Part shown: one piece after another, positions 1-64,000 of the stretch
How positions within the stretch are numbered: the stretch's first letter is position 1
How the letters are laid out: each line of letters starts with the position of its first letter
Assembly: GCA_022360445.1 (NCBI GenBank)
Contig: JAKSCV010000020.1
Coordinates: 1 to 64,000, forward strand
Direction of reading: 5' to 3'
DNA length: 64,000 bases
From: Gammaproteobacteria bacterium
GTDB taxonomy: Bacteria; Pseudomonadota; Gammaproteobacteria; UBA5861
The notes under the pieces: generated by a model
The model's input: only the letters and a program-made list of their open reading frames with translations
Database searches by the model: none
Told to the model about the DNA's origin: nothing
Program-made: the position numbers and the translations under genes

Positions 1-144
1 GTTACTGGCGCTTGACGCCCTTTCAGGCGCCCACACAAAATGTTTAGTTGTTTGTAAAAGAACCGCTTCATCAGCGAAGAGCAGACCATTATAGCCCTTT
101 TTTAATACCTGTCAATGTGAATTCAACAGGTTTTTAAAGTTGTT

Positions 145-948
145 TTATTTCTTCCGTTCAACAAACTGCAGAAGGGCTTCTTTGTGTTCGGGCAGATCCT
201 CAAGGACTGCCATGTTGGAGGAGGCCAAGTCTAGTGCAGTATGTAGGTCCTGCCCCACTCCCCGATAAGCTGCGCGCTTGGTAAAGCGGATTGGCGCCGG
301 AGGCTTAGAGGCTATGGTATGAGCTAATTTATACACTTCTACCATCAGCTCATCATCAGGTACTACCTTGCTGACAAGCCCCATACTCAAGGCCTCGGCA
401 GAGCTAACAACACGCCCCGTCCAGAACAGCTCTAAAGCTTTTGCCATACCTACGATTCTCGGAAGGTAGTAGGCACCACCATCTCCCGGCATCAGCGCAA
501 CATTAATATAGGACTCGGCCATGGTTGCCGACTCTGCCATAATCCGAATGTCTGTCATTAATGTCATGTCCATTCCTGCGCCACGCGCCGTACCATTGAT
601 CGCGCAGAGGTAAGGTTTATCCAGCATTTCGACAGTCTTTGCGACTTGATGAACACCTCGCCACAGGAAATTTTTTCGCTCCAAGGCATTTTCATGCTCC
701 GCAGAGTGCAGCATATGATCAAGATCCCCACCTGCGCAGAAGGCTTTTCCCGCCCCCGTCAACACAACCACTTTGATGTCATTATTCTGGTAACAGTACA
801 TCAAACATTCGTACCACTCAGAAACTGTCTGCTCATTAAAGGCATTAAACTTTTCCGGACGGTTTAACGTGATCGTTGCAACGCCTAAGTCATCCACTTC
901 AAATTGAACATGTTCATGATTTTTCATTAGTTTCATCTCTTCATTCAT
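145..948 (-). CDS. Crotonase-family enoyl-CoA hydratase/isomerase-like protein
   Basis: A 267-residue crotonase fold protein that should act on a CoA ester in the cytoplasm. The CoA-binding segment (CAGGDLDHM, residues 71-80) and the oxyanion-hole region (ARGAGMDMT, 121-129) are clear. Aligned by eye with rat enoyl-CoA hydratase, the two catalytic glutamates read as Asp127 and Tyr147, and a PGDGG motif (154-158, Asp156) follows. It is therefore unlikely to be a plain hydratase; isomerase, hydrolase or lyase chemistry is possible. It follows the CaiB gene by 11 bp and is surely cotranscribed. Alternative starts at Met5 and Met8 are possible because no strong ribosome site marks the first ATG. 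Family is certain, reaction is not. Confidence 0.85.
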   Translation of the reverse strand: MNEEMKLMKNHEHVQFEVDDLGVATITLNRPEKFNAFNEQTVSEWYECLMYCYQNNDIKVVVLTGAGKAFCAGGDLDHMLHSAEHENALERKNFLWRGVHQVAKTVEMLDKPYLCAINGTARGAGMDMTLMTDIRIMAESATMAESYINVALMPGDGGAYYLPRIVGMAKALELFWTGRVVSSAEALSMGLVSKVVPDDELMVEVYKLAHTIASKPPAPIRFTKRAAYRGVGQDLHTALDLASSNMAVLEDLPEHKEALLQFVERKK

Positions 949-959
949 AGTTATTGGCT

Positions 960-2156
960 TTATGGCTGGATCAGAACACCCTTTTGTACGAGAGCCTGGA
1001 TCTGATCATCGGTGACACCGACCTCTTTCATGACCTCAATGCTGTTTTGCCCCAAACATGGCGCATGCTTTGTGATTGCAGATGGCGTTTCAGACATTTG
1101 CACTGGTTGATTAGTGTATCTCACCATGCCTTCCGTTGGGTGATCCATCATGGCGAAGAAACCTACTTTTTCGAGATGCGGGTCGTGCATTAAATCATCA
1201 ATACTATTGATTTCTGTGCAAGGGATCTCTGCCTTTCTGAGCAAGGTCAACCATTCATCAGTCGTTTTAGTGACAGCTACTTCAGCCAATTTTTGATAGA
1301 GCTCATCAATATGCTCCGTGCGAGCAGCAAGGTCACAGAAGCGTGGGTCTTCCTTTAGCTCCGCAATACCCGCCACATCAAAGAATTTAAGCCAATGACG
1401 GTCTGTGTAAGGTAAGATACCAATAAAACCATCTTTGGTTTTATATGGTTTACGACTTGAGCTTAATAAACGAGGATAGCCTGTCCCGCCCATCGGTGGT
1501 TCAAAAGCATGTCCATATAGATGCTCGACCATAGCGTATGCCGCCATTGTCTCAAACATGGGGACATCCACCTCCTGTCCCTTGCCTGTACGAAGTTTAT
1601 GAATCAAACCAAGTAAGATGGCATACAGGAATGTCAGGCCGGCCGTCTTATCTGCAATCACAGTAGGGAAATAACTGGGGTCCCCTTTGGAAAACTGCCC
1701 TTGCAATGCCGCCAACCCCGAGGCACCTTGGATCATGTCGTCATAGGCTGGACGACTGGCATAAGGCCCATCCTTGCCATAACCATAAGCTGAGCAGTAC
1801 ACAATTTCGGGGTTAACCGCTTTCACGTCTTCATAGGCCAAACGTAATTTTTTGAGTGCTTGTGGGCGCATATTGTTGACCATCACATCCGCTGTTTTCG
1901 CAAGCTCCAGAAAGGCTTCACGACCTTCTTCCTGTTGCAAATCCAAGGCAACACTGCGCTTGTTTCGGTTCACATTTAAAAAGACACCCGCCATACCAGG
2001 ATGTTTTTTCGGCCCGATCGCACGTGTCGTATCACCCGAGGGGGGTTCAATTTTTATGACATCCGCCCCCATATCACCCAAAACCTGGGTGGAATAAGGC
2101 CCCAAGTAAACAGCCGTAAGGTCAAGTACACGGATCCCTGAAAGCGGTCCCGACAT
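960..2156 (-). CDS. CaiB/BaiF (class III) CoA-transferase
   Basis: A family III CoA-transferase of 398 residues, moving CoA between carboxylic acids in the cytoplasm. The N-terminal LSGIRVLDLT block, the NRNKRSVALDL segment (about 63-73) and the likely catalytic Asp139 (PAYDDMIQGASG) are present, and the length is normal. I start at the ATG at 2156, which has GGAGG six bases upstream; an ATG 24 bases earlier has none. First gene of a two-gene operon with the crotonase, divergent from the ABC importer, which suggests both handle the imported acid. The substrate cannot be told from sequence. Confidence 0.9.
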   Translation of the reverse strand: MSGPLSGIRVLDLTAVYLGPYSTQVLGDMGADVIKIEPPSGDTTRAIGPKKHPGMAGVFLNVNRNKRSVALDLQQEEGREAFLELAKTADVMVNNMRPQALKKLRLAYEDVKAVNPEIVYCSAYGYGKDGPYASRPAYDDMIQGASGLAALQGQFSKGDPSYFPTVIADKTAGLTFLYAILLGLIHKLRTGKGQEVDVPMFETMAAYAMVEHLYGHAFEPPMGGTGYPRLLSSSRKPYKTKDGFIGILPYTDRHWLKFFDVAGIAELKEDPRFCDLAARTEHIDELYQKLAEVAVTKTTDEWLTLLRKAEIPCTEINSIDDLMHDPHLEKVGFFAMMDHPTEGMVRYTNQPVQMSETPSAITKHAPCLGQNSIEVMKEVGVTDDQIQALVQKGVLIQP

Positions 2157-2246
2157 GGCAATCCTCCAAACAGTTTTCATTAATTTTTAATAAATACAAC
2201 TTCTTTCGGCCACCCCCTCTGATCTTAAGCAGCATGACCAGCCATA

Positions 2247-2271
2247 TAATGGTCTGATATATTAACCATTA
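2247..2271. promoter_or_regulatory. Inverted repeat in the divergent promoter region
   Basis: TAATGGT and ACCATTA face each other across an 11-base spacer between the divergent CaiB and ABC-transporter genes. The position and dyad symmetry fit an operator for a TetR- or MarR-type repressor, but no such regulator is encoded nearby. A TTGACA at 2328-2333 could be a -35 box for the rightward operon; no convincing -10 sits at the right distance. Confidence 0.35.
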
Positions 2272-2406
2272 AACAGACAAAGACTAACACAGCTTGCCAG
2301 CGCGACAAAAACCATAAAACGGACGGCTTGACAAAGAAATCAAAAATAGTTCAAAGTCTCTGCAAAAAAAGATACTTATAACAATAATTTGTCCGGGGAA
2401 GTGGGG

Positions 2407-3168
2407 ATGCTGGAAAATCAGCCTGTTGTACTGGAGACACGTGACCTGAGTAAATCATTTAAAGGATTCACCGCTGTTCATAATGTCAACCTGCAGGTCA
2501 GGCGCAACACCATACACGCCTTGATTGGTCCCAACGGCGCGGGCAAGACGACGCTCTTCAACCTCCTCACCAAATTCTTAATCCCGTCCAGCGGGTCTAC
2601 TTTCTTTAAGGGTGAAAATATCACCTCATCCAAGCCACCGGATATCGCCCGAAAGGGCTTGGTGCGTTCCTTTCAAATCTCAGCTGTTTTCTCTGGCCTG
2701 ACGGTTTTGGAAAATGTCCGAATTGCACTCCAGCGCAAACACAAAATGGACTATCAATTCTGGCATTCGGAAACAATCTTACACACTCTGAACAACGAGG
2801 CGTACGAACTTCTGGAGCACGTTGATCTGGCAAGGTACGCAGAAAACAAAGCGGCAGAACTGCCCTACGGTCGCAAGCGGGCGCTGGAAATCGCCACCAC
2901 ATTAGCGCTGGACCCGGAAGTTTTATTGCTCGATGAGCCGATGGCAGGCATGGCCCAAAGTGATATTAGTCGTACAGCTGAGTTGATACAGAAAGCGGCC
3001 AAAAACCGCACGGTGTTGATGGTGGAACACAACCTTAGTGTTGTGGCCAAAATTTCTGACGTTATCACAGTACTCCGAGCAGGCCAGGTTTTGGACGAAG
3101 GTTCCTACGAGCACGTCTCCTCTAATCCTCTTGTGCTTGAAGCTTACATGGGGAAAAAACATGCCTGA
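2407..3168 (+). CDS. ABC transporter ATP-binding protein, LivG type
   Basis: Cytoplasmic ATPase of a branched-chain-amino-acid-type importer. Walker A (GPNGAGKT), a LivG-type signature (LPYGRKRALEIA) and Walker B (LLLDEP) are seen, with the C-terminal YMGKK typical of LivG. The ATG at 2407 is preferred to the upstream TTG at 2389 because GGGGA precedes it by about eight bases. Its end overlaps the next ATPase gene by 8 bp, so translation is probably coupled. First gene of a five-gene operon. Confidence 0.92.
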   Translation: MLENQPVVLETRDLSKSFKGFTAVHNVNLQVRRNTIHALIGPNGAGKTTLFNLLTKFLIPSSGSTFFKGENITSSKPPDIARKGLVRSFQISAVFSGLTVLENVRIALQRKHKMDYQFWHSETILHTLNNEAYELLEHVDLARYAENKAAELPYGRKRALEIATTLALDPEVLLLDEPMAGMAQSDISRTAELIQKAAKNRTVLMVEHNLSVVAKISDVITVLRAGQVLDEGSYEHVSSNPLVLEAYMGKKHA

Positions 3169-3865
3169 AACTTTATTAAAAGTACGCAACCTGAATGCCT
3201 GGTATGGCGAATCTTACATACTTCACGATTTGAATCTTGACGTCCACCGGGGTGAGGTTGTCACACTGCTTGGTCGTAACGGGTCAGGCAAAACAACCAC
3301 ATTAAAAACGATTATGGGCATGCTGAAACTACACACGGGCTCAGTAACTTTTGCGGGACAGGACATGCTCAAGCTGAGCTCTGATGAGGTGGCGCGCTCT
3401 GGCATTGCCTTGTGCCCAGAAGAACGTGGCATTTTTGCTTCGCTCAGTGTCGAAGAAAACTTGCTGCTCCCTCCCGTGCTACAAGCGGGTGGCATGACAA
3501 GCGATGAAATTTACCAGCTTTTCCCCATCCTAAAAGAGCGCGCTGCCAGCCAAGGCACCCACCTCTCTGGCGGAGAACAACAAATGCTGGCGATTGCCCG
3601 TATTTTGCGCACGGGCGCCACTCTTCTTTTGCTTGACGAACCCACAGAGGGTCTCGCACCTGTCATCATTGAGCAGATCGGAAGCATCCTATCAGAAATC
3701 AAAAAACGCGGATTCACCGTACTATTAGTCGAACAAAACTTCTACTTCGCCTCCTCCATTGCGGATCGTCACTACGTCATGGAAGAAGGCCACGTTATTG
3801 ATGAAATCAAAAATACAGAGCTCGAACAAAACACAGAAAAACTCAAAAACTATCTGGGCATATAA
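3161..3865 (+). CDS. ABC transporter ATP-binding protein, LivF type
   Basis: Second ATPase of the importer, 234 residues, pairing with the LivG-like subunit under the two permeases. Walker A (GRNGSGKT), signature (LSGGEQQML) and Walker B (LLLLDEPTEGLAP) are intact; the last is diagnostic of LivF. The ATG at 3161 lies inside the end of the upstream gene; a longer open frame from 3038 is only overlap. A gap of 46 bases separates it from the binding-protein gene. Confidence 0.92.
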   Translation: MPETLLKVRNLNAWYGESYILHDLNLDVHRGEVVTLLGRNGSGKTTTLKTIMGMLKLHTGSVTFAGQDMLKLSSDEVARSGIALCPEERGIFASLSVEENLLLPPVLQAGGMTSDEIYQLFPILKERAASQGTHLSGGEQQMLAIARILRTGATLLLLDEPTEGLAPVIIEQIGSILSEIKKRGFTVLLVEQNFYFASSIADRHYVMEEGHVIDEIKNTELEQNTEKLKNYLGI

Positions 3866-3911
3866 CTCAACAAAGCCATAAATAACGACCCAAATCTGGA
3901 GGAAGAAAAAG

Positions 3912-5123
3912 ATGCATCTCAAATCTCTCGCAGGCGCAACACTCGCCTCTTTATTAACCTGCACTACCGCGCTGGCGACCAGTATCTCTGATGACAAAGT
4001 CGTGATCGGCATGCCATCTGACTTTTCTGGTATCTACGCCGACCTGACAGGAAAAGGCTCTGCCATCGCAGCACAAATGGCGATTGATGAGTTTGGCGGC
4101 AAAGTCCTGGGCAAACCCATCGAACTTTTAACCGGTGATCACCACCTGAAAGCAGATGTGGCTGTTGGAATTACCCGCGAATGGCTGGACCGGAAAGGGC
4201 TGGATGTCGTTGTCGATATTGCCGCCTCATCTGCAGCGCTCGCTGTCACCAAGCTCATGACTGAGCGAGGTAAAATCACCATAAACAATGCTGCCGGCAC
4301 CACCCGTCTAACAGGCAAAGACTGCAGCGCCTTAAGCTTCCATTGGGCCTATGACACCTTCGCGCTGGCCAATGGTGTTGCCAAAGCGATGACACTGGAA
4401 GGCAATGACACCTGGTTTTTTATCACCGCCGACTATGCCTTTGGCTACTCAATGGAAGCGGACGCCAAACAAGTGATTGAAGCCAACGGTGGAAAAGTGA
4501 TTGGCAGTGTTCGCCACCCCTTGAGTGGATCGGACTTTTCCTCCTATTTATTACAGGCCCAAGCCTCTGGCGCCAAAGTCATCGGGGCCGCCAACGCGGG
4601 CTCTGACCTTCGAAACACCATCAAACAAGCCAAAGAGTTTGGCATTACCAGCAGCGGCCAAAAGCTTACGGGCATGATCTTCTTCATCGACGATGCAAGA
4701 GCCATCGGCGTAAAAGAAGCCGCCGGACTCAGTGTCCTGGTTGGCTACTACTGGAACCGGAACGATGAATCACGCGCATTCGCCAAACGTTTTGAAGAAA
4801 AGGCCAACAAAAAACCCAATACCATTCATGCCGGCGTCTACTCTGCCACCCGTCATTACCTGCGTGCCATTGAATCTGCGGGTACTGACGACGGTCCAAC
4901 TGTTGCAGAGCACATGCGCAAACTGAAGATCGACGACTTCTTCGCGCTCAATGGTTTTATCCGCGAAGACGGCCGTATGGTTCACGACATGTTTCTTGTC
5001 AAAATCAAGCCCGCCAAAGAAGCCGAAAGCGACTGGGATGTCTTCGAAGTAGTTCGAACACTACCTGGTAACGAAGCCTACCGGCCTCTCTCTGAAAGTG
5101 AATGCGCACTTGTTAAAAATTAA
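3912..5123 (+). CDS. Periplasmic substrate-binding protein, Peripla_BP_6/LivJ type
   Basis: Periplasmic ligand-binding component of the importer, 403 residues. It has a signal peptide (about 1-23, ending ALA) and then the Leu/Ile/Val-binding fold (DDKVVIGMPSDFSGIYADLTG...). The ATG follows GGAGG by eight bases. Proteins of this subfamily often bind aromatic or other small carboxylates rather than amino acids, and the flanking acyl-CoA ligases and CoA-transferase support that here, but the ligand is unknown. A hairpin downstream (5139-5175) may keep this transcript more abundant than the permease part. Confidence 0.9.
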   Translation: MHLKSLAGATLASLLTCTTALATSISDDKVVIGMPSDFSGIYADLTGKGSAIAAQMAIDEFGGKVLGKPIELLTGDHHLKADVAVGITREWLDRKGLDVVVDIAASSAALAVTKLMTERGKITINNAAGTTRLTGKDCSALSFHWAYDTFALANGVAKAMTLEGNDTWFFITADYAFGYSMEADAKQVIEANGGKVIGSVRHPLSGSDFSSYLLQAQASGAKVIGAANAGSDLRNTIKQAKEFGITSSGQKLTGMIFFIDDARAIGVKEAAGLSVLVGYYWNRNDESRAFAKRFEEKANKKPNTIHAGVYSATRHYLRAIESAGTDDGPTVAEHMRKLKIDDFFALNGFIREDGRMVHDMFLVKIKPAKEAESDWDVFEVVRTLPGNEAYRPLSESECALVKN

Positions 5124-5138
5124 ATAATCCACACCGCT

Positions 5139-5175
5139 CCGGCAGCCAATCAATTCCTTATCTCATTGCTGCCGG
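5139..5175 (+). terminator. Intercistronic hairpin after the binding-protein gene
   Basis: CCGGCAGC (5139-5146) and GCTGCCGG (5168-5175) form a perfect 8-bp stem with a 21-base loop, between the binding-protein stop and the permease start. No T-run follows, so it is more likely a partial attenuator or an RNA-stabilising stem that raises binding-protein expression than a full terminator. Confidence 0.5.
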
Positions 5176-5210
5176 GACGCACGATAACGCCGGATTTTAG
5201 GGGTAAACTT

Positions 5211-6098
5211 GTGGCTGAATTATTAGGAATGCCGCCTCAGCTTTTTTTTGGACAACTGCTGCTGGGGCTCATCAATGGCGCATTCTACGCTATGCTGAGC
5301 TTGGGACTTGCGATCATTTTCGGCATGCTGCAAATCGTCAATTTCGCACACGGTGCCACCTACATGGTCGGTGCATTTGGGGCCTGGATGCTGATGAATT
5401 ATCTCGGGATAGGGTTCTGGCCCGCCCTGATATTAACGCCCCTGATTGTTGCACTGCTGGGCGTGATACTTGAGCGCCTGGTGCTTAAACACCTGTACAA
5501 CCTGGACCACCTCTACGGCATGCTGGCCACTTTTGGTCTCGCACTGATTATTGAAGGCCTTTTCCGACAAGCTTACGGCATATCGGGCCTGCCTTATGAA
5601 ATCCCAACGCAATTACAGGGCGGAACCAATCTCGGATTTATGTTTCTACCCAACTATCGCGCCTTCGTTGTGCTCATATCGATCATTTTGTGCTTTGGCA
5701 CTTGGTACTTGATTGAACGTACAAAGATGGGCATGTACTTACGCGCGACCACAGAGAATAGAGAGCTTGTACGCGCCTTTGGGATCAAAGTCCCACGGTT
5801 AGTTACTGCAACCTTTGCTCTGGGTGTCGGGCTTGCCGCTTTTGCCGGCGTCATGGCTGCGCCGATTTACCAGGTTAACCCACTGATGGGCAACAACTTA
5901 ATCATTGTGATTTTTGCTGTAGTGGTCATCGGTGGAATGGGCTCAATTTTAGGCGCAACACTCGCCGGTTACCTGGTCGGGCTCGTGGAAGGCCTCACGA
6001 AAGCCTACTACCCTGAAGCCTCAAGCACGGTCGTGTTTATCCTCATGATCATCGTACTGATCGTTCGCCCTTCTGGTCTTTTCGGCAAGGAGCAATAA
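5211..6098 (+). CDS. ABC transporter permease, LivH type
   Basis: Inner-membrane permease of the importer, about 295 residues with many hydrophobic helices (GLINGAFYAMLSLGLAIIFGM at the start; FAVVVIGGMGSILGA near the end, the permease loop contacting the ATPase). I choose the GTG at 5211, preceded by TAGGGG at 5198-5203. The TTG at 5166 that would lengthen the frame lies inside the intercistronic hairpin and has no ribosome site. Stops one base before the next gene. Confidence 0.9.
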   Translation: MAELLGMPPQLFFGQLLLGLINGAFYAMLSLGLAIIFGMLQIVNFAHGATYMVGAFGAWMLMNYLGIGFWPALILTPLIVALLGVILERLVLKHLYNLDHLYGMLATFGLALIIEGLFRQAYGISGLPYEIPTQLQGGTNLGFMFLPNYRAFVVLISIILCFGTWYLIERTKMGMYLRATTENRELVRAFGIKVPRLVTATFALGVGLAAFAGVMAAPIYQVNPLMGNNLIIVIFAVVVIGGMGSILGATLAGYLVGLVEGLTKAYYPEASSTVVFILMIIVLIVRPSGLFGKEQ

Positions 6099-7049
6099 AT
6101 GTTACCGCGCGCGTATTTTCTGGCATTTTTGGTGTTATTGGCTCTGCTTCCTCATATCTTATACCCGGTGTTTCTCATGCAGCTTTTATGTATGGCCTTA
6201 TTTGCCTGCGCCTTTAACCTACTGCTGGGTTACACAGGCCTGCTTTCCTTTGGTCACGCAGCATTCCTGGGTGGCAGCGCCTTTATCGCAGGGCAAGCTG
6301 CAAAAGTCTGGGGACTTCCGATCGAACTCAGCATCCTCGCCGGAACCCTGACTGGCACACTGCTCGGCGCAGGGTTTGGCCTGATTGCCATTCGCAAACA
6401 GGGTATCTACTTTGCAATGATCACCTTGGCACTTGCGCAAATGGTTTTTTTCTACGCGTTAAAAGCGCCTTTTACTGGTGGCGAAGACGGCTTGCAATCG
6501 ATCCCCCGCAGCGATCTTTTTGGCATCATTGACCTCACCCATGAAGTCACCATGTACTACTTTATTCTAGTATTGTTCCTAGCGGGATTTCTCATCATTT
6601 TCCGTATTATCCATTCGCCTTTTGGGCAGGTACTCAAGAGCATTCGAGAAAATGAAGACCGAGCCATTTCATTAGGTTACCGGGTCGATCGCTACAAACT
6701 CGCTGCATTTATTATCTCTGCCGCATTGTCTGGGCTCGCTGGGAGCATGAAGGCCATGGTTTCACAAGTGGTTTCACTGAGCGATGTGCACTGGAGCATG
6801 TCAGGCGCAGTGGTACTGATGACGCTGATTGGCGGCACAGGCACACTCTTCGGTCCAATTGTCGGAGCCGCCATCATTGTCAGCATGGAACACTATCTTG
6901 GGGAATACCTGGGTTCATGGGTGACAATTATCATGGGCGTGATTTTTGTCATTTGCGTGCTGACATTCCGGCAAGGCATTGTGGGCGAATTAGAGCAACG
7001 TCTCATCAAACGCAAGCTCCCGCTTCAAAGCCAGGATTCCACTTCATGA
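6099..7049 (+). CDS. ABC transporter permease, LivM type
   Basis: Second inner-membrane permease, 316 residues, with the LivM hallmarks FNLLLGYTGLLSFGHAAFLG and a later IGGTGTLFGPIVGA loop. The ATG directly follows the TAA of the LivH-like gene, and AAGGAG lies inside the end of that gene, so the two are coupled. Its last 25 bases overlap the end of the convergent acyl-CoA ligase gene. Confidence 0.92.
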   Translation: MLPRAYFLAFLVLLALLPHILYPVFLMQLLCMALFACAFNLLLGYTGLLSFGHAAFLGGSAFIAGQAAKVWGLPIELSILAGTLTGTLLGAGFGLIAIRKQGIYFAMITLALAQMVFFYALKAPFTGGEDGLQSIPRSDLFGIIDLTHEVTMYYFILVLFLAGFLIIFRIIHSPFGQVLKSIRENEDRAISLGYRVDRYKLAAFIISAALSGLAGSMKAMVSQVVSLSDVHWSMSGAVVLMTLIGGTGTLFGPIVGAAIIVSMEHYLGEYLGSWVTIIMGVIFVICVLTFRQGIVGELEQRLIKRKLPLQSQDSTS

Positions 7050-8539
7050 CGTTGTATTTTCCCCGTAGTACTACGGGGGAAACGGTCAAATGCCACAAAA
7101 TGAATCGCCTTTGGCTGCTTATAGCCCGCTAACTGTTCACGGCACCAGGCGAAAATTTCAGCCTCATTGAGGGTGTCGTCGTGACGAGAGACAAAAGCGA
7201 CCGGTACTTCGCCCCACTGTTTATCATCCTGGCGAACCACGACGGCGTCTGAAACTCGGGGATCTGCCATGATGACACGTTCAATTTCAGCTGGATAGAT
7301 ATTCTCTCCACCCGATTTAATCAAATATTTGACCCGATCGACAAAGCTCAAGGTACCGTCAGGGTTGCGAACAAAAACATCCCCCATATGAAACCAGCCG
7401 CCGCGGAAGTCCTGCGCGTTGACCTCATCGGCATTCCAGTAGCCACTAAACATCGTAGCCGAGCGAATGGCCAATTCACCAGGCTGGCCATCCGGCACCT
7501 CATTGTCATGCTCATCGACCAGTTTAATGGCACAAAATGAGGTTTGTGTTTTCGCCAGATTTTGCGGTGGCACACCGATCTCAAGCAAACCAGCACTGGC
7601 TGGAGCCAGCCCTGTTTCTGTCGCACCGAAGGTATTGGTATAAGGCGCATTCAATATTTGCGTAATTTCTGCGATCTCACGCGGCGGCACCAGGTCGGCC
7701 ATTGCACCGATTTGTTTGATACCTTTAGGCCTGACATCCCGCTCACGCAGCTTTTTGATCAATGGCTGAATCATACCGGGCATGATGGACAACCGCCCTA
7801 AACGCTCACGGTTAATCGCATCAACCATTCGATCCACATCGGGCCCATCAGAAATGATCAATTGCCCCCCACTGATCAACGCGCCAATTGAGGCATCGGT
7901 TCCGGACATGTGAAACATGGGCGGCCACACAAAAGTGGTGTCTCCCTTGGACAAACCACAATCAAAGGCCATGACTTCAAAACGAGCGATCATTGCACGA
8001 TGACTGATCAACGCACCCTTTGGACGCCCGGTCGTACCGCTGGTGTACAAAATAATCAAGCCATCTTCCAGCTCGACAGGGCAGTCAGGCTCTGTGGGAC
8101 TTGAAACCGCCAGCCGGGCCTCATAGCGCTCACCCATCCGCAGCGCAGTTTCCGCGATTGCCGGGCTAGCGGTGTTCAGTAGACCTTGATGTTTTTCTGA
8201 GACCAGTGCGGCCTTGGGCGCCACCAGGTCGAGACAATAACTCAATTCATCGGCCGCCAACCGCCAGTTTTGTGCCGCCACTATCACTCCAATTTTGGCA
8301 GCAGCAAAGATTAACTCCAGGAACTCCATCCGGTTTTCCGACAGGATCGCCACGCGATCACCGCGCACAATGCCCTGATCGATCAAGTCATTGGCCAGCT
8401 GATTAACACGCTGATTAAAGGCCGCGTAGGTCCGCTTCACCTCACCATCAATCACGGCCGGTTGATCTCCACGCAAATGCGCTTGAACCCGCAACAAATC
8501 TCCGACTGTGACGTTTGCTGCACGCTGAATATTATTCAT
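7025..8539 (-). CDS. AMP-forming acyl-CoA ligase (class I adenylate-forming)
   Basis: Cytoplasmic enzyme of 504 residues joining a carboxylic acid to CoA through an acyl-AMP. The P-loop-like motif (YTSGTTGRPKGA), the ATGETG-type motif (TFGATETG), the A8 hinge (YLIKSGGENIYPAEIE) and the C-terminal catalytic lysine (TTGKIQRH) are all present. The ATG at 8539 directly follows GGGAAGAGGA and is preferred to the GTG at 8551. It converges on the importer operon and follows another AMP ligase by 48 bp. Substrate unknown; probably the imported acid or an intermediate. Confidence 0.9.
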   Translation of the reverse strand: MNNIQRAANVTVGDLLRVQAHLRGDQPAVIDGEVKRTYAAFNQRVNQLANDLIDQGIVRGDRVAILSENRMEFLELIFAAAKIGVIVAAQNWRLAADELSYCLDLVAPKAALVSEKHQGLLNTASPAIAETALRMGERYEARLAVSSPTEPDCPVELEDGLIILYTSGTTGRPKGALISHRAMIARFEVMAFDCGLSKGDTTFVWPPMFHMSGTDASIGALISGGQLIISDGPDVDRMVDAINRERLGRLSIMPGMIQPLIKKLRERDVRPKGIKQIGAMADLVPPREIAEITQILNAPYTNTFGATETGLAPASAGLLEIGVPPQNLAKTQTSFCAIKLVDEHDNEVPDGQPGELAIRSATMFSGYWNADEVNAQDFRGGWFHMGDVFVRNPDGTLSFVDRVKYLIKSGGENIYPAEIERVIMADPRVSDAVVVRQDDKQWGEVPVAFVSRHDDTLNEAEIFAWCREQLAGYKQPKAIHFVAFDRFPRSTTGKIQRHEVESWL

Positions 8540-8587
8540 TCCTCTTCCCACGTTTTGTGATTATTGTATTCGCTCACCACTCTGTGA

Positions 8588-10558
8588 TCAGGCCGGTAAC
8601 AATATATGTTCCAGCTCGGTAACCGCCTCAGGGTTCACGAGCGCAGCTGTGTCTCCCCGGGGTTCATTCAAGTATACCGACCGTATCAACCGCCTCATGA
8701 TTTTTAGGCTGCGGGTTTTGGGCAAATCGTTAACAAAGAGGATGTCTCTGGGCCGATAAGAGGCTCCGTAACCCGCCACAATGGCTTGTGAAAGCTCATG
8801 ACGCAGAGCTTCACCGGTCTCAACGCCCGGATTGGCCACGCAAACACAAACCAGTGCCGTTCCTTTCAGCGCATCGGGCACGCCGATCATGGCGGCTTCT
8901 AAAATTTTGCCGGTGGACATGAGTACGCCTTCAATTTCTGAAGGACCAATGCGCTTCCCAGAAACGTTAATCGTGTCATCCGAGCGCCCCAGCACATACC
9001 ACATGCCATCATGGTCGTGCATAGCCCAGTCTCCGTGCACCCAAACATCGGGAAAGACATCCCAATAGCTTTTAATATAACGCGCATCATCATGGTAAAG
9101 GCTACGTGTCAAACCAATCGAGGGCTGGGTCATGACCAGTTCACCCACTTCCCCGGGGCCAACCGGTTCACCTTTATCATTAAAAACAGCGGACCCTCGA
9201 CCGGGCAGTGGCCCCGCGAACGCGGACGGTTTGAGTGGGTGTAACACGGTACCACCCAGTATTCCACCCCCAACTTCGGTACCCCCGGAATAGTTCAGAA
9301 TCGGCACTTTGCGTTGACAGACATGCTCAAAGAACCACAGCCAGGCATCATCTGTCCACGGTTCACCTGAAGAAGCCGTAATCCGTAGGTGAGAGAAGTC
9401 GTATTTTCTGACTTCCTCGACACCATAACGCATGGCCCCCCGAACGGCTGTTGGGGCAATCCCGAAGTAACTGACTTGGTAATCCTGTACCAGCCGCCAC
9501 AAACGACCCTGATCAGGGTAATCTGGTGCTCCTTCCGCCAGCAATAATGAACCACCATGAAAAGCCGCTGTCACCGATGCCAAAGCACCAATGAGCCAGC
9601 CGAAGTCGCTCATCCAAAAGAACGTATCGCTCGGTTTAAAGTCCATGCAGATGCCCATATCCAGAGCCACGCTGCTGACAAATCCACAGTGGGTATGCAC
9701 GGTACCTTTGGCCTTACCGCTCGTTCCAGAGGTAAACGCCAGCATGCTGATGCTTTCTGCATCCATTTCTTCTGTTTGCGCGGTATCCGGTTGACGTGCT
9801 CTCAGCGGCTCCCAGGCGTAATCCCGGCCCGGCTGCATAGGCGTTAACAACGCCTGACCGACGCGAGGCACCACAATCACGCGCTCAATCTGCGTGTACA
9901 TTTCAAGGGCCTCGTCCAGCAGCGTTTTCATGGCTACAACCTGACCACGCCGATAAGTACCATCAGCCGTTATGACGGCCTTAGCACCGGCATCTTCGAG
10001 GCGCGAGGCAATGGCTTGCGGACCAAAGCCTGAAAACAAGGGCAATACAATTGCCCCAACCTTAGCTATCGCAAAAAATGCCGCACATACTTCAGGAATC
10101 ATCGGCATATACAAGCCAACAACATCTCCCTTCTGGATACCCAGTTCACGTAGAGCATTAGCAAAGCGGCAGACTTCGGCATCGTACTGCGCATACGTTA
10201 AAGTGCGCTTTTCACCGTTCTCGCCATCCCAAAGTAAAGCGGTCTTTTGGTAGGCGACTGTCTCTCTATGTTTATCGATACAGTTCAATGCCAAGTTCGT
10301 TGTCCCATCCACGCACCAGCGCGTGTAGGGTACCCCCTGGGATGTGTCCATAATTTTTGTATAAGGTTTGTAAAACTGTAAATCGATATGCCGCAGCAAG
10401 GTGTCCCAAAAACGTTCTTGTTCGGTTGAGGATACGTGCAGTAATGCTTCATAGGTATCCACACCTATTGAGCGCATAAATGCCTTTAGATTACTGGACG
10501 CAATGATTTCAGAATCCGGTTGCCAGGCATAATCCTGGCCACTGGTTTGTGTTGACAT
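8588..10558 (-). CDS. Acetyl/acetoacetyl-CoA synthetase-like AMP ligase
   Basis: Large (656-residue) adenylate-forming synthetase with the N-terminal extension typical of acetyl-CoA, propionyl-CoA and acetoacetyl-CoA synthetases. Motifs: FTSGTSGKAKGTVHTHCG (ATP loop), SGGTEVGGGI, DDTINVSGKRIGPSEIE (hinge) and KTRSLKIMRR with the likely catalytic lysine near the C terminus. GGGAGGAG sits three bases before the ATG. Forms an operon with the shorter ligase, so two acids may be activated by one pathway. It is not assigned to a named enzyme because the acyl-pocket residues are not diagnostic by eye. Confidence 0.88.
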   Translation of the reverse strand: MSTQTSGQDYAWQPDSEIIASSNLKAFMRSIGVDTYEALLHVSSTEQERFWDTLLRHIDLQFYKPYTKIMDTSQGVPYTRWCVDGTTNLALNCIDKHRETVAYQKTALLWDGENGEKRTLTYAQYDAEVCRFANALRELGIQKGDVVGLYMPMIPEVCAAFFAIAKVGAIVLPLFSGFGPQAIASRLEDAGAKAVITADGTYRRGQVVAMKTLLDEALEMYTQIERVIVVPRVGQALLTPMQPGRDYAWEPLRARQPDTAQTEEMDAESISMLAFTSGTSGKAKGTVHTHCGFVSSVALDMGICMDFKPSDTFFWMSDFGWLIGALASVTAAFHGGSLLLAEGAPDYPDQGRLWRLVQDYQVSYFGIAPTAVRGAMRYGVEEVRKYDFSHLRITASSGEPWTDDAWLWFFEHVCQRKVPILNYSGGTEVGGGILGGTVLHPLKPSAFAGPLPGRGSAVFNDKGEPVGPGEVGELVMTQPSIGLTRSLYHDDARYIKSYWDVFPDVWVHGDWAMHDHDGMWYVLGRSDDTINVSGKRIGPSEIEGVLMSTGKILEAAMIGVPDALKGTALVCVCVANPGVETGEALRHELSQAIVAGYGASYRPRDILFVNDLPKTRSLKIMRRLIRSVYLNEPRGDTAALVNPEAVTELEHILLPA

Positions 10559-10702
10559 ACTCTCCTCCCGCTAGGCTGTGCCTTAAGAATCTTTATTGTT
10601 ATCAGTCTGAGGTATGTTTTGTAGTGTAAAGAGTTTCAGCCTTTTGGCCAACTTTGCAGCACATACTGAAAAAGTTCTTCTGAAGAGTCCCCTAAAAATC
10701 GC

Positions 10703-11104
10703 TTACTCAGCTTTAGGCCTGGCCTTGAATGGCAAAACAACCGCGCGCTCTTCTTTGGTTGATCCATACAATTGCGTTTTCTCTGCCTCAGAAAGCTTCT
10801 CTGGGTGTGTCAGGATATTCATGTGAAGACGAAGCGCATCAAAACGCTCCCACATCAAAGATGAAATATTCATACACGCCTGCAAGGGTGTTTTAGCCTT
10901 CGCCCGCTCTGCATCGATCTCGAACATAAGCCCACGTAATCGACGTTGCATCGTTTGCGGGGCCGTTTCGATCACTTGTTCAACCAGCGCTTGCCGTCGG
11001 GCTTCAAACGCCTCAGGGTCTCGCCGATTAAGTGCCATCCATTCGTCGAAGTCAAACTCTATGCACTCGTTTTTGGTGAAGGAGTCATCGTAGTTTATGC
11101 TCAT
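10703..11104 (-). CDS. DUF3135 domain-containing protein
   Basis: Cytoplasmic protein of 133 residues matching the DUF3135 family of gammaproteobacteria (FDFDEWMALNRRDPEAFEARRQ and the RRLRGLMFEIDAERAKAKTPLQAC block). Function unknown; the sequence is largely helical. GGAG lies six bases before the ATG at 11104 and abuts the earlier in-frame ATG at 11110, so the later start is better. Stands alone upstream of the ligases, with a 144-base gap. Confidence 0.8.
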   Translation of the reverse strand: MSINYDDSFTKNECIEFDFDEWMALNRRDPEAFEARRQALVEQVIETAPQTMQRRLRGLMFEIDAERAKAKTPLQACMNISSLMWERFDALRLHMNILTHPEKLSEAEKTQLYGSTKEERAVVLPFKARPKAE

Positions 11105-11325
11105 GTTCATCTCCTATTTTCAGGATCCGTGCAGTCGAACCAATGTCTATGTCAATTTCTTGACCATGCTACTTGCTTGGAGAAAAAATACAATAATAGT
11201 TTTTGGCTATTATCGTGAATTGAGCGCTGGTTCAATTTGTCTCACAAACTTTAAACAGAGCACCACCTCGACAAAGGCTTTGCCAAGGCACACGGGGACA
11301 ACACATTTACGTAGTAATAAGAGAT

Positions 11326-11364
11326 TGGCAGCTCAGAGCGTCAATTAGATGACGCTGGCTGCCA
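11326..11364 (-). terminator. Stem-loop beyond the flavoprotein gene
   Basis: Two nested perfect arms, TGGCAGC/GCTGCCA and AGCGTCA/TGACGCT, with a 6-base loop, lie just beyond the stop of the flavoprotein gene. On the minus strand the following bases are moderately T-rich (AATCTCTTATT). A terminator is the simplest reading; it could act for the gene on that strand only. Confidence 0.45.
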
Positions 11365-11380
11365 GAAAAGAAATTTAGAT

Positions 11381-12511
11381 TCAAGAAACGTTTTTATAAC
11401 GCCGCAGTGTTTGCCATTCCATCAAATTTCGACTCCAGGTGAGCGGAACACCACGACGAATATAATTCCGCTGTTTACCACGACAAATCAAGCTATTGTT
11501 GTCAACAGACTCGGTAATGCCATGTTCATCTGAGGAAAGTGCAGCAACCGGTGTTTTACCTCGATCCAGTGCCGCAATGTTGTGAGCAGCAATCTCGCCG
11601 GTTAAGTCCGCCAAATAATATTGCGTCAACTTCATCGGGCGATCGGAGAAGCGACCCGCATCACCGGCCACATAGATATTTTCATGTCCAACCGCCTGGC
11701 AAGCTGAATTCGTTTCAAACAGGCCAGACACGGTAACCTTAAGTCCACTGCTTGCAGCCCATTCAGGGCCTGACAAACCCGGTACAAAGGCTGTCAAGTT
11801 ACTGGGAACCCGGGTATGCGGTGTATCAAGGCCATCTCGATCAAAGGAGACAATTTCTTCTCCAAGAAAGTGAATATGATTCCGTTTGAATTGCGATAGG
11901 AGATTATCAAACGGCTCATCGACAAAACGTAATTCGTGTTTCAAGTTGGGACTTGCAAAGGTTATATCGTAAGACCGTCGCTGTCTCTGGTTGCGTAACC
12001 GACTGTCAATGGCAAATAACAGATCAAAAACCGGCCCTCCCTGAAAAGCCAGTGGGTCTTTCGGATGAGCACCAAAGCCAATCACCAGCGAGCCACCTTC
12101 CAGCTCATTCAAGGCACGCTGATAGCGCATCATTTCTGACCAGCTCTTAAGTGGGTTGATGACATGCTCACTACCAACAATACCTGGAGAATATTGACTT
12201 CCACTGGCAATCACCAGATAGTCGTAACCCACATCTGTCACATCGGTTTTAACAACAGAAGCTTCTGGACTCAGCCCAGTCACACTCGCTGCGAAGTGAT
12301 CAACGTCCTGGTCTTCAAAGAAACGCGTTAAGTTAATGAGGACACTATCTTCAACGCGCATTTCAGCCAAACTGCGCAACAGCCCTGGGTAATAAAATAA
12401 ACTCGGTTCGGGAGAAATCACTGTGATCGATGCATCACAACCTTGCTGCCGCAAGGCGCGCACTGTAGCGCAGCCAGCCAGCCCGGAACCAATAATCACG
12501 ATATGGGACAT
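11381..12511 (-). CDS. FAD-dependent pyridine nucleotide-disulphide-type oxidoreductase
   Basis: A 376-residue flavoprotein related to type II NADH dehydrogenases and sulfide:quinone reductases. The N-terminal dinucleotide-binding loop is clear (IVIIGSGLAGCATVRAL), as is the late FAD motif (NIYVAGDAGRF, about 295-305). I do not see the conserved cysteine pair of true sulfide:quinone reductases in the expected places, so the electron acceptor and donor remain open. Membrane association is possible; there is no signal peptide. Monocistronic by spacing (242 bases to the next gene, 276 to the previous). Confidence 0.8.
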   Translation of the reverse strand: MSHIVIIGSGLAGCATVRALRQQGCDASITVISPEPSLFYYPGLLRSLAEMRVEDSVLINLTRFFEDQDVDHFAASVTGLSPEASVVKTDVTDVGYDYLVIASGSQYSPGIVGSEHVINPLKSWSEMMRYQRALNELEGGSLVIGFGAHPKDPLAFQGGPVFDLLFAIDSRLRNQRQRRSYDITFASPNLKHELRFVDEPFDNLLSQFKRNHIHFLGEEIVSFDRDGLDTPHTRVPSNLTAFVPGLSGPEWAASSGLKVTVSGLFETNSACQAVGHENIYVAGDAGRFSDRPMKLTQYYLADLTGEIAAHNIAALDRGKTPVAALSSDEHGITESVDNNSLICRGKQRNYIRRGVPLTWSRNLMEWQTLRRYKNVS

Positions 12512-12753
12512 ACTTTCACCTGCCTGTCACTGTTCCAAAACGGCCTTTCCCACTGGGTTAAGATTAAGCATCCCTTCAGCTCAGCGAATAAATCACTTCA
12601 GCTCTTAAATTAAAGGCAATAACAACGAAGGTGATGATACTCACACAAGGCCAGTTGAAATTTTGAACAGTTCACATGCAAGTGCAGCAATACGTGCAGT
12701 TATCACAGAGTGGTCATTTTGACTTCTGAAAGTAATAACTGCGTCATATTTTT

Positions 12754-13386
12754 TCAGTAGAGTAAATAGGTGAGTTGGTAGTCCTTATCACCCCGCCTCA
12801 CCGATAGCGTGAAATAGTGATGGTTATCCTGCATAGCCTTGACAGCCGCCAGCACCGTCTCAAGCTCTGAAACCGGGATATGATTGAAGGCATTAATCCG
12901 GTCCCCCTTTCTCAGTCCGTAGCGCTCCGCGACGCTGCCCCGTCTCACGCGTTGAATCTCATACGCGGTCAGTGTGCCGCTATCGACATGGGGAAATAAG
13001 TCGATATCATTCACAATCTGCTGGCCATTTTTTATCCAGCCCTTTAGCTCTTCCGCCTCCAGTAAGATTGTCTTCCACTCTGATACAGAAGCCCCGGATT
13101 CTTTCTCACCGGAAGATAGAAGCTCTTTGGTTTTCTGGCCATTACAAGTCAATGCTGCTTCTTCAGAAAGTATGGTGTTCACCACGCAGCGGCCTAACAT
13201 ATCCCCCGCCTGTAAGATCACCTCGCGTGTACCGCCCTGTTCCGTTGTGACAGAAAAAATCGCCACAGGGTGCTGCCCCGACAATGTACCTATGAGTTTG
13301 GGTGTCGCTTCATTCGCAGAGCCCAAACCACTGATGAGCAGCAACAGCACCATGAAGGTTCCACACCGGGCATATTGGCTGATCAT
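12754..13386 (-). CDS. GspC-like periplasmic PDZ-domain protein
   Basis: Exported or inner-membrane-anchored protein of 210 residues: signal/anchor at 1-24, a small beta domain around 33-85 resembling the GspC homology region (with Cys67 and Cys80), and a C-terminal PDZ domain (VRRGSVAERYGLRKGDRINAFN, about 147-168). GspC links inner-membrane parts of type II secretion to the outer-membrane channel, so a periplasmic coupling role is inferred. Last gene of the 17.5-kb locus; its ATG overlaps the stop of the TonB-like gene by 4 bp. Confidence 0.75.
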   Translation of the reverse strand: MISQYARCGTFMVLLLLISGLGSANEATPKLIGTLSGQHPVAIFSVTTEQGGTREVILQAGDMLGRCVVNTILSEEAALTCNGQKTKELLSSGEKESGASVSEWKTILLEAEELKGWIKNGQQIVNDIDLFPHVDSGTLTAYEIQRVRRGSVAERYGLRKGDRINAFNHIPVSELETVLAAVKAMQDNHHYFTLSVRRGDKDYQLTYLLY

Positions 13387-14408
13387 GCCGGGAAAAACTC
13401 AAAAGGAAGGCGTGTCACAAACACCTCGACATCTTTCGCACCAAAATTAATCAGCTTGAGACGCGCAAGCAACTTACGCTCCAGATCGGGCGATTGCAGT
13501 TCACTGGAAACCAGTTTCAAGTCTGTAATTTCGCCAGAAGGCGCGATGGTCAGCTCAACCAAAACAGTACCTTCTAATAAAGGGTTTTTACGCAACTCCC
13601 GATTATAGATATTGTAAATTGCCCCTTTGCTCTGATTAATCGTTCGCTTCACGCTTTCAAAGCTTCGTTTACCCTTGCCTGAGCTGCCACTGCCTCCCTG
13701 TGAACTGCCGGCACTGACGGCATTCGCACTTGAACTGCTGACATTGCTGGTGCCCCGCCCAGAAAACGCAGTCCCCCCCGTTGTCCGGGCAAGACCGTTT
13801 GAATTGACCCCTCCACTACCGGCACCCACCCCAGCCGCAATACGGGACGCAACCCCACCACTCGTTGAGCCACCAGTGGCGCTCTGGCTGCCTGCCCCGC
13901 TTCGTACAGTCGGCGTTTTACCCAATTGAGCTACAAGCTGACTGTCTCGCAAGTCCGATAAAGAATCACTCACAGCCAGCAAGCCCACACTCGCGGCTTT
14001 TTTTCTCGCAGCTGCTAACTCAACGGCTTGACTGGGTTTAGGTGACTGCTTCGGTTTGGGCGCAACTTTTCGAGTATTTTCCACAGTCTTCTGGGACTGA
14101 GGCTTGGGCTTCGGTTTAGGCTTTGGCTTGGGTGTTTCTTCTTTTTTTACCGCTTGCTCTCCATCACGCTTGCGAGGACTTTTGGGCGCTGGAGGAGGGG
14201 GCTTCTTTTGCTCAGTGATGAGCTGAACAAGGCGCGGAGGAATCTCAATGACTTCATCTTCTTCAGGCTCCGGTAACGTAATAAACGGAATAACGACGCT
14301 GAAAAAAAAGAAAAGTGTGATGCTGGCTAACAGAATATTCCGAAAACGCCTTTTATCCCGCGAAGAGACGTGCCAGGGTAAATGAGGTGAGTAAAAAGCC
14401 ACGCTCAT
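13383..14408 (-). CDS. TonB-like protein with AgmX/PglI-type C-terminal domain
   Basis: Inner-membrane-anchored, periplasm-spanning protein of 341 residues. A short basic N terminus and one transmembrane helix (about 27-44) are followed by a Pro/Lys-rich stretch (66-118, repeated PKPKPK), a Ser/Gly-rich linker (about 165-237) and a C-terminal domain (245-341, SFESVKRTINQ to LPFEFFPA). That domain matches the AgmX/PglI C-terminal family of Myxococcus gliding and related machines. By analogy with TonB it should carry proton-driven force from the ExbB/ExbD complex to the outer membrane. Its ATG overlaps the upstream ExbD stop (TAATG), with GGAG at the right distance. Confidence 0.85.
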   Translation of the reverse strand: MSVAFYSPHLPWHVSSRDKRRFRNILLASITLFFFFSVVIPFITLPEPEEDEVIEIPPRLVQLITEQKKPPPPAPKSPRKRDGEQAVKKEETPKPKPKPKPKPQSQKTVENTRKVAPKPKQSPKPSQAVELAAARKKAASVGLLAVSDSLSDLRDSQLVAQLGKTPTVRSGAGSQSATGGSTSGGVASRIAAGVGAGSGGVNSNGLARTTGGTAFSGRGTSNVSSSSANAVSAGSSQGGSGSSGKGKRSFESVKRTINQSKGAIYNIYNRELRKNPLLEGTVLVELTIAPSGEITDLKLVSSELQSPDLERKLLARLKLINFGAKDVEVFVTRLPFEFFPA

Positions 14409-14917
14409 TAAGACGCTCCAACCGCAGATTTTTGCATCACCGATAAGGAAATCCGGCTATAACCTGCATGGGTGCATGTAGTCATGATCTTCTTCAACAC
14501 ACTGAAAGGAATTTCCTTATCGCCCATGATGGTGACTTCACGACCAGCTTCAACCTCCTCTTTCCGTATCAGTGGCTGCCTTGCCGCGAGCCTTTTCAAA
14601 GCTTGGTGCAAACTCGGAATAATGTCTTCTTTGCTTCCGGCAACCTGTTCAAATGACGCCACACGATTGCCCTCAATGGCGATGGCTTTTTGAGATATTG
14701 TGATTTGAACCGTCTCTCTGGGCTTCTGTTCAGCCACTGACTCCGGCAAGCTAATATCTTTTGAGCTTTTGAGCACTTCGACATCTGACGAGTTCACTAA
14801 CAGGAAAAAGACCAAAATTGTGAAAATATCCATCAGGGAAATCATATTAAACGCTGGAAAATTTTTCCCTCGCTTATGGTGCTTATCCATCCGCTTAGCT
14901 CTGCGTGACATTTTCAT
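14408..14917 (-). CDS. ExbD/TolR-family protein with the conserved Asp
   Basis: Inner-membrane motor subunit of 169 residues: basic N terminus, one helix with the proton-carrying aspartate (Asp30, in MISLMDIFTILVFFLL), then a periplasmic ExbD domain. Unlike the neighbouring ExbD copy it keeps the acidic residue needed for proton use in ExbD/TolR/MotB-type motors. Fifteen bases downstream of the other exbD and overlapping the TonB-like gene by one base. Myxococcus Agl motors likewise use two TolR-like subunits. Confidence 0.9.
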   Translation of the reverse strand: MKMSRRAKRMDKHHKRGKNFPAFNMISLMDIFTILVFFLLVNSSDVEVLKSSKDISLPESVAEQKPRETVQITISQKAIAIEGNRVASFEQVAGSKEDIIPSLHQALKRLAARQPLIRKEEVEAGREVTIMGDKEIPFSVLKKIMTTCTHAGYSRISLSVMQKSAVGAS

Positions 14918-14932
14918 CCGCTGATTACCTCG

Positions 14933-15415
14933 CTAACCCGCTTCACCCAACGAAATGGATGGAAACAGATCAATGCGCTGCGACTTGCCATCTATCGTGA
15001 CGACCGCTGTTCTGGCAGCATCCATCACTTGCACTAACGTGTCATAACTGACGTCTTTTTCAAGCAGAATACGAACATCCTTGGTCGTGCCGGAACGGCT
15101 TTTTATCTTCACCAACAAATCAGATAAGGAAGCCATATCAAAAGTCCCATCTTTTCGTTTTTTATAGGTACGAATCAGCCCGTTGCGGTCAGCCACACTA
15201 ATATCACCCTGCGTGATAGATAACTCTAAGTTAAGCCCCTTGGAAGGCGGAGAGGTTTGAGCGTTATCCGAAGGCAGGTTTAACTCGAGAATTGTTAACC
15301 GAGAAAAAACAGCGGTTATCAATAAGAAAGGAACCAGAACAACCATCAAATTCATAAAGGCTGTGACATTGAGCTCCGCTACTTCATGCCGTTTTGATGC
15401 ACGCCGTCGTCTCAT
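14933..15415 (-). CDS. ExbD/TolR-family protein with Asn in place of the conserved Asp
   Basis: A 160-residue ExbD/TolR homologue: basic N terminus (MRRRRASKRHE), one transmembrane helix (about 16-38), periplasmic domain. In the helix the position of the essential aspartate is Asn22 (VTAFMNLMVVLVPFLL), so this subunit should not carry protons itself. It may be a structural partner of the Asp-bearing copy encoded next. Its start overlaps the ExbB stop (TAATG). The family is certain; the Asp-to-Asn reading rests on eye alignment of the helix. Confidence 0.88.
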   Translation of the reverse strand: MRRRRASKRHEVAELNVTAFMNLMVVLVPFLLITAVFSRLTILELNLPSDNAQTSPPSKGLNLELSITQGDISVADRNGLIRTYKKRKDGTFDMASLSDLLVKIKSRSGTTKDVRILLEKDVSYDTLVQVMDAARTAVVTIDGKSQRIDLFPSISLGEAG

Positions 15416-16065
15416 TACGCGGCAGCCTTCGGTTTAGACCGGCGCCGGCGCATGAGCTGGTTGACAAACTTCACTGAAACCATTTCCAGGCTATCAATAA
15501 TTTCCGTGGTTTTGGAAACCAAAAAGGCGTGCAGCAGTAAAAGAGGAATCCCTACCATCAGCCCAAAAGCCGTGGTATTCATAGCAACCGAGATACTGGC
15601 AGACAGCAAATCAGCTTTGTCGGCTGCGCTTGCTGAAGCGACCGCAGTAAACGCCTGAATAAGACCAATAATCGTGCCCAACAGCCCGAGCAGCGTCGCA
15701 ATATTCGCAAACGTGGCAAGATAGGGTGTTCTTTTCTCCAACTTTGGAATCACTTCCATCAGCCCTTCTTCCATCGCCATTTCAATTTCAACCTGGGAAC
15801 CACCAGCCCGACTGAGACCATAGCCAATGACGCGGTCCATCGCTGTGTTGTGGTCTTTGGTCATCATCAATACCGCCTGGAACTTACCTTCATTGAGCAA
15901 CGGCTCAATTTCGTACCAGGCTTGCCGGTTCTCGCGCTTTGTGCGATTTAAAAAAACCAAACGCTCAACGGCGATGGCCAACCCAATCGCCAAAACAATA
16001 ACAATGGGGTACATAAAAACCCCACCGGTTTGAAAAAAACGAATAATTGCTTCAAATGCTTCCAT
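15415..16065 (-). CDS. MotA/TolQ/ExbB-family proton channel protein
   Basis: Inner-membrane protein of 216 residues with the TolQ/ExbB layout: one N-terminal helix (about 17-36), a cytoplasmic loop, then two helices holding TFANIATLLGLLGTIIGLIQAF and SISVAMNTTAFGLMVGIPLLLLH. It forms the stator that drives the ExbD and TonB-like subunits encoded directly downstream. There is a single copy for two ExbD genes, as in Agl-type motors. Confidence 0.92.
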   Translation of the reverse strand: MEAFEAIIRFFQTGGVFMYPIVIVLAIGLAIAVERLVFLNRTKRENRQAWYEIEPLLNEGKFQAVLMMTKDHNTAMDRVIGYGLSRAGGSQVEIEMAMEEGLMEVIPKLEKRTPYLATFANIATLLGLLGTIIGLIQAFTAVASASAADKADLLSASISVAMNTTAFGLMVGIPLLLLHAFLVSKTTEIIDSLEMVSVKFVNQLMRRRRSKPKAAA

Positions 16066-16094
16066 AAAATTATCTTACCCCCGTGACTGGGTTA

Positions 16095-16400
16095 TCAGTC
16101 CGACACACTTAATTGGTAATAGTAGGTTTCACGTTGGAATTCATCTCGGTTAATCGGCTTGATTTCATCATTCAACACACTGCTGATAGGACGATTCGGC
16201 AAAGCACCCGACTGTGTATTTTTCCAAGGCACAATAGTGACCGCCTTAGGCAGCTCCCGGTTACCGATAATAGAGATCCCTGCGCGATTGGTTTCACCAT
16301 CAGCGGCCAGTGCTAATACTGGCATGCTGAGGTAGACTAAAGCGACGCCGCGCCATAACCCTTTATAGACGTTTTTTTTCACCCATGAATGCTTCATCAT
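16095..16400 (-). CDS. Small exported protein of unknown function
   Basis: About 101 residues with a clear signal peptide (hydrophobic GVALVYLSMPVLALAA, cut near residue 33) and a short polar mature part ending YYYQLSVSD. I recognise no family. The ATG at 16400 overlaps the stop of the upstream TPR gene and follows AGGA by five bases; an open frame begins 36 bases earlier without support. It lies between the TPR and ExbB genes, so it is probably a periplasmic piece of the same machine. Confidence 0.65.
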   Translation of the reverse strand: MMKHSWVKKNVYKGLWRGVALVYLSMPVLALAADGETNRAGISIIGNRELPKAVTIVPWKNTQSGALPNRPISSVLNDEIKPINRDEFQRETYYYQLSVSD

Positions 16401-16969
16401 TTCTGTCCTATACGTCGCTTCAAATCCTTGATCCATAGACTGACTTGCTTATCTTTACCCTGAGTGAGCGTTTGATACTGCATGTAATTATCGATAGCAC
16501 AGGAAAAATCACGCAGGTACAAGTCACACAAAATGCCTAAATTGCGATAAGCGGGAGAATAGGTTTTATCAACGGCAATGGCTTTCAGGTAAGCGCTTTT
16601 TGCCTCATCAAAACGGCCCTCATTACGATATAAAACACCCAACTGGTTGTAGATAACCACGGAGTCCGGTTTAATTTTCTGAGCTTGGGTAAATGCCTCC
16701 AGAGAGTTTCCCGACTGCCCCAGTTTTCGGTAAGCAATGCCCATGTTCAAATAAGGACCCACCAGATCAGACCGCTTTTGTGTAATGGAATGAAAGACCT
16801 CGACGGCGGGCTGATATTTTTTTTCTTTCATCAACCGCAAACCCTGCTGATATTTCTCAGTCACCGCAGTATCAACAGGCTTAGTGCCCACCCCACTGCA
16901 TGCTGCCAGCCCAAAGACAAGTAGCAGACCGATATGCTTCTTCAGCTGATCAATGAATAGTCGCAACAT
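16397..16969 (-). CDS. TPR-repeat lipoprotein
   Basis: A 190-residue lipoprotein (lipobox LAAC, Cys24) with about three to four tetratricopeptide repeats (YQQGLRLMKEKKYQPAVEVF, AYRKLGQSGNSLEAFTQAQ, YRNEGRFDEAKSAYLKA, AYRNLGILCDLYLRDFSCA). TPR lipoproteins such as AglT/GltE sit beside TolQ/TolR motors in Myxococcus, where they build the periplasmic part; this is the closest role I can offer. The start is uncertain: 16987 (ATGAGC) is an alternative giving six more residues. It overlaps the end of the large TPR gene. Confidence 0.78.
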   Translation of the reverse strand: MLRLFIDQLKKHIGLLLVFGLAACSGVGTKPVDTAVTEKYQQGLRLMKEKKYQPAVEVFHSITQKRSDLVGPYLNMGIAYRKLGQSGNSLEAFTQAQKIKPDSVVIYNQLGVLYRNEGRFDEAKSAYLKAIAVDKTYSPAYRNLGILCDLYLRDFSCAIDNYMQYQTLTQGKDKQVSLWIKDLKRRIGQK

Positions 16970-19886
16970 AATCTTCCGTTTGCTCATATTTCGCGTAACG
17001 TGCTGGTTGAAGGCTGGACAAGCGCCATAAACTTTTACGTACCCACTTATCGAATACACCTTCAGTCACTCTGTCTGCATTGATTGACAAAATTCCAATG
17101 GCTTTTTCTTCATAAGGGAAGGCTTTTTCCTCAAGCAGTAAATCATACTGCTCCGCTTCCAACTGACTTAACCCTCGAGGGCGTGGTGACGTGAGCCAGG
17201 CTTGGCTGAATTGATGGTAAATTTCACCGCTGTAATAGGTTGTCGCCGTTGTCGTCTCCAAAACACCATAAGCTGCGACCTGCTCAAACTGCTGAATCGC
17301 TTTTTTCATCAAGGCCGTTTTCTGCGCCAGCGTTTTCTTAAAAGGCTCTTTCAGCTTTACGCGAGAAAAAGATGCCATCGTCGTTTCCGCTAACTTTAAC
17401 GAGGCATTCGCAGCCAGATAACGTGAACGATCACTGCGATTTTTACCAGCCTTACGGTCAGCTTCAATGATTTGACCTCGCCAGTGATTCGCCGTTCGCT
17501 GGTCACCACGCCCGTCAGCAATGTCGACAATCTGCTGACGCCATTCCATAGTCTCATCAAATAATTGAGAATATTTCTGAATGAGATTTTTATACGCCGT
17601 AACCGCTTTTGTTGTCTCCCCTGTTTCCGCGTACAACGCTGCTGCTTCGGTACCCGCATCGCGCCGGGTCACTGGGTCAAACGAGGCATCATTCGCAATA
17701 CGTTCAAACGACATGGCTGCCTGTTTCTTTCGCCCGCTTTTCATGTAGACCACCGCCAGATTTTTTGCGACCTGTGGTTGGAGTGCATGTCGCGGAAATG
17801 TTTTGCGGAAGCCCTCTAATGTAAGGGCAGCTTCCTGCCAGTCTTCCATGGTAATTAAGACAGAAGCCGCATCGAAAAGGGCATTGGCGCTCGTCGATGT
17901 TCCTGGTGCGTCCACCAACACGCGTCGAAAATGGCTGACAGCTTGAGCCAAGTTGCCTTGTTGTTGGCTCACTTCTGCTTGTCGGTAAATCGCAACAGCC
18001 AACAGCTCACGCGTTTCAACCCGCGTCTTATCTTGCTTAGGCAAGCGAGCAAGAGTCTCCCGATACGCTTTTTCTGCCATGGCAAAGTCTTTTTTCTCAA
18101 AAGCAGCATGCGCCATTATTCGCCAGGCAACCCGGGTGTACTTCGGTGGCACCGGTAGTTGTGCATTAAGGATACGCCCGGCAACCTTCATGGCCCGGTC
18201 ATATGCCTGCAATTGATAAAGGTCCTCCGTCGTTCGGGCCAGTACAGGTATGACCTCAGCGTGAGCAGGAAAACGATCAGCAAACCGCAAAGCGCTGTCG
18301 ATGCCTTTCAGCCGCCAGTCAACAGCAGCCTTTTGCTCCGGGCTTTGTGTTTTTTGCTCGCTCTGACTGATATCAGCTAAACGTTTCTGGTGCTGATCAT
18401 AGGCTAAAAGTGCCGCATACCCTGACTCAGCTGACTTCGCTGAAACAGGATAAGCATAAGCCACCTCCTCGTAAGCGTTTGCAGCTTCTTCGTAACGTTC
18501 GCTTTCGTACAGTGCTTCGGCCAGTAGAAAATGCAGTTCCATCCGCTTCGGACTGCTGGAAACGTTTGCCAGATAAAGGCGATACCAGTTGATCGCTGCA
18601 CTGTAATGGGCCAATGCTTCCTGTCGTTTTTGGGCACGTTCTTTTGTAGATCCTTTTGTCCCTTTGTTACGAGCAGGGTCCGTTTGTTGCGCCAGCGCGT
18701 GATAATGGCTGGACAAATCGATCAGGTAACTCTCAAAATGACTTTGTGCCTTTTCAGCAGAGGTTGCATTCGCTTGTTTCCAACCCGGCGCATGACGCTG
18801 ATACAGGTTGACAAATTTTTTCTTCGTTTCAATCAGCTTTTCCGGGAAGCCGCCTTTTTGGTAACTGTCTACTGCACGTACAGTAAAATAAGGCGCGCGC
18901 GCTGAGGCCGGGGAACGGTTCACATATGCCAGATTAACTTCCGCTGCGTCACTGTAACGTTTCTTTTCGAACAGCAATGCCGCTAGGCGATCATAAATCT
19001 GGTCTTCGTAATGACGGCCATTAATGGCGTCAAAATAACGCCCCACCTGATTATCCTTTTCCTGGTAGGAAAAGTTCAGACTAATGGCTCTAAAGCTATC
19101 TTCTACCCACTCCCGATCAGACCCGTTCAATGCCGCCACTTCAACCTGCCCCAGCTCTTTCCCTGGCAGTACGGAATCTATTAACTCAATAAACAGATCT
19201 GTCGATGCTTTAAACTGGCTGAGCTTAAAAAGCGTCCACCCCTGTTTGTAAAGGGCTTGTTGGTAAAAACTGGACGTCGGCTGAGCCTGTAAGACAACCT
19301 GGTAAGCCTGTGCCGCCGCTTCATAATCACGGCGCTCAAAAAGAAGCTCCCCCCGCCTGAATTGAACCTCATCCAGGTTTTCAAGACCTGGACGGCGCTT
19401 GATCAGGTCCGTCAAAGTTGCCAGCACCATTTCAGAATTACCTTGAAGTTGGTAGGCACGGGAGAGTTGGTAATAGACTTCCGGATTGGCCTCCCCAGCT
19501 GTTTCAGCCTGAATCAAGTTTTGATAGTGCGCAACCGCATCGGCATAACGTTGTTTGGATTCCTCCAACGCTTCTCCTGCTTCCGTTTCACTCTGTGTTT
19601 CTGCGGCCTCAGCATCTTTTGCCTCCGCAATCGCCAGCTGGATATCGGCAACTTGGCGCACCAGTTCATTTTTTTCAACCGGGGCCCCTCGCTCGAGCAG
19701 GGACTGATATTGGTTTAACGCTTTCTGTTTTGCCCCTTCAATCGCGGGCGCCTCCCGCGCAACAAACTGGCGCTTATCCAAGCTGGCCAGGGTCTCTTCT
19801 CCTGAGCCGCCCCAAAGGCCACAAGCGATAAGCTGAGTCGAGATCGCACCAAGTAATACAAAGCGAGCGTAGCGCATCTTAGTCAT
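16950..19886 (-). CDS. Large TPR-repeat lipoprotein
   Basis: About 978 residues: short basic N terminus, lipobox (LIAC near residue 22), then almost entirely TPR-like helical repeats (for example YYQLSRAYQLQGNSEMVLA, FRRGELLFERRDYEAAAQAY, AVYMKSGRKKQAAMSFERIA). It should be a periplasmic scaffold anchored in a membrane, resembling the large TPR proteins of Agl/Glt-type machines in size and repeat style. I start at ATG 19886, overlapping the upstream stop by 8 bp; the longer frame from 19928 would push the lipobox too far from the N terminus. Confidence 0.8.
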   Translation of the reverse strand: MTKMRYARFVLLGAISTQLIACGLWGGSGEETLASLDKRQFVAREAPAIEGAKQKALNQYQSLLERGAPVEKNELVRQVADIQLAIAEAKDAEAAETQSETEAGEALEESKQRYADAVAHYQNLIQAETAGEANPEVYYQLSRAYQLQGNSEMVLATLTDLIKRRPGLENLDEVQFRRGELLFERRDYEAAAQAYQVVLQAQPTSSFYQQALYKQGWTLFKLSQFKASTDLFIELIDSVLPGKELGQVEVAALNGSDREWVEDSFRAISLNFSYQEKDNQVGRYFDAINGRHYEDQIYDRLAALLFEKKRYSDAAEVNLAYVNRSPASARAPYFTVRAVDSYQKGGFPEKLIETKKKFVNLYQRHAPGWKQANATSAEKAQSHFESYLIDLSSHYHALAQQTDPARNKGTKGSTKERAQKRQEALAHYSAAINWYRLYLANVSSSPKRMELHFLLAEALYESERYEEAANAYEEVAYAYPVSAKSAESGYAALLAYDQHQKRLADISQSEQKTQSPEQKAAVDWRLKGIDSALRFADRFPAHAEVIPVLARTTEDLYQLQAYDRAMKVAGRILNAQLPVPPKYTRVAWRIMAHAAFEKKDFAMAEKAYRETLARLPKQDKTRVETRELLAVAIYRQAEVSQQQGNLAQAVSHFRRVLVDAPGTSTSANALFDAASVLITMEDWQEAALTLEGFRKTFPRHALQPQVAKNLAVVYMKSGRKKQAAMSFERIANDASFDPVTRRDAGTEAAALYAETGETTKAVTAYKNLIQKYSQLFDETMEWRQQIVDIADGRGDQRTANHWRGQIIEADRKAGKNRSDRSRYLAANASLKLAETTMASFSRVKLKEPFKKTLAQKTALMKKAIQQFEQVAAYGVLETTTATTYYSGEIYHQFSQAWLTSPRPRGLSQLEAEQYDLLLEEKAFPYEEKAIGILSINADRVTEGVFDKWVRKSLWRLSSLQPARYAKYEQTEDYVATIH

Positions 19887-21810
19887 TGCCCCCGTCATCA
19901 ACGACCTCGCCTGTTGCTTCACCCGCAAGATTATACGCTTCCGCCAAGGCCAGCAGACCGTACTGCCGGTATTCCTGAACCTGCTGTTGCTTCAATGACA
20001 ATGCCTCAAACACAAGTTGATTGATGTATTCCAACTGCCGTTGCATGACCGGCTGAACCTGTTGTTGCAATTGTCTGACCCACTGAGCATTTTGATGTAT
20101 GCGCTGGTCAAAACCTGCAAAGGTGGTCGCTGCGGCCGCCCGGGCTTGTCTCAGTGCCTTTACACGTTCTTTAATGCTGTCCTGCGTTGTATTGATGGTT
20201 TTCAGTGATTTTTCGATCGCCCACCGCCGTTCCACATATTGCGCACTGATGTCCCAAGTCAGAATGCCCTGAAAAAAGGCGCGCTTCTGCGCCATGAATG
20301 TCAATTCCGGCGAGGCGGTAACGGCTGAAAGGCTCGCCACACGTTGATCAACTTCATTAAGCTGAGTCAGGAGGCGATGCTCTTCGGGGGAAGCCAGCCC
20401 TTCAGGCGTGGCTTTTTCAACCTCAAACCGCTGCAGCAAACTTTGTTGCCGTGTTTCCAGCAGGTTGATATTGACCCGATTCAAAGTTTGCTGAATTAAC
20501 GGCGCAGATTGCTTAAAGCGCGCACGCCGAGCAGCAACCATATCGTTAAACGACGTTATGCTCTCTGCCCAGTACGCCAAGTTTTGCTGCATAAACAACA
20601 AATCACGGTAATTTTTTACCGCTTCTACAAAATGTGTTTGTGCCAGCAGCTCCGGGAGATAAGCGCTAACAGCACTGTCGGGCAATTCGCTTACCATCCA
20701 GAACCAGTCTTTTTGCGCGATGAATGGGGTATTGGTCAAATCACGACTCAACTCGCCCTGTCTGACAGACTGCTTAGCTGCTTCAAGACGGGCATATTCC
20801 TGATTCAGCTTCTCAATCGTTTGCTGATAAAGGTCCGCAGCGACGGCATAGTTTTTTTGCTTGCCATAAACATGTGCAATCGCCATATGAGTTTCTTGTA
20901 CGGCAGCCTGGCTAAAATCGCGCGTCGCCAGTTCTTCCCACACAACCAGAGCCCTCTCATGTTGATCCAGTTCGCTGTAAGCCCAACCGAGGCCCAGCAG
21001 AGCTTTTTCAGAATAGGCGCTATTCAATCTGACGCCACGCAGAAACTTAGCGGCATCTTCAGGACGCTTCTTATCCAGAAGATATAGTCCCGCCGTGAGC
21101 TCGGCCCTGTCTTGCAGTGCTTTCGTGAGCGAATCATCAGGTTTATCACCCACAAGCTGGGTAAAAGCCTTCACTGCTTGTTGTTCGTTTGCCTGACGCA
21201 CGGCCATCACCCCCAGGTTATAGAGACCATAGTTACGCCATTCATCATGCATATTCTCCCAATCCGAGAGAATGTTCGCAGCTTGGGCGATTGCCCCTTG
21301 CCGGAAAGAGAGCTGTGCCTCCAGATAGACTTTTTCACTACCCAGCCGACCTGGCAACGGCAGCTTTGAACGGGCCAGGGAAGCTTGGGCCGCATCCAGC
21401 TTCCCACGTTGAAATTGTGTTTTCCCCAAGTAGAACCAGGCCCGACTCTTCATATCTTCATCTTCTGCGCGGTCCAGCAGTTCGATAAACGTTGCTTCTG
21501 CCTGCTCGTGCATGCCATAGGCCAGATATAAGCCACCTTTGAGCAACTGCCCATCTTGCGTATGATTGGGAATTTTTGATTGCGCCTGGACAACAGACAG
21601 CTTCACCAAGGGCTGGAACAACTCCCCCTGATAAAAATGAAACAGGACTTCGCCATAGTGAAGATCGTTGACGGCGCTGAGCTGAAAGCTTTTCTCTTGC
21701 GCATGAGATTCCACTGGCATAATAAGCAAAAGCATGCTTATGCCGAGGGCTAAAATGGCTGTGTGCATCATCTCACAGCGCCGTTTTTTGGGGAATAAGG
21801 TCAGCATCAT
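19879..21810 (-). CDS. Exported TPR-repeat protein
   Basis: A 643-residue secreted protein: signal peptide (hydrophobic 16-32, ending SHA), TPR repeats through about 60-340 (LYLAYGMHEQAEATFIELL, AWFYLGKTQFQRGKLDAAQASL), then a long helical, probably coiled-coil C-terminal half rich in Gln and Arg (about 400-620). Second of three consecutive TPR genes in the locus, with close or overlapping junctions. Role inferred as periplasmic scaffold; no enzymatic motif seen. Confidence 0.78.
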   Translation of the reverse strand: MMLTLFPKKRRCEMMHTAILALGISMLLLIMPVESHAQEKSFQLSAVNDLHYGEVLFHFYQGELFQPLVKLSVVQAQSKIPNHTQDGQLLKGGLYLAYGMHEQAEATFIELLDRAEDEDMKSRAWFYLGKTQFQRGKLDAAQASLARSKLPLPGRLGSEKVYLEAQLSFRQGAIAQAANILSDWENMHDEWRNYGLYNLGVMAVRQANEQQAVKAFTQLVGDKPDDSLTKALQDRAELTAGLYLLDKKRPEDAAKFLRGVRLNSAYSEKALLGLGWAYSELDQHERALVVWEELATRDFSQAAVQETHMAIAHVYGKQKNYAVAADLYQQTIEKLNQEYARLEAAKQSVRQGELSRDLTNTPFIAQKDWFWMVSELPDSAVSAYLPELLAQTHFVEAVKNYRDLLFMQQNLAYWAESITSFNDMVAARRARFKQSAPLIQQTLNRVNINLLETRQQSLLQRFEVEKATPEGLASPEEHRLLTQLNEVDQRVASLSAVTASPELTFMAQKRAFFQGILTWDISAQYVERRWAIEKSLKTINTTQDSIKERVKALRQARAAAATTFAGFDQRIHQNAQWVRQLQQQVQPVMQRQLEYINQLVFEALSLKQQQVQEYRQYGLLALAEAYNLAGEATGEVVDDGGND

Positions 21811-21834
21811 GCGCCACTCACTGCTGAGAGCAGC

Positions 21835-22389
21835 TTACCATTCCTTGACCACAAACTCGGGTTGCCTTTTGGTCACAGAGTCATCGATTTTCAACTCTAA
21901 GTACTTGACACCCAAATCCTTTTCAAAGCGAAGGTCTGCGCCGCGAAGATAGTCGCGCCCGCTTGGCCCCTTACCTACAAAAAAAGCAGACAACTCGTGC
22001 TCCCCCGTCTTCAGGTTACCCAGGTAAATTTTATGAATACCGCCTCGGTGGAGCGCATCCACTTCGCGCTCAGTGTATAAATAGTGGGCGACTTCTTTAC
22101 CATTCAATTCAATTTTTACCGAGTCCAAAGCGAAGAATTCCCCCACATCCATGGAAATGAAAACAGCCACTTGAGTGCTGGAGGGAAAGAGTAATTCTTC
22201 TTCGAGTAAAAACAGATCGCGATTGAGCGAAATCAACTCATCTTTCAGTGACTGCACTTCTTTATCCAACGACTGTGCCATCTGGCTCTCGCTTTGTGCG
22301 ACAGCAATCGCAGGCAACACCATCAATACCAGGGACACTCCCCTCGTCAACCGCTGAAACCAGCGTATCCGTCTATTCCATCTTGTCAT
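21835..22389 (-). CDS. Exported coiled-coil protein of unknown function
   Basis: A 184-residue protein with a signal peptide (about 1-31, ending AVA), a predicted coiled coil at about 35-66 (QSLDKEVQSLKDELISLNRDLFLLEEELL) and a C-terminal beta-rich domain (70-184) containing VFISMDVGEFFALDSVKIELNG and GEHELSAFFVGKG. I do not recognise the family with confidence. It leads the TPR/ExbBD block and follows the DUF3570 gene by 28 bases, so it may bridge barrel and scaffold. Confidence 0.65.
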   Translation of the reverse strand: MTRWNRRIRWFQRLTRGVSLVLMVLPAIAVAQSESQMAQSLDKEVQSLKDELISLNRDLFLLEEELLFPSSTQVAVFISMDVGEFFALDSVKIELNGKEVAHYLYTEREVDALHRGGIHKIYLGNLKTGEHELSAFFVGKGPSGRDYLRGADLRFEKDLGVKYLELKIDDSVTKRQPEFVVKEW

Positions 22390-22417
22390 TTGTTTTTACC
22401 CGTATCATTTGCATTCA

Positions 22418-23524
22418 TCAGTACCAGACTGAAAAGAAAATTTTTGCGGTATAGGCATCGAAAGAGTAATTTTCACCCGTGCCTGTTGAGTCGGTATAGT
22501 TGTCGTACTCATAAGAAATGCCTTCCAGACCAACATTCAATGTTCCTCGGTCCAAGCCATAGCGTGTATCGAAGAGTTGATAACTGGCCTGAACACCAAT
22601 CGTATGATTCGAGAACTGACTCAATTCTTTGTCACGAGCCATGTAATTTTGCTGCGCGTCGAAATTATCACTGTAAAAAGACGCTTGCCCTTGATCGTAA
22701 TAGCGGTAGTACACGTCCAAAATACTTAAGGTATCCAGGACGTAGCTCAAACCGATATTGAAACTGTGTGCATCGATATCCCAAGTGTCAGTAAAGTACC
22801 GGTAGCCAACGGAGCCTACCAGGCGTGAAGCCCAGTAATATTTGCCCGAGAATGAAAGCGCATGACTGGTCCGTGTCCTGGGGTAAACTTCATCACCGGC
22901 AAATACACCGAGAATCCGCACTTTCCGGTAAGGGTTATTCAAAAAGCCCTCATCAGCCACCGTTTCCAAATTAGCATTGACGATCAAGGCGTCGCTGAGT
23001 ATCTGGCTAAGGCCCAGTTGATAGGACATTCGATCGACATCTTCAGAGAAAGCGGGGTTGTCCACGTTACCGACCTCGTCATCGCCACGCGAAACACCCA
23101 TGGTCACGGTCGTCATACCCCCGAAGACTTCCTGTGACAGTCCCAAGTGATATGTGTTGGCGGAGTAGTCGCTCTCCTCACTGTTGGTAAAACTCATATT
23201 GATAACGGCATCGTTATGCAAGTAATCCGCACCGACAGAAAACTCATCTCGCGTGTCAGAGTATTTAGAGGCAGTGGCAATTACATCCGGTGACGCACCG
23301 CTGATTGCGTCTTGGTAATAACTGGCAGAAAACGAAAGATTTTGCCGGAAACCTTTGCGCACCAGGACAGCAGGACCGTTCACTTCCACGCCGCCGCCAT
23401 CATAACTGTGATACATCACATCAGCCCGATCTTCCGGCAGCACAGCGGCCCAAAGCGCCCCCACGCTCCAAGTGACCAGCGCAACTAAAAAGCTCGCTCG
23501 ACAAATCACATTAATTACAACCAC
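22418..23524 (-). CDS. DUF3570 outer-membrane beta-barrel protein
   Basis: A 368-residue exported protein of the DUF3570 family. After a signal peptide (ending near LWAA) it is built of alternating amphipathic strands and ends in a C-terminal aromatic (FFSVWY), as outer-membrane barrels do. The GTG start at 23524 has GGGAGG five bases upstream and lies inside the end of the DUF4266 gene. DUF3570, DUF4266, thioredoxin-like and ApbE genes occur together in other bacteria; the barrel's cargo is unknown. Confidence 0.85.
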   Translation of the reverse strand: MVVINVICRASFLVALVTWSVGALWAAVLPEDRADVMYHSYDGGGVEVNGPAVLVRKGFRQNLSFSASYYQDAISGASPDVIATASKYSDTRDEFSVGADYLHNDAVINMSFTNSEESDYSANTYHLGLSQEVFGGMTTVTMGVSRGDDEVGNVDNPAFSEDVDRMSYQLGLSQILSDALIVNANLETVADEGFLNNPYRKVRILGVFAGDEVYPRTRTSHALSFSGKYYWASRLVGSVGYRYFTDTWDIDAHSFNIGLSYVLDTLSILDVYYRYYDQGQASFYSDNFDAQQNYMARDKELSQFSNHTIGVQASYQLFDTRYGLDRGTLNVGLEGISYEYDNYTDSTGTGENYSFDAYTAKIFFSVWY

Positions 23525-23753
23525 AGCCTCCTCCCTGCGTGACACTGGCGCCTCGTGCACCCTCACGCACTTCCATCACATGCTGGCGATAGCGATCGGC
23601 GATCGGGTTACGTGAAAGACTCATAACCGGATCGGCAAAGTTTTCCCGCTCGTAGGGTTGCACCCAGGGTTTCAAACCACAGCTGCATAAAAGCACTGCG
23701 ACGATCAGTGTCATCAAGAGGTGTCGGCAAGGTCGGTAAGCAAGCAGGCTCAT
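23511..23753 (-). CDS. DUF4266 lipoprotein
   Basis: A lipoprotein of 80 residues (lipobox LCSC) with the DUF4266 signature PWVQPYERENFADPVMS and HVMEVREGARGA, ending in a Gly/Cys cluster (GGGCGCN). The terminal cysteines could be oxidised or bind metal, and the adjacent TlpA-like thioredoxin could act on them. It starts one base into the stop of the tlpA-like gene and overlaps the DUF3570 gene by 14 bp. Confidence 0.88.
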   Translation of the reverse strand: MSLLAYRPCRHLLMTLIVAVLLCSCGLKPWVQPYERENFADPVMSLSRNPIADRYRQHVMEVREGARGASVTQGGGCGCN

Positions 23754-24250
23754 TACTCTCTCACCAACTTTCGGATTTCATCCAGATAAATGGCGTCATA
23801 GCTTTTTTTGTACCCTCGATGAATGGCCCGCACAATGCCATCACGGTCAATCATGACAGTTGAAGGCATCGCATCTACGCCATACAGTTTGCTGATGCCT
23901 TGTTGCGAATCGAAAAGAACCGGGTAGGCCATCTGAAAATCTCGCATCATGCGCTCAGCGGCATCCCGGCGTTTATCAATATTGATGCCCATGACCTGAA
24001 ACCCCAGCTTTTCATATTGCTTATGCAGGGTATTCAACATGGGAATTTCTTCCCGACATGGACCACACCAGCTGGCCCAGAAATTCAACAAAATCACTTG
24101 TCCACGCTGCTCACTGAGCCGGAGGTTTTCCCCGCTTTGGCTTTTTAATACAAAGTCTGGCGCCTGTTGCTGTAACTGAACAGTTCCAGCCTGCACGCCA
24201 GTGACTACAACCACAATGAACGCTAATGTGTATTTGACGATTCGTTTCAT
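23753..24250 (-). CDS. TlpA/ResA-like periplasmic thioredoxin
   Basis: A 165-residue thiol-disulphide oxidoreductase: signal peptide (1-21), AhpC/TSA-thioredoxin fold, active site WCGPC (Cys62, Cys65) and the cis-proline region MPSTVMIDRDG. It should reduce or rearrange disulphides in the periplasm; likely partners are the CXXCH apocytochrome encoded upstream and the Cys-tailed DUF4266 lipoprotein downstream. Confidence 0.92.
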   Translation of the reverse strand: MKRIVKYTLAFIVVVVTGVQAGTVQLQQQAPDFVLKSQSGENLRLSEQRGQVILLNFWASWCGPCREEIPMLNTLHKQYEKLGFQVMGINIDKRRDAAERMMRDFQMAYPVLFDSQQGISKLYGVDAMPSTVMIDRDGIVRAIHRGYKKSYDAIYLDEIRKLVRE

Positions 24251-24258
24251 GTCACACC

Positions 24259-24912
24259 CTAAAAATAAAATCCCAATACCATATTCATCTGCAAGTTATG
24301 CTTGAGCTCCGACTGACCCAGCACATCCGTTTTAAAGATCAGGTCCCTTGCCTCAAACCGTATGCTGAACATCTCCATCGGTAAAATACGCAAGCCAAAC
24401 CCAACGTTGTAGGTAAACTCATCATCAACCACAAAGCTGGTACTCCCAGCCCCCGCCACCAGGTAGTAGCTACTGGCCCACGCCCGGCTTTTGCTCCAAA
24501 AAACCTCCCCTGGTAAAAAGTTATAACCAATAGATAATTGGTAGTAATCAATGCTCTCGGTCTCGCTCTCGAACAACGTCAAACCGATATTCCGGTAAGT
24601 ACTGTCTGAAACTTCTGACAAGCCGTAGACTGCCTCCAAAAAAAAGTCTTCGGTAACATGAAACGACAGCGCGGCGCCATAAACCGGCTCCGTTCCAAAA
24701 TCATTAATACTGAGCAGTCCGGCGAATACACTGGCTTCAAAGTCATAAGCATCAATGGTAGGCGGGGAAATATCCCGGCGATCAATATCCTGGCGGATGA
24801 CAGACGCCTGACGCTGTTCTGGGCTTGGGGCCTCTGCCGCCGAAAGAAAGGCCGGTATGAAAACACTTACGATGAAACCGAATAAACCTAAGCGCATTAA
24901 AATCCCCATCAA
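24259..24912 (-). CDS. Outer-membrane beta-barrel domain protein
   Basis: A 217-residue exported protein: signal peptide ending SAA near residue 26, a polar linker, then about eight amphipathic strands (VYGAALSFHVTEDFFLEAVYG, YNVGFGLRILPMEMFSIRFEARD) and a terminal FYF typical of outer-membrane insertion. It resembles the small barrel family found in Myxococcus and relatives. Its 5' end overlaps the SH3-barrel gene by 4 bp; the two barrels may be paralogues. Confidence 0.8.
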   Translation of the reverse strand: MMGILMRLGLFGFIVSVFIPAFLSAAEAPSPEQRQASVIRQDIDRRDISPPTIDAYDFEASVFAGLLSINDFGTEPVYGAALSFHVTEDFFLEAVYGLSEVSDSTYRNIGLTLFESETESIDYYQLSIGYNFLPGEVFWSKSRAWASSYYLVAGAGSTSFVVDDEFTYNVGFGLRILPMEMFSIRFEARDLIFKTDVLGQSELKHNLQMNMVLGFYF

Positions 24913-25652
24913 AAAAAGACCGAAAAGCCCGCGGTAACGGCGTGATACTCTTCGTTGCGATCATCTTCCACCAACAACCAGTAATTGCGATAGTCTGCTC
25001 TGAACAAAAAGCTCCGGCTGATGTATTTGCGGACACCTAAACCGGCACTAAAAACCGTATTTTGAGTCTGGTTTGCATTGACCAGGCTGGCTTGCGGCTC
25101 ATTATCTAACTCGCCAAAACCGATGGCTAAATTCGGCTGCCATGACCATTCCGGAAAAGGCTGACCCAGCAGTTCCAAGTGATAAAGTGATGAGCTGGAA
25201 AACGTGCCGGCAATTCGGCTATAGGAAAAATTGAGTAAGAGCGCATCATTGAAACGGAAACCGGTATGAAAAGCTACAATGGGGTCTTCCTGAAACACAC
25301 CGGAGGTCACTCCCAACTCGAATCGACGGCTCTCGTAGTCCGCCAAAAGGATTTCCTCAAACTTTATGCCCGTATCATCCTCTGTCACCGTCTGTTCCAG
25401 CTGGTTTTGCGTGACCCAGCCTTGCTTGCCATCGCCAGACTGCACCTTGTACCAATCTGTCTTTCGCTGCAGCACGATCAGCGTTTCCCCACGTGGTACA
25501 ACATGAAAAACAGGGTATCCACGACCAGACCCTGTATGCATTTCTATGTAGGGCTCAACCACTTTCACTCGCCAAAACTCATCCGCCAGCGCTCTGGAAT
25601 GAAAACCCAAAAGACTCATAACGCCCAGCAACAACAAAAAACGACCAACCAT
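24909..25652 (-). CDS. SH3-domain outer-membrane beta-barrel protein
   Basis: About 247 residues: signal peptide, a bacterial SH3 domain at about 26-90 (VVEPYIEMHTGSGRGYPVFHVVPRG ... DWYKVQ ... GWVTQNQL), then a beta-barrel ending SVFF. SH3b domains usually bind peptidoglycan or peptides, so this barrel may be tied to the cell wall. The ATG at 25652 is chosen because it is the first start after the preceding gene's stop (25658); no strong ribosome site is visible. Confidence 0.78.
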   Translation of the reverse strand: MVGRFLLLLGVMSLLGFHSRALADEFWRVKVVEPYIEMHTGSGRGYPVFHVVPRGETLIVLQRKTDWYKVQSGDGKQGWVTQNQLEQTVTEDDTGIKFEEILLADYESRRFELGVTSGVFQEDPIVAFHTGFRFNDALLLNFSYSRIAGTFSSSSLYHLELLGQPFPEWSWQPNLAIGFGELDNEPQASLVNANQTQNTVFSAGLGVRKYISRSFLFRADYRNYWLLVEDDRNEEYHAVTAGFSVFF

Positions 25653-25657
25653 TACAC

Positions 25658-26173
25658 TTAAAACCCACACGCACTGATTGTGGGTACTGTACACCGCCCA
25701 CAGCTATCGGCCGTTTCCTCATTCACCCGTGTAGCAATCCAACTTAAAATCGCTTGATAGCAACCATCGTTTTCATTAGGGAAAATATCGCCTCCGGTAT
25801 GTGTGCCAGAAATGGCGGAAATGCCATTGAGTGGTTCGAGCAATAATTTACTTTGAGGAGGTGTGGACATATTGGCGAATGCCCTGGCAGAAGTGAAGTT
25901 AGCAAGTAGTTTTGCCTGGTCATCACCGGGGTTCGGGAAAATCTTGAACCCGCCACCAGAGCCTGCGTTAATGTCATGACAACCGCTGGCTGAACAGGTG
26001 AGAGGCCCTGCCCTACCGTTAATGCTGGCGTGAAAAACGGGGTCAACACAGGCTTGATAGTCTGCAAGACAAAGGGTTTGTCCAACTTCTTCTTCGGGCT
26101 CAACTTCAACATTATCCAGACAGGCAGAGAGCGCAACAAGACATAATCCACACATTAATAACACTCTGATCAT
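25658..26173 (-). CDS. Lipoprotein with CX4CH haem-like motif
   Basis: A lipoprotein of 171 residues (lipobox LSAC) with a CSASGCHD motif at about residues 66-72. CX4CH motifs of this kind occur in planctomycete-type cytochrome c domains, so covalent haem binding is plausible but unproven. Further cysteines (QTLC, YQAC, DSCGRC) could form disulphides. It resembles the C-terminal part of the upstream tri-haem lipoprotein (both end in a YQAIxxWI segment followed by cysteines). 28 bases downstream of that gene. The ATG at 26173 has GGGAG about ten bases away. Confidence 0.7.
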   Translation of the reverse strand: MIRVLLMCGLCLVALSACLDNVEVEPEEEVGQTLCLADYQACVDPVFHASINGRAGPLTCSASGCHDINAGSGGGFKIFPNPGDDQAKLLANFTSARAFANMSTPPQSKLLLEPLNGISAISGTHTGGDIFPNENDGCYQAILSWIATRVNEETADSCGRCTVPTISACGF

Positions 26174-26201
26174 TGACTCTACACTCCCTGCCTTACGCCT
26201 G

Positions 26202-29009
26202 TTATGAACTACAGCTGGACTTATCCGCTGTATTAATCCAGTCAAAGATGGCTTGATAGGCAGCATCTGTGGTTGAGAGTACCGGCTTCTGGGCATTCGG
26301 ATCATTCGAAGCGGTATCTGCAATCTGAGGATGTGGCAATTGACTGGTCTCCATTGATGTCGGCCGAACGAGCAGAATGCTGTCTTCCGGTGAACACACA
26401 TCATTAACCATACTGACAGTGATATTGTAGTCCCCTTCTTCGCTACCCGTTAAGACAAAGCGACTACCCGAGCGACTTTCAACCGTTTCACCATTGGTAC
26501 TGCCCGAAGGCTGATGACAGCTTTGACAATTATCCATCAAGATTTGATGAACAGAGCTGGCAAAACCCTCTTCACTCAAGCTGGACATTGAGCGGCGCAA
26601 TTCCGAGATTGACTTAAGCCCATCGTCACCGGCACCGGAAATGTAGGGGTCATTGTAATATTGCGCACCTAAATCAACCCACTCAGCAATCAAACGCTTT
26701 TCGGCCTTGGTTAAAAATGGGCTATGACTTACCGTAGTTTCAAGCGCCTTGTCTGCTCGAAGCTCCTGCTCAAAGATTTTTTCAATCAAATAACTGGTAC
26801 GGGAACTCATGGCTGCACTACCGACACTAATCGCAGCTGGGTGACGCTGAATTTCCACATCACCATCGTCATCAATCTCAACGATTGGTAACCCGTCAGC
26901 ACCCAGTACCGGCGCGCCGGTTGTCAGTGACTCATAGGACTCCAGTCGCCCAGTTCCTGATACTGTCGCGGACAAATCCAGGTTCCCCATCAAGTCTAAC
27001 GAGTTATGGCAGTTAACACAGGTGTCCGCACCACCCACTCCGCGACTCACTGACCAGATGGATTGAATATGATCCGGGTAGTTAATCGCACCATCAGCCG
27101 GCACCAGCGTCATCAAATCATCTGTGGCGTTGGTATTACCCACATAAGCAATTCTCAGGTCAGCATCTTTACTACGCCCGGCGGCGGTCTCATCCGTCCA
27201 AATATCTGCATAATGCATATCCGCTTTGAGCTGGAGGTGACTGGGGTCCAGTCGTGTACGTGTTTCCGCCATGGATTCACCTTGCTCAGCCACCAGCACT
27301 GTATTCGGGTGATTCTGACCCGCCTCAGCACCGGTATTTAAGGCGCTGCTGCGACGCGGTGAGTGACAGCCGTTACAGGTTCTACGTTCCCCTGGCCGCA
27401 CCTGAATCCAGTTAGTATGCGTCTGAAATGCTCGCCCTTCACTATCGACGACGGCGACACCGATGGGTGTATCTGCTGGCACTTCTATTTTGAAAGAACC
27501 ATCTGGCTCGATCTCTGTGTACCCGATGATCTGCTGCATTTCAAAGTTACCTTGACCAATATCGGTTGACATACCCGGCGGGGTTGGCACCGCTTTGGTC
27601 ACTCGCAAAAATCGCCCCGGCCGTTCAGCAGCTGTGGTTTGCGCCGGATCTTTAAGCAGGGCAATGTCTGCCTCGCCGTCTACTTTGGGGATCGTTTCGA
27701 AATCAGCCAATACACGGTCACCCATTAAGCCTTGAGAATCTGTATCGTAAACGCTTTTGACATTTAAGATACCGGTTGTTTCCGCCGACGCCGGATCAAT
27801 CGTATCCGACTTTAAGTTGGGGACAGGCCGGGGCATAACAGCCACCGCATCCGTCAGCGAATACCCCTCTGGCGGCAGTGCAATTGGATCCATACTCTTT
27901 TTATCCAGATCGAACATGTAGATGCCATAATGGGGTGGACCCTCTTCCATTTCTGTCTCACCCGTCAATGGGTTTTCCACTTCCTGCGGCTGGGACGGCG
28001 TCCAAGAAACCAGCACCCGATTTGTTCCATCCCATAAAGGGTACGGAGTATTGAAGCGCCCTTTTTCAGAAATACCATCTCCGATGGGGATTTCCTCTGC
28101 TGTTGCCTGCGTTTGCGCATTATCTGACTCATCAATATCCACAAGCATCAGCGCACCACCCTCATGGGTCCCTGACAGGGGCATGAGTGAGGAGATCACC
28201 TTTCCAGCGTACGGGCTATCGGAAGGCAACTCTCTCGGGTGCAAAAAGCTATTGCCCGAACTAAACGCGCCATACAGTACAAACATCCCCGTACCATCCG
28301 GATTTGTTGTAAACAGTGGGAAATGGTTCCGCCCGGCCACATGATCCCAGCGGGCAAACATGATTTCACCGGAAGACAGCACCACCGGATTACGATCGTG
28401 ACTCTGGTTAAAAGAGATCTGGCGAATATTATCACCGTTATAATCCATCACATGAAGCACGATCACAGCTTCACGCTCATATTCATCGCGGTAAGCGTAA
28501 GGCTCCTTACCCTCTGACGACATGATTTGCATGGATTTTTCTTGGCGGCTGGACGAAAAAAGAATACGCCCATCAGGCAAGTATACGGGGTCAACATCAT
28601 TACCGGCATTGGCCGCCGCATCGTCAGAGATAATGCGGTGCAAATTGCCACTTTCTATTGTGTACTCCCAGATATTCCAGGTCGAATCATTCGGCCCTCG
28701 CATCGAAAAGAGGATCTTACTCCCGTCGTAAGATACCTCAGGGTCCGATACGTCGCCCTGACCTTGCGTGTAAGTTCCTGTGATATTCACAGGATCGGAA
28801 CCCGGTGACGCCAGGTCTCTCATATACAAATCACCACCTGCAGCAAAACGAGTTCCATCTGTTGGATTCCCCATCGCGGATGATTTCCGCTGTACATAGG
28901 TGACTTTAAAATCGCCATCGACGACCACGGTGCTATCCTTTTCATCAGAACAACCGACCATGAACGACGCTATCAGCAACCCTATAGCAAATCGGTGAAA
29001 ATATTTCAT
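26202..29009 (-). CDS. Tri-haem propeller lipoprotein, hydrazine-synthase alpha (HzsA)-related
   Basis: A 935-residue lipoprotein (lipobox VGC near residue 19). Residues about 80-400 are TolB/PD40-like propeller repeats (DPEVSYDGSKILFS, DPVYLPDGRILFSSSRQ, NPVVLSSGEIMFARWD). The middle resembles the HzsA domain (FLHPRELPSDSPYAGKVIS ... GTHEGGALMLVDID). Three CXXCH motifs follow: CNGCH (Cys545), CVNCH (Cys664), CQSCH (Cys828). HzsA relatives are widespread outside anammox bacteria and their reactions are mostly unknown; hydrazine synthesis is not implied, as no HzsB/C is present. It is a surface or periplasmic redox protein. First gene after a 241-base gap holding a 21-bp-spaced repeat. Confidence 0.82.
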   Translation of the reverse strand: MKYFHRFAIGLLIASFMVGCSDEKDSTVVVDGDFKVTYVQRKSSAMGNPTDGTRFAAGGDLYMRDLASPGSDPVNITGTYTQGQGDVSDPEVSYDGSKILFSMRGPNDSTWNIWEYTIESGNLHRIISDDAAANAGNDVDPVYLPDGRILFSSSRQEKSMQIMSSEGKEPYAYRDEYEREAVIVLHVMDYNGDNIRQISFNQSHDRNPVVLSSGEIMFARWDHVAGRNHFPLFTTNPDGTGMFVLYGAFSSGNSFLHPRELPSDSPYAGKVISSLMPLSGTHEGGALMLVDIDESDNAQTQATAEEIPIGDGISEKGRFNTPYPLWDGTNRVLVSWTPSQPQEVENPLTGETEMEEGPPHYGIYMFDLDKKSMDPIALPPEGYSLTDAVAVMPRPVPNLKSDTIDPASAETTGILNVKSVYDTDSQGLMGDRVLADFETIPKVDGEADIALLKDPAQTTAAERPGRFLRVTKAVPTPPGMSTDIGQGNFEMQQIIGYTEIEPDGSFKIEVPADTPIGVAVVDSEGRAFQTHTNWIQVRPGERRTCNGCHSPRRSSALNTGAEAGQNHPNTVLVAEQGESMAETRTRLDPSHLQLKADMHYADIWTDETAAGRSKDADLRIAYVGNTNATDDLMTLVPADGAINYPDHIQSIWSVSRGVGGADTCVNCHNSLDLMGNLDLSATVSGTGRLESYESLTTGAPVLGADGLPIVEIDDDGDVEIQRHPAAISVGSAAMSSRTSYLIEKIFEQELRADKALETTVSHSPFLTKAEKRLIAEWVDLGAQYYNDPYISGAGDDGLKSISELRRSMSSLSEEGFASSVHQILMDNCQSCHQPSGSTNGETVESRSGSRFVLTGSEEGDYNITVSMVNDVCSPEDSILLVRPTSMETSQLPHPQIADTASNDPNAQKPVLSTTDAAYQAIFDWINTADKSSCSS

Positions 29010-29181
29010 AACGAACCCCATTCAATCGTTGAGGAACAAACCTCACACTTAACGTTATTAAAGTGCCTGATTCACTGCGAAGCTAAACAAAATAGACCGG
29101 CGGCGTTGATTTTACGACACCCAACAAACCCTTGTTTTTTATGTGAAACAGGTCTCAATAAACACTCAGGAGTAATCCCTT

Positions 29182-29216
29182 GTGTCGAATATTCAACTCT
29201 TAGTGTCGAAAATTCA
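29182..29216 (-). promoter_or_regulatory. Tandem 14-bp repeat upstream of the tri-haem gene
   Basis: GTGTCGAATATTCA at 29182-29195 and GTGTCGAAAATTCA at 29203-29216 differ at one base and are spaced exactly 21 bp, two helical turns, so a protein could bind both on one face. They lie in the 241-base gap between the ApbE and tri-haem genes, about 170-200 bases before the tri-haem start, and are likely operator sites for the long operon. I did not find a third copy. Confidence 0.5.
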
Positions 29217-29250
29217 GCGACTTTGGTCACAAAGCCACGGTCAGTCATAT

Positions 29251-30246
29251 TCAGTCAGTCTGTTTTGACAACCCGTTTGAAAAAAACAGGCTTCCAGTGC
29301 GACCTACCACGACGGCCTCATAAGCTGACCGGCTATTAATCAGCCTCAGGCCATGATCAATGCCCATCACAAAAACGCTTGTAGACAGAGCGTCTGTCAC
29401 GGTCGCATCCGGGCCTATCACCGTGACGCTTTGCACACCCTCGGCTGACAGGCCGGTTTTTGGGTTAATGATATGATGGTAGCGCTGACCGTCCTCAATA
29501 AAAAAACGTTCATAATCACCCGATGTTGACATCGCCTCATCCTCAAGAGGTAGAACAGCAACGGTGGTGCCTTCTTGTCGAGGATCTCGAATACCGACAC
29601 GCCAAGGCCTGCCCCGACGATCACCGATGAATCGCGTGTCTCCTCCGGCTGTAACTTGAGCATATTGAACACCTTGCCGCTGCAAAAGTGACGCCGCTCG
29701 CTCGACAGCATAGCCCTTGGCAATACCGCCCAAGTCAATACGCGTTTTGGGGTGGCGTAAAATAACCTGACTCGAGGCGGTCAGCAATTGGATATGGCGA
29801 TAATCAATTGCATCCAGAAGTGGAGTCATTTCTTCAACAGTCGGGCGAGATTTATCGCGGAAATTGTAGCGGTGCCCCACACTGGCAAAGGTGATATCGA
29901 AACGCCCCGCTGTTTCCACAGAAAACGCAAGTGCCCGCTGTAACAAATGAAAAAACTCAGGGGAAATCTGGACGCCCACAGGGTCTCCAGCAGACTGGTT
30001 GACCCGTGACAGTGCTGAGGCAGGTTTATACGGACTGAGTAGATGATCAATGCGACGGAGTTCTTTAAACGCCAGCTCAACCAAGGGTTGGGCCTGAGCA
30101 GAATCAGTTGTCCAAATTTCGACACGGGCCGTTGTCCCCATCACGGTGCCGTCTCTCGAAAACCACTCGGCACGTACCGATTGTGAAAAAAGTACCATAT
30201 AGAAACTTATCACAATGAAAGCGGCCCGTCCCAGCATACCTGGCAT
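29251..30246 (-). CDS. ApbE-family FAD:protein FMN transferase
   Basis: Exported enzyme of about 331 residues that attaches FMN to a Thr/Ser of a target protein. Family motifs seen: DGTVMGTTARVEI near the start, KTRIDLGGIAKGYAVERA, TAGGDTRF, STSGDYERFF, HHIINPKTG and TVTDALSTSVFVMG (metal-binding Asp and Thr). A signal sequence precedes them. Start ATG 30246 is preferred to TTG 30273. No FMN-binding domain protein is encoded nearby, so the acceptor is unknown; it may be a cluster barrel or lipoprotein with a hidden site, or lie elsewhere. Confidence 0.88.
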   Translation of the reverse strand: MPGMLGRAAFIVISFYMVLFSQSVRAEWFSRDGTVMGTTARVEIWTTDSAQAQPLVELAFKELRRIDHLLSPYKPASALSRVNQSAGDPVGVQISPEFFHLLQRALAFSVETAGRFDITFASVGHRYNFRDKSRPTVEEMTPLLDAIDYRHIQLLTASSQVILRHPKTRIDLGGIAKGYAVERAASLLQRQGVQYAQVTAGGDTRFIGDRRGRPWRVGIRDPRQEGTTVAVLPLEDEAMSTSGDYERFFIEDGQRYHHIINPKTGLSAEGVQSVTVIGPDATVTDALSTSVFVMGIDHGLRLINSRSAYEAVVVGRTGSLFFSNGLSKQTD

Positions 30247-30366
30247 TACCTGTTTACTACGATTCAAAGTCAAAAGCTTACGCTGTTCCCGTATTCATAA
30301 GTATGAACACTGTAATGTTATTTCATTACCAAAACACAAGCTAAAGAGGTGAGTCTACACCCACCA

Positions 30367-31566
30367 TCAGGTTGTTTCTTCCCTCAATACCCCTTTTTCT
30401 ATGAACCGATTAATCTCATCATCAGAAAAACCCGCTGCAGAAAGCACCTCGCGGTTATGTTCAGCATATTTAGGGGGCAGGCGAGACATGCGCCCCGGCG
30501 TACGACTCATTTTGACTGGGATGCCGATGGCTTTGTATTCGCCTTCTTCAATAATCATTTCACGCGCCGCCACCTGGGGGTGTTCCAATGCTTCGGGCAC
30601 GGTCAAAATAGGCGCCACAGCCACCCCACCTTCCAAGCACATTAACGAGATTTCCATCTTGTTTTTATCCGCGAACAAACCGGCCATAGCCTCAGTCAGT
30701 GCCGACATGTTCGCAACGCGATCGGCATTTTTTGTAAAACTGGGGTCTTCAGCTATTTCTGGCCGCCCCATTAATTCACACAAACGTTTGAAGTGTCTGT
30801 CATTGGCGACACACACCAGGACATGCCCATCCGCTGCGGGATAAACATCATAAGGTGCCGCATTAGGGTGCCGGCTGCCCATGCGCTTAGGCACTTGGCC
30901 ATAGTGCAGCCAGTTGGCCGCAAAAGGGTGGATCATGGTGAGCGATGTATCTAACAGTGTGACTTCAATGCTCTGCCCCAGCCCTGAACGCGTGCGTTCA
31001 AAAAGCGCCATAGATATCGCGCCACTGGCATAAAGCCCGGCTGAGGTGTCCACCGCATTCAGGCTTAAACGCAAGGGGCCGCCCCCCTGCTCACCGTTAA
31101 AGCTCATGATACCGGCAAAGCCCTGTGCGATGGCATCATAGCCCGGCAAACCACCCAAGGGGCCATTGCTGCCAAACCCGGTAATGTGGCAATGAATCAA
31201 GCCAGGGAATCGCTCTTTGAGGCACTCTTCATAACCAATCCCCCACTTTTCCAAGGTGCCGGGCTTAAAGTTTTCTAAAAAAATATCCGCGTCTTCTAAT
31301 AGCTTTAGAAGTATTTTACGCCCTTCAGGTGACTCCAAATCCAGTCCAACTGAACGTTTGTTACGATTTAACCCTAAAAAGTGTGCGCTGACCCCAAGAT
31401 CTGTCGGCACGCCCAGCCGCCGACCATCATCACCATGAGGGGACTCCACCTTGACAACATCGGCCCCATGGTCACCTAATATCTGGGTGCACGTTGGCGC
31501 AGCAACTACGGTTGAACAATCAATGACTCGAATGCCTTCTAACGCACGCTTTGGTAAATTGGCCAT
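30367..31566 (-). CDS. CaiB/BaiF (class III) CoA-transferase
   Basis: Second family III CoA-transferase of the window, 399 residues. It shows ALEGIRVIDCSTVVAAPTCTQILGD, NRNKRSVGLDLE and the likely catalytic aspartate in GYDAIAQGFAG. GGGGGAGGA precedes the ATG at 31566 by about nine bases. It stands alone and is divergent from cofC, separated by 81 bases; it is not closely similar to the 0.96-kb copy (different motifs around the active site), so a distinct acyl donor or acceptor is likely. Confidence 0.9.
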   Translation of the reverse strand: MANLPKRALEGIRVIDCSTVVAAPTCTQILGDHGADVVKVESPHGDDGRRLGVPTDLGVSAHFLGLNRNKRSVGLDLESPEGRKILLKLLEDADIFLENFKPGTLEKWGIGYEECLKERFPGLIHCHITGFGSNGPLGGLPGYDAIAQGFAGIMSFNGEQGGGPLRLSLNAVDTSAGLYASGAISMALFERTRSGLGQSIEVTLLDTSLTMIHPFAANWLHYGQVPKRMGSRHPNAAPYDVYPAADGHVLVCVANDRHFKRLCELMGRPEIAEDPSFTKNADRVANMSALTEAMAGLFADKNKMEISLMCLEGGVAVAPILTVPEALEHPQVAAREMIIEEGEYKAIGIPVKMSRTPGRMSRLPPKYAEHNREVLSAAGFSDDEINRFIEKGVLREETT

Positions 31567-31612
31567 TAATCTGTATCCTCCCCCTAGGCTCATTATTTAT
31601 TAGCACGCTAGC

Positions 31613-31631
31613 GACTCTTTTATAGAGAGTC
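31613..31631. promoter_or_regulatory. Dyad in the CoA-transferase/cofC divergent gap
   Basis: GACTCT and AGAGTC flank a 7-base A/T-rich core (TTTATAG) between the divergent genes, 17 bases before the cofC ATG. It may be an operator or the -10 region of a rightward promoter; both readings rest on position only. Confidence 0.3.
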
Positions 31632-31647
31632 AAGCGTACCCGTTTTC

Positions 31648-32370
31648 ATGCCAGTTAACACAAATACGATGACAGAAACTTGGGCACTGATTCCAATTAA
31701 ACGGCTGGATACCGCAAAAACCCGTTTGTCCCCAGTGTTAACTAGACACCAGAGGCAAGACTTAACATTGGCCATGGCGCGGGATGTCCTCAGCTGTCTG
31801 GTGGACTGTGAGCAGCTTACTGGTATCGCGATCGTATCGGCGGATGAAAAGGTCAAGCAGCTTTGCCAAGCATTCGAAGCACTGTGGATTGAAGAGCCAC
31901 CTGGGGCGGATCTCAACGTGGCGATTACCGCAGCGGCAAGAGAGCTCATGGTACGCAGCGTGCAACACCTGATTTGCCTGCCTGTCGACATACCGCTCAT
32001 CCGCCCCCACGATATTCAGACGCTCCTCTTGCACCACCACATCGCACCAGCGGTAACGCTGGCACCTGCGACCAACAGCTCAGGCACCAATGCGCTCGTC
32101 TGCTCCCCGCCAACAGTCATCCCTTTCTGTTATGGCCCTGACAGCTTGCATCAACACCAGCGAAACGCTTCTCGCGTCGGCATTAAACCGCAGCAGATCA
32201 TCCTGCCCAATATTGGTCTTGACCTCGACACAGTGCAGGACATCGAACAATTGCTCGACAGCCCATCCGCTCAAGGTACCCACACCCTACAAGCACTGCT
32301 AACACACCACCTTGTCGAACCGGTTTACTCAAAGACAAAACCGAAAGGCTTTGATAACCTTTGGACATGA
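31648..32370 (+). CDS. cofC: CofC/FbiD-type phospholactate (or PEP/3-PG) guanylyltransferase
   Basis: A 240-residue nucleotidyltransferase of coenzyme F420 synthesis, activating a three-carbon phospho-acid with GTP. Signature parts: TWALIPIKRLDTAKTRLSP, an LTLAMARDVL helix, LPVDIPLI (metal-binding Asp) and NSSGTNALVCSPP with FCYGPDSLHQH. In different bacteria this enzyme uses 2-phospholactate, phosphoenolpyruvate or 3-phosphoglycerate; I cannot tell which here. An ATG 21 bases later is an alternative start. Its stop overlaps the cofG/H gene start by 4 bp (ATGA). Confidence 0.9.
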   Translation: MPVNTNTMTETWALIPIKRLDTAKTRLSPVLTRHQRQDLTLAMARDVLSCLVDCEQLTGIAIVSADEKVKQLCQAFEALWIEEPPGADLNVAITAAARELMVRSVQHLICLPVDIPLIRPHDIQTLLLHHHIAPAVTLAPATNSSGTNALVCSPPTVIPFCYGPDSLHQHQRNASRVGIKPQQIILPNIGLDLDTVQDIEQLLDSPSAQGTHTLQALLTHHLVEPVYSKTKPKGFDNLWT

Positions 32371-34877
32371 AAGTAGACAACAAAATCAACCGGCCTCAAA
32401 ATCCACTCACGGCTCTTCTAGCCAATGACCAATGCTTATCCGAGCAAGCTGTCAGTGAACTTGAACGCCTCCCAATTGAGACGCTCACACAATGGGCCCG
32501 CCAACGCAGAGACCTTGTGCATGGCACATCCATAACCTATTCAAAAAAGGTTTTCATCCCATTAACCCAACTTTGCCGGGACGTATGCCACTATTGCACT
32601 TTTGCTCAGCCACCCAAAAAAGTACAACAGCCTTATCTGTCATTAGATCAAGTACTTGAAATTGCCAGAGTGGGCGAACAGGCGGGGTGCCAAGAAGCGC
32701 TTTTCACTTTAGGAGAGAAACCCGAACTGCGTTACCCAGAGGCACGTGAGTGGCTCGACCAGCATGGCTACACTACAACACTAGATTATCTGGCTGATGC
32801 AGCACAAACCGTGTTGACTGAAACTTCTCTGCTGCCGCATCTGAACCCGGGCTGCATGACACCTGACGAATTGGCAACCTTACGCCCTGTCAGTGCATCC
32901 ATGGGAATCATGCTGGAGTCCGCCTCAGAACGTTTGTGCGAAAAAGGTGGCCCACATTACGGCTCACCGGACAAACACCCTCAAGTCCGGCTAGCCACCC
33001 TTCAAGCGGCGGGCGAACAACGAATTCCCTTTACCAGTGGCCTGCTCATTGGCATCGGTGAGACACGGGCAGAACGCATCGATACCCTGATCAAACTGAG
33101 GCAGCTGCACGAACAATACGGCCACCTTCAAGAAATCATCATTCAAAACTTTAAGGCGAAGCCTTACACAGGCATGGCTTTAGCTCCAGAACCCAGCCAT
33201 GAGGACCTACTCTGGACTATCGCAATGGCGCGCCTGATCTTCCCGCCCGAGATGAACATTCAGGCCCCGCCCAATCTCAGCCCAGGCAAACTGAAGTCCT
33301 TGATTGAAGCAGGCATCAACGATTGGGGTGGCGTATCCCCCGTCACGCCGGATCACGTCAACCCGGAAGCACCTTGGCCTCATCTGGAACAGCTTCGAAT
33401 ACAAACAGAAACAGCCGGTAAGCAGCTGATCCAACGCTTAACCGCCTATCCAAGTTATGTCCATCACCCGCAGCACTGGTTTGACAAAAACATCCAGCCC
33501 ACACTGTTAAAAGCCAGCGATGCCGAGGGACTGGCCAGGGATACCGCCTGGACACCCGGCAACCCAGGCATAAAACCGCCCATAGGCCAACAAACACACC
33601 CAGTGGACGCTCGTTTCGCCAACCCTGCCATTGCTGACATTCTGTCGCGTTTAGAATCCCACCAGCCACTCGGGGAACAAGACATTGTGGCCCTCTTTTC
33701 GGCCCGCGGATCAGACGTCAACACCCTCTGCTCAATAGCAGACCGGCTCAGAGATACACAAAGCGGCAATACAGTGCACTATGTGGTCAATCGCAACATC
33801 AACTACACCAACATCTGCTATTTTCACTGCCAGTTTTGCGCTTTTGCCAAGAGCAAGAAAAACAACACGCTACGCGGCCAAGCCTATTTACTGGATACGG
33901 AAGAAGTTGTCCGGCGGGCCGAAGAAGCCTGGCAGCGTGGCGCGACGGAAGTCTGCCTTCAAGGCGGCATCCACCCAAGCTATACCGGGCAAACATACAT
34001 TGATATTTGCCAGGCCATTAAAACCGCGATTCCCGAAATACACATTCATGCTTTCTCCCCCCTAGAAATCTGGCAAGGTGCCAAAACGCTGGGTGTAAGC
34101 ATTGATGAGCTGTTGAGACGGCTAAAACAAGCCGGGCTCAACACACTGCCCGGAACTGCGGCTGAAATTCTTGACGACGAGATCCGCACGATCATCTGCC
34201 CGGACAAAATCAACACGCAACAATGGCTGGACGTGATTGCAGCAGCGCATCAACAAGGTATTAACACCACCTCTACAATCATGTTTGGCCACGTCGAACA
34301 CCCGGTCCACTGGGCGAGGCACCTGCTCACACTAAGGGCGCTGCAAATGGAATCACTCGCCTCCAGGACTGGGCGCATCACCGAGTTTGTTCCTTTGCCT
34401 TATGTGCCAGACGAAGCACCCATGTTTCGCCGTGGGCGCTCCCGGAGTGGTCCAACCTTTCGGGAAGTGCTCCTCATGCACGCAATTGCCAGGCTGGTGT
34501 TGCACCCGTACATTACCCACATTCAAACATCCTGGCCGAAGTTGGGGCCTGATGGCGTCAGTGCCTGCCTCCAAGCTGGGGCCAATGACCTGGGCGGTAC
34601 GCTGATGAACGAGTCAATTTCTCGCGCTGCTGGTGCGGGCTTTGGTCAGGAATTCCCTCCAAAAGCCATGCAGCAGTTAATCACACGCCTGGGAAGGCAC
34701 CCCCAGCAGCGCAACACGCTATACGAGCCAGTTTCTGCTGAACAAGCCAACAAAGCCATGACAACTGTGGCGCTCACGCCTGTCACGCAAGAGGTCGATC
34801 AAGCGCGGAACAACACCCAACCTAAAGCACAAGGGAAACGGGTTCGCTTCCAGCCTAAAAACACGGGGGTTTCTTAA
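32367..34877 (+). CDS. fbiC: FbiC-type CofG-CofH fusion, FO (deazaflavin) synthase
   Basis: An 836-residue fusion of two radical-SAM enzymes that make 7,8-didemethyl-8-hydroxy-5-deazariboflavin (FO) from tyrosine and a flavin precursor. The N-terminal CofG half has the cluster motif CRDVCHYC (Cys70, Cys74, Cys77); the C-terminal CofH half has CYFHCQFC (Cys484, Cys488, Cys491). Conserved ends such as PPNLSPGKLKSLIEAGINDWGGVSPVTPDHVNPE (written here in part) mark CofG, and ANDLGGTLMNESISRAAG marks CofH. Fusion is usual in actinobacteria and also known in some proteobacteria. ATG 32367 overlaps the cofC stop; its end overlaps the convergent DUF3179 gene by 4 bp. CofD and CofE homologues are not in the window. 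Confidence 0.93.
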   Translation: MKVDNKINRPQNPLTALLANDQCLSEQAVSELERLPIETLTQWARQRRDLVHGTSITYSKKVFIPLTQLCRDVCHYCTFAQPPKKVQQPYLSLDQVLEIARVGEQAGCQEALFTLGEKPELRYPEAREWLDQHGYTTTLDYLADAAQTVLTETSLLPHLNPGCMTPDELATLRPVSASMGIMLESASERLCEKGGPHYGSPDKHPQVRLATLQAAGEQRIPFTSGLLIGIGETRAERIDTLIKLRQLHEQYGHLQEIIIQNFKAKPYTGMALAPEPSHEDLLWTIAMARLIFPPEMNIQAPPNLSPGKLKSLIEAGINDWGGVSPVTPDHVNPEAPWPHLEQLRIQTETAGKQLIQRLTAYPSYVHHPQHWFDKNIQPTLLKASDAEGLARDTAWTPGNPGIKPPIGQQTHPVDARFANPAIADILSRLESHQPLGEQDIVALFSARGSDVNTLCSIADRLRDTQSGNTVHYVVNRNINYTNICYFHCQFCAFAKSKKNNTLRGQAYLLDTEEVVRRAEEAWQRGATEVCLQGGIHPSYTGQTYIDICQAIKTAIPEIHIHAFSPLEIWQGAKTLGVSIDELLRRLKQAGLNTLPGTAAEILDDEIRTIICPDKINTQQWLDVIAAAHQQGINTTSTIMFGHVEHPVHWARHLLTLRALQMESLASRTGRITEFVPLPYVPDEAPMFRRGRSRSGPTFREVLLMHAIARLVLHPYITHIQTSWPKLGPDGVSACLQAGANDLGGTLMNESISRAAGAGFGQEFPPKAMQQLITRLGRHPQQRNTLYEPVSAEQANKAMTTVALTPVTQEVDQARNNTQPKAQGKRVRFQPKNTGVS

Positions 34878-36022
34878 GGAAGCTCTGATGAGTCTTTTCC
34901 CTGACGGGCCTTGTAAACGTCAGCACCCGCATCAAACGCTAACCAGGCAAAAGCAAAATGCACCCCAGCATCCACTTTCTTGAGCTGTGCACCCTGAAGG
35001 GAGCCTGATACCGCTTGCCCCAAAACATTCCATTGAGAGCCCGTTTCGCGATCGACCGCTTTGCCGCCCCGCCATTCAAAGTGAAGCGCTTGACCACCAA
35101 CAACCGGCTCAAATGCCGCTGCTACGGGAATATCCCGCGACGCCGCTATCAAGGTTTGGTCCAGTGCCGAACGCACCGTATTGTGCGCAAAAATGACCCA
35201 CTTCCCATAATGAATAATGGGCTCTTTTTTCAATAACTCAAAGGGAAATAACGTATAGCGCTCCCCCTGCCGAACTGCCAGCACCCGCTCCATTGGTGGC
35301 AAGCGGCCATCCTGTTCACCAGAAAACAAAAAAGGAAAACTGTTGATATTGTCGTAACCCGCGTAGGGGTTCACACCATAATTGCGAACGTGGCCTGTTT
35401 CCCGAGACAAAACCTCCCCCTTGGGGAATGCACGGGCAAAATCTTCAAATGCAATGATTTGTGAATCGACCTGACGCAGTATAACCCCTGTCATGTCGCC
35501 GACGATGCCTTCGCCGGTGAACTGCTGCCACCAGGACTCGGTTTGCCGATCGTACATCACCATATCACTTTTGCGCAGCCGCCCCGTGGTGCCAAAATCC
35601 AGCACAACCTTGTTGACCCGGCGATCAAATACGATGGACGCATTGCACAAAGGGCAGAACGTCACCGCCACCGGTACACCTGAGAGAGTGTCATTCACGA
35701 TTTCATGCCACGTCAGAATTTGCAGAGGATAAGCACGCGCCTGCCCAGCTATCACCAGCGCAATAACGGGCTCACGCGCATGCAACCACTCAGCTGCTGC
35801 CTTAAGACTGACAAACTTAGGGGAGTCAATAGACGGTATACCATCTTTGGGCGGCCCACCCGACATAACCTCAGAGAGGTCAATAGACTTTCGACTAAAA
35901 TCCGTGTGGGGCCAACCAGGGACGCTTTCAGAGGGTTCTGCCACCAACCACGAAGGAAACACCATCACTAACGCGACCAGCACGAGATAGACAACAGAGC
36001 CTTTCGTACAACTGGATTGCAT
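34874..36022 (-). CDS. DUF3179 domain-containing exported protein
   Basis: A 382-residue protein of the DUF3179 family with a signal peptide ending VAE near residue 30. Family marks: YPLQILTWHEIVND, VTFCPLCNASIVFDR (CPLC) and DFGTTGRLRKSDMVMYDRQTESWWQQFTGEGIVG. The CPLC pair suggests a metal or redox site. Function is unknown in the family. GGGAGAAG lies three bases before the ATG at 36022; the first in-frame start (36046) lacks this. It converges on fbiC; no shared regulation is evident. Confidence 0.88.
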   Translation of the reverse strand: MQSSCTKGSVVYLVLVALVMVFPSWLVAEPSESVPGWPHTDFSRKSIDLSEVMSGGPPKDGIPSIDSPKFVSLKAAAEWLHAREPVIALVIAGQARAYPLQILTWHEIVNDTLSGVPVAVTFCPLCNASIVFDRRVNKVVLDFGTTGRLRKSDMVMYDRQTESWWQQFTGEGIVGDMTGVILRQVDSQIIAFEDFARAFPKGEVLSRETGHVRNYGVNPYAGYDNINSFPFLFSGEQDGRLPPMERVLAVRQGERYTLFPFELLKKEPIIHYGKWVIFAHNTVRSALDQTLIAASRDIPVAAAFEPVVGGQALHFEWRGGKAVDRETGSQWNVLGQAVSGSLQGAQLKKVDAGVHFAFAWLAFDAGADVYKARQGKDSSELP

Positions 36023-36097
36023 AGACTTCTCCCTGCTTTTGTTCAACAGTTAGAAGAGAGAGATGGCTAAAAGTTCAACAGCCAAACCCGTGTCGCA

Positions 36098-36208
36098 AAT
36101 AAACGCCAGGACAACTCGCCGGGAGCACAGCGACCAGAAGGTCTGGCCAGACCTGGGTGCTTTGCTAGGCCAAATTACTTTGCACATGTAGCTGTCGTTG
36201 TTGACGCT
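36098..36208 (-). repeat. Possible degenerate attC at the low end of the cassette array
   Basis: On the minus strand a CGTCAACAACG box and a GCGTTTATT box flank about 110 bases with a perfect central palindrome (AGGTCTGGCCAGACCT, 36139-36154). This fits an attC with weakened R boxes, where a cassette array read from high to low coordinates would end. The arm pairing is imperfect, so it may be chance. Confidence 0.3.
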
Positions 36209-36302
36209 AGAGAGAGGTTATTTTTTGCGTGGAAGGTAAGGCCCAAAGTTCGCATGACGGGTCAAACGTCCGCTGCAACAATTTGCTGGGCATCATCGGC
36301 AC

Positions 36303-37160
36303 TCACCTTATCGCCAGGAATGAGAACGGCCGAAATGACGGGCTCCGATCCACCAAACCATTAACCGCAAAGATTAGCGATCCGAGCAGATACGCACCCA
36401 CGACTACGTTAACGCCTGGCACTGCCAGTGCAGCAAAAATGGCACCGTATTTTGCCATCTTCAGCCCTAAAGTCTTGAAAGATAAAACCTTGAATTCCTC
36501 GAACGTAATCCGACCTGCGCGGTAACGCCTCCAAAGCTCGAAGACGATAATGCCTGCCGAGGCAGTCACCAGAGGAGGAAAATAATTCCACACCGTGTCT
36601 TCAGCGTCATCGCCGATTGCAACCATCCGATCAACAAAATCCTCCACGCGCATCGTCAAATCTTCGTTGCTCACGCCAGAAGATGACAGCCCCATTCGCT
36701 GCGACAGTTCCTCAGTGACAAGTATCTCCGTATTGGGATTAGAGTCGATCCAAGCTCCTATGGCGCTCATATCATCAGTGGCTTTGAGCTGTATCTCCCA
36801 GGCATCTCCCGTTTTCTCATCAAGCAACTGAACGTCTACAGCCCGGTGATTGGTGTCAGGAAATAGTGCAGCAACGACCGAATCGCCGTCCTCGTTCTCC
36901 AGTCGTTGAAACTCCATTTCATGGAGAATTCCTTTCACATTATTCACAAGACCACCAATTTGAGAATCGTCATATGACGCCAGCCGCTCGGCGGTATCCG
37001 CAATTGGCAGATCCCATTCAGGAGACGAACGTCGCAACGCCGCCAAAACAGCATAGTCTTGCTCAAATAACTCAGGAGTAGATGAAAAGGCCAGTTTTCC
37101 AAGCGTCGCAAGTATTGCTGCTTCGTCGAAGCGCCTGGAGATGTAGGACTGTTTAATCAA
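36303..37160 (-). CDS. Uncharacterised cassette protein with C-terminal membrane segments
   Basis: A 285-residue protein with no recognised family. Residues about 105-130 contain a D...EIQLK pattern (VDVQLLDEKTGDAWEIQLKA) reminiscent of PD-(D/E)XK nucleases but not canonical. The C-terminal third holds hydrophobic stretches (VTASAGIIVFELW, AIFAALAVPGVNVVVGAYLLGSLIF). The TTG start at 37160 overlaps the corrected stop of the upstream DUF697-like gene (TTGA), so the two are coupled and probably act together at the membrane. Confidence 0.6.
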   Translation of the reverse strand: MIKQSYISRRFDEAAILATLGKLAFSSTPELFEQDYAVLAALRRSSPEWDLPIADTAERLASYDDSQIGGLVNNVKGILHEMEFQRLENEDGDSVVAALFPDTNHRAVDVQLLDEKTGDAWEIQLKATDDMSAIGAWIDSNPNTEILVTEELSQRMGLSSSGVSNEDLTMRVEDFVDRMVAIGDDAEDTVWNYFPPLVTASAGIIVFELWRRYRAGRITFEEFKVLSFKTLGLKMAKYGAIFAALAVPGVNVVVGAYLLGSLIFAVNGLVDRSPSFRPFSFLAIR

Positions 37161-37698
37161 AACTCGTCCTTCTTGGACATAACTTCGTCCTTAGCGCTCT
37201 TAGCTTGTTGCTTCCCTTCTTCCCGAAATTTTTCCCACATGCTCTTAAGGTCAACGTTGCTGACAGCTTGCCCTTTGGACTTTTTTCCAAATAAAAATCC
37301 ATGATGCGGCCAATTGCGTAAGTGAGGCCATACACCAATGGGATCGTTGTAAATCCGGCGAGAAACGGTAGGCCCACCTTGTACAAACCGAGTGCAATTT
37401 GTTGCGCGGCCATGCCGAGGCCGACAATTCCCGCAATTTCTTTCAGCAAATCGGTTGCTTCTGCGTCCGACAATGGCATGCCGCGAATCGCACTGAGCCT
37501 GACCCCCATGTACGCTTGGATCGGCGTGAGCACGAAAATGTCCGCAAATGGGATTGGTTGGACAGCGACGGCCGCGCATGTGACCGAAAATATGTGAATT
37601 ATCCGCGAGCGCTTCTGATCATCCGAGAGATCAGTTCGGCTTTCGATGTTTATAATTTCCGCTTCAATTTTCTTCTTCGCGGATTCGATGATGTCCAC
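37157..37698 (-). pseudogene. DUF697-like membrane protein, frameshifted near the C terminus
   Basis: A protein resembling DUF697 (YcjF-like; SVTCAAVAVQPIPFADIFVLTPIQAYMG) with hydrophobic helices. As read, the frame runs to 37153, but adding one A to the A6 run at 37281-37286 restores a charged tail (EKKSKGQAVSNVDLKSMWEK ... MSKKDEF) that stops at 37157, exactly overlapping the next gene's TTG. The coupling and protein-like tail argue that the original gene ended there. Start GTG 37698 has GGAGGAGG upstream; an earlier TTG (37737) is weaker. Either a real one-base loss or a homopolymer error. Confidence 0.6.
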
Positions 37699-37742
37699 TG
37701 AGTCCTCCTCCGCTTCGTTCTTGTGAGCCCGTTTCAATGACG

Positions 37743-37822
37743 CCCAACGCCAGCCATAACCGGTGCATTTTTAGTGGGCGCAGCGAACGTAAAATGCGTC
37801 CGAGTTTATGGCCTTGTTAGGT
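37743..37822 (-). repeat. Integron attC site
   Basis: Plus-strand CCCAACGCCAGCCATAA and TTATGGCCTTGTTAGG pair as the outer arms of an 80-base stem; read on the minus strand this is R''-L'' ... L'-R' ending GCGTTGGG. It starts only four bases past the stop of the HupE-like pair, so it is the 3' recombination site of that cassette. Confidence 0.7.
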
Positions 37823-37825
37823 TTT

Positions 37826-38431
37826 TTATGTTTGGCCTTGGGATGAAAACGGTAACGCCAGAACCAGCAGCGAGCTTGCTGCAACCCAAGACCCTACAAT
37901 GCGTATACCGATTCTCTGCCATGCCTTTTTATTTAAGTAATCTACTAGCACCATCGAGTAAAAAACCAAAAAATAGATTGCCACACCGTTACCAAACAAT
38001 GTAACAAACTTGTCCTTGTCGGAAAGCGCCTCTTGCGCAGAATCACTGCCCAAGAGGAAACCAGCCAACAGCGCAATAACTACAGACAAAAGCAATGGGA
38101 TCTTGGGGGACACGGCAATTACTAAGCCAATGACTGCTGATAAAACCAAAATTAAGGTTTCAGTTTGACTAGCGGTAAAAAACCACGCAGCAGTGAGCCC
38201 AGCAATTGTTGCGAAAGCGAAAACACCTAAGGCTGGTTGAATTGCTTTTGAGTCTTGCTGCCCTAAAAAAAGCCCAACTGCCACCAAGAGAAGGAGATGA
38301 GCTGGCACCAAAATCGGATGCAACAGACCATTGTAAAAAGTACCAATACCTTGAATAGAGCTGTGAGCTAACGATACTTCAGGCACCACCCACAATGATA
38401 GGCAAACAACAAGAAAGCGTTTAGCGCTCAT
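37826..38431 (-). CDS. HupE/UreJ-like membrane protein 2
   Basis: A 201-residue inner-membrane protein with a signal-like N terminus, about six hydrophobic segments and an N-terminal SSIQGIGTFYNGLLHPI stretch resembling the HP-containing motif of HupE/UreJ nickel/cobalt permeases. The usual HP...DH motif is changed (LLHPILVPAHLLLL), so its metal role is doubtful. It overlaps the first HupE-like gene by 4 bp and ends four bases before an attC, making a two-gene cassette. Confidence 0.72.
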   Translation of the reverse strand: MSAKRFLVVCLSLWVVPEVSLAHSSIQGIGTFYNGLLHPILVPAHLLLLVAVGLFLGQQDSKAIQPALGVFAFATIAGLTAAWFFTASQTETLILVLSAVIGLVIAVSPKIPLLLSVVIALLAGFLLGSDSAQEALSDKDKFVTLFGNGVAIYFLVFYSMVLVDYLNKKAWQRIGIRIVGSWVAASSLLVLALPFSSQGQT

Positions 38432-39021
38432 ACAATACCGGTAAGAAAACCAACACCCACTAGTGCGATCAACCCTCCACCAGTTTGAACGACAACCTTT
38501 CCCGCTGGCCAGCGCACCAGCAGACCAAAAGCGACACCGGACAAATGCAGCAAGCCAGTGGATAAAACAAATCCGATGCTATAAGCCAATGGATTTGCTG
38601 CATTTGGCAATTCAGTTCCGTGGGCATGACCGTGAAAAATGGCGAATGCGCCGACGATAACGGCCGCTATCCAGATGGGTGCTCGCACCGTAAAAGCAAC
38701 CATTGCCCCCAACACAACCGCAGATGCCGCAATACCTGTTTCAACCGCAGGGATTGGAACGCCTATAACACCAAGCGCTCCGCCAAAAGCCATGATCAGA
38801 GGAAAAACGACTGGAAGAACCCAAATTGCAGGGTTACCTAAAAATGCCCCCCACAATCCAACTGCGACCATCGCGACAACATGATCCCAACCAAGTACTG
38901 GGTGTAGAAAGCCACTGATGAATCCTCCAGTGATACCTGTGCCTTCATGTGCGCTTACCGTGGAGGCATAAACAATGAAAAGTGCTGCAATTGCCAAAGA
39001 CGAAAAATTACGAGCGTTCAT
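38428..39021 (-). CDS. HupE/UreJ-family membrane protein 1
   Basis: A 197-residue protein of the HupE/UreJ family, thought to move Ni2+ or Co2+ across the inner membrane. The family motif GFLHPVLGWDHVVAMVAVGLWG (about 35-56) keeps the HP...DH residues; a second His cluster (FHGHAHGTE) follows at about 128-136. Signal peptide at 1-24 (VSAHEG). No hydrogenase or urease genes are nearby. The minus-strand sequence GTTAGGA lies at 39032-39038, just upstream of the ATG, as expected for a cassette boundary. Confidence 0.85.
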   Translation of the reverse strand: MNARNFSSLAIAALFIVYASTVSAHEGTGITGGFISGFLHPVLGWDHVVAMVAVGLWGAFLGNPAIWVLPVVFPLIMAFGGALGVIGVPIPAVETGIAASAVVLGAMVAFTVRAPIWIAAVIVGAFAIFHGHAHGTELPNAANPLAYSIGFVLSTGLLHLSGVAFGLLVRWPAGKVVVQTGGGLIALVGVGFLTGIV

Positions 39022-39060
39022 TTTTTCTCCTAACTAGTTATTTATATTGAAATTTAATGC

Positions 39061-39204
39061 CAATGATAAGCGACATGGCCGTAGTGTAGCGCGACGTTCA
39101 GTTTGCTCAGTTTTTTATTTTGCGGGTTTTTGGTGCTCAGTTTGTCATTGAATCCGAGCTCAGTGTGCGCTTTATTATGCTCCTGAGCATGGCCATTATA
39201 ACCC
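39061..39204 (-). repeat. Possible long degenerate attC
   Basis: ATAAGCGACATGGCC and GGCCATTATAACC on the plus strand are 140 bases apart with pairing arms, the spacing of long Vibrio-type attC sites, but the central AAC/GTT triplets are altered. It lies between a small ORF and the HupE cassette, where an attC would be expected. Confidence 0.35.
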
Positions 39205-39236
39205 GTGTCAGGCCCCCATCGAATTGCCTATCTCGT

Positions 39237-39407
39237 CTATTTTGCGCTGGAGGTGTTCAGGCAGCTCATCAAAAGGTCTTCTAGGCATTGGATAAGCGGC
39301 TCTATCTCCAGAAGAGATTTCTCAATATCGTGGCTGTCATCACTTTTCGCGTGGCGTGCAACGATGAAAAGAAAATAGATAATTAAAATAAATAGTACGA
39401 ATTCCAT
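39237..39407 (-). CDS. Small single-helix membrane protein
   Basis: A 56-residue ORF: one hydrophobic helix (FVLFILIIYFLFIV, residues 3-16), then a polar, acidic, helical tail. There is no recognised family and no clear ribosome site. It fills most of the 484-base stretch between the HupE cassette and the lipase gene, so it may be a small cassette of its own. Confidence 0.4.
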   Translation of the reverse strand: MEFVLFILIIYFLFIVARHAKSDDSHDIEKSLLEIEPLIQCLEDLLMSCLNTSSAK

Positions 39408-39505
39408 TCGGTTGACGCCTGAGTTTGGTTATATCAATGCCGTTAAGTCCCATGCTTTCCGCGCCGCTTTGCTGTGCTATCTACAAGCACGGCTTACAGC
39501 TAGCG

Positions 39506-40855
39506 TTAATGCTTGAGATTTTGGTCTAAGAACTCTCTGACAAGTACATTTTTTTGGCGAATCATTTCATCTCCACCAATTGAACCGAGCAAACCGATAA
39601 AGCGCAGCCCAGGAAGAACATAAGAGGCGTCGTGGAAATCCAAATGGTCAGCTCCAACTATCACCCTTTCTTCATAGCTTTCACCAGATACCTGTTTGAG
39701 AAAGTCGTTCCCCCCTAAATGGCGTTCACTGTAGAGCATCAGATAGGGTGCCGGAACAGGCGCTTCGATATTTGTTCCGAAAATGCCGCCGTCCATATTT
39801 ACAATGGCACTGCATCTCTTATCATATTTACACAGCTCAGTCGCTACAGCTCCACCTAGTGACAACCCCACAAGGCCAACTTTGCTTACATTCGTGTGCA
39901 TGCTGCCTTGATAACCAGGTACTGCACTCAAAATCGCAGAAAGGTTATCAATCACATCCTGGCTATCCCGGGCGCGCCTGCTAACGATTTTAGGCAATGT
40001 TTTGTTTTCACGATAGACTTGCAAGGAAAGTTTTGCACGTTCGCTACGGTCGAGATGGCCCGCCAGCTTCCCAAAGTTTTCAGTTTCTTTCAGTCTATCT
40101 TCCTCGGACAGACTATTCTGAAAAGCCTGATATTCGGCCCTTTGATCTTTGTGCCGAATACTAACAACGACATAGCCATAACTGGCAAGGTGCTCCATCA
40201 AAAAGGTATTTTCCGACGCTATAGAGAGCAGTGCATGATTGTAAATCAGAACGGGTGGATTCCCGCCATCCACCTTCATTGGTGCACGCTGAAACGCGTT
40301 CGTTCTCATGTTTTTTAAATACGCAGCAAAAAATCGTTCGGCTGCTGAAAAGTCTGATGGATTGCTGAGCTCGCTCCAAAGAGTGTGCCGAGCATATCGC
40401 GCCTCGTCTTCAATTGACGCCGGATACCAAACTTTCAGGAAAAGTCGTCGCGGTAGCACAGTTTCAGTTTCATTGCCCGGTGAGTAATCATGATCTATCG
40501 TCACAACCCCAACAGAGTTTGGACCAGCCGGGGAAGGCAGAGTCTGCACCGGAAAACCAAATGACAATACGAGGGACAAGAGCAATAACAGTATTGCTAC
40601 GCTGATGCCTGTGATACGTAAGAAGGGTCCAGTAGTGATGTTGAGCAGCACTACCACAAAGACAACACTGGCAACAATAAAAGCCGGCCCCATTTGCCAA
40701 CGGAACTCAAATCCAACGACATGAATGATAATCAGCGTCACAGAAATCGCACTTGCAAATATCGCTGCTCGCTCTAAAGGAATAATCCACCAAGCACTTT
40801 GGGCAATTGATAGCAGGGTAAACACCATGATTCCGATCTCGAGCGCCGTTATCAT
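39506..40855 (-). CDS. PAF-acetylhydrolase-like alpha/beta hydrolase with N-terminal membrane helices
   Basis: A 449-residue protein: several transmembrane helices in the first 105 residues, then an alpha/beta-hydrolase resembling bacterial platelet-activating-factor acetylhydrolases (LVGLSLGGAVA nucleophile elbow; NMDGGIFG; GADHLDF with the likely His). It should hydrolyse short-chain esters at the membrane. ATG 40855 follows a G6 run. A stronger start (AAAGGAGATATC then ATG at 40928) lies upstream in another frame and would join this frame if the G6 run were one base off, adding about 24 residues (MGWMKKFRI...). Confidence 0.75.
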   Translation of the reverse strand: MITALEIGIMVFTLLSIAQSAWWIIPLERAAIFASAISVTLIIIHVVGFEFRWQMGPAFIVASVVFVVVLLNITTGPFLRITGISVAILLLLLSLVLSFGFPVQTLPSPAGPNSVGVVTIDHDYSPGNETETVLPRRLFLKVWYPASIEDEARYARHTLWSELSNPSDFSAAERFFAAYLKNMRTNAFQRAPMKVDGGNPPVLIYNHALLSIASENTFLMEHLASYGYVVVSIRHKDQRAEYQAFQNSLSEEDRLKETENFGKLAGHLDRSERAKLSLQVYRENKTLPKIVSRRARDSQDVIDNLSAILSAVPGYQGSMHTNVSKVGLVGLSLGGAVATELCKYDKRCSAIVNMDGGIFGTNIEAPVPAPYLMLYSERHLGGNDFLKQVSGESYEERVIVGADHLDFHDASYVLPGLRFIGLLGSIGGDEMIRQKNVLVREFLDQNLKH

Positions 40856-40990
40856 AAGCACCCCCCAATGTTGGAGTAAATTGGGGGATCAGCCCCCTAT
40901 GTATACGAAACTTTTTCATCCAACCCATGATATCTCCTTTGTAGAGCTACGACCAAGCTGTGCGGCGCAAACGAAGCGCAGCGAAGTTTG

Positions 40991-41459
40991 TGTGAACGTA
41001 CCCCGATAAAACGGACACGTTCCATTTCATGCTGCTATTCGCTCGTATTCCATTGATGAACAGTCACCTAATTCCGAGTGCAGCCGTTTTCTGTTGTAGT
41101 AATCATTGATGTATCGAGCCAGAGCATACTTCAAGACCTCTGTCGCATAAAATACCGCATTGCGAATAAGCTTTGCCTTTCAGGGATGAAAAAGGGTTTC
41201 TGCGGGTATTGTCTGTACATTTTCCCAGCCTACTGAGGCTATGTTCAATACTCTGTTTCCGAAGCGCCTTTAATGAGTACTTTGAATTCCACATCTGACC
41301 GTTCACACTTTGACGGCTCTCGATTGAGCCAGGCGTGATACCCAACATGTGCATTAAAGCCATTCGAATACTGTCAAGTCTTTCTCGGCTGATTGTATTT
41401 TGGCATTGGAGATCTCATCAGTTTGACTTGGGTGTTCGTTTTATCGAAGGCAGATCAGA
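40991..41459 (-). mobile_element. IS3-family insertion sequence remnant
   Basis: The inverted ends share CGATAAAACG(G/A)ACAC (41004-41018 and, inverted, 41432-41446) within about 28-base termini. Inside, on the minus strand, are pieces of an IS3 orfB transposase: an N-terminal-type segment (VGYHAWLNREPSKCERSD), a LSRLGKCTDN...SSLKGK segment and the C-terminal RYINDYYNRKRLHSELG. They are in different frames and the catalytic middle is missing, so the element is dead. At under 500 bp it is an internally deleted copy. Confidence 0.8.
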
Positions 41460-41685
41460 TAACGACTGGTTGAATTGGCGTAGTCAGTACGCCTAACGCC
41501 CCATCAGTAAAGCCTGTTTTGCACAAAATGGGCTTGAGCGTAGGCTGCTCCCCTGTATGCGATTGTGATATGACCAATGCTCATGCGCGATGTGCATCTC
41601 ACGCTAACAAATATATGTATGGGAAAGATCATGCAACAACCCTTTAATTCCCAGACCCCTAAAAATCCAAATAATGTCAGTATAA

Positions 41686-41874
41686 ACAGTAACTTACATT
41701 TTAAATAAGGCGCCAAAGATTAACTTATCAGCTACTCTTGAATTCGCCCTAATTGAACTCATTAACGAGAAGCAACGCGTGCTATGGCGTGAAGAAAACC
41801 GAGATACCATCGCTTCATACAATCAGGTGGTAGAAGAACATGACACCTTCAGTGATGATCTGAGGTCCTTTTAA
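41686..41874 (+). pseudogene. ccdA: CcdA antitoxin, truncated
   Basis: The frame ends LWREENRDTIASYNQVVEEH and FSDDLRSF, the standard CcdA C terminus that wraps the toxin. Upstream it reads TYILNKAPK joined directly to INLSATLE; intact CcdA has about 20 more residues there, within the DNA-binding part, and no start codon is present. So it is decayed by an internal deletion. TAATG links its stop to the ccdB start. Plus strand, opposite to the other cassette genes. Confidence 0.75.
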
Positions 41875-42187
41875 TGGCCCAATTGATCACCTACAAAAAC
41901 CCAAACAGCAGAACAAAAAAGCTCTACCCACTACTACTCGACATTCAATCCAACCTTCTCGATGAGCTGAGAACCACTATCGTGATTCCCTTGAGTCTTT
42001 CTTCAATCTCTGGTTCATCAGCTACTAAGCTTTGCCTGCAAATTGATATTGAGGGGAAGCCTTACATTGTGATGATTCAGCAAAGTGCTGGAACCGATAA
42101 GTTCCACTTGGAAAAGAAACCTACGATGTATCAGCCTATCGCTCAGCAATCATCTCAGCCTTGGACTTCGTAATTTCCGGCATATAA
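41874..42187 (+). pseudogene. ccdB: CcdB gyrase-poison toxin, frameshifted
   Basis: The frame gives a CcdB N terminus (TYKNPNSRTKKLYPLLLDIQ, then IVIPLS), but as read it stops at 42173 in a foreign tail. A one-base gain near 42095 would continue as DKVPLGKETYDVSAYRSAII and SALDFVISGI, the normal CcdB end with Trp replaced by Phe, stopping at 42187 inside the attC core (ATATAACGC). Length would then be 104 residues, as in the family. Either a decayed toxin, matching the decayed antitoxin, or a read error. Confidence 0.78.
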
Positions 42188-42243
42188 CGCTGCCAATCAG
42201 CCTTCATATTTGCATTTGTCGGACTGCGTGCAGTTGTTAGCAA
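42183..42243 (-). repeat. Integron attC site
   Basis: Plus-strand TATAACGCTGCC ... GTGCAGTTGTTAGC, about 61 bases, the short attC type. It directly follows the LysE stop (42250) on the minus strand and contains the true ccdB stop from the other side, so it separates the two cassettes. Confidence 0.72.
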
Positions 42244-42249
42244 TATTGC

Positions 42250-42875
42250 TCAAATTCGCATAAATGCGAGCTTTACTCCGAATCCAATAAAAATGAATCC
42301 GGTAGTCGTTTTAAGAATTTTTTGAAACGTTTGACTCCTAGCAGATTCTATCAACTGAGAGAACAGAAGAACCGTTGCCGAAAACCACATCAAATTGATG
42401 AAAGAGCGAACAAATACCAGAAAAAATGCAGCACCTACGCATCGGATGTCAGGATAAACTGAGGAAAGGCAGAAAGAAAACATCGAGACTTTTGGGTTAA
42501 ATGCATTGGTGAGAAAACCTTCAAGAAATGCATTTTGTAACGTTCGTTTTGACTGGGAGGGACATGCTCGAGAGACATTCACCTTCTCAAACCATATAGA
42601 CCACAATGCCTTTACTCCAATCCAGCAAAGATACGCTGCACCTAATATTTTCACTATAAAAAATAGTCAGAAGACCGCGGCAGTATCAGAGAGAGGCCTA
42701 GAATGGATAAACTCCCGTACAAATAAAATGCAACAACAAATCCTGCGACATTAGCGTAGCCTGACGGCTTTCCGGAGATGGGCGCAGTTTTTGCGATGAG
42801 TCAACCATTTGGTCCTGGTGACATCACGAGCAACGATGCTACTACAACAAAACTAATTACTTAAGATAGGTCCAT
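42250..42875 (-). pseudogene. LysE/RhtB-type amino-acid exporter, broken
   Basis: Pieces of one LysE-family exporter lie in three frames: MDLS then an in-frame stop, ISFVVVASLLVMSPGPNG (the family SPGPN motif), LIAKTAPISGKPSGYANVAG ... LGLSLILPRSSDYF, and VKILGAAYLCWIGVKALWSIW to the end at 42250. At least one nonsense codon and two frameshifts are needed to explain this, so it is a true pseudogene. It abuts an attC at its 3' end. Confidence 0.75.
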
Positions 42876-42902
42876 AACACTTATCCGAGAATGGTTAGAC
42901 TT
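42871..42902 (-). repeat. Possible minimal or deleted attC
   Basis: On the minus strand GTCTAAC ... GTTATGG with about 15 bases between, lying between the GFA gene and the LysE pseudogene where an attC is expected. It is too short to be a working site; probably an attC that lost its centre. Confidence 0.35.
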
Positions 42903-42922
42903 GCGCACACCATAAGTTTGAT

Positions 42923-43318
42923 TTATCCACGCTCTGAATGTTTTGGCAAATCGTCATTAATCTCGAACCAATTGGCTTTAGAGCCATAGTAAATGTGATA
43001 AATTGGTCTGGTTTTCAGATCACCATTTAGCGTACCAGCCCTAACTCTGACTACTCCTGGTAACTTGGTAGTCTTACTCAGAATAGGTGAACCACAATTT
43101 GAACAAAAAATACGCTCTTTCCCCGGAGAAGACTCAAATGATCTTAGATCAGATTCTCCATTTATGATTTTAAAAGCAACCTCTTCAACTGGAATATTGG
43201 TTACAAATGCAGTTCCTTGGGCCTTTCGACATTGTGAGCAATGACAAATTTGAATTGGCTCAAGTTCATCTTGAATTTCGAATTGTATTTTTCCGCAAAG
43301 ACAACTTCCGCTATACAT
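42923..43318 (-). CDS. GFA/CENP-V-fold zinc protein 1
   Basis: A 131-residue protein of the glutathione-dependent formaldehyde-activating (GFA, DUF636) family. Zinc ligands: CLCGKIQFE (Cys7, Cys9), CHCSQCRKAQG and FCSNCGSPI. Members bind zinc; most have unknown substrates. It is the low end of an AT-rich four-gene stretch (with the ABM, AraC and Tag genes) lacking attC sites between genes. A second, divergent GFA gene lies at 46.2 kb. Confidence 0.9.
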   Translation of the reverse strand: MYSGSCLCGKIQFEIQDELEPIQICHCSQCRKAQGTAFVTNIPVEEVAFKIINGESDLRSFESSPGKERIFCSNCGSPILSKTTKLPGVVRVRAGTLNGDLKTRPIYHIYYGSKANWFEINDDLPKHSERG

Positions 43319-43477
43319 AATATTCTCTTTTTACTGATTCGCTCTAATGTCTTGCTCAGAGACAACCAACCCTTCCAGACACTTTACAAAAGCCACTAAG
43401 CTTAATTTCTACGAAAAACTTACAAAGAATCAAAAGGGTCAGCTGCCATCTGGATCAAGCTATTATACATTTATTAA

Positions 43478-43894
43478 TTATATTTGGATAAAATAATCAC
43501 TCTCTGGATCTTTAGACAGATGTGATACTATCATATCCCAAGTTCCATCATTTGAAAGTTTAGCTATATGATCTTGATGCAACTTTTCATTCTCCCATGT
43601 TTCTACCAAAGTGAACTTATTGGAAGCCGATGAGTTTCTAAAAATATTAACGCCAACACATCCTCTTACTTTTGGTAAATCCGCTTTAACACTCTCAAGT
43701 ATCGTTGTAAATTCAGCCACTTTCTCCGGTTTAACCTCGAACCTTACAATAACATTTATATTCATTTTTTCTTTTACCTCTTTTTGGTTTTCACCAGACA
43801 TACCTAGCGCTTTAAAACTAACCGAAGCAATGACACCTGCAACTAGTGCTTTTAGTACATTTCTTCTCGCTATGGGATGCTGTTTAACATTCAT
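43478..43894 (-). CDS. Exported ABM-domain (putative monooxygenase) protein
   Basis: A 138-residue protein: N-terminal twin-arginine-like signal (ARRNVLKALVAGVIASVSF), a short linker, then an antibiotic-biosynthesis-monooxygenase-type ferredoxin-like domain (INVIVRFEVKPEKVAEFTTIL ... FTLVETWENEKLHQDHI). Such domains act as small cofactor-free oxygenases or simple binding domains. Export of an ABM domain is uncommon. It precedes the GFA gene in the same direction. Confidence 0.82.
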   Translation of the reverse strand: MNVKQHPIARRNVLKALVAGVIASVSFKALGMSGENQKEVKEKMNINVIVRFEVKPEKVAEFTTILESVKADLPKVRGCVGVNIFRNSSASNKFTLVETWENEKLHQDHIAKLSNDGTWDMIVSHLSKDPESDYFIQI

Positions 43895-43983
43895 TGTGAT
43901 TCTCCGTTTTTACAGAGATTAAGAGGTTAGAGGTAAATCTGTATTGCAACTACCCAAATAAATTCAAAAGTATTGAATTTCAG

Positions 43984-44892
43984 TCACCACTTATTTTTTG
44001 AGAATTGAGTATCCTTTGGCGTAACTTTGTAAATTTTTTTATACGCTTGAATAAAATGAGAAACGTTCTCATAGCCAACCTCCATTGAGACTTGTGTTAC
44101 GTTTAAGCTCGTATTGCTCAACAACTCATGAGCTTTATTAAGCCTCTTTTTGATTAACCATTGTTTGGGCGTTGTGCCATAAATCCTTTTAAACTCTCGG
44201 TTAAATGTAGAGACACTTCTTCCCGTTAAAGTTGCGTAGTCAATTAATTTTAAATTTTCAAGACAATTATCTTCCATGAAATCTTTAATATTTCGTTTCT
44301 CAACCGGATTAATTAAGTTTGAAATAAGCACCTTAGATTTTTCATGAATTTCTAAAAGCAGCAAAAACTCTAGAATTTTAATCTCTAAAAGAGCCTTACT
44401 ATTTGTAGATCCTTGATATATTTCACGCAAAGAGTGTATATATTTATTCACTCGGGTAGGTGTTTTTGTTTTTTTTGCCTTATTTTTAAACTTTATTTTG
44501 TTCAAGGTTATTGAACTAACAAGCGAGAACTTCTTTATCAAGAGATCATCAATAAAAAACAAAACCGCTTCAAATTTTTTGTTATTTATCACAAAGTCTG
44601 AAACAATATATAAATCCTTTGGAAGGATCACCATTTCATTTTCTTTTACAACTAAGTCAACCCCATCATAATCTTTAATAGCCTGCTCTCCTTTCACAAT
44701 TAGCAAAATTGCAACAGAGGAAAGATACATTTTTTTATTTACTAAACTTTGAGGTAGAGATTTATAGATTATTGAAGAGGCACTATTTTTCAGTAAAACC
44801 TCAATATTAGGGGATCTGTATAATGAACTGGGCAATACTTCTAACACCATGGATGATAATTCTTTCTTCTTTTTGTATAATTTTATGCTCAC
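43984..44892 (-). CDS. AraC-family transcriptional regulator
   Basis: A 302-residue regulator: N-terminal cupin-like ligand domain (about 1-160) and a C-terminal pair of helix-turn-helix motifs (LKLIDYATLTGRSVSTFNREFKRIYGTTPKQW and LNVTQVSMEVGYENVSHFIQAYKKIY). Very Lys/Asn/Ile-rich, so this DNA is markedly more AT-rich than the chromosome around it. It lies 89 bases upstream of the ABM gene on the same strand and probably controls it. Confidence 0.9.
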   Translation of the reverse strand: MSIKLYKKKKELSSMVLEVLPSSLYRSPNIEVLLKNSASSIIYKSLPQSLVNKKMYLSSVAILLIVKGEQAIKDYDGVDLVVKENEMVILPKDLYIVSDFVINNKKFEAVLFFIDDLLIKKFSLVSSITLNKIKFKNKAKKTKTPTRVNKYIHSLREIYQGSTNSKALLEIKILEFLLLLEIHEKSKVLISNLINPVEKRNIKDFMEDNCLENLKLIDYATLTGRSVSTFNREFKRIYGTTPKQWLIKKRLNKAHELLSNTSLNVTQVSMEVGYENVSHFIQAYKKIYKVTPKDTQFSKNKW

Positions 44893-44972
44893 CTGAACTT
44901 ATATCAGGGCTTGTCTTTGAACCTGAATCGTACAAAAAAATTACTGTAGAAAACATCAGGCTCTGCTAATTA

Positions 44973-45551
44973 TTATGTATGATTTTTTAAATTTTTAATA
45001 TCTCTATATCTAAAACACGAAACAACATGGTCATTTACCATTCCAACAGCTTGCATAAAAGCGTAGCAAGTGGTTGGACCAACAAATTTAAACCCTTTTT
45101 TCTTAAGATCTTTGCTCATTTTTTCCGATTCTGGAGAAGTCGATGGTACTTCGCGCATAACTTCCCATTTATTGTGGATCGGCTTTCCGCCAACAAATGA
45201 CCATATGTACTTACTAAAGCTACCATATTCTTTCTGTATTTCGAGAAACTGCTTAGCGTTTTCTATAGTGGCATTTATTTTTAGTTTGTTTCTAACTATG
45301 CCTGTATCATTCAAAAGAGATTCGATTCTTATGGGAGAATATTTCGCTATTTTTTTAGCTTCAAAATTATCAAACGCTTTCAAGTAACCTTCTCTCTTTT
45401 GGAGTATCGTCGCCCAACTCAGACCAGACTGAGCACTTTCCAAAATTAACATCTCGAAAAGCAATCTATCGTCATATACAGGCACACCCCATTCTTCATC
45501 ATGGTGCTTAGTTTCTAATGGGCTTGAATTCGCCCATTCACATCTTCTCAT
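44973..45551 (-). CDS. tag: DNA-3-methyladenine glycosylase I
   Basis: A 192-residue base-excision enzyme removing 3-methyladenine. Tag features: RRCEWA at the N terminus and the central motifs HDEEWGVPVYDDRLLFEMLILESAQSGLSW and GIVRNKLKI; the late CYAFMQAVGMVNDH segment includes zinc/active-site residues. ATG 45551 has GGGAGAAG upstream. It is the first gene of the AT-rich group; an attC of the neighbouring cassette lies just upstream. Confidence 0.92.
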   Translation of the reverse strand: MRRCEWANSSPLETKHHDEEWGVPVYDDRLLFEMLILESAQSGLSWATILQKREGYLKAFDNFEAKKIAKYSPIRIESLLNDTGIVRNKLKINATIENAKQFLEIQKEYGSFSKYIWSFVGGKPIHNKWEVMREVPSTSPESEKMSKDLKKKGFKFVGPTTCYAFMQAVGMVNDHVVSCFRYRDIKNLKNHT

Positions 45552-45571
45552 ACACTTCTCCCTCAATCATA

Positions 45572-45648
45572 AATAACGCCCGGCACAGCAGGCCATTTGT
45601 AGCAACGCAGGAGCGGAAAATGGATCCGATTACTGCTGCTTGTTATGT
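45572..45648 (-). repeat. Integron attC site
   Basis: Plus-strand AAATAACGCCCGGCACAGCA ... TGCTGCTTGTTATGT; the CAGCA/TGCTG arms pair. It lies 19 bases beyond the stop of the VOC gene, at its 3' side. Confidence 0.75.
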
Positions 45649-45666
45649 GTTGATCTTACCTTCATT

Positions 45667-46074
45667 CTATATCGACAAGTTGAGTTGCCAAGACACGCCA
45701 TACTTATCCTGTAGCCACACAAATTTTTGGCTAAATCCATAGCTATCTAAAGGCATTAGCTCAGAGCCACCTTGTGCTAGCACCCGAAACGCTTCTTCAA
45801 TTTCGCTCGTCGATTCACACTCAACAGACATTGACATGGAGGGCGTAAAGTTAAACTGGTGATCAAGGTGGCTGTCAAGCGCCAAAAATTCAGTGCCGTT
45901 TATTGTAAATCTAGCGATCTTTGCAGAGCCTTCTGGCTCCTGCTCGCCGGGACCATAACGCTGAATATTGATAATTTCTGAATTAGGGAACAGCGACGTA
46001 TAGAACTTGATTGCTTCCTCCGCCTTTCCTGCTTGTTCCCCTACGAACATTAGTGAGGTCTTAATGGACTTCAT
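45667..46074 (-). CDS. PhnB/VOC-superfamily protein
   Basis: A 135-residue vicinal-oxygen-chelate protein of the PhnB-like group (SLMFVGEQAGKAEEAIKFYTSLFPNS, ARFTINGTEFLALDS, WLQDKYGVSWQLN). The family includes dioxygenases, glyoxalases and resistance proteins and is common in integron cassettes; function here is not assigned. Complete, single-gene cassette with attC sites on both sides. Confidence 0.88.
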   Translation of the reverse strand: MKSIKTSLMFVGEQAGKAEEAIKFYTSLFPNSEIINIQRYGPGEQEPEGSAKIARFTINGTEFLALDSHLDHQFNFTPSMSMSVECESTSEIEEAFRVLAQGGSELMPLDSYGFSQKFVWLQDKYGVSWQLNLSI

Positions 46075-46099
46075 CTATCCCTCCTTTCTAGTTGGTACA

Positions 46100-46148
46100 C
46101 ATAACGCTTCAATAATCGGCAGTGATCGGCTGCATGCGGTTGTTATAT
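46100..46148 (-). repeat. Integron attC site
   Basis: Plus-strand CATAACGCTTCAATAATCGG ... GCGGTTGTTATAT, 49 bases, with a CGGCAGTGATCGGCTG core. It is the 3' site of the GFA-2 cassette. Confidence 0.7.
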
Positions 46149-46166
46149 TCACGTTCGCCCATGACT

Positions 46167-46559
46167 CTACGAAGGATGCCCCTTAAACTGTTTTGCGGAA
46201 TCGCCGATTTTCAGCCAGCCAGGTTTTTCAGAAACGAATTCATGGAAACTGTTTTCTACTTCAATAGAGTCATCGATACAGTTCGCGGCTATTGGGAAGG
46301 ACTCTTCGCAAGAAAGGATTTCTCCTAAAGCCGAACCACAAACGGAGCAAAAACAACGATCATATTTGTATGGAGGTACTGCCTTGTAGGTAGAAATGGC
46401 ATCTCGCCCCTGAATAATTTCAAGCGCGCTGGACTTCACAAATGCTATGGCGCTTGCGCCAACTTTTCTACAACGGGTGCAATGACATGTGCCCAGCATA
46501 GTAGGGGGCTCGCTCAGTTCGAATTGGACTGTGCCACAACAACAGCTCCCTTTGATCAT
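46167..46559 (-). CDS. GFA/CENP-V-fold zinc protein 2
   Basis: A 130-residue GFA-family protein with zinc ligands CCCGTVQFE, CHCTRCRKVG and CFCSVCGSALG. Related to but clearly different from the 42.9-kb copy (the two share mainly the ligand motifs), so they arrived as separate cassettes. Complete, between two attC sites. Confidence 0.9.
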   Translation of the reverse strand: MIKGSCCCGTVQFELSEPPTMLGTCHCTRCRKVGASAIAFVKSSALEIIQGRDAISTYKAVPPYKYDRCFCSVCGSALGEILSCEESFPIAANCIDDSIEVENSFHEFVSEKPGWLKIGDSAKQFKGHPS

Positions 46560-46581
46560 CTTCGTATCTCCTGTGAGTGGG

Positions 46582-46652
46582 GATAACGCTCAGCTCAACA
46601 GTAAAATGCGAGCACCGCGAGTATTTTTTCCGGTGCAGCTACTTGTTATGCG
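46582..46652 (-). repeat. Integron attC site
   Basis: Plus-strand GATAACGCTCAGCTCAACAG ... GTGCAGCTACTTGTTATGC, 71 bases, with AGCTC/GCAGCT arms. It is the 3' site of the broken TIR cassette. Confidence 0.75.
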
Positions 46653-46680
46653 CATTAGCTTTTACGATTCATCAGCGATT

Positions 46681-47210
46681 CTAGGAACTTTGCATGCGCA
46701 ACATAGTCTTCATACTGTCTAAAGGCCGCCCATCTGCTCCACAAGACTTTGTCGTTTCCCACAAGGCGTCTCTATCATCCAAAGAACCAAGGTGTTCTTC
46801 TATTAAGTGGCCTTCTATCAAAAGAGCTATAACAATTGGAAACTAAAAAGCTTCCTTCCATAAAGCTCATAACCGCCTTTTTTGACATTTTTCCCGTATA
46901 AATTGGTTTTCCTATTGATTCTTTTCTACCCACTTTATGTATTGCCGAAAGGATTTGAGTTCTTACCTTACTCAGCCCTTCACGTGTGCTTGCCGCAAGC
47001 TTTCCAGCGAGGAGAGGCAAATAGCCTTTAATTTCTTCGAAACTGATATTATGCCAAACAGGAAGAATAATCTTGTCTCCACCTATCTCCCGCGCATAAA
47101 GTCCGTCAATCTCAGATTTTGGCCAGTCTTTAGAGAAAAAAATTATGGCTTAAAATCACGGTCCCAAATTGGGATTGTGCTAATCCTTCATCAATCTTTT
47201 CTCTTAACAT
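46681..47210 (-). pseudogene. TIR-domain protein, truncated and frameshifted
   Basis: Minus-strand pieces of a TIR_2-type protein: LREKIDEGLAQSQFGTVILS, then after a one-base shift in a T7 run NFFSKDWPKSEIDGLYAREI and DKIILPVWHNISFEEIKGY, then after a second shift PIVIALLIEGHLIEEHLG ... LWETTKSCGADGRPLDSMK. The first 40-50 residues of the domain are missing; the frame begins next to half an attC. TIR proteins often cleave NAD+ in antiphage defence; this copy is dead. Confidence 0.72.
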
Positions 47211-47220
47211 GTTGATTTTC

Positions 47221-47230
47221 TTGTTATGCT
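47221..47230 (-). repeat. Half attC (deletion joint)
   Basis: Only the TTGTTATGC end of an attC is present, between the SDR stop and the TIR fragment. The missing half and the missing N terminus of the TIR gene are best explained by one deletion. Confidence 0.5.
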
Positions 47231-47248
47231 CATTGCTTTGAATTGCAT

Positions 47249-47998
47249 TCATTGTGCAGTGTACCCACCATCTATGGAATGGACGCTGCCGGTTATGAAC
47301 GCCGCGCGATCACTTAATAGATACGCGACCAGGTCGCCAACTTCTTCCCGGGTCGCGAGACGTTTCATTGGATGCACACTCGCCATCCAGTCCGTCACCT
47401 CTTTACTGGACTCCATTATCCGTGGGGTTGCGACGTAACCCGGAGCAATGGCACATACGCGGATATTCGATTCCGCCAACTCCAAAGCGGCTGACCGAGT
47501 CAATCCAATGATTCCGTGTTTTGCGGCAGTGTATGCGGCCATGCCTGGCAAGCCTACTAAGCCATTGGCAGAAGACAAATTAACGATAGCGCCAGAACCG
47601 TTGACAAGCATTGCAGGTATCTCATACTTCATGGAATGAAAAGTGCCGGTCAGGTCAGTGTCGATCACATCGCGCCACACCTCTTCTTTTACACCCTGGA
47701 CTGGAACTCCAGCGGAACCCGTTATACCCGCATTATTCACAGCTAAATCCAGCTTACCGAATCGCTCAATGGTACGCTTCACCGCAGACTCCATCGCTAT
47801 CGGATCACGCACATCCGCCTCAAGAGCAAGAGTTCGCACACCCTTCGGATCAACTCTCTTAGAAACCGACTGCACTGGTGCAAGGCGACGACTAGTCAGA
47901 ACCATCGAAGCGCCACCAGCATATAAACGCTCTACTATAGCCTCTCCATTTCCGGCACCTGCACCTGTTACAAAGACAACTTTATCTTTAAACTCCAT
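47249..47998 (-). CDS. Short-chain dehydrogenase/reductase
   Basis: A 249-residue classical SDR: cofactor loop TGAGAGNG (11-18), NNAG (88-91), catalytic Ser (141-143, NLSSAN), Tyr156 and Lys160 (YTAAK), and the C-terminal GSVHSIDGGYTAQ. It oxidises or reduces an alcohol/carbonyl with NAD(P); the substrate is unknown. AAGGAG precedes the ATG. Cassette gene with attC at 48087 upstream and a half site downstream. Confidence 0.93.
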   Translation of the reverse strand: MEFKDKVVFVTGAGAGNGEAIVERLYAGGASMVLTSRRLAPVQSVSKRVDPKGVRTLALEADVRDPIAMESAVKRTIERFGKLDLAVNNAGITGSAGVPVQGVKEEVWRDVIDTDLTGTFHSMKYEIPAMLVNGSGAIVNLSSANGLVGLPGMAAYTAAKHGIIGLTRSAALELAESNIRVCAIAPGYVATPRIMESSKEVTDWMASVHPMKRLATREEVGDLVAYLLSDRAAFITGSVHSIDGGYTAQ

Positions 47999-48086
47999 AG
48001 TTACTCCTTCGAGCTTGAATGGGTATGTAAAGTATAAAGCCCGGATACTGACAACCTTATGTCAGTAGAAGATGGACAGACCTACG

Positions 48087-48166
48087 CATAACGCCGTGCA
48101 TGAGGGGTGTTTTTGGAGCGAAGCGCGTAGCGGAAAAAACGTCCCGCTCCTTGCACTTGTTATGTT
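48087..48166 (-). repeat. Integron attC site
   Basis: Plus-strand GCATAACGCCGTGCATGAGG ... CCTTGCACTTGTTATGT, 80 bases, arms GTGCA/TGCAC pairing well. It overlaps the stop of the YbjQ gene and is its 3' site. The clearest attC of the array. Confidence 0.8.
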
Positions 48167-48615
48167 TCAACTCGCACTGCCGTGCCGCTGGCCACCACGA
48201 ACAGCATAGACTCCCCGCCGCCAGAAAATTCACTGTAATCAAGATCAATTCCGACGACGGCGTTCGCGCCTACTGAAAATGCCTCCTTGCGGAACTCTTC
48301 AAGCACTTTCTTGCGAGTGTCTCGGAGCACGGTTTGTGTTGATTTGCTTCTGCCTCCGAAGACATCACAGACGCCCGCAAAGAAATCACGGAACAGATTC
48401 ATTCCAAGAGCACACTCGACGGTGATGACTTCGATCCTCTCCACGATGTTCAGGTTGGAGTCAGATTCGGTGGTGAGGATGATTGCTTTCAGAGTTCGTT
48501 CATCGGTTTTTCGAACTTCGCGTGCACGCTCTATCCGCTGTTGGAGTTGCCGCTTTTCATCCGCTTCCCCCGTTGCAACCGCCGCGCATGGTACGCAGAG
48601 CTCAGCGGCATTCAA
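48160..48615 (-). CDS. YbjQ/UPF0145-family protein with N-terminal zinc ribbon, start uncertain
   Basis: The C-terminal part is a YbjQ domain ([51 protein letters not shown]), a pentameric fold of unknown function. The given TTG start leaves out sequence that looks coding: the frame is open to 48720 and reads [20 protein letters not shown] before the listed start, a CXXC...CXXC zinc ribbon. The only ATG (48726) is followed at once by TGA, so the real start is either non-standard or has been lost by one substitution. YbjQ is intact otherwise. Confidence 0.75.
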
Positions 48616-48754
48616 TTCACCTTTGGCAAAGTTCTCCCTGCATCTCTGACACGGTGGCTCGTTTGCATTTTTGCACTGTTTGCAGATGCCGTGCTTCAGT
48701 TCGAGCAGGCCAAAACTCCCTCACATTGCTTGGCCACGATTCAACTCCCCTGAA

Positions 48755-48860
48755 ACACAACGCTGTGTTAAGGGGCGGCCAGTGCGTAGCGGCGTTTGCG
48801 CAACAAGGCGCGGAGTCCTGGGCGCGAACATAGCGAGTGACTTGAACACTTAATTAGGCG
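48755..48860 (-). repeat. Integron attC site, one core mutated
   Basis: Plus-strand ACAACGCTGTGTTAAGGGG ... CTTGAACACTTAATTAGGC, 106 bases. Arms TGTGTTAAG/CTTGAACAC pair; one R box has ATT for GTT, which should lower recombination. It is the 3' site of the PNPOx-like cassette. Confidence 0.6.
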
Positions 48861-48862
48861 AT

Positions 48863-49327
48863 TCAGGACTTTGGGCGCACACCGTATAACTCCATTGCTT
48901 GCTCAACCTGACCTTGTTCCGTTGTTTCTGGGAACAGCAAGTAGCTAGGCGCAACGATCGGCTCAACGCCTTCAACGCGAATCTTGATTATGCTCCGAAC
49001 TGGAAAATTTTCTCCTCCCACCTGATGAAGCACCTTGAGCAATAATTCAAATTCCGGATCGCCTGTTTCGACGAGCGTCGCATTCCCTCGAAGTTTGAAA
49101 CCTTTTTGCTTGAACACTTCGACGAAGCTTACGCAAACAGATGAATTCTGTGCGATGTTCGCAACGCTTTTTGGCGACGCGATATTGGCTATAAGTACGC
49201 AGTCATCGCCGTAGGGCACGAACATTTCTTTCGGAGAAACGTTCGGTACTCCTTCGTTCTTCGCAGTAGCGAGCCAGCAAAGCACGCTTTCCCGCATCGA
49301 ACTTTTGACCTCTTCACTAAGCATCAA
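48863..49327 (-). CDS. Pyridoxamine 5'-phosphate oxidase-fold protein
   Basis: A 154-residue flavin-binding split-barrel protein (VLCWLATAKNEGVPNVSPKE, CVLIANIASPKSVANI, FKLRGNATLVETGDPEF). These small PNPOx-like proteins bind FMN or, in some branches, F420 and reduce unknown substrates; the binding residues cannot be assigned by eye. Single-gene cassette between two attC sites. Confidence 0.87.
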   Translation of the reverse strand: MMLSEEVKSSMRESVLCWLATAKNEGVPNVSPKEMFVPYGDDCVLIANIASPKSVANIAQNSSVCVSFVEVFKQKGFKLRGNATLVETGDPEFELLLKVLHQVGGENFPVRSIIKIRVEGVEPIVAPSYLLFPETTEQGQVEQAMELYGVRPKS

Positions 49328-49344
49328 TCAATCCTTTTCTTACA

Positions 49345-49417
49345 CCTAACGCCCCAAGCAGCGACGAGCGTTAGCGTGTCCAGCCCGAAGAGCAGTGCTG
49401 CCTTTGCTTGCTAGGTG
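49345..49417 (-). repeat. Integron attC site
   Basis: Plus-strand CCTAACGCCCCAAGCAGC ... GCTGCCTTTGCTTGCTAGG, 73 bases; the AAGCAGC and GCTGC/GCTT arms pair. It is the 3' site of the methyltransferase cassette, six bases past its stop. Confidence 0.68.
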
Positions 49418-49422
49418 ATTTG

Positions 49423-50025
49423 CTAGCACTTTTGTAGAACTATACGGGACCATTTTACATTCTCTTTATTTGGCAAAATACTGGATTGGTTTTTTAAGTG
49501 AAAAATACATTCGAAGCCATGGTTTTCAAAACTCTCAACTGTTATTTTAGAATCCGTTGGATAGACTTTTGATCCCATACCAGCCGGCCCATTTCTGAGT
49601 GATATGGCACACTTCCCACCTTGTTTTATTAATGCCGAAAGACGCATGACTGCCATTTCTCTTTCGGCCTTTTCAAGATGATGCCAAACGCCGTCAATGA
49701 GAACAAAATCAAACTGGCCACTGTCCGAGCTTAAGCATGATATATCAGGAAGACTTCCGCTGAGCCATTTCACGGGTGATCCTTTATAAGTCTTTTTTGC
49801 AGCATCCACGAACTCAGGCATAGGCTCAACAGCAGTAACAGTGAAGCCCTGTGCAGCAAGCGATGCAGCATTTTGTCCAGCACCAGAGCCGACATCTAAC
49901 ACATAGGCAGGCTTAGACGGGAGAAATGCAATAAAGTCTTTGCATACTTCATTGAAATCTAAGTTCTGACTAGATTCAATAAAGCGCAGAATATAATTCT
50001 CATAGCCTTCTGTTCCTGCCACCAT
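49423..50025 (-). CDS. Class I SAM-dependent methyltransferase
   Basis: A 200-residue methyltransferase: SAM-binding motif I (VLDVGSGAGQNAASLA), motif II acidic residue (VTAVEPMPEF), DFVLIDGVWHHL and a C-terminal sheet. Substrate unknown. ATG 50025 lies seven bases after AGGTG, which is itself part of the cassette-boundary sequence GTTAGGT; the GTG nine bases earlier is less likely. First cassette of the array by orientation, so nearest the expected attI. Confidence 0.88.
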   Translation of the reverse strand: MVAGTEGYENYILRFIESSQNLDFNEVCKDFIAFLPSKPAYVLDVGSGAGQNAASLAAQGFTVTAVEPMPEFVDAAKKTYKGSPVKWLSGSLPDISCLSSDSGQFDFVLIDGVWHHLEKAEREMAVMRLSALIKQGGKCAISLRNGPAGMGSKVYPTDSKITVESFENHGFECIFHLKNQSSILPNKENVKWSRIVLQKC

Positions 50026-50032
50026 TTGTTTC

Positions 50033-50048
50033 ACCTAACAGCGTTATT
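50033..50048 (-). other. High-end cassette boundary (attI- or attC-type core)
   Basis: The minus strand reads ATAACGCTGTTAGGT directly before the methyltransferase gene: a GTTRRRY-type crossover box without a partner arm further upstream. This is what an attI, or the last half of a deleted attC, looks like. No integrase gene follows. Confidence 0.45.
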
Positions 50049-50259
50049 AAACGGAACTTAATCCCCTTGTATTGATTCGATCTATACAGACTTATGATCC
50101 ATGTCAATATCAAAATAACAAAAATAGGCAATCGAAACTTGTGAGTTTTCGATGGCAGGGTACACCGGACTGATCAATTTTTCTCTCACGTGTGAGGAAG
50201 CGGATTGACCTTCTTTACATTCACGCATCGAGCCCACCAACAAGAACGCTCTAGTACTA

Positions 50260-50523
50260 GGAAATCTCTGGTTAAGTCTATGCTATTTCTGGCTTACCGA
50301 TTTTTTCGTGGTCGAGGCGTGGTTTTGAAACGGTGTCTCAACCTTGTGAAAAGCCACAGCAAAGAGCACGGAAAACCCTGCAGCACCGAAGGGCGAGGTC
50401 TGAAGCGCACATTTGCTGCGTTGCCAACCCAGCCAAAGGCTTAAGGCCATTACCTTCGCTTTGCGCCTTGCTATGGCACACTTCCATCGTGCAGAAACAG
50501 TATGGACTTAATCAGAGGTTCCC
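50260..50523. mobile_element. MITE-like element with 22-bp inverted ends
   Basis: GGAAATCTCTGGTTAAGTCT (50260 on) and the inverse of ACTTAATCAGAGGTTCC (ending 50523) match at 18 of 22 positions. The 264-base interior has no convincing gene. Ends of this kind resemble IS5-type elements, so this is probably a non-autonomous derivative. It fills most of the stretch 50050-50640, which otherwise holds nothing I can identify; target duplications are not evident. Confidence 0.6.
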
Positions 50524-50642
50524 AAGCTGATGCGGTTTTTTATTGCCTCCCACTCCATGCCTTCGAAGGCTTATTGCTTGTATCCCTTTCACTGCGTCAA
50601 GCTGCTACACTGGTGCCGGCTTTCACGAAAACTACGCTTTTA

Positions 50643-52349
50643 ATGAACCTCGCTCAAATCAATCAACACCTGGCTATCCTGGATAGCCTCCCTGAGTCGC
50701 TCTACGACACCGTGATCACAACGCCAGGAGGCGACATTGTCACGCGGGCAGAAAGCATCACCACGCTGCGCAGTGCTTTGTTAACAGGTGAGCTGCCTTC
50801 TGTTGCCGCTCTCAACTGGCCCAACGCTCGCCTCAGCAAGACTATTTTAATGCGACTTGAAGCGTTAGATCTGGTCTGCCAATGCAAAGACCAACCAAAC
50901 CTTGTGGATGAAATCATCAAGGACATTTGTAAGCAGGTGGATGCTGCAGAGCACTATTACGACAATGCGCCAGACGGTTTTTTTGACAAGCTCGCCCAGC
51001 GGCAAAAAATCGTTGATCGTGAAAGTTCGTTTATGGACGAGGAAGGCTTGGCTGATCATGTTCAACCGCCATCGTCACCACAAGCACCTGCTGCTGAAAA
51101 TCAACAGCCCGGCGAAGCCACCCACCAGCCTGACGGCGCTCCATTAAGAGAGGGAAATCTGACACCTCCCGAAACACCCACTTCAGAACCCTTCATACCG
51201 GTCGCCCCCACCCCAACCGTGCCACAATTAAGTGTTCCTAGAGAAGCAGAGGAAGCAACCGGCTGGCCTTACGAAGACAGCAACTCTGGTGCACAGCCTG
51301 ACACACGCGAAGTCCAGCAGCCCGAAACCCGTTACAGCACGGATCATCTGCTGGAAAAACAATGGCAAGCGCTGGCGGATGCCTGGGACACCGTTCGCAC
51401 GGAATACGACGGACTATGGAACTATTTGGGGCAAGGCTGGGATCTTACCCCCGGCTGGCTAAAGTCCCAGGATTGGCGCGATTTTGTCCAACACCGCAAG
51501 CTCATCAAAGGCAGCCCGGAGTTAAAAGCGATTGCTGATGCTCTTGGCCAGGCTCACAAAGACCGCTCTCCATCCAACCCGCATCAGGCCACACTTCAGC
51601 AAACGGATGAAGCCCTTGAGGCACCTAAAGACCTCACCGAAAGGATCGTGCCTCGCATCAAAATGGAAGCCGATGGCATTGAACGCAGTGACGATCTCAG
51701 CAGCCTTTTACCTGGTGAACTGGTTTTGCTAGGACACCCGGTATTAAAAAAACTGTGGCATGCCAAGCGCGCTGAGCGCACTTTAACCACCTACCGTCAT
51801 CAGGGGTTATGGCCTGAGCCGGATACGACCAGTCGGCCAGAACCCTCACCCGAGAAGGAAAAAGGCGGTGAAGAAGGGCAAGGGCCGGTGATTCTGTGCC
51901 TCGACACGTCTGCCTCAATGCAAGGCTCTCCCGAGCAGGTCGCCAAGGCTGTGGCCCTGGAAGTGCTGAACATTGCCAGCCGAGAAATGCGCAGCAGTCA
52001 TATTTTCAGTTTCAGTGGGGCAAACCAGCTGCTCGAACACACGCTGACAGCGAAGCAAGGCAGTCTAAAAGCTGTTCTTCACTTTTTATCTCAATCCTTT
52101 CAGGGGGGCACAGACGTTCGCGCGGTACTGCACCGGGCCCTGGATAAACAACAGCAACAAAACTGGGAAAAGGCCGACATCCTGCTCATCAGTGATGGCC
52201 GGTTTACCCTCAGCGTACAAGACGTCAAAGACCTTCATCAACGGGCCACCCGCCAATCTCTCCACCTGCATGGTCTCATCATTGGTAATTGGCAGGGGAA
52301 AACCATGCAAACACTTTGCCACCCGCTGTACCGATTTAATACCCTGTAA
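50643..52349 (+). CDS. ViaA-like von Willebrand factor A domain protein
   Basis: About 568 residues: a helical N-terminal part, an acidic, Pro-rich middle, and a C-terminal vWA domain with the MIDAS motif DTSASM and FLSQSFQGGTDVRAVLHRAL, closely following the ViaA pattern. ViaA partners the MoxR ATPase RavA; no such ATPase is in the window. The ATG at 50643 is chosen; the frame is open further up to 50502, but that part lies in the MITE. A GTG at 50610 is an alternative. The stop overlaps the next gene start (TAATG). Confidence 0.78.
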   Translation: MNLAQINQHLAILDSLPESLYDTVITTPGGDIVTRAESITTLRSALLTGELPSVAALNWPNARLSKTILMRLEALDLVCQCKDQPNLVDEIIKDICKQVDAAEHYYDNAPDGFFDKLAQRQKIVDRESSFMDEEGLADHVQPPSSPQAPAAENQQPGEATHQPDGAPLREGNLTPPETPTSEPFIPVAPTPTVPQLSVPREAEEATGWPYEDSNSGAQPDTREVQQPETRYSTDHLLEKQWQALADAWDTVRTEYDGLWNYLGQGWDLTPGWLKSQDWRDFVQHRKLIKGSPELKAIADALGQAHKDRSPSNPHQATLQQTDEALEAPKDLTERIVPRIKMEADGIERSDDLSSLLPGELVLLGHPVLKKLWHAKRAERTLTTYRHQGLWPEPDTTSRPEPSPEKEKGGEEGQGPVILCLDTSASMQGSPEQVAKAVALEVLNIASREMRSSHIFSFSGANQLLEHTLTAKQGSLKAVLHFLSQSFQGGTDVRAVLHRALDKQQQQNWEKADILLISDGRFTLSVQDVKDLHQRATRQSLHLHGLIIGNWQGKTMQTLCHPLYRFNTL

Positions 52350-52915
52350 TGACGTTACGAGGTTTTCTCCCGGCAGCATGCCTAAGCTTTATGTGTCTTT
52401 TTAGCGTGTTTCCAGCCATCGCTGCCGAACTCGGGCTGCACGGTATGGCGCTCGCCGTGGGCGGCGGTGATCAACCCGACACCGACGACAAAAACGAACT
52501 CTATGCCGCTGAACTGGCGTTCTACCAGCACACGCGAAGCCCACGACAGCAGATCACTGTTTTTGTGACAGCCGCAAAACTGCATTCCAGCCATGCTCAA
52601 AATGACACCCTATGGGCCTATTCAATTGTTCCTCAAATCAGTTTCCGGCTACCAGCCACATTACAGACCAAAGTCCAACTGCACCTGTTGTTGAGAGCGC
52701 TTGGTCCGAGTTACATCAGCCACAACCATTTGGGAGAGCGAAAACAAGCCGAGCACGTTTCGTTTCAGGCCATGGTGGGTGCAGGCATACGTTTTGGGCC
52801 GGCTTATGGGCACGAACTGAACCTGGCCTGGCGCCATTATTCCAATGCCAACCTTTTAAAAGACAATGATGGCTGGGATTTCCCGCTGACCTTGCAATGG
52901 GTGTTGCATTTTTAA
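52349..52915 (+). CDS. PagL-like lipid A 3-O-deacylase
   Basis: A 188-residue outer-membrane barrel with a signal peptide (ending AIAAE). The C-terminal part matches PagL: GAGIRFG, then RHYSNANLLKDNDGWDFPL. PagL uses a His-Ser-Glu triad; His and Ser are present (HYSN) and the acid position reads Asp (GWD). It trims an acyl chain from lipid A, modulating LPS. One-base overlap with the vWA gene suggests cotranscription, though a functional link is not obvious. Confidence 0.82.
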   Translation: MTLRGFLPAACLSFMCLFSVFPAIAAELGLHGMALAVGGGDQPDTDDKNELYAAELAFYQHTRSPRQQITVFVTAAKLHSSHAQNDTLWAYSIVPQISFRLPATLQTKVQLHLLLRALGPSYISHNHLGERKQAEHVSFQAMVGAGIRFGPAYGHELNLAWRHYSNANLLKDNDGWDFPLTLQWVLHF

Positions 52916-53364
52916 GTACCAACCGGCGCTTTGAAGTCACGCCCCATCAGGACGGCTGTATCTGGACACAAGCGGCAAAACTGATCGGTTGACTGAATAC
53001 TTACCGGCGTCTGGCTGCGTGCAATTTTTTGATAACCCCGGGCGGCAAAAAAAGCCTCGGCAGACTCTGTAAGCAAAAAGAGACGCTGAATTCCGGCCAG
53101 CCTGGCCTGCGCTTCAACTACATCACACAGCTGCGCACCCAAGCCTTTACCCCGCTCACTGGCTTGCACCGCAACCGAGCGAAGTAAGCCGTCGGCCTCA
53201 TAGCATTCAACGCCAGCAACACCCGCGAGAGATTCACCGGCCCGTGCCACCCAAAACGTGTCCAGATGCGCGCTCACACCTTCAAAAGTCAATGCGCTAG
53301 TGGTTAGCAATTGTTCGATTTCTGGCGCATCAGCTAGCCGTGCGACACGAATGGTATAATTCAC
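52912..53364 (-). CDS. GNAT acetyltransferase, ArsN2-like
   Basis: A 150-residue N-acetyltransferase (VAVQASERGKGLGAQLCDVVEAQA is the acetyl-CoA loop) ending FCRLCPDTAVLMGRDF, a tail typical of ArsN2 proteins of arsenic resistance. No ars genes are nearby, so arsenic as substrate is only a family inference. The GTG at 53364 has AAGGGGG five bases upstream and begins the domain properly. Its end overlaps the PagL-like gene by 4 bp. Confidence 0.82.
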   Translation of the reverse strand: MNYTIRVARLADAPEIEQLLTTSALTFEGVSAHLDTFWVARAGESLAGVAGVECYEADGLLRSVAVQASERGKGLGAQLCDVVEAQARLAGIQRLFLLTESAEAFFAARGYQKIARSQTPVSIQSTDQFCRLCPDTAVLMGRDFKAPVGT

Positions 53365-53572
53365 AAACACCCCCTTCCGTTTTATGCCTTTGTAGGCTGT
53401 CACATCTCATCTTATAGTAAGCCAAAATGGTTCGCATAAATTCTATTTCGGCATATACGAGCGACACGAGGACCGAATAGAGCTGCCAATATCGATAGAT
53501 CATTAGCCAAATCGCAAAGCCATCTCTACGCTAGTCTTTATTTTAGTTGGGTTTTGCCACTAGTGAATACAG

Positions 53573-55177
53573 TTAAGTGTTATTGCCATCGGCTAAAATC
53601 ATTTCTGCTGCCTTTTCGCCAATCATAATAGTGGGAGCATTAGTATTAGCCGAGATTAGCGTGGGCATAATAGATGCGTCAACAACACGTAAAGAATCTA
53701 TACCATGAACCTTCAACCTTTCATCGACTACGGCCATATCATCATTACCCATTTTACATGTGCCTACAGGGTGGTATACGTGTGAAACCTTATCTCGGAT
53801 AACTTGAGCAATTTCTTCATCCGTTTGATAGTCCTTGCCTGGGAACAACTCATCGCCTTTATGCTGCCTAAATGCTGGCATATTATAAATTTCTCTCATT
53901 TTTTTAACTGCTTTAACTAAAACATCAAGATCATAGGGATCATCTAATAAATTTAGTTGAATCAGCGGGTCAGAAGTTGGTTCAGCATTACGTAATGTCA
54001 CCTGGCCAATACTTTTAGGGCGGCAAACATTAAGCTCAGCCGTAAAACCATGTTGAAATAATAAATCAATATTACGTCCATGATCATCAAACAAAAGAGA
54101 AACATAGTGAACCTGAATGTCAGGCAATTCAACCTCATCAGAAGATTTTAAGTAACCACCCACGCGGGTAACAGAGTGCTTTAACGGCCCTTTTTTACCT
54201 AAAGCAAATTGTATAAGCTCTTTAGTGCGAGAAGCTAATGCTCCGGGAGATAATGAATAACCATCTTTCTTCAAACTACCACATACCACAGAGATGGTAG
54301 GGTGCTCTTGTAAATTTTTACCCACCCCTTTTAAATCATGGATGCACTCAATATCAAATGTATCAAGTTCATTTTTATCGCCAATACCTGAAAGCATTAA
54401 AAGTTGTGGTGAATTAAATGCACCACCACTTACAATAACTTCCTGGTTGGCAAAAACTTCTTTTATTTTACTTCCTTGTCGGTATTGTACTCCTATCGCT
54501 TTTTTATTTTTAATTAATATTTTAGTAGCATGTGCTTCCGCGATAACGGTTAGGTTTTCACGTTTCAAGGCTGGCTCTATAAAGCATTTACGAACACCTG
54601 CGCGCTGACCTTCTTTGATGGTAAATTGATAATTACCGATTCCTTCTAATTCATTATTATTAAACTCATTTCTAAATGGTACACCCGCCTCTTGTGACGC
54701 TTTAATAAAAATATCTTCAAGTTTGTAATAGTTTCTATCGACACTTGAAACAGATAACAAACCACCTTCTCCGTGATACTCATTTGCGCCATTTTCATTA
54801 TCTTCAGATTTCTTAAATAATGGCAATACATCTTTAAATCCCCAACCAGGGTTACCTAAGGCTTCCCAATGATCATAATCACTACTATGACCGCGAGTGT
54901 AAACCATTGCATTTATTGAACTACTACCGCCTAGCCCTTTGCCACGTGGACAAAATTGTCCCCTATTGTTGGTAGCAACATCAGGTTGACTATTAAACGC
55001 CCAATTAAATTTTCTCATATACATATGAGCACCGAAAGCTCCCGGTGTGGAAACAAAAATAGAACTATCTGCACTACCAGCTTCAATTAAACAGACGTTG
55101 TTATTAACATGTTCACTTAACCGGTTAGCAAGCACACCACCAGCACTACCACCACCAACGATAATGTAATCAAACAT
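53573..55177 (-). CDS. GMC-family oxidoreductase (AlkJ-like alcohol dehydrogenase), AT-rich copy
   Basis: A 534-residue FAD enzyme: dinucleotide loop VGGGSAGGVLANRLS, GMC signature [19 protein letters not shown], second signature SGGAFNSPQLLMLSGIG and the catalytic end YHPVGTCKMG ... NTNAPTIMIGEKAAEMIL. It should oxidise alcohols at the membrane. It lies after alkK on the same strand and is a paralogue of the 57.3-kb AlkJ, but its codons are much richer in A/T than the alk genes, so it has a separate origin. 361 bases separate it from alkK. Confidence 0.9.
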   Translation of the reverse strand: MFDYIIVGGGSAGGVLANRLSEHVNNNVCLIEAGSADSSIFVSTPGAFGAHMYMRKFNWAFNSQPDVATNNRGQFCPRGKGLGGSSSINAMVYTRGHSSDYDHWEALGNPGWGFKDVLPLFKKSEDNENGANEYHGEGGLLSVSSVDRNYYKLEDIFIKASQEAGVPFRNEFNNNELEGIGNYQFTIKEGQRAGVRKCFIEPALKRENLTVIAEAHATKILIKNKKAIGVQYRQGSKIKEVFANQEVIVSGGAFNSPQLLMLSGIGDKNELDTFDIECIHDLKGVGKNLQEHPTISVVCGSLKKDGYSLSPGALASRTKELIQFALGKKGPLKHSVTRVGGYLKSSDEVELPDIQVHYVSLLFDDHGRNIDLLFQHGFTAELNVCRPKSIGQVTLRNAEPTSDPLIQLNLLDDPYDLDVLVKAVKKMREIYNMPAFRQHKGDELFPGKDYQTDEEIAQVIRDKVSHVYHPVGTCKMGNDDMAVVDERLKVHGIDSLRVVDASIMPTLISANTNAPTIMIGEKAAEMILADGNNT

Positions 55178-55538
55178 ATAGATTCCCCATAATTAAGTTA
55201 AAAATAATAACGTTATTTGTTTTAGATGAAATTATGATTCGGTGATATCAATACCAGCCCCCGGTATCGGTGCGCCACCCGCGCTGACTGAATCCAGCGT
55301 TTCGCCGCGTTTACGCCGAAACGCCAACCCTCTTTCGAGCCAAGCGATTCCGCATTTGCGGCGCTGATCGGCGAAAGGCAACCAAGCACAATAATTAACA
55401 CAAACTTCGAGGACAAGACCCCTCGAATTTTACCCTGGGTGTTGTATTTCTCCCGCCCTTTTGTAATTTTCCGCGTTTTACGCAAGGTCGCAAACAGGCA
55501 GAACATGCGATCAGCAATTCCGCCCGCTCGTTTTAAGG
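55178..55538. other. Gap between the two alcohol-dehydrogenase blocks
   Basis: This is a composition boundary: AT-rich beside the GMC gene, GC-rich near alkK. A 94-codon minus-strand frame (55222-55506) has a signal-like stretch but no recognised family, and I do not call it. An 8-bp inverted repeat (GCGTTTCG/CGAAACGC, 55297-55324) lies beyond alkK and could end the alk transcript, without a T-run. Confidence 0.3.
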
Positions 55539-57161
55539 CTACGCCAGAAGCACGTCCCCGTAGGCTTCGCGCAACTTATTCTTGAGTATTTTTCCGGTTG
55601 CATTTCGTGGAAGTTCATCCACAAAAACGACCGTATCCGGAACCTGCCATTTGGCGACCTTGTCTGAGAAAAAGGCAATCAAATCCTTCTCCAACACTTT
55701 TGCTCCTGGGGCCTTGACCGCGACAAGGACCGGCCGTTCGTCCCATTTTTCATGTTTTGCCGCAATTGCGGCGGCATCCGAGATACCGGGATGACCGACC
55801 GCGATGCCCTCCAGTTCGACGGTGGAAATCCATTCACCGCCCGATTTGATGATGTCCTTGGAGCGATCCCGGATCGTCATGAACCCATCGGCATCAATCG
55901 AGGCCACATCCCCGGTTTCAAACCACCCATCGGGTTCCAAAGTCGTGCCGGGTTCCGCACCAAAATAGCTGTCTACGACCCAATGGCCACGAATGCGAAG
56001 ATTGCCCTGCGCCGATCCATCCTCGGCAAGCGGGCTGCCTTCATCATCTACGATCTTGAGTTCCACGCCATAGGGCGGGCGGCCCTGGCTTTCACGCACT
56101 TTCGCCTGTTCTTCCTCGGTCATGCCCGCATGGCGTTCCAGCAAGGCATTCGCAGTCCCGAGAGGCGAGGTTTCTGTCATGCCCCAGGCGTGCACGACTT
56201 CGGTGCCATACTTGTCGCGGAATTCAGCGATCATTGACGGGGGACAAGCCGACCCACCGACCACCGTCCGTGTGAGAGTCTCGGCTTTGGAGCCAAGCTT
56301 GTCGAGTGATGCAAGCAGCCCCTGCCAAATTGTCGGAACACCAAGCGCGACCGTCACGCCTTCGTCGTCGATGAGCCGTGTGAGGCTGTCACCGTCAAGC
56401 CCCGGACCGGGCAAGACCAGCTTGGCGCCGACCATCGCGGCGGCATAAGGGATGCCCCAGGCATTGACGTGGAACATCGGAACCACCGGCATCATCACTT
56501 CGCGCGCTGAAATGTTCAGCGTATCGGGAAGGGCCGCGCCCAAGGAATGCAAAACCGTAGAGCGGTGCGAATAAAGAACGCCCTTGGGATTTCCGGTGGT
56601 GCCGGAGGTATAGCAAAGGCTGGATGCGTCATTCTCGTCGACATCCACCCAATCGGCGTTTTCGTCCCCCGTCACCAGAAAATCCTCGTAGAACACAAGT
56701 CCGGGGATTTTGCTGGCTGCTTTTTCGTCACGCGCGGACATAAGAACGAAGGTGTCGACCGTCGTCAGCTTCTCTCTGATCCCTTCGATGATCGGCAGGA
56801 ACGTCTTGTCAAAAAAGATGACCCGGTCTTCCGCATGGTTAATGATATAAACAAGCTGTTCGGGGAAGAGGCGCGGATTGATTGTGTGGCACACCATTCC
56901 ACCGCAGGAAATGCCAAAGTAGCATTCCAAATGCCGCGAGTTATTCCAAGCGATCGTCGCAACGCGATCCCCTTTGAAGAGCCCCAGCTTTGTCAGCGCA
57001 GAGCCGAGCTGACGGGCTCTATCCGAAATCCCTTTCCAGTTTGTCTTTGTCTTTGTGCCATCTGTTTCCACCGACACAATCTCGGTGTTGCCGTGATAGC
57101 GAGCGCCGTGGTCAATGAGTGAGTGTATCGTGAGTGGCATCGCCATCATTTGTCCGCGCAT
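55539..57161 (-). CDS. alkK: AlkK-type medium-chain acyl-CoA synthetase
   Basis: A 540-residue AMP-forming synthetase that activates fatty acids from alkane oxidation for beta-oxidation. Motifs: [56 protein letters not shown] and [14 protein letters not shown] (catalytic Lys). Length and motifs match the AlkK/medium-chain group. AAAGGAAG lies five bases before the ATG. Last clear gene of the alk operon; its start overlaps the small Cys-rich ORF. Confidence 0.92.
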
Positions 57162-57298
57162 TTGGCTTCCTTTCCGGGTTTGGATTTAAGAACCGCCATG
57201 TGGTCGGTCTGGTAGGCTTGCAGTTTCTTACAACAAACCCCATCACACCCCTGGCAACTGGCTGTTTTTTCGTGGTTTTCATCGGATTTTTCAAGCAA
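57146..57298 (-). CDS. Small Cys-rich protein in the alk operon
   Basis: A 50-residue ORF between alkJ and alk[16 protein letters not shown], then [12 protein letters not shown] and a basic tail ending KCADK. The CXXCXXXCC pattern plus a last Cys suggests metal binding or a disulphide knot. The TTG start at 57298 has AGGAG eight bases upstream and overlaps the alkJ stop by 8 bp; its stop overlaps the alkK start by 16 bp, the packing expected of a translated operon gene. I recognise no family. Confidence 0.55.
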
Positions 57299-58919
57299 CG
57301 GACCGGCTCCTGTCGAAAATACGCACCTGCCCCAGAATGATCTCGGCCGCATTCTCAGCGATGACCATGGTCGGGGCGTTGGTGTTTCCGGCGACAAGGC
57401 TTGGCATGATGGATGCGTCCACCACCCGCAGCCCAGATACACCGCGAACCTTGAGCTCGGGATCGACCACAGAATCTTTGTCCGCACCCATTCGGCATGT
57501 GCCAACCGGGTGATAGATTGTTTCCGCGCCTTCCCGGATGAATGCCGCGATCTCATCGTCGGTCTGTACGGATTTACCGGGGTGCACTTCGTATTTGCTG
57601 TGCGCAGACATTGCCGGCGCTTCGAGTATCCTGCGCCCGGCTTTGAAGGCTGCAATCATCGTTTCCATATCTTTCGGATCGCTAAGATAATTCGGCTGAA
57701 TCAGAGGATCGTCCATCGGATCCGGGCTTTTGAGGCCGATATAGCCGCGGCTCTTGGGCAAAAGATCGCAGATGTGAAGCGTATAGCCATAACCAAAAGC
57801 GATCTTGCGGCCATGATCTTTCAGATAGGTGGGCAGGAAGTGAAACTGAACATTCGGCCTGTCACGATCAGGCGACGATTTGACGAACCCGCCGCTTTCC
57901 GCAACATTCGACGTGAGAAACCCTTTACGTCTGAAGATGTAGGAAAACAAACCACCAATGCCACGCGGCAGAAAGCTGGGCGCGACACCGATCGGGCGCC
58001 GTGAGCTTGCAGTATGCATAATCGTTACATCGAGGTGGTCGGCCATGTTCTTGCCAACCTCAGGAAGGTCGTGAACCACTGTCAAGCCATGCCGTTTGAT
58101 TTCTTGTGCATCGCCAATGCCAGACAAAAGGAGAATCTGAGGTGAATTCACGGCCCCGCCAGACAGGATCACCTCGCCGCCGGCATTGAGGCGCAGTTGG
58201 CGATATTCGCCACTCTGCCGCAACGTGACCCCGGTTGCTGTCTTGTCCTCCATGATGACGCGAGACACGCGGGCGTCGGTAAAGATTTCTAGATTGGACC
58301 GGGCTTCAGCACCGCGCAGGAAAGCTTGCGCCGAGCTCCAGCGCCGACCGTCCTTTTGCGTGACCTGATACATGCCCAGGCCCTCTTGTTCCGCGCTGTT
58401 GAAATCGCCGTTGTGGGGGATTTGTAATTCGCGCCCAGCCTGTACGAAATCGCGGCTCAGAGGGTTCACGGTTTTTAGCTCGCTCACGGAGAGCTCGCCG
58501 CCCTTACCATGAGTATCGGTTGCACCGAACCGATGGTTATCTTCGATCCGTTTGAACAGGTCTGTCATGCGGTCCCAGCCCCAGACATCCGTGCCCGCCT
58601 CGGACGCCCAGTAGTCGTAATCGGCCTTGTGCCCGCGGATATAGACCATGGCGTTGATCGACGACGACCCACCCAGCGTTTTGCCACGAGGCCAGAACAA
58701 CCTACGGCCATTCAGATGTTCTTGTGGTTCGGTATCGAATGCCCAGTTCAGCTTTTTGCTGTTCGCCAACAGTGCGATCCCCAGAGGCATGTGAATCAGC
58801 GCGCTTTTGTCCTTTGGCCCCGCTTCGATAAGCGCGACGCGTTTTTTCGGGTTTGCAGACAACCGGTTGGCCAAAACACAACCGGCGGATCCGGCACCGA
58901 CGATGATATAGTCGTACAT
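57291..58919 (-). CDS. alkJ: AlkJ-type alcohol dehydrogenase (GMC family)
   Basis: A 542-residue membrane-associated FAD alcohol dehydrogenase converting alkanols to aldehydes and feeding electrons to the respiratory chain. GMC motifs [50 protein letters not shown] and [10 protein letters not shown] ... [18 protein letters not shown] are intact. GGGAGAGAAGGA precedes the ATG. It follows alkH by 33 bases in the order of the Pseudomonas putida GPo1 alk operon. Confidence 0.92.
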
Positions 58920-58952
58920 TCCTTCTCTCCCTATATTGGTTTCAGACGGTTG

Positions 58953-60398
58953 TTAGCCAAGCACCCGGACCACGATGTTGATGAGGCGGCGTACAAAATT
59001 CGTGTAGGGCGGAAAAAGCATGTGAATGATGGAATACTTTTCCTCCAGCACGGATTTTTCATGGGAGAAGGCCTTGAAGCCGTATTCGCCATGGGCCGCC
59101 CCGATGCCAGAGTTGTTGACGCCGCCAAATGGCAGGTTCGGGTGCAGAAAATGCACCACTGTCAGGTTTACGCCTACCGCGCCCGAAGAAGTGCACGTGA
59201 TGACCTGCTTGGCGAAACTCTTGCTTTTGTCGAAGATATACAGGGCAAGCGGCTTTGGGTTTGCGTTGATCTTGTCGATAACCTTATCCAGATCGACATA
59301 TTCGATGATGGGCAAAATTGGCCCGAACAGCTCTTCCTGGGTGATTTCCATATCTTCCGAAACCTCGGAAATCAGTGTCGGCGCAACGAAGTTCTGACCC
59401 GCATCGGTCTGCCCCCCCTGAAGGATACTTGCGCCTTTGGCACGGGCATCCTCGATCAGGTTGTGCACCCGGTCAAAATGCCGTTCGTTCACGATCCGGC
59501 AATAGTCGGGCGTTGTTTTTTGTGCCTCGGGCGTCTTTCCATAGACCCGACCGACCTCGGACTGAAGCGCGGCCTTGAACGCGGCCGACACATCGCGGTG
59601 TACATACACATGATCCGGTGCGATACAGGTCTGACCGTTGTTTGCGAACTTACCCCAGACGATGTTGCGCGCAGCCTTTTTGATATTGGCATTGGGCCCG
59701 ACGATGGTGGGCGATTTGCCGCCAAGTTCCAGAGTCACCGAAGTGAGGTTTTTTGCGGCCGCCTCCATCACAACCTTGCCGATTGCCGGGCTGCCCGTGA
59801 AGAAAATATGGTCGAAGGGCAGCGACAGAAGCTCTTGGGAAACCGCGGCATCACCTTCGATTACCTTGACCAGATCCGGTGTGAAGGCCTCTTCCACGAT
59901 GTCGGCAATGACCTGTGATGCATTCGGCGTCATCTCGGAGGGCTTGATGATGGCACTGTTGCCCGCCGCGATTGCCGAAACAAGTGGCCCGAGCGAAAGG
60001 TTCACCGGATAGTTCCACGGCGCGATGATCAGGCACACACCTTTGGCCTCGGGACGAACCCGTGCCTTAGTGCCAAATACGCCCAAAGTCGCGCGCACCC
60101 TTTTGGGGCGCATCCACGATTTCAGATGGTGTTTTGTGTGCCGGATTTCCTGAAGCACAGGAAAGATTTCAGTCAATTTCGCCTCTTCAGCGGGTTTGCG
60201 AAAATCAGCCGCGCTGGCCGCGATGATCTTGTCCTCGTTCCGCTTGACGGCGTCTGCCAGGCGGTCCAGCAGGGCAATGCGCGCCTTTCGGTCAAAATCG
60301 GCACGCCGCCCGAGCTGAGCCTGCACCTGGGTGTCAAATGCGGACCGGATCGTGCCCGCACTGGTTGCTTTGGTGGGAAATGTTGCAACTGGGTTCAT
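58953..60398 (-). CDS. alkH: AlkH-type aldehyde dehydrogenase
   Basis: A 481-residue class 3 aldehyde dehydrogenase oxidising fatty aldehydes with NAD(P). Motifs: [45 protein letters not shown] (catalytic Glu) and [14 protein letters not shown] (catalytic Cys). The C terminus is hydrophobic ([14 protein letters not shown]), as in membrane-bound members. ATG overlaps the alkG stop by 4 bp. Confidence 0.93.
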
Positions 60399-60877
60399 GC
60401 TAACTCTCCTAATTTTTCTTCGTAGAGGACATAGTCCTCTTTCGTGGCACCACAGTCAGGGCAGCACCAATCGTTGGGAATCTGGCTGAACAGAGTTCCC
60501 GGCGCAAAACCTTCATGTTCATCGCCAAGGGCTTCGTCGTAGATATGGCCACATGTGATACACAGCCATTTCCGGTAGACCGTGTCGGCGGCAGGAGGCG
60601 CCTGCGCGACCGAAGCGGGCTGAGGTGCCTGGTGTGCGGCCGGGGCGGCCGGTGTAACGGGTGCCGCCGCTGCGGGAGAGGGGGCCGTTTGCGCGGCCTC
60701 ATCTGGCGGGGTGCCGCCGATCAGGATGAAATCCTCCTTGTCCCGCACAGCGCAATCCGGGCAGGCGTAATCCTCGGGCACTTGTGACCAGAGTGTGCCT
60801 GGCGGGAAACCTTCGTGCGGGTTCCCCTGAATTTCATCATAAGTGTATCCGCAACCCGGACATTGGTATTTTGCCAT
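60395..60877 (-). CDS. alkG: AlkG-type two-domain rubredoxin
   Basis: A 160-residue electron carrier to the alkane hydroxylase. Two rubredoxin domains: [12 protein letters not shown] ... [11 protein letters not shown]-like at the N terminus (CPGC and CPDC) and [16 protein letters not shown] ... [15 protein letters not shown] at the C terminus, joined by an Ala/Pro linker of about 45 residues. GPo1 AlkG has the same two-domain build. ATG 60877 has GGGAGGA seven bases upstream; the frame from 60901 is unsupported. 170 bases downstream of alkB. Confidence 0.93.
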
Positions 60878-61047
60878 TGTGCATTCCTCCCTTGCACACA
60901 TTCGCTAACGGGCGAGCATGTGCATCGTTCCAAATTTCTGTTGGTCTTCCTGTGGCCCTATCTTTGTGAGCACAAAGAGCTGCCTGGCCAGTCGGAGTTG
61001 GCCCGATGCGAGCCAACGCCTTTATGTAACGCAGCTATACCTGAATG

Positions 61048-62274
61048 TTATCCGGTGGGGACAGTGACAGACTGGGCAGGCTCGATCGATCCGAATTTGC
61101 GCTCATAATATTCGCGCATGCCCGGCTCGATCTGAATCTTGTTCAGATCACCTTTGGCCCAGTCCAGGACACGATGATCCATCATCGACCGGAACCAGGA
61201 CGGCACCATCGCAGCAAAAAACATCCCCGGGTAGCCCGTGGGGAGCGCCGGCAGGTCCTTGAAGTCCCGCAGGGATTGATAGGACCGCGTCGGGTGCGCG
61301 TGGTGGTCCGAGTGCCGCTGCAGGTGGAACAGGATCAGGTTGGACATGATATGGTTCGAGTTCCACGAATGGTGCGGCTTCTGATGTTCATACTTGCCGT
61401 TGGGCAGTTTTTCACGCAGCAGGCCATAGTGTTCGATGTAATTGGCCGACGTAAGCTGCCACCATCCGTACGCCATTTGAATCGGCAAGAAGACAAGCAT
61501 GATGGGCCCGAAGAACGCCAACAGCCCGGCGTAAAGTACGACGGTAATGATAAGCGGCTGAAGAATCTCATTGTCTAGGCTCCAGACGTTTTTGCCGCCC
61601 CGCTCAAGACGAACCGCTTCGAGTTCCCAGGCACGTTTGAAAGCCCCGGGAATTTCGCGCGTTGAGAAGGAATAGATGTTTTCGCCCATACGCGAGGTCG
61701 CCGGATCTTCCGGTGTCGCCACGTCGCGGTGATGCCCTTTGTTATGCTCAATGAAGAAGTGACCATAGCCCACAACGGCCAGCACCAGTTTGGCCATCCA
61801 GCGGTCAAAGGTTTCTTTTTTGTGTCCCAGTTCATGCCCGGTATTCAGCGCCAGACCATTGACAATACCCATCGACAGTGCGAAGACGATGAATTCGAAC
61901 ACATTAATCGGCTGGGTCGCGACCCACCAGCAAGCCCCGATCATGGCTGCGTAATGCATGGGCACGGTCAGATAGGTGAGCACGCGATAGTAGCGGTCTT
62001 TTTCAAGGTCAGGCACGGCCGATTCGGGAGGGTTCGAAAAGTCCTCGCCGAACATCGCATCCAGCAATGGTATAGCCAGATACCACAGAATCAGGACCGT
62101 TCCGTACCAGAGACTCCAACCAGTGGCCGATACCAGATACAGTCCGATCAGCGGCGTTAACGGCCAGAATACGGACAACATCCAAAAATATCGCTTCTTA
62201 TCAACATATGCTTCAACAGTTCCGGCTTCGGCCGTACCCATTTCATTCATATTATCAAGTGCTTCTGATTTCAT
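61048..62274 (-). CDS. alkB: AlkB alkane 1-monooxygenase
   Basis: A 408-residue integral-membrane non-haem di-iron hydroxylase converting medium-chain n-alkanes to 1-alkanols with electrons from rubredoxin. The histidine boxes are complete: NTGHELGHKK, EHNKGHHRDVATPEDPATSR, NYIEHYGLLRE and LQRHSDHHAHPTRSYQ. Six hydrophobic helices fit the family. GGGAGGAG lies seven bases before the ATG. It resembles Alcanivorax AlkB1 and GPo1 AlkB by motif and length. First gene of the operon, divergent from alkS. Confidence 0.95.
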   Translation of the reverse strand: MKSEALDNMNEMGTAEAGTVEAYVDKKRYFWMLSVFWPLTPLIGLYLVSATGWSLWYGTVLILWYLAIPLLDAMFGEDFSNPPESAVPDLEKDRYYRVLTYLTVPMHYAAMIGACWWVATQPINVFEFIVFALSMGIVNGLALNTGHELGHKKETFDRWMAKLVLAVVGYGHFFIEHNKGHHRDVATPEDPATSRMGENIYSFSTREIPGAFKRAWELEAVRLERGGKNVWSLDNEILQPLIITVVLYAGLLAFFGPIMLVFLPIQMAYGWWQLTSANYIEHYGLLREKLPNGKYEHQKPHHSWNSNHIMSNLILFHLQRHSDHHAHPTRSYQSLRDFKDLPALPTGYPGMFFAAMVPSWFRSMMDHRVLDWAKGDLNKIQIEPGMREYYERKFGSIEPAQSVTVPTG

Positions 62275-62399
62275 AGGTTTGCTCCTCCCTTAATGCCATT
62301 GTCACGCCTGGCGGCGATCAGAAGATCATGCGTTTCGCATTGCTTCTTACGGCTACCCGACACTAGGACGCACATTACTTCTCAACCGCGGCACGGAAC

Positions 62400-62419
62400 A
62401 ACTACACGTTCGTGTAGTT
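62400..62419. promoter_or_regulatory. Perfect 20-bp palindrome between alkB and alkS
   Basis: AACTACACG-TT-CGTGTAGTT, nine-base arms with a two-base centre, lies 126 bases before the alkB start and 86 before alkS. It overlaps the triple direct repeat by four bases. A dimeric regulator site is likely; the AT-rich edges also resemble AlkS-linked operators in position, though I cannot compare sequences. Confidence 0.55.
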
Positions 62420-62454
62420 TTGGGTGTTAAGTTTTGTGTGCTAGTTTTGTGTGC
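62416..62454 (+). promoter_or_regulatory. Triple direct repeat (iterons) upstream of alkS
   Basis: AGTTTTGGGTGT (62416), AGTTTTGTGTGC (62430) and AGTTTTGTGTGC (62443): two exact and one near copy, 14 and 13 bases apart. MalT-family regulators bind several directly repeated boxes, and the divergent gene encodes one, so these are candidate AlkS boxes controlling alkB and/or alkS. Confidence 0.55.
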
Positions 62455-62505
62455 CATAGGTACTTTGCTGAGACGCCAACGATGCATCACTTCGGGGAGG
62501 GAGGG

Positions 62506-64000
62506 ATGATCACAATTCCCAGCGTTACCCCTGACAACGTTGCCGATTTTCTGGGGCGGATGAATGTCCGTCGCAAAAGGTTGACTCAGGGCTGCCTGAG
62601 ACGTGAGAGGCTGGGCTTTACTGGACACCTCGACGCGAAATGCCTTCTTTACAAGGCGCCCCGAGGCTTTGGTAAGTCGGTGCAGATCGCCTTGTGCGCT
62701 CAAACGGCGGCCGACCAGGGTGACGGCTGCGTCTATCTGGACCTGTCGTCCTTCTGGCAAGAAAGTGTCTGTGAGGCTGATTTCATTGCAAACGCGATTG
62801 TCGCGGTGCTTTCGCCATCGGATCTTTCCGGCACGAACACGAGGAGCTGTCCAGAGATCATTGCGCTGCGCGTTCTGCGCGCCTGCGAAAGACCTGTCGT
62901 GCTTTGTTTGGACGGTGTTACTGGCTCGGCCACGACCCTGAGGTTTCTAAAAACGATCACCCTGGAGACGCCGAAGTCTGTTCGACTGGTAGTGAGCGAG
63001 CGCCGGCCCGGCTCGTTGGTTATCCTGTCGGTTCTTTCGGATGTCGTGACAATCGGCCCGGAAGAACTGAGTTTTACTCTCGACGAGACCCGGTCAGCGC
63101 TTTCACTGGAAGCCGACCGGGCAAAGAAGATATTTACCATGGCGGGCGGCTGGCCCCTCCTTTGCGCACTGGCAGGAAAATCCAATGCATCTGGCGACGC
63201 CATCGTTCATCTACCAGAGATTCAAGCCTATTTCGAAAACGATGTACTGGCACAGCTGTCACAACCGCTCCGAACTTGCCTGATCAACGCCAGCTGGCTG
63301 GAAGAAATCACCGCAGAGGCTTGCGACTATGCGTTCAAGACCGACGAATCAGGCCGCAAGCTGGCGGAACTGGTATCTCATCACAGCCTTTTGACTGCTA
63401 GCGTCGACAGGCTAAACTGCTTTGAAATCAACCGCACACTTCGCGCCTATCTGCGCAATCGCTTCATCGAGATCAACGGATCGCGTCGATCGTATTTTCT
63501 GAAACGTATTGCACTCTGGCATTGGCGAAGAAAGGAGTATCGTCAGGTCGTTAATGTTGCTCTGCGGGCTCGGGATCACAATTGGGCGCAACCGTTTACC
63601 GATCAGGCTCTGCTGGACCTTGCCCTGAGGCAAGGAGAGGTTGAGGCTCTGACAATCTGGTTTACCGGGATCCCACGGGCCAAGTTATTTCAGATGCCAT
63701 CCCTAGCCGCCGGATATGCCTGGGTGCTTTTCTTCAGCCAACGCGCCAGTGAAGCACATGATATTCTGGATAATCTGGCGAGCTACCGAGGGGCCGCCAC
63801 AACGGGCCAGGAAGATCCAAACGGATGGGCTGAATTGGTCCGAGCCATTGGTCTTGGCACACATGACGAAATGAAGGCAGCCGACGAGAGTTGCGCGGTC
63901 TGGGTCGAAACCTATGGCATGGCCAACCCGGTTGGTAGCGCCGCCGCGCAAACGTGCAGAGCGTTCATTGCCGCCTCTGATAGGCGGTTTTCTGTCCTTT
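62506..64000 (+). CDS. alkS: AlkS-type MalT/LuxR-family regulator, 3' end outside the window
   Basis: An open frame of 498 codons running off the window end. It starts at the ATG at 62506, with GGGGAGG five bases upstream (an in-frame ATG at 62482 is possible). The N-terminal KAPRGFGKSVQIALCA is a Walker A (residues about 50-60), followed by VYLDLSSFWQ and CLDGV (Walker B-like), the STAND ATPase layout of MalT/AlkS. The LuxR-type HTH should lie beyond the window. AlkS binds alkanes and activates alkB; the divergent position supports the name. Confidence 0.82.
   Translation, partial: MITIPSVTPDNVADFLGRMNVRRKRLTQGCLRRERLGFTGHLDAKCLLYKAPRGFGKSVQIALCAQTAADQGDGCVYLDLSSFWQESVCEADFIANAIVAVLSPSDLSGTNTRSCPEIIALRVLRACERPVVLCLDGVTGSATTLRFLKTITLETPKSVRLVVSERRPGSLVILSVLSDVVTIGPEELSFTLDETRSALSLEADRAKKIFTMAGGWPLLCALAGKSNASGDAIVHLPEIQAYFENDVLAQLSQPLRTCLINASWLEEITAEACDYAFKTDESGRKLAELVSHHSLLTASVDRLNCFEINRTLRAYLRNRFIEINGSRRSYFLKRIALWHWRRKEYRQVVNVALRARDHNWAQPFTDQALLDLALRQGEVEALTIWFTGIPRAKLFQMPSLAAGYAWVLFFSQRASEAHDILDNLASYRGAATTGQEDPNGWAELVRAIGLGTHDEMKAADESCAVWVETYGMANPVGSAAAQTCRAFIAASDRRFSVL

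Follow-up and report, generated by a model that had tools for sequence, protein, structure and literature searches.

The window analyzed here (the whole 64,000-nucleotide stretch of contig JAKSCV010000020.1 from a Gammaproteobacteria bacterium) carries on its minus strand an operon (22389-12754) that is a glt "core complex", encoding an AglRQS-type motor of the kind shared with Myxococcus gliding. In one of the two axle subunits of this motor, the AglQ-like protein, the ion-carrying transmembrane Asp is replaced by Asn. Comparison of related AglR, AglQ and AglS sequences indicates that two pore modes exist in this family, two-Asp and one-Asp. The motor in the window appears, on balance, to operate in the one-Asp mode, with a putative AglR5:AglQ1:AglS1 composition and one live ion site. 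Rotation in the 5:2 motors (Mot, Ton, Tol, Agl and Gld) is thought to arise from two Asp residues that alternate around five channel subunits.

Genetic organization of the operon

All genes and codons described below are located on the minus strand. The gene order is hyp-GltC-GltD-GltE-hyp-AglR-AglQ-AglS-GltG, and each of these genes was found in 17-20 of the 20 sampled loci. The first gene (21835..22389) encodes a 184-aa exported protein, which has no Pfam family and is conserved in 18/20 loci. It is followed by genes for three TPR proteins: a GltC-like protein (19879..21810; 18/20 loci), named from gene order only, a large GltD-like lipoprotein (16950..19886; 19/20 loci) and a GltE-like lipoprotein (16397..16987; 17/20 loci; NF033758 GltE, 1.4e-7, below cut-off). 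In a profile search the GltD-like protein matched Myxococcus proteins of about 1180-1300 aa (best E value 2.5e-62). A small exported protein without a family in Pfam or NCBIfam (16095..16400), conserved in 17/20 sampled loci, separates this group from the motor genes.

The channel subunit is an AglR-like protein of the MotA/TolQ/ExbB family (216 aa; 16065-15415), assigned by Pfam MotA_ExbB (5.2e-27) and by alignment. Downstream are the genes of two ExbD-type subunits, the AglQ-like ExbD-1 (160 aa; 15415-14933; Pfam ExbD, 1.5e-16; profile pairing with Myxococcus AglQ) and the AglS-like ExbD-2 (169 aa; 14917-14408; Pfam ExbD). The next gene (14408-13383), present in 20/20 sampled loci, encodes a GltG-like, TonB-like candidate force transducer with one N-terminal transmembrane segment (TM), a Pro/Lys-rich linker and an AgmX/PglI C-terminal domain (NCBIfam NF033768, 3.7e-18, above cut-off); its matches to NF033760 GltG (2.3e-13) and Pfam TonB_C (9.5e-4) are both below cut-off. 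The initial annotation had described the ExbD pair as accompanied by one ExbB and one TonB-like gene, and these two genes do flank the pair. The aglR stop and the aglQ start overlap by 1 base, aglS starts 15 bases past aglQ, and the GltG-like gene overlaps aglS by one base; given these overlaps and the 15-base gap, the AglR, AglQ, AglS and GltG genes are probably co-translated.

The last gene of the operon (12754..13386), directly after gltG and overlapping its end, encodes an exported protein resembling PDZ and GspC C-terminal domains (PDZ_6, 4.2e-8; GspC_delta, 6.1e-11, below cut-off), and was present in 1/20 sampled loci. Directly upstream of the operon and on the same strand, the region 22418-30273 encodes a DUF3570 beta-barrel, a TlpA-like thioredoxin, ApbE, two small outer-membrane proteins (one with an SH3 domain) and a large protein with PD40, a hydrazine-synthase-alpha-like region and CXXCH motifs. 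Relatives of DUF3570, TlpA and ApbE were each found near the motor operon in 5/20 sampled genomes, and these neighbors possibly hint at periplasmic redox or flavin chemistry as its function.

The core complex comprises gltC, D, E and G together with aglR, Q and S. Luciano et al. 2011 (PMC3169522) reported it, as a system of unknown function, from Gammaproteobacteria and Geobacter among others; it is the presumed origin of the Myxococcus gliding machinery, but gliding was judged unlikely for the core complex alone. The same gene set is present in the window in one operon (GltC by gene order), together with extra genes that have no Myxococcus counterpart. The Asp/Asn difference is absent from the main text of that paper, in which "asp" has 0 occurrences.

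Relationship to known ExbD-type subunits and motors

Both ExbD-type subunits score above the cut-off of Pfam PF02472 ExbD/TolR (61.1 bits for the AglQ-like and 65.7 bits for the AglS-like protein, compared to 25.4), and both have one TM near the N-terminus and the ExbD periplasmic fold. Neither reaches the curated cut-offs of the ExbD (TIGR02803; 153) and TolR (TIGR02801; 127) equivalogs, the respective scores being 30 and 36 bits for the AglQ-like and 19 and 29 bits for the AglS-like subunit. The transmembrane Asp is no criterion of the Pfam ExbD model, yet it is essential in the studied members. AlphaFold monomer models, of moderate confidence (pLDDT 75 and 74) and silent on assembly, predicted a single N-terminal helix (residues 16-45 of AglQ, a span that contains Asn22) together with a periplasmic domain resembling that of ExbD; the top fold matches of the models were ExbD/TolR, and that of AglQ was the ExbD periplasmic domain.

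An ExbB-type gene with two different ExbD-type genes after it (Q, then S, told apart by separate profiles) is the arrangement of AglRQS. Myxococcus xanthus AglRQS likewise comprises one AglR and two different ExbD-type subunits in the order R-Q-S, and has counterpart GltD, GltE and GltG proteins; its identity to the window motor is 26-35%. The two motors differ in the pore: Myxococcus has AglQ Asp28, an AglS Asp and AglR Glu/Cys at 160/164, whereas the window motor has Asn/Pro in AglQ and Val/Thr in AglR. ExbBD and TolQR belong to the same family and share the pore threonines and the ExbD fold, but contain a single ExbD/TolR homodimer with two Asp. A heterologous axle-type pair with one channel gene is also known from TolQ with paired TPH-vWA proteins (PMC12204202); unlike the pair in the window, these keep the Asp and are not ExbD proteins.

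Conservation of Asn at the ion-carrying position of AglQ

In a profile alignment with E. coli ExbD (chain 6tyi_Y) the Asn column of the AglQ-like subunit coincides with ExbD Asp25, and the AglS-like subunit has Asp30 at this position. The codons are AAT for Asn22 (15352-15350; the ExbD Asp25/AglQ Asp28 position) and GAT for Asp30 (14830-14828), in agreement with the residues named in the initial annotation, and no acidic residue aligns with the critical helix position of AglQ. Seven residues further along the AglQ helix, codon CCT (15329..15331) encodes Pro29, the proline associated with the missing acid.

Examination of a 370-genome sample of the class to which the window belongs yielded 99 distinct clusters; the first ExbD had Asn in 96 of them, Ser in one and Asp in two, while the second ExbD carried Asp in 99/99. 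The other genome from the genus of the window also has this Asn, and all 16 generic ExbD control proteins, taken from relatives, had Asp. The possibilities that the Asn is unique to one genome or a sequencing error were rejected on these grounds, and both refuting conditions named in the initial annotation, an acidic residue aligned at the site and an Asn confined to this genome, were thus decided in its favor. Misalignment concealing a nearby acid was rejected from the E. coli ExbD profile alignment and from a count of acidic residues in the helix core: D/E occurred anywhere at +1 to +14 in 4/161 acid-less AglQ helices, and those inspected lay near the periplasmic end. An Asp within six residues before the site was present in 51/161 acid-less AglQ proteins; it is missing in the window, and so is no general substitute for the lost acid. 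No plasmid copies were found by tblastn.

Profiles of the two subunits were also used to recover aglRQS of Myxococcus sp. CA023. The Asn-subunit profile picked its AglQ, in which direct counting places Asp28 at the site (MAGGMDTGGGKGGKKSLDTSINLTAFID), as published, and the Asp-subunit profile picked its AglS, which also has Asp; the best AglR match was the aglR adjoining this aglQ. A Myxococcus AglQ already carrying Asn was thereby rejected. The genome of the cultured, non-pathogenic Enhygromyxa salina encodes an Asn/Pro AglQ. Named Myxococcota genomes were located with an MglA query, which served no other purpose; one assembly titled Comamonas sp. KCTC 72670 (L131) encodes an MglA that shares 99% identity with this Myxococcus query and is probably a mislabeled or contaminated myxobacterial assembly.

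In Myxococcus, Asp is found in both AglQ and AglS (PMC9389320), a feature absent from the window motor, in which AglQ has Asn. Substitution D28N in M. xanthus AglQ abolishes proton conductance, gliding and sporulation (PMC3858216). With Asn at the Asp28 counterpart, the window motor is therefore naturally in the state that is lethal to the Myxococcus motor. Since the Myxococcus D28N motor is dead despite its AglS Asp, one Asp is insufficient there, which is the principal objection to the reading favored here; we infer that the one-Asp mode must depend on compensating AglR and Pro changes; the covarying positions described below offer a testable reason.

Covariation between AglQ and the AglR pore helix

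For this analysis the sample was widened from the class to the phyla of Myxococcus, Enhygromyxa, a Nitrospirota genome and Geobacter, which gave 225 unique AglR-AglQ-AglS triples. In every one (225/225) an AglS-like gene adjoins the AglQ-like gene and the AglS site is Asp. The AglQ site is Asp in 64/225 and acid-less in 161/225, the latter comprising Asn (148), Ser (10), Cys (2) and Thr (1) and never a hydrophobic residue. The Ser, Cys and Thr variants were found in motors L124, L338-L345, L334, L337 and L324, and include a whole Ser clade among Geobacter-phylum genomes.

The two pore threonines of AglR, Thr131 (15673..15675; ExbB Thr148 position) and Thr165 (15571..15573; ExbB Thr181 position), are conserved in 224/225 and 225/225 triples, respectively. 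Three other positions follow the state of AglQ. The +7 Pro of AglQ is present in 152/161 acid-less proteins and in 0/64 with Asp. At AglR position 160, Glu occurs in 55/64 two-Asp and 0/161 acid-less motors (Val160 in the window; 15586..15588), and at position 164, Thr occurs in 149/161 acid-less and 0/64 two-Asp motors, the latter having Cys, Asn, Ala or Ser (Thr164 in the window; 15574..15576). Among the 207 AglR columns, 164 (0.91) and 160 (0.905) ranked first and second in class separation; the next value was 0.76 and the median 0.34. These two residues lie one and five residues before the invariant Thr165, which would place AglQ most simply in the pore, and by helix rise AglR 160 and AglQ 29 are expected at similar heights above the ion site.

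Mixed motors were also observed, namely two (L014 and L302) with AglQ Asp and Val160, and nine acid-less AglQ proteins without Pro29. Two motors from the class of the window have Asp in both axle subunits: L126, which also has AglR Glu160/Cys164, and L014, which is mixed (Val160/Asn164). In a second aglRQS-like cluster of Myxococcus sp. CA023 (L223) and in two other Myxococcaceae paralogue motors, AglR position 160 is Lys, placing in the pore helix a charge opposite to that of Glu.

The initial annotation had suggested an asymmetric stator with one dead and one live ExbD; it did not recognize the aglRQS-glt core complex, nor the Asn subunit as the counterpart of AglQ. The asymmetry gains support from the coordinated changes in the AglR pore helix, which point to an acid-less subunit that works inside the channel and is not debris. 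"Dead" is too strong a term, as the position is held to Asn, Ser, Thr or Cys and never hydrophobic; judged by this restriction, it has a job.

Phylogeny of the switch

A tree of 134 representatives was constructed with the four trait columns left out. Its supported branches force at least six switches between the modes. A history in which the acid was lost once and all two-Asp motors form one clade was rejected (log-likelihood 649 lower; p-AU 0.0003). Six independent contrasts agreed for Pro29 (5.3/6), Thr164 (5.2/6) and Glu160 (3.9/6), with no contrary cases; with only six contrasts, sign tests gave p values of about 0.03-0.5. The Nitrospirota motor L323 (AglQ Asp/Ser; AglR Glu/Ala) groups with L317 (Asn/Pro; Val/Thr), their AglR proteins being 70% identical, and a clade of four motors with Asp, Glu and Cys (L210, L313, L315 and L331) is nested in an Asn/Pro/Val/Thr group. 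As read from these sequences, coordinated switching is plain, and the tree does not separate gain from loss.

Proposed mechanism and alternative explanations

Ton, Tol and flagellar motors have five channel subunits around two axle helices, and the two axle Asp residues occupy different environments, one on the channel Thr and the other facing the cytoplasm (PMC12215075, PMC12905483). For symmetric 5:2 motors, models propose that the two Asp act in turn, in steps of 36 degrees and with 10 ions per turn; AglQ-AglS heterodimerization is an open question even in Myxococcus (PMC9389320). In the one-Asp motor, one AglQ helix and one AglS helix would share the central pore of the AglR pentamer (5:1:1). 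AglS Asp30 would be the sole site of ion uptake and release, acting against the AglR threonine ring (Thr131/Thr165), and AglQ Asn22 would take the place of a protonated Asp, always uncharged and able to form hydrogen bonds. Per ion cycle the axle would advance by one full AglR subunit, i.e. 72 degrees, with 5 ions per turn. Each of the two periplasmic domains would keep a role of its own, and movement would reach the outer membrane through GltG together with the TPR proteins GltC, GltD and GltE.

In solved motors ExbD, TolR and MotB are homodimers (PMC12215075), and by analogy the two subunits might form separate motors, a working AglR5:AglS2 and an AglR5:AglQ2 complex that is a non-conducting competitor, reserve or anchor. 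We regard this as unlikely: the AglQ-like gene never occurs away from an AglS-like gene in the 225 triples, Glu160 is missing whenever AglQ is acid-less though the AglS Asp is unchanged, which would be odd if AglS alone formed the working motor, and the AglQ2 form would conduct nothing, yet its Asn is tightly held. It is more doubtful still that AglQ-Asn sits outside the pore, at the channel rim in the manner of TonB/TolA, with AglS2 filling the pore. A proline in the helix is unusual in an axle, and TM3 of ExbB can also contact TonB/TolA (PMC12215075), so that covariation there is no strict proof of AglQ in the pore; but a TonB-like subunit is already supplied by GltG in 20/20 sampled loci, AglQ retains the layout of an ExbD with the ExbD periplasmic domain as its top fold match, and a polar residue occupies the exact axle position in 161/161 proteins. 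Separate complexes and rim placement fit the pore covariation less well than a shared pore.

A different proposal concerns the ion. AglR Thr131, Thr164 and Thr165 correspond to the PomA T158/T185/T186 triad, which is conserved in sodium stators, two of the three Thr being Ala in proton stators (PMC10374538). The channel ion site of the PomAB sodium stator, Thr-Thr-Thr, resembles AglR 131/164/165, although PomAB is flagellar and its PomB homodimer carries two Asp. With Thr164 the triad is complete in 149/161 one-Asp compared to 0/64 two-Asp motors, as expected if the one-Asp mode were coupled to sodium. However, Thr occupies the 164 position in 13/22 generic ExbB controls paired with an ordinary Asp ExbD, so the triad is no sodium marker in this family, and we consider sodium coupling, demoted by this result, improbable. 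Least credible of all is neutral decay, i.e. that the role of AglQ was lost and Asn arose by drift: it would account for loss of the acid and nothing beyond, whereas the site is Asn in 148/161 and otherwise only Ser, Cys or Thr, and coordinated switches recur, including lineages nested in acid-less groups in which Asp, Glu160 and Cys/Ala164 appear together.

Implications

The main texts of the open-licence literature searched did not report an ExbD or AglQ naturally without the Asp, an asymmetric axle or a coupled switch; the Asn mode appears to be new, while the operon and the motor family were already known. Its conservation across several phylum-level samplings sets the Asn apart from a mutation of one genome, and some membrane motors seemingly run on one ion site in place of two. 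These motors could quite possibly be widespread, naturally evolved asymmetric ion motors with a heterodimeric single-site axle, in which the pore is co-adapted by a four-position switch that passes back and forth between the modes, with the number of ions per turn halved and the ion possibly changed. The finding points to a reason for the existence of motors that have two different axle genes. A one-Asp family with covarying pore residues bears on the need for both Asp and on the question of a channel common to AglQ and AglS; it would provide a ready-made test of ions per turn, step size and the channel residues that make one Asp enough, and the four residues define a concrete swap between the modes for a tractable motor.
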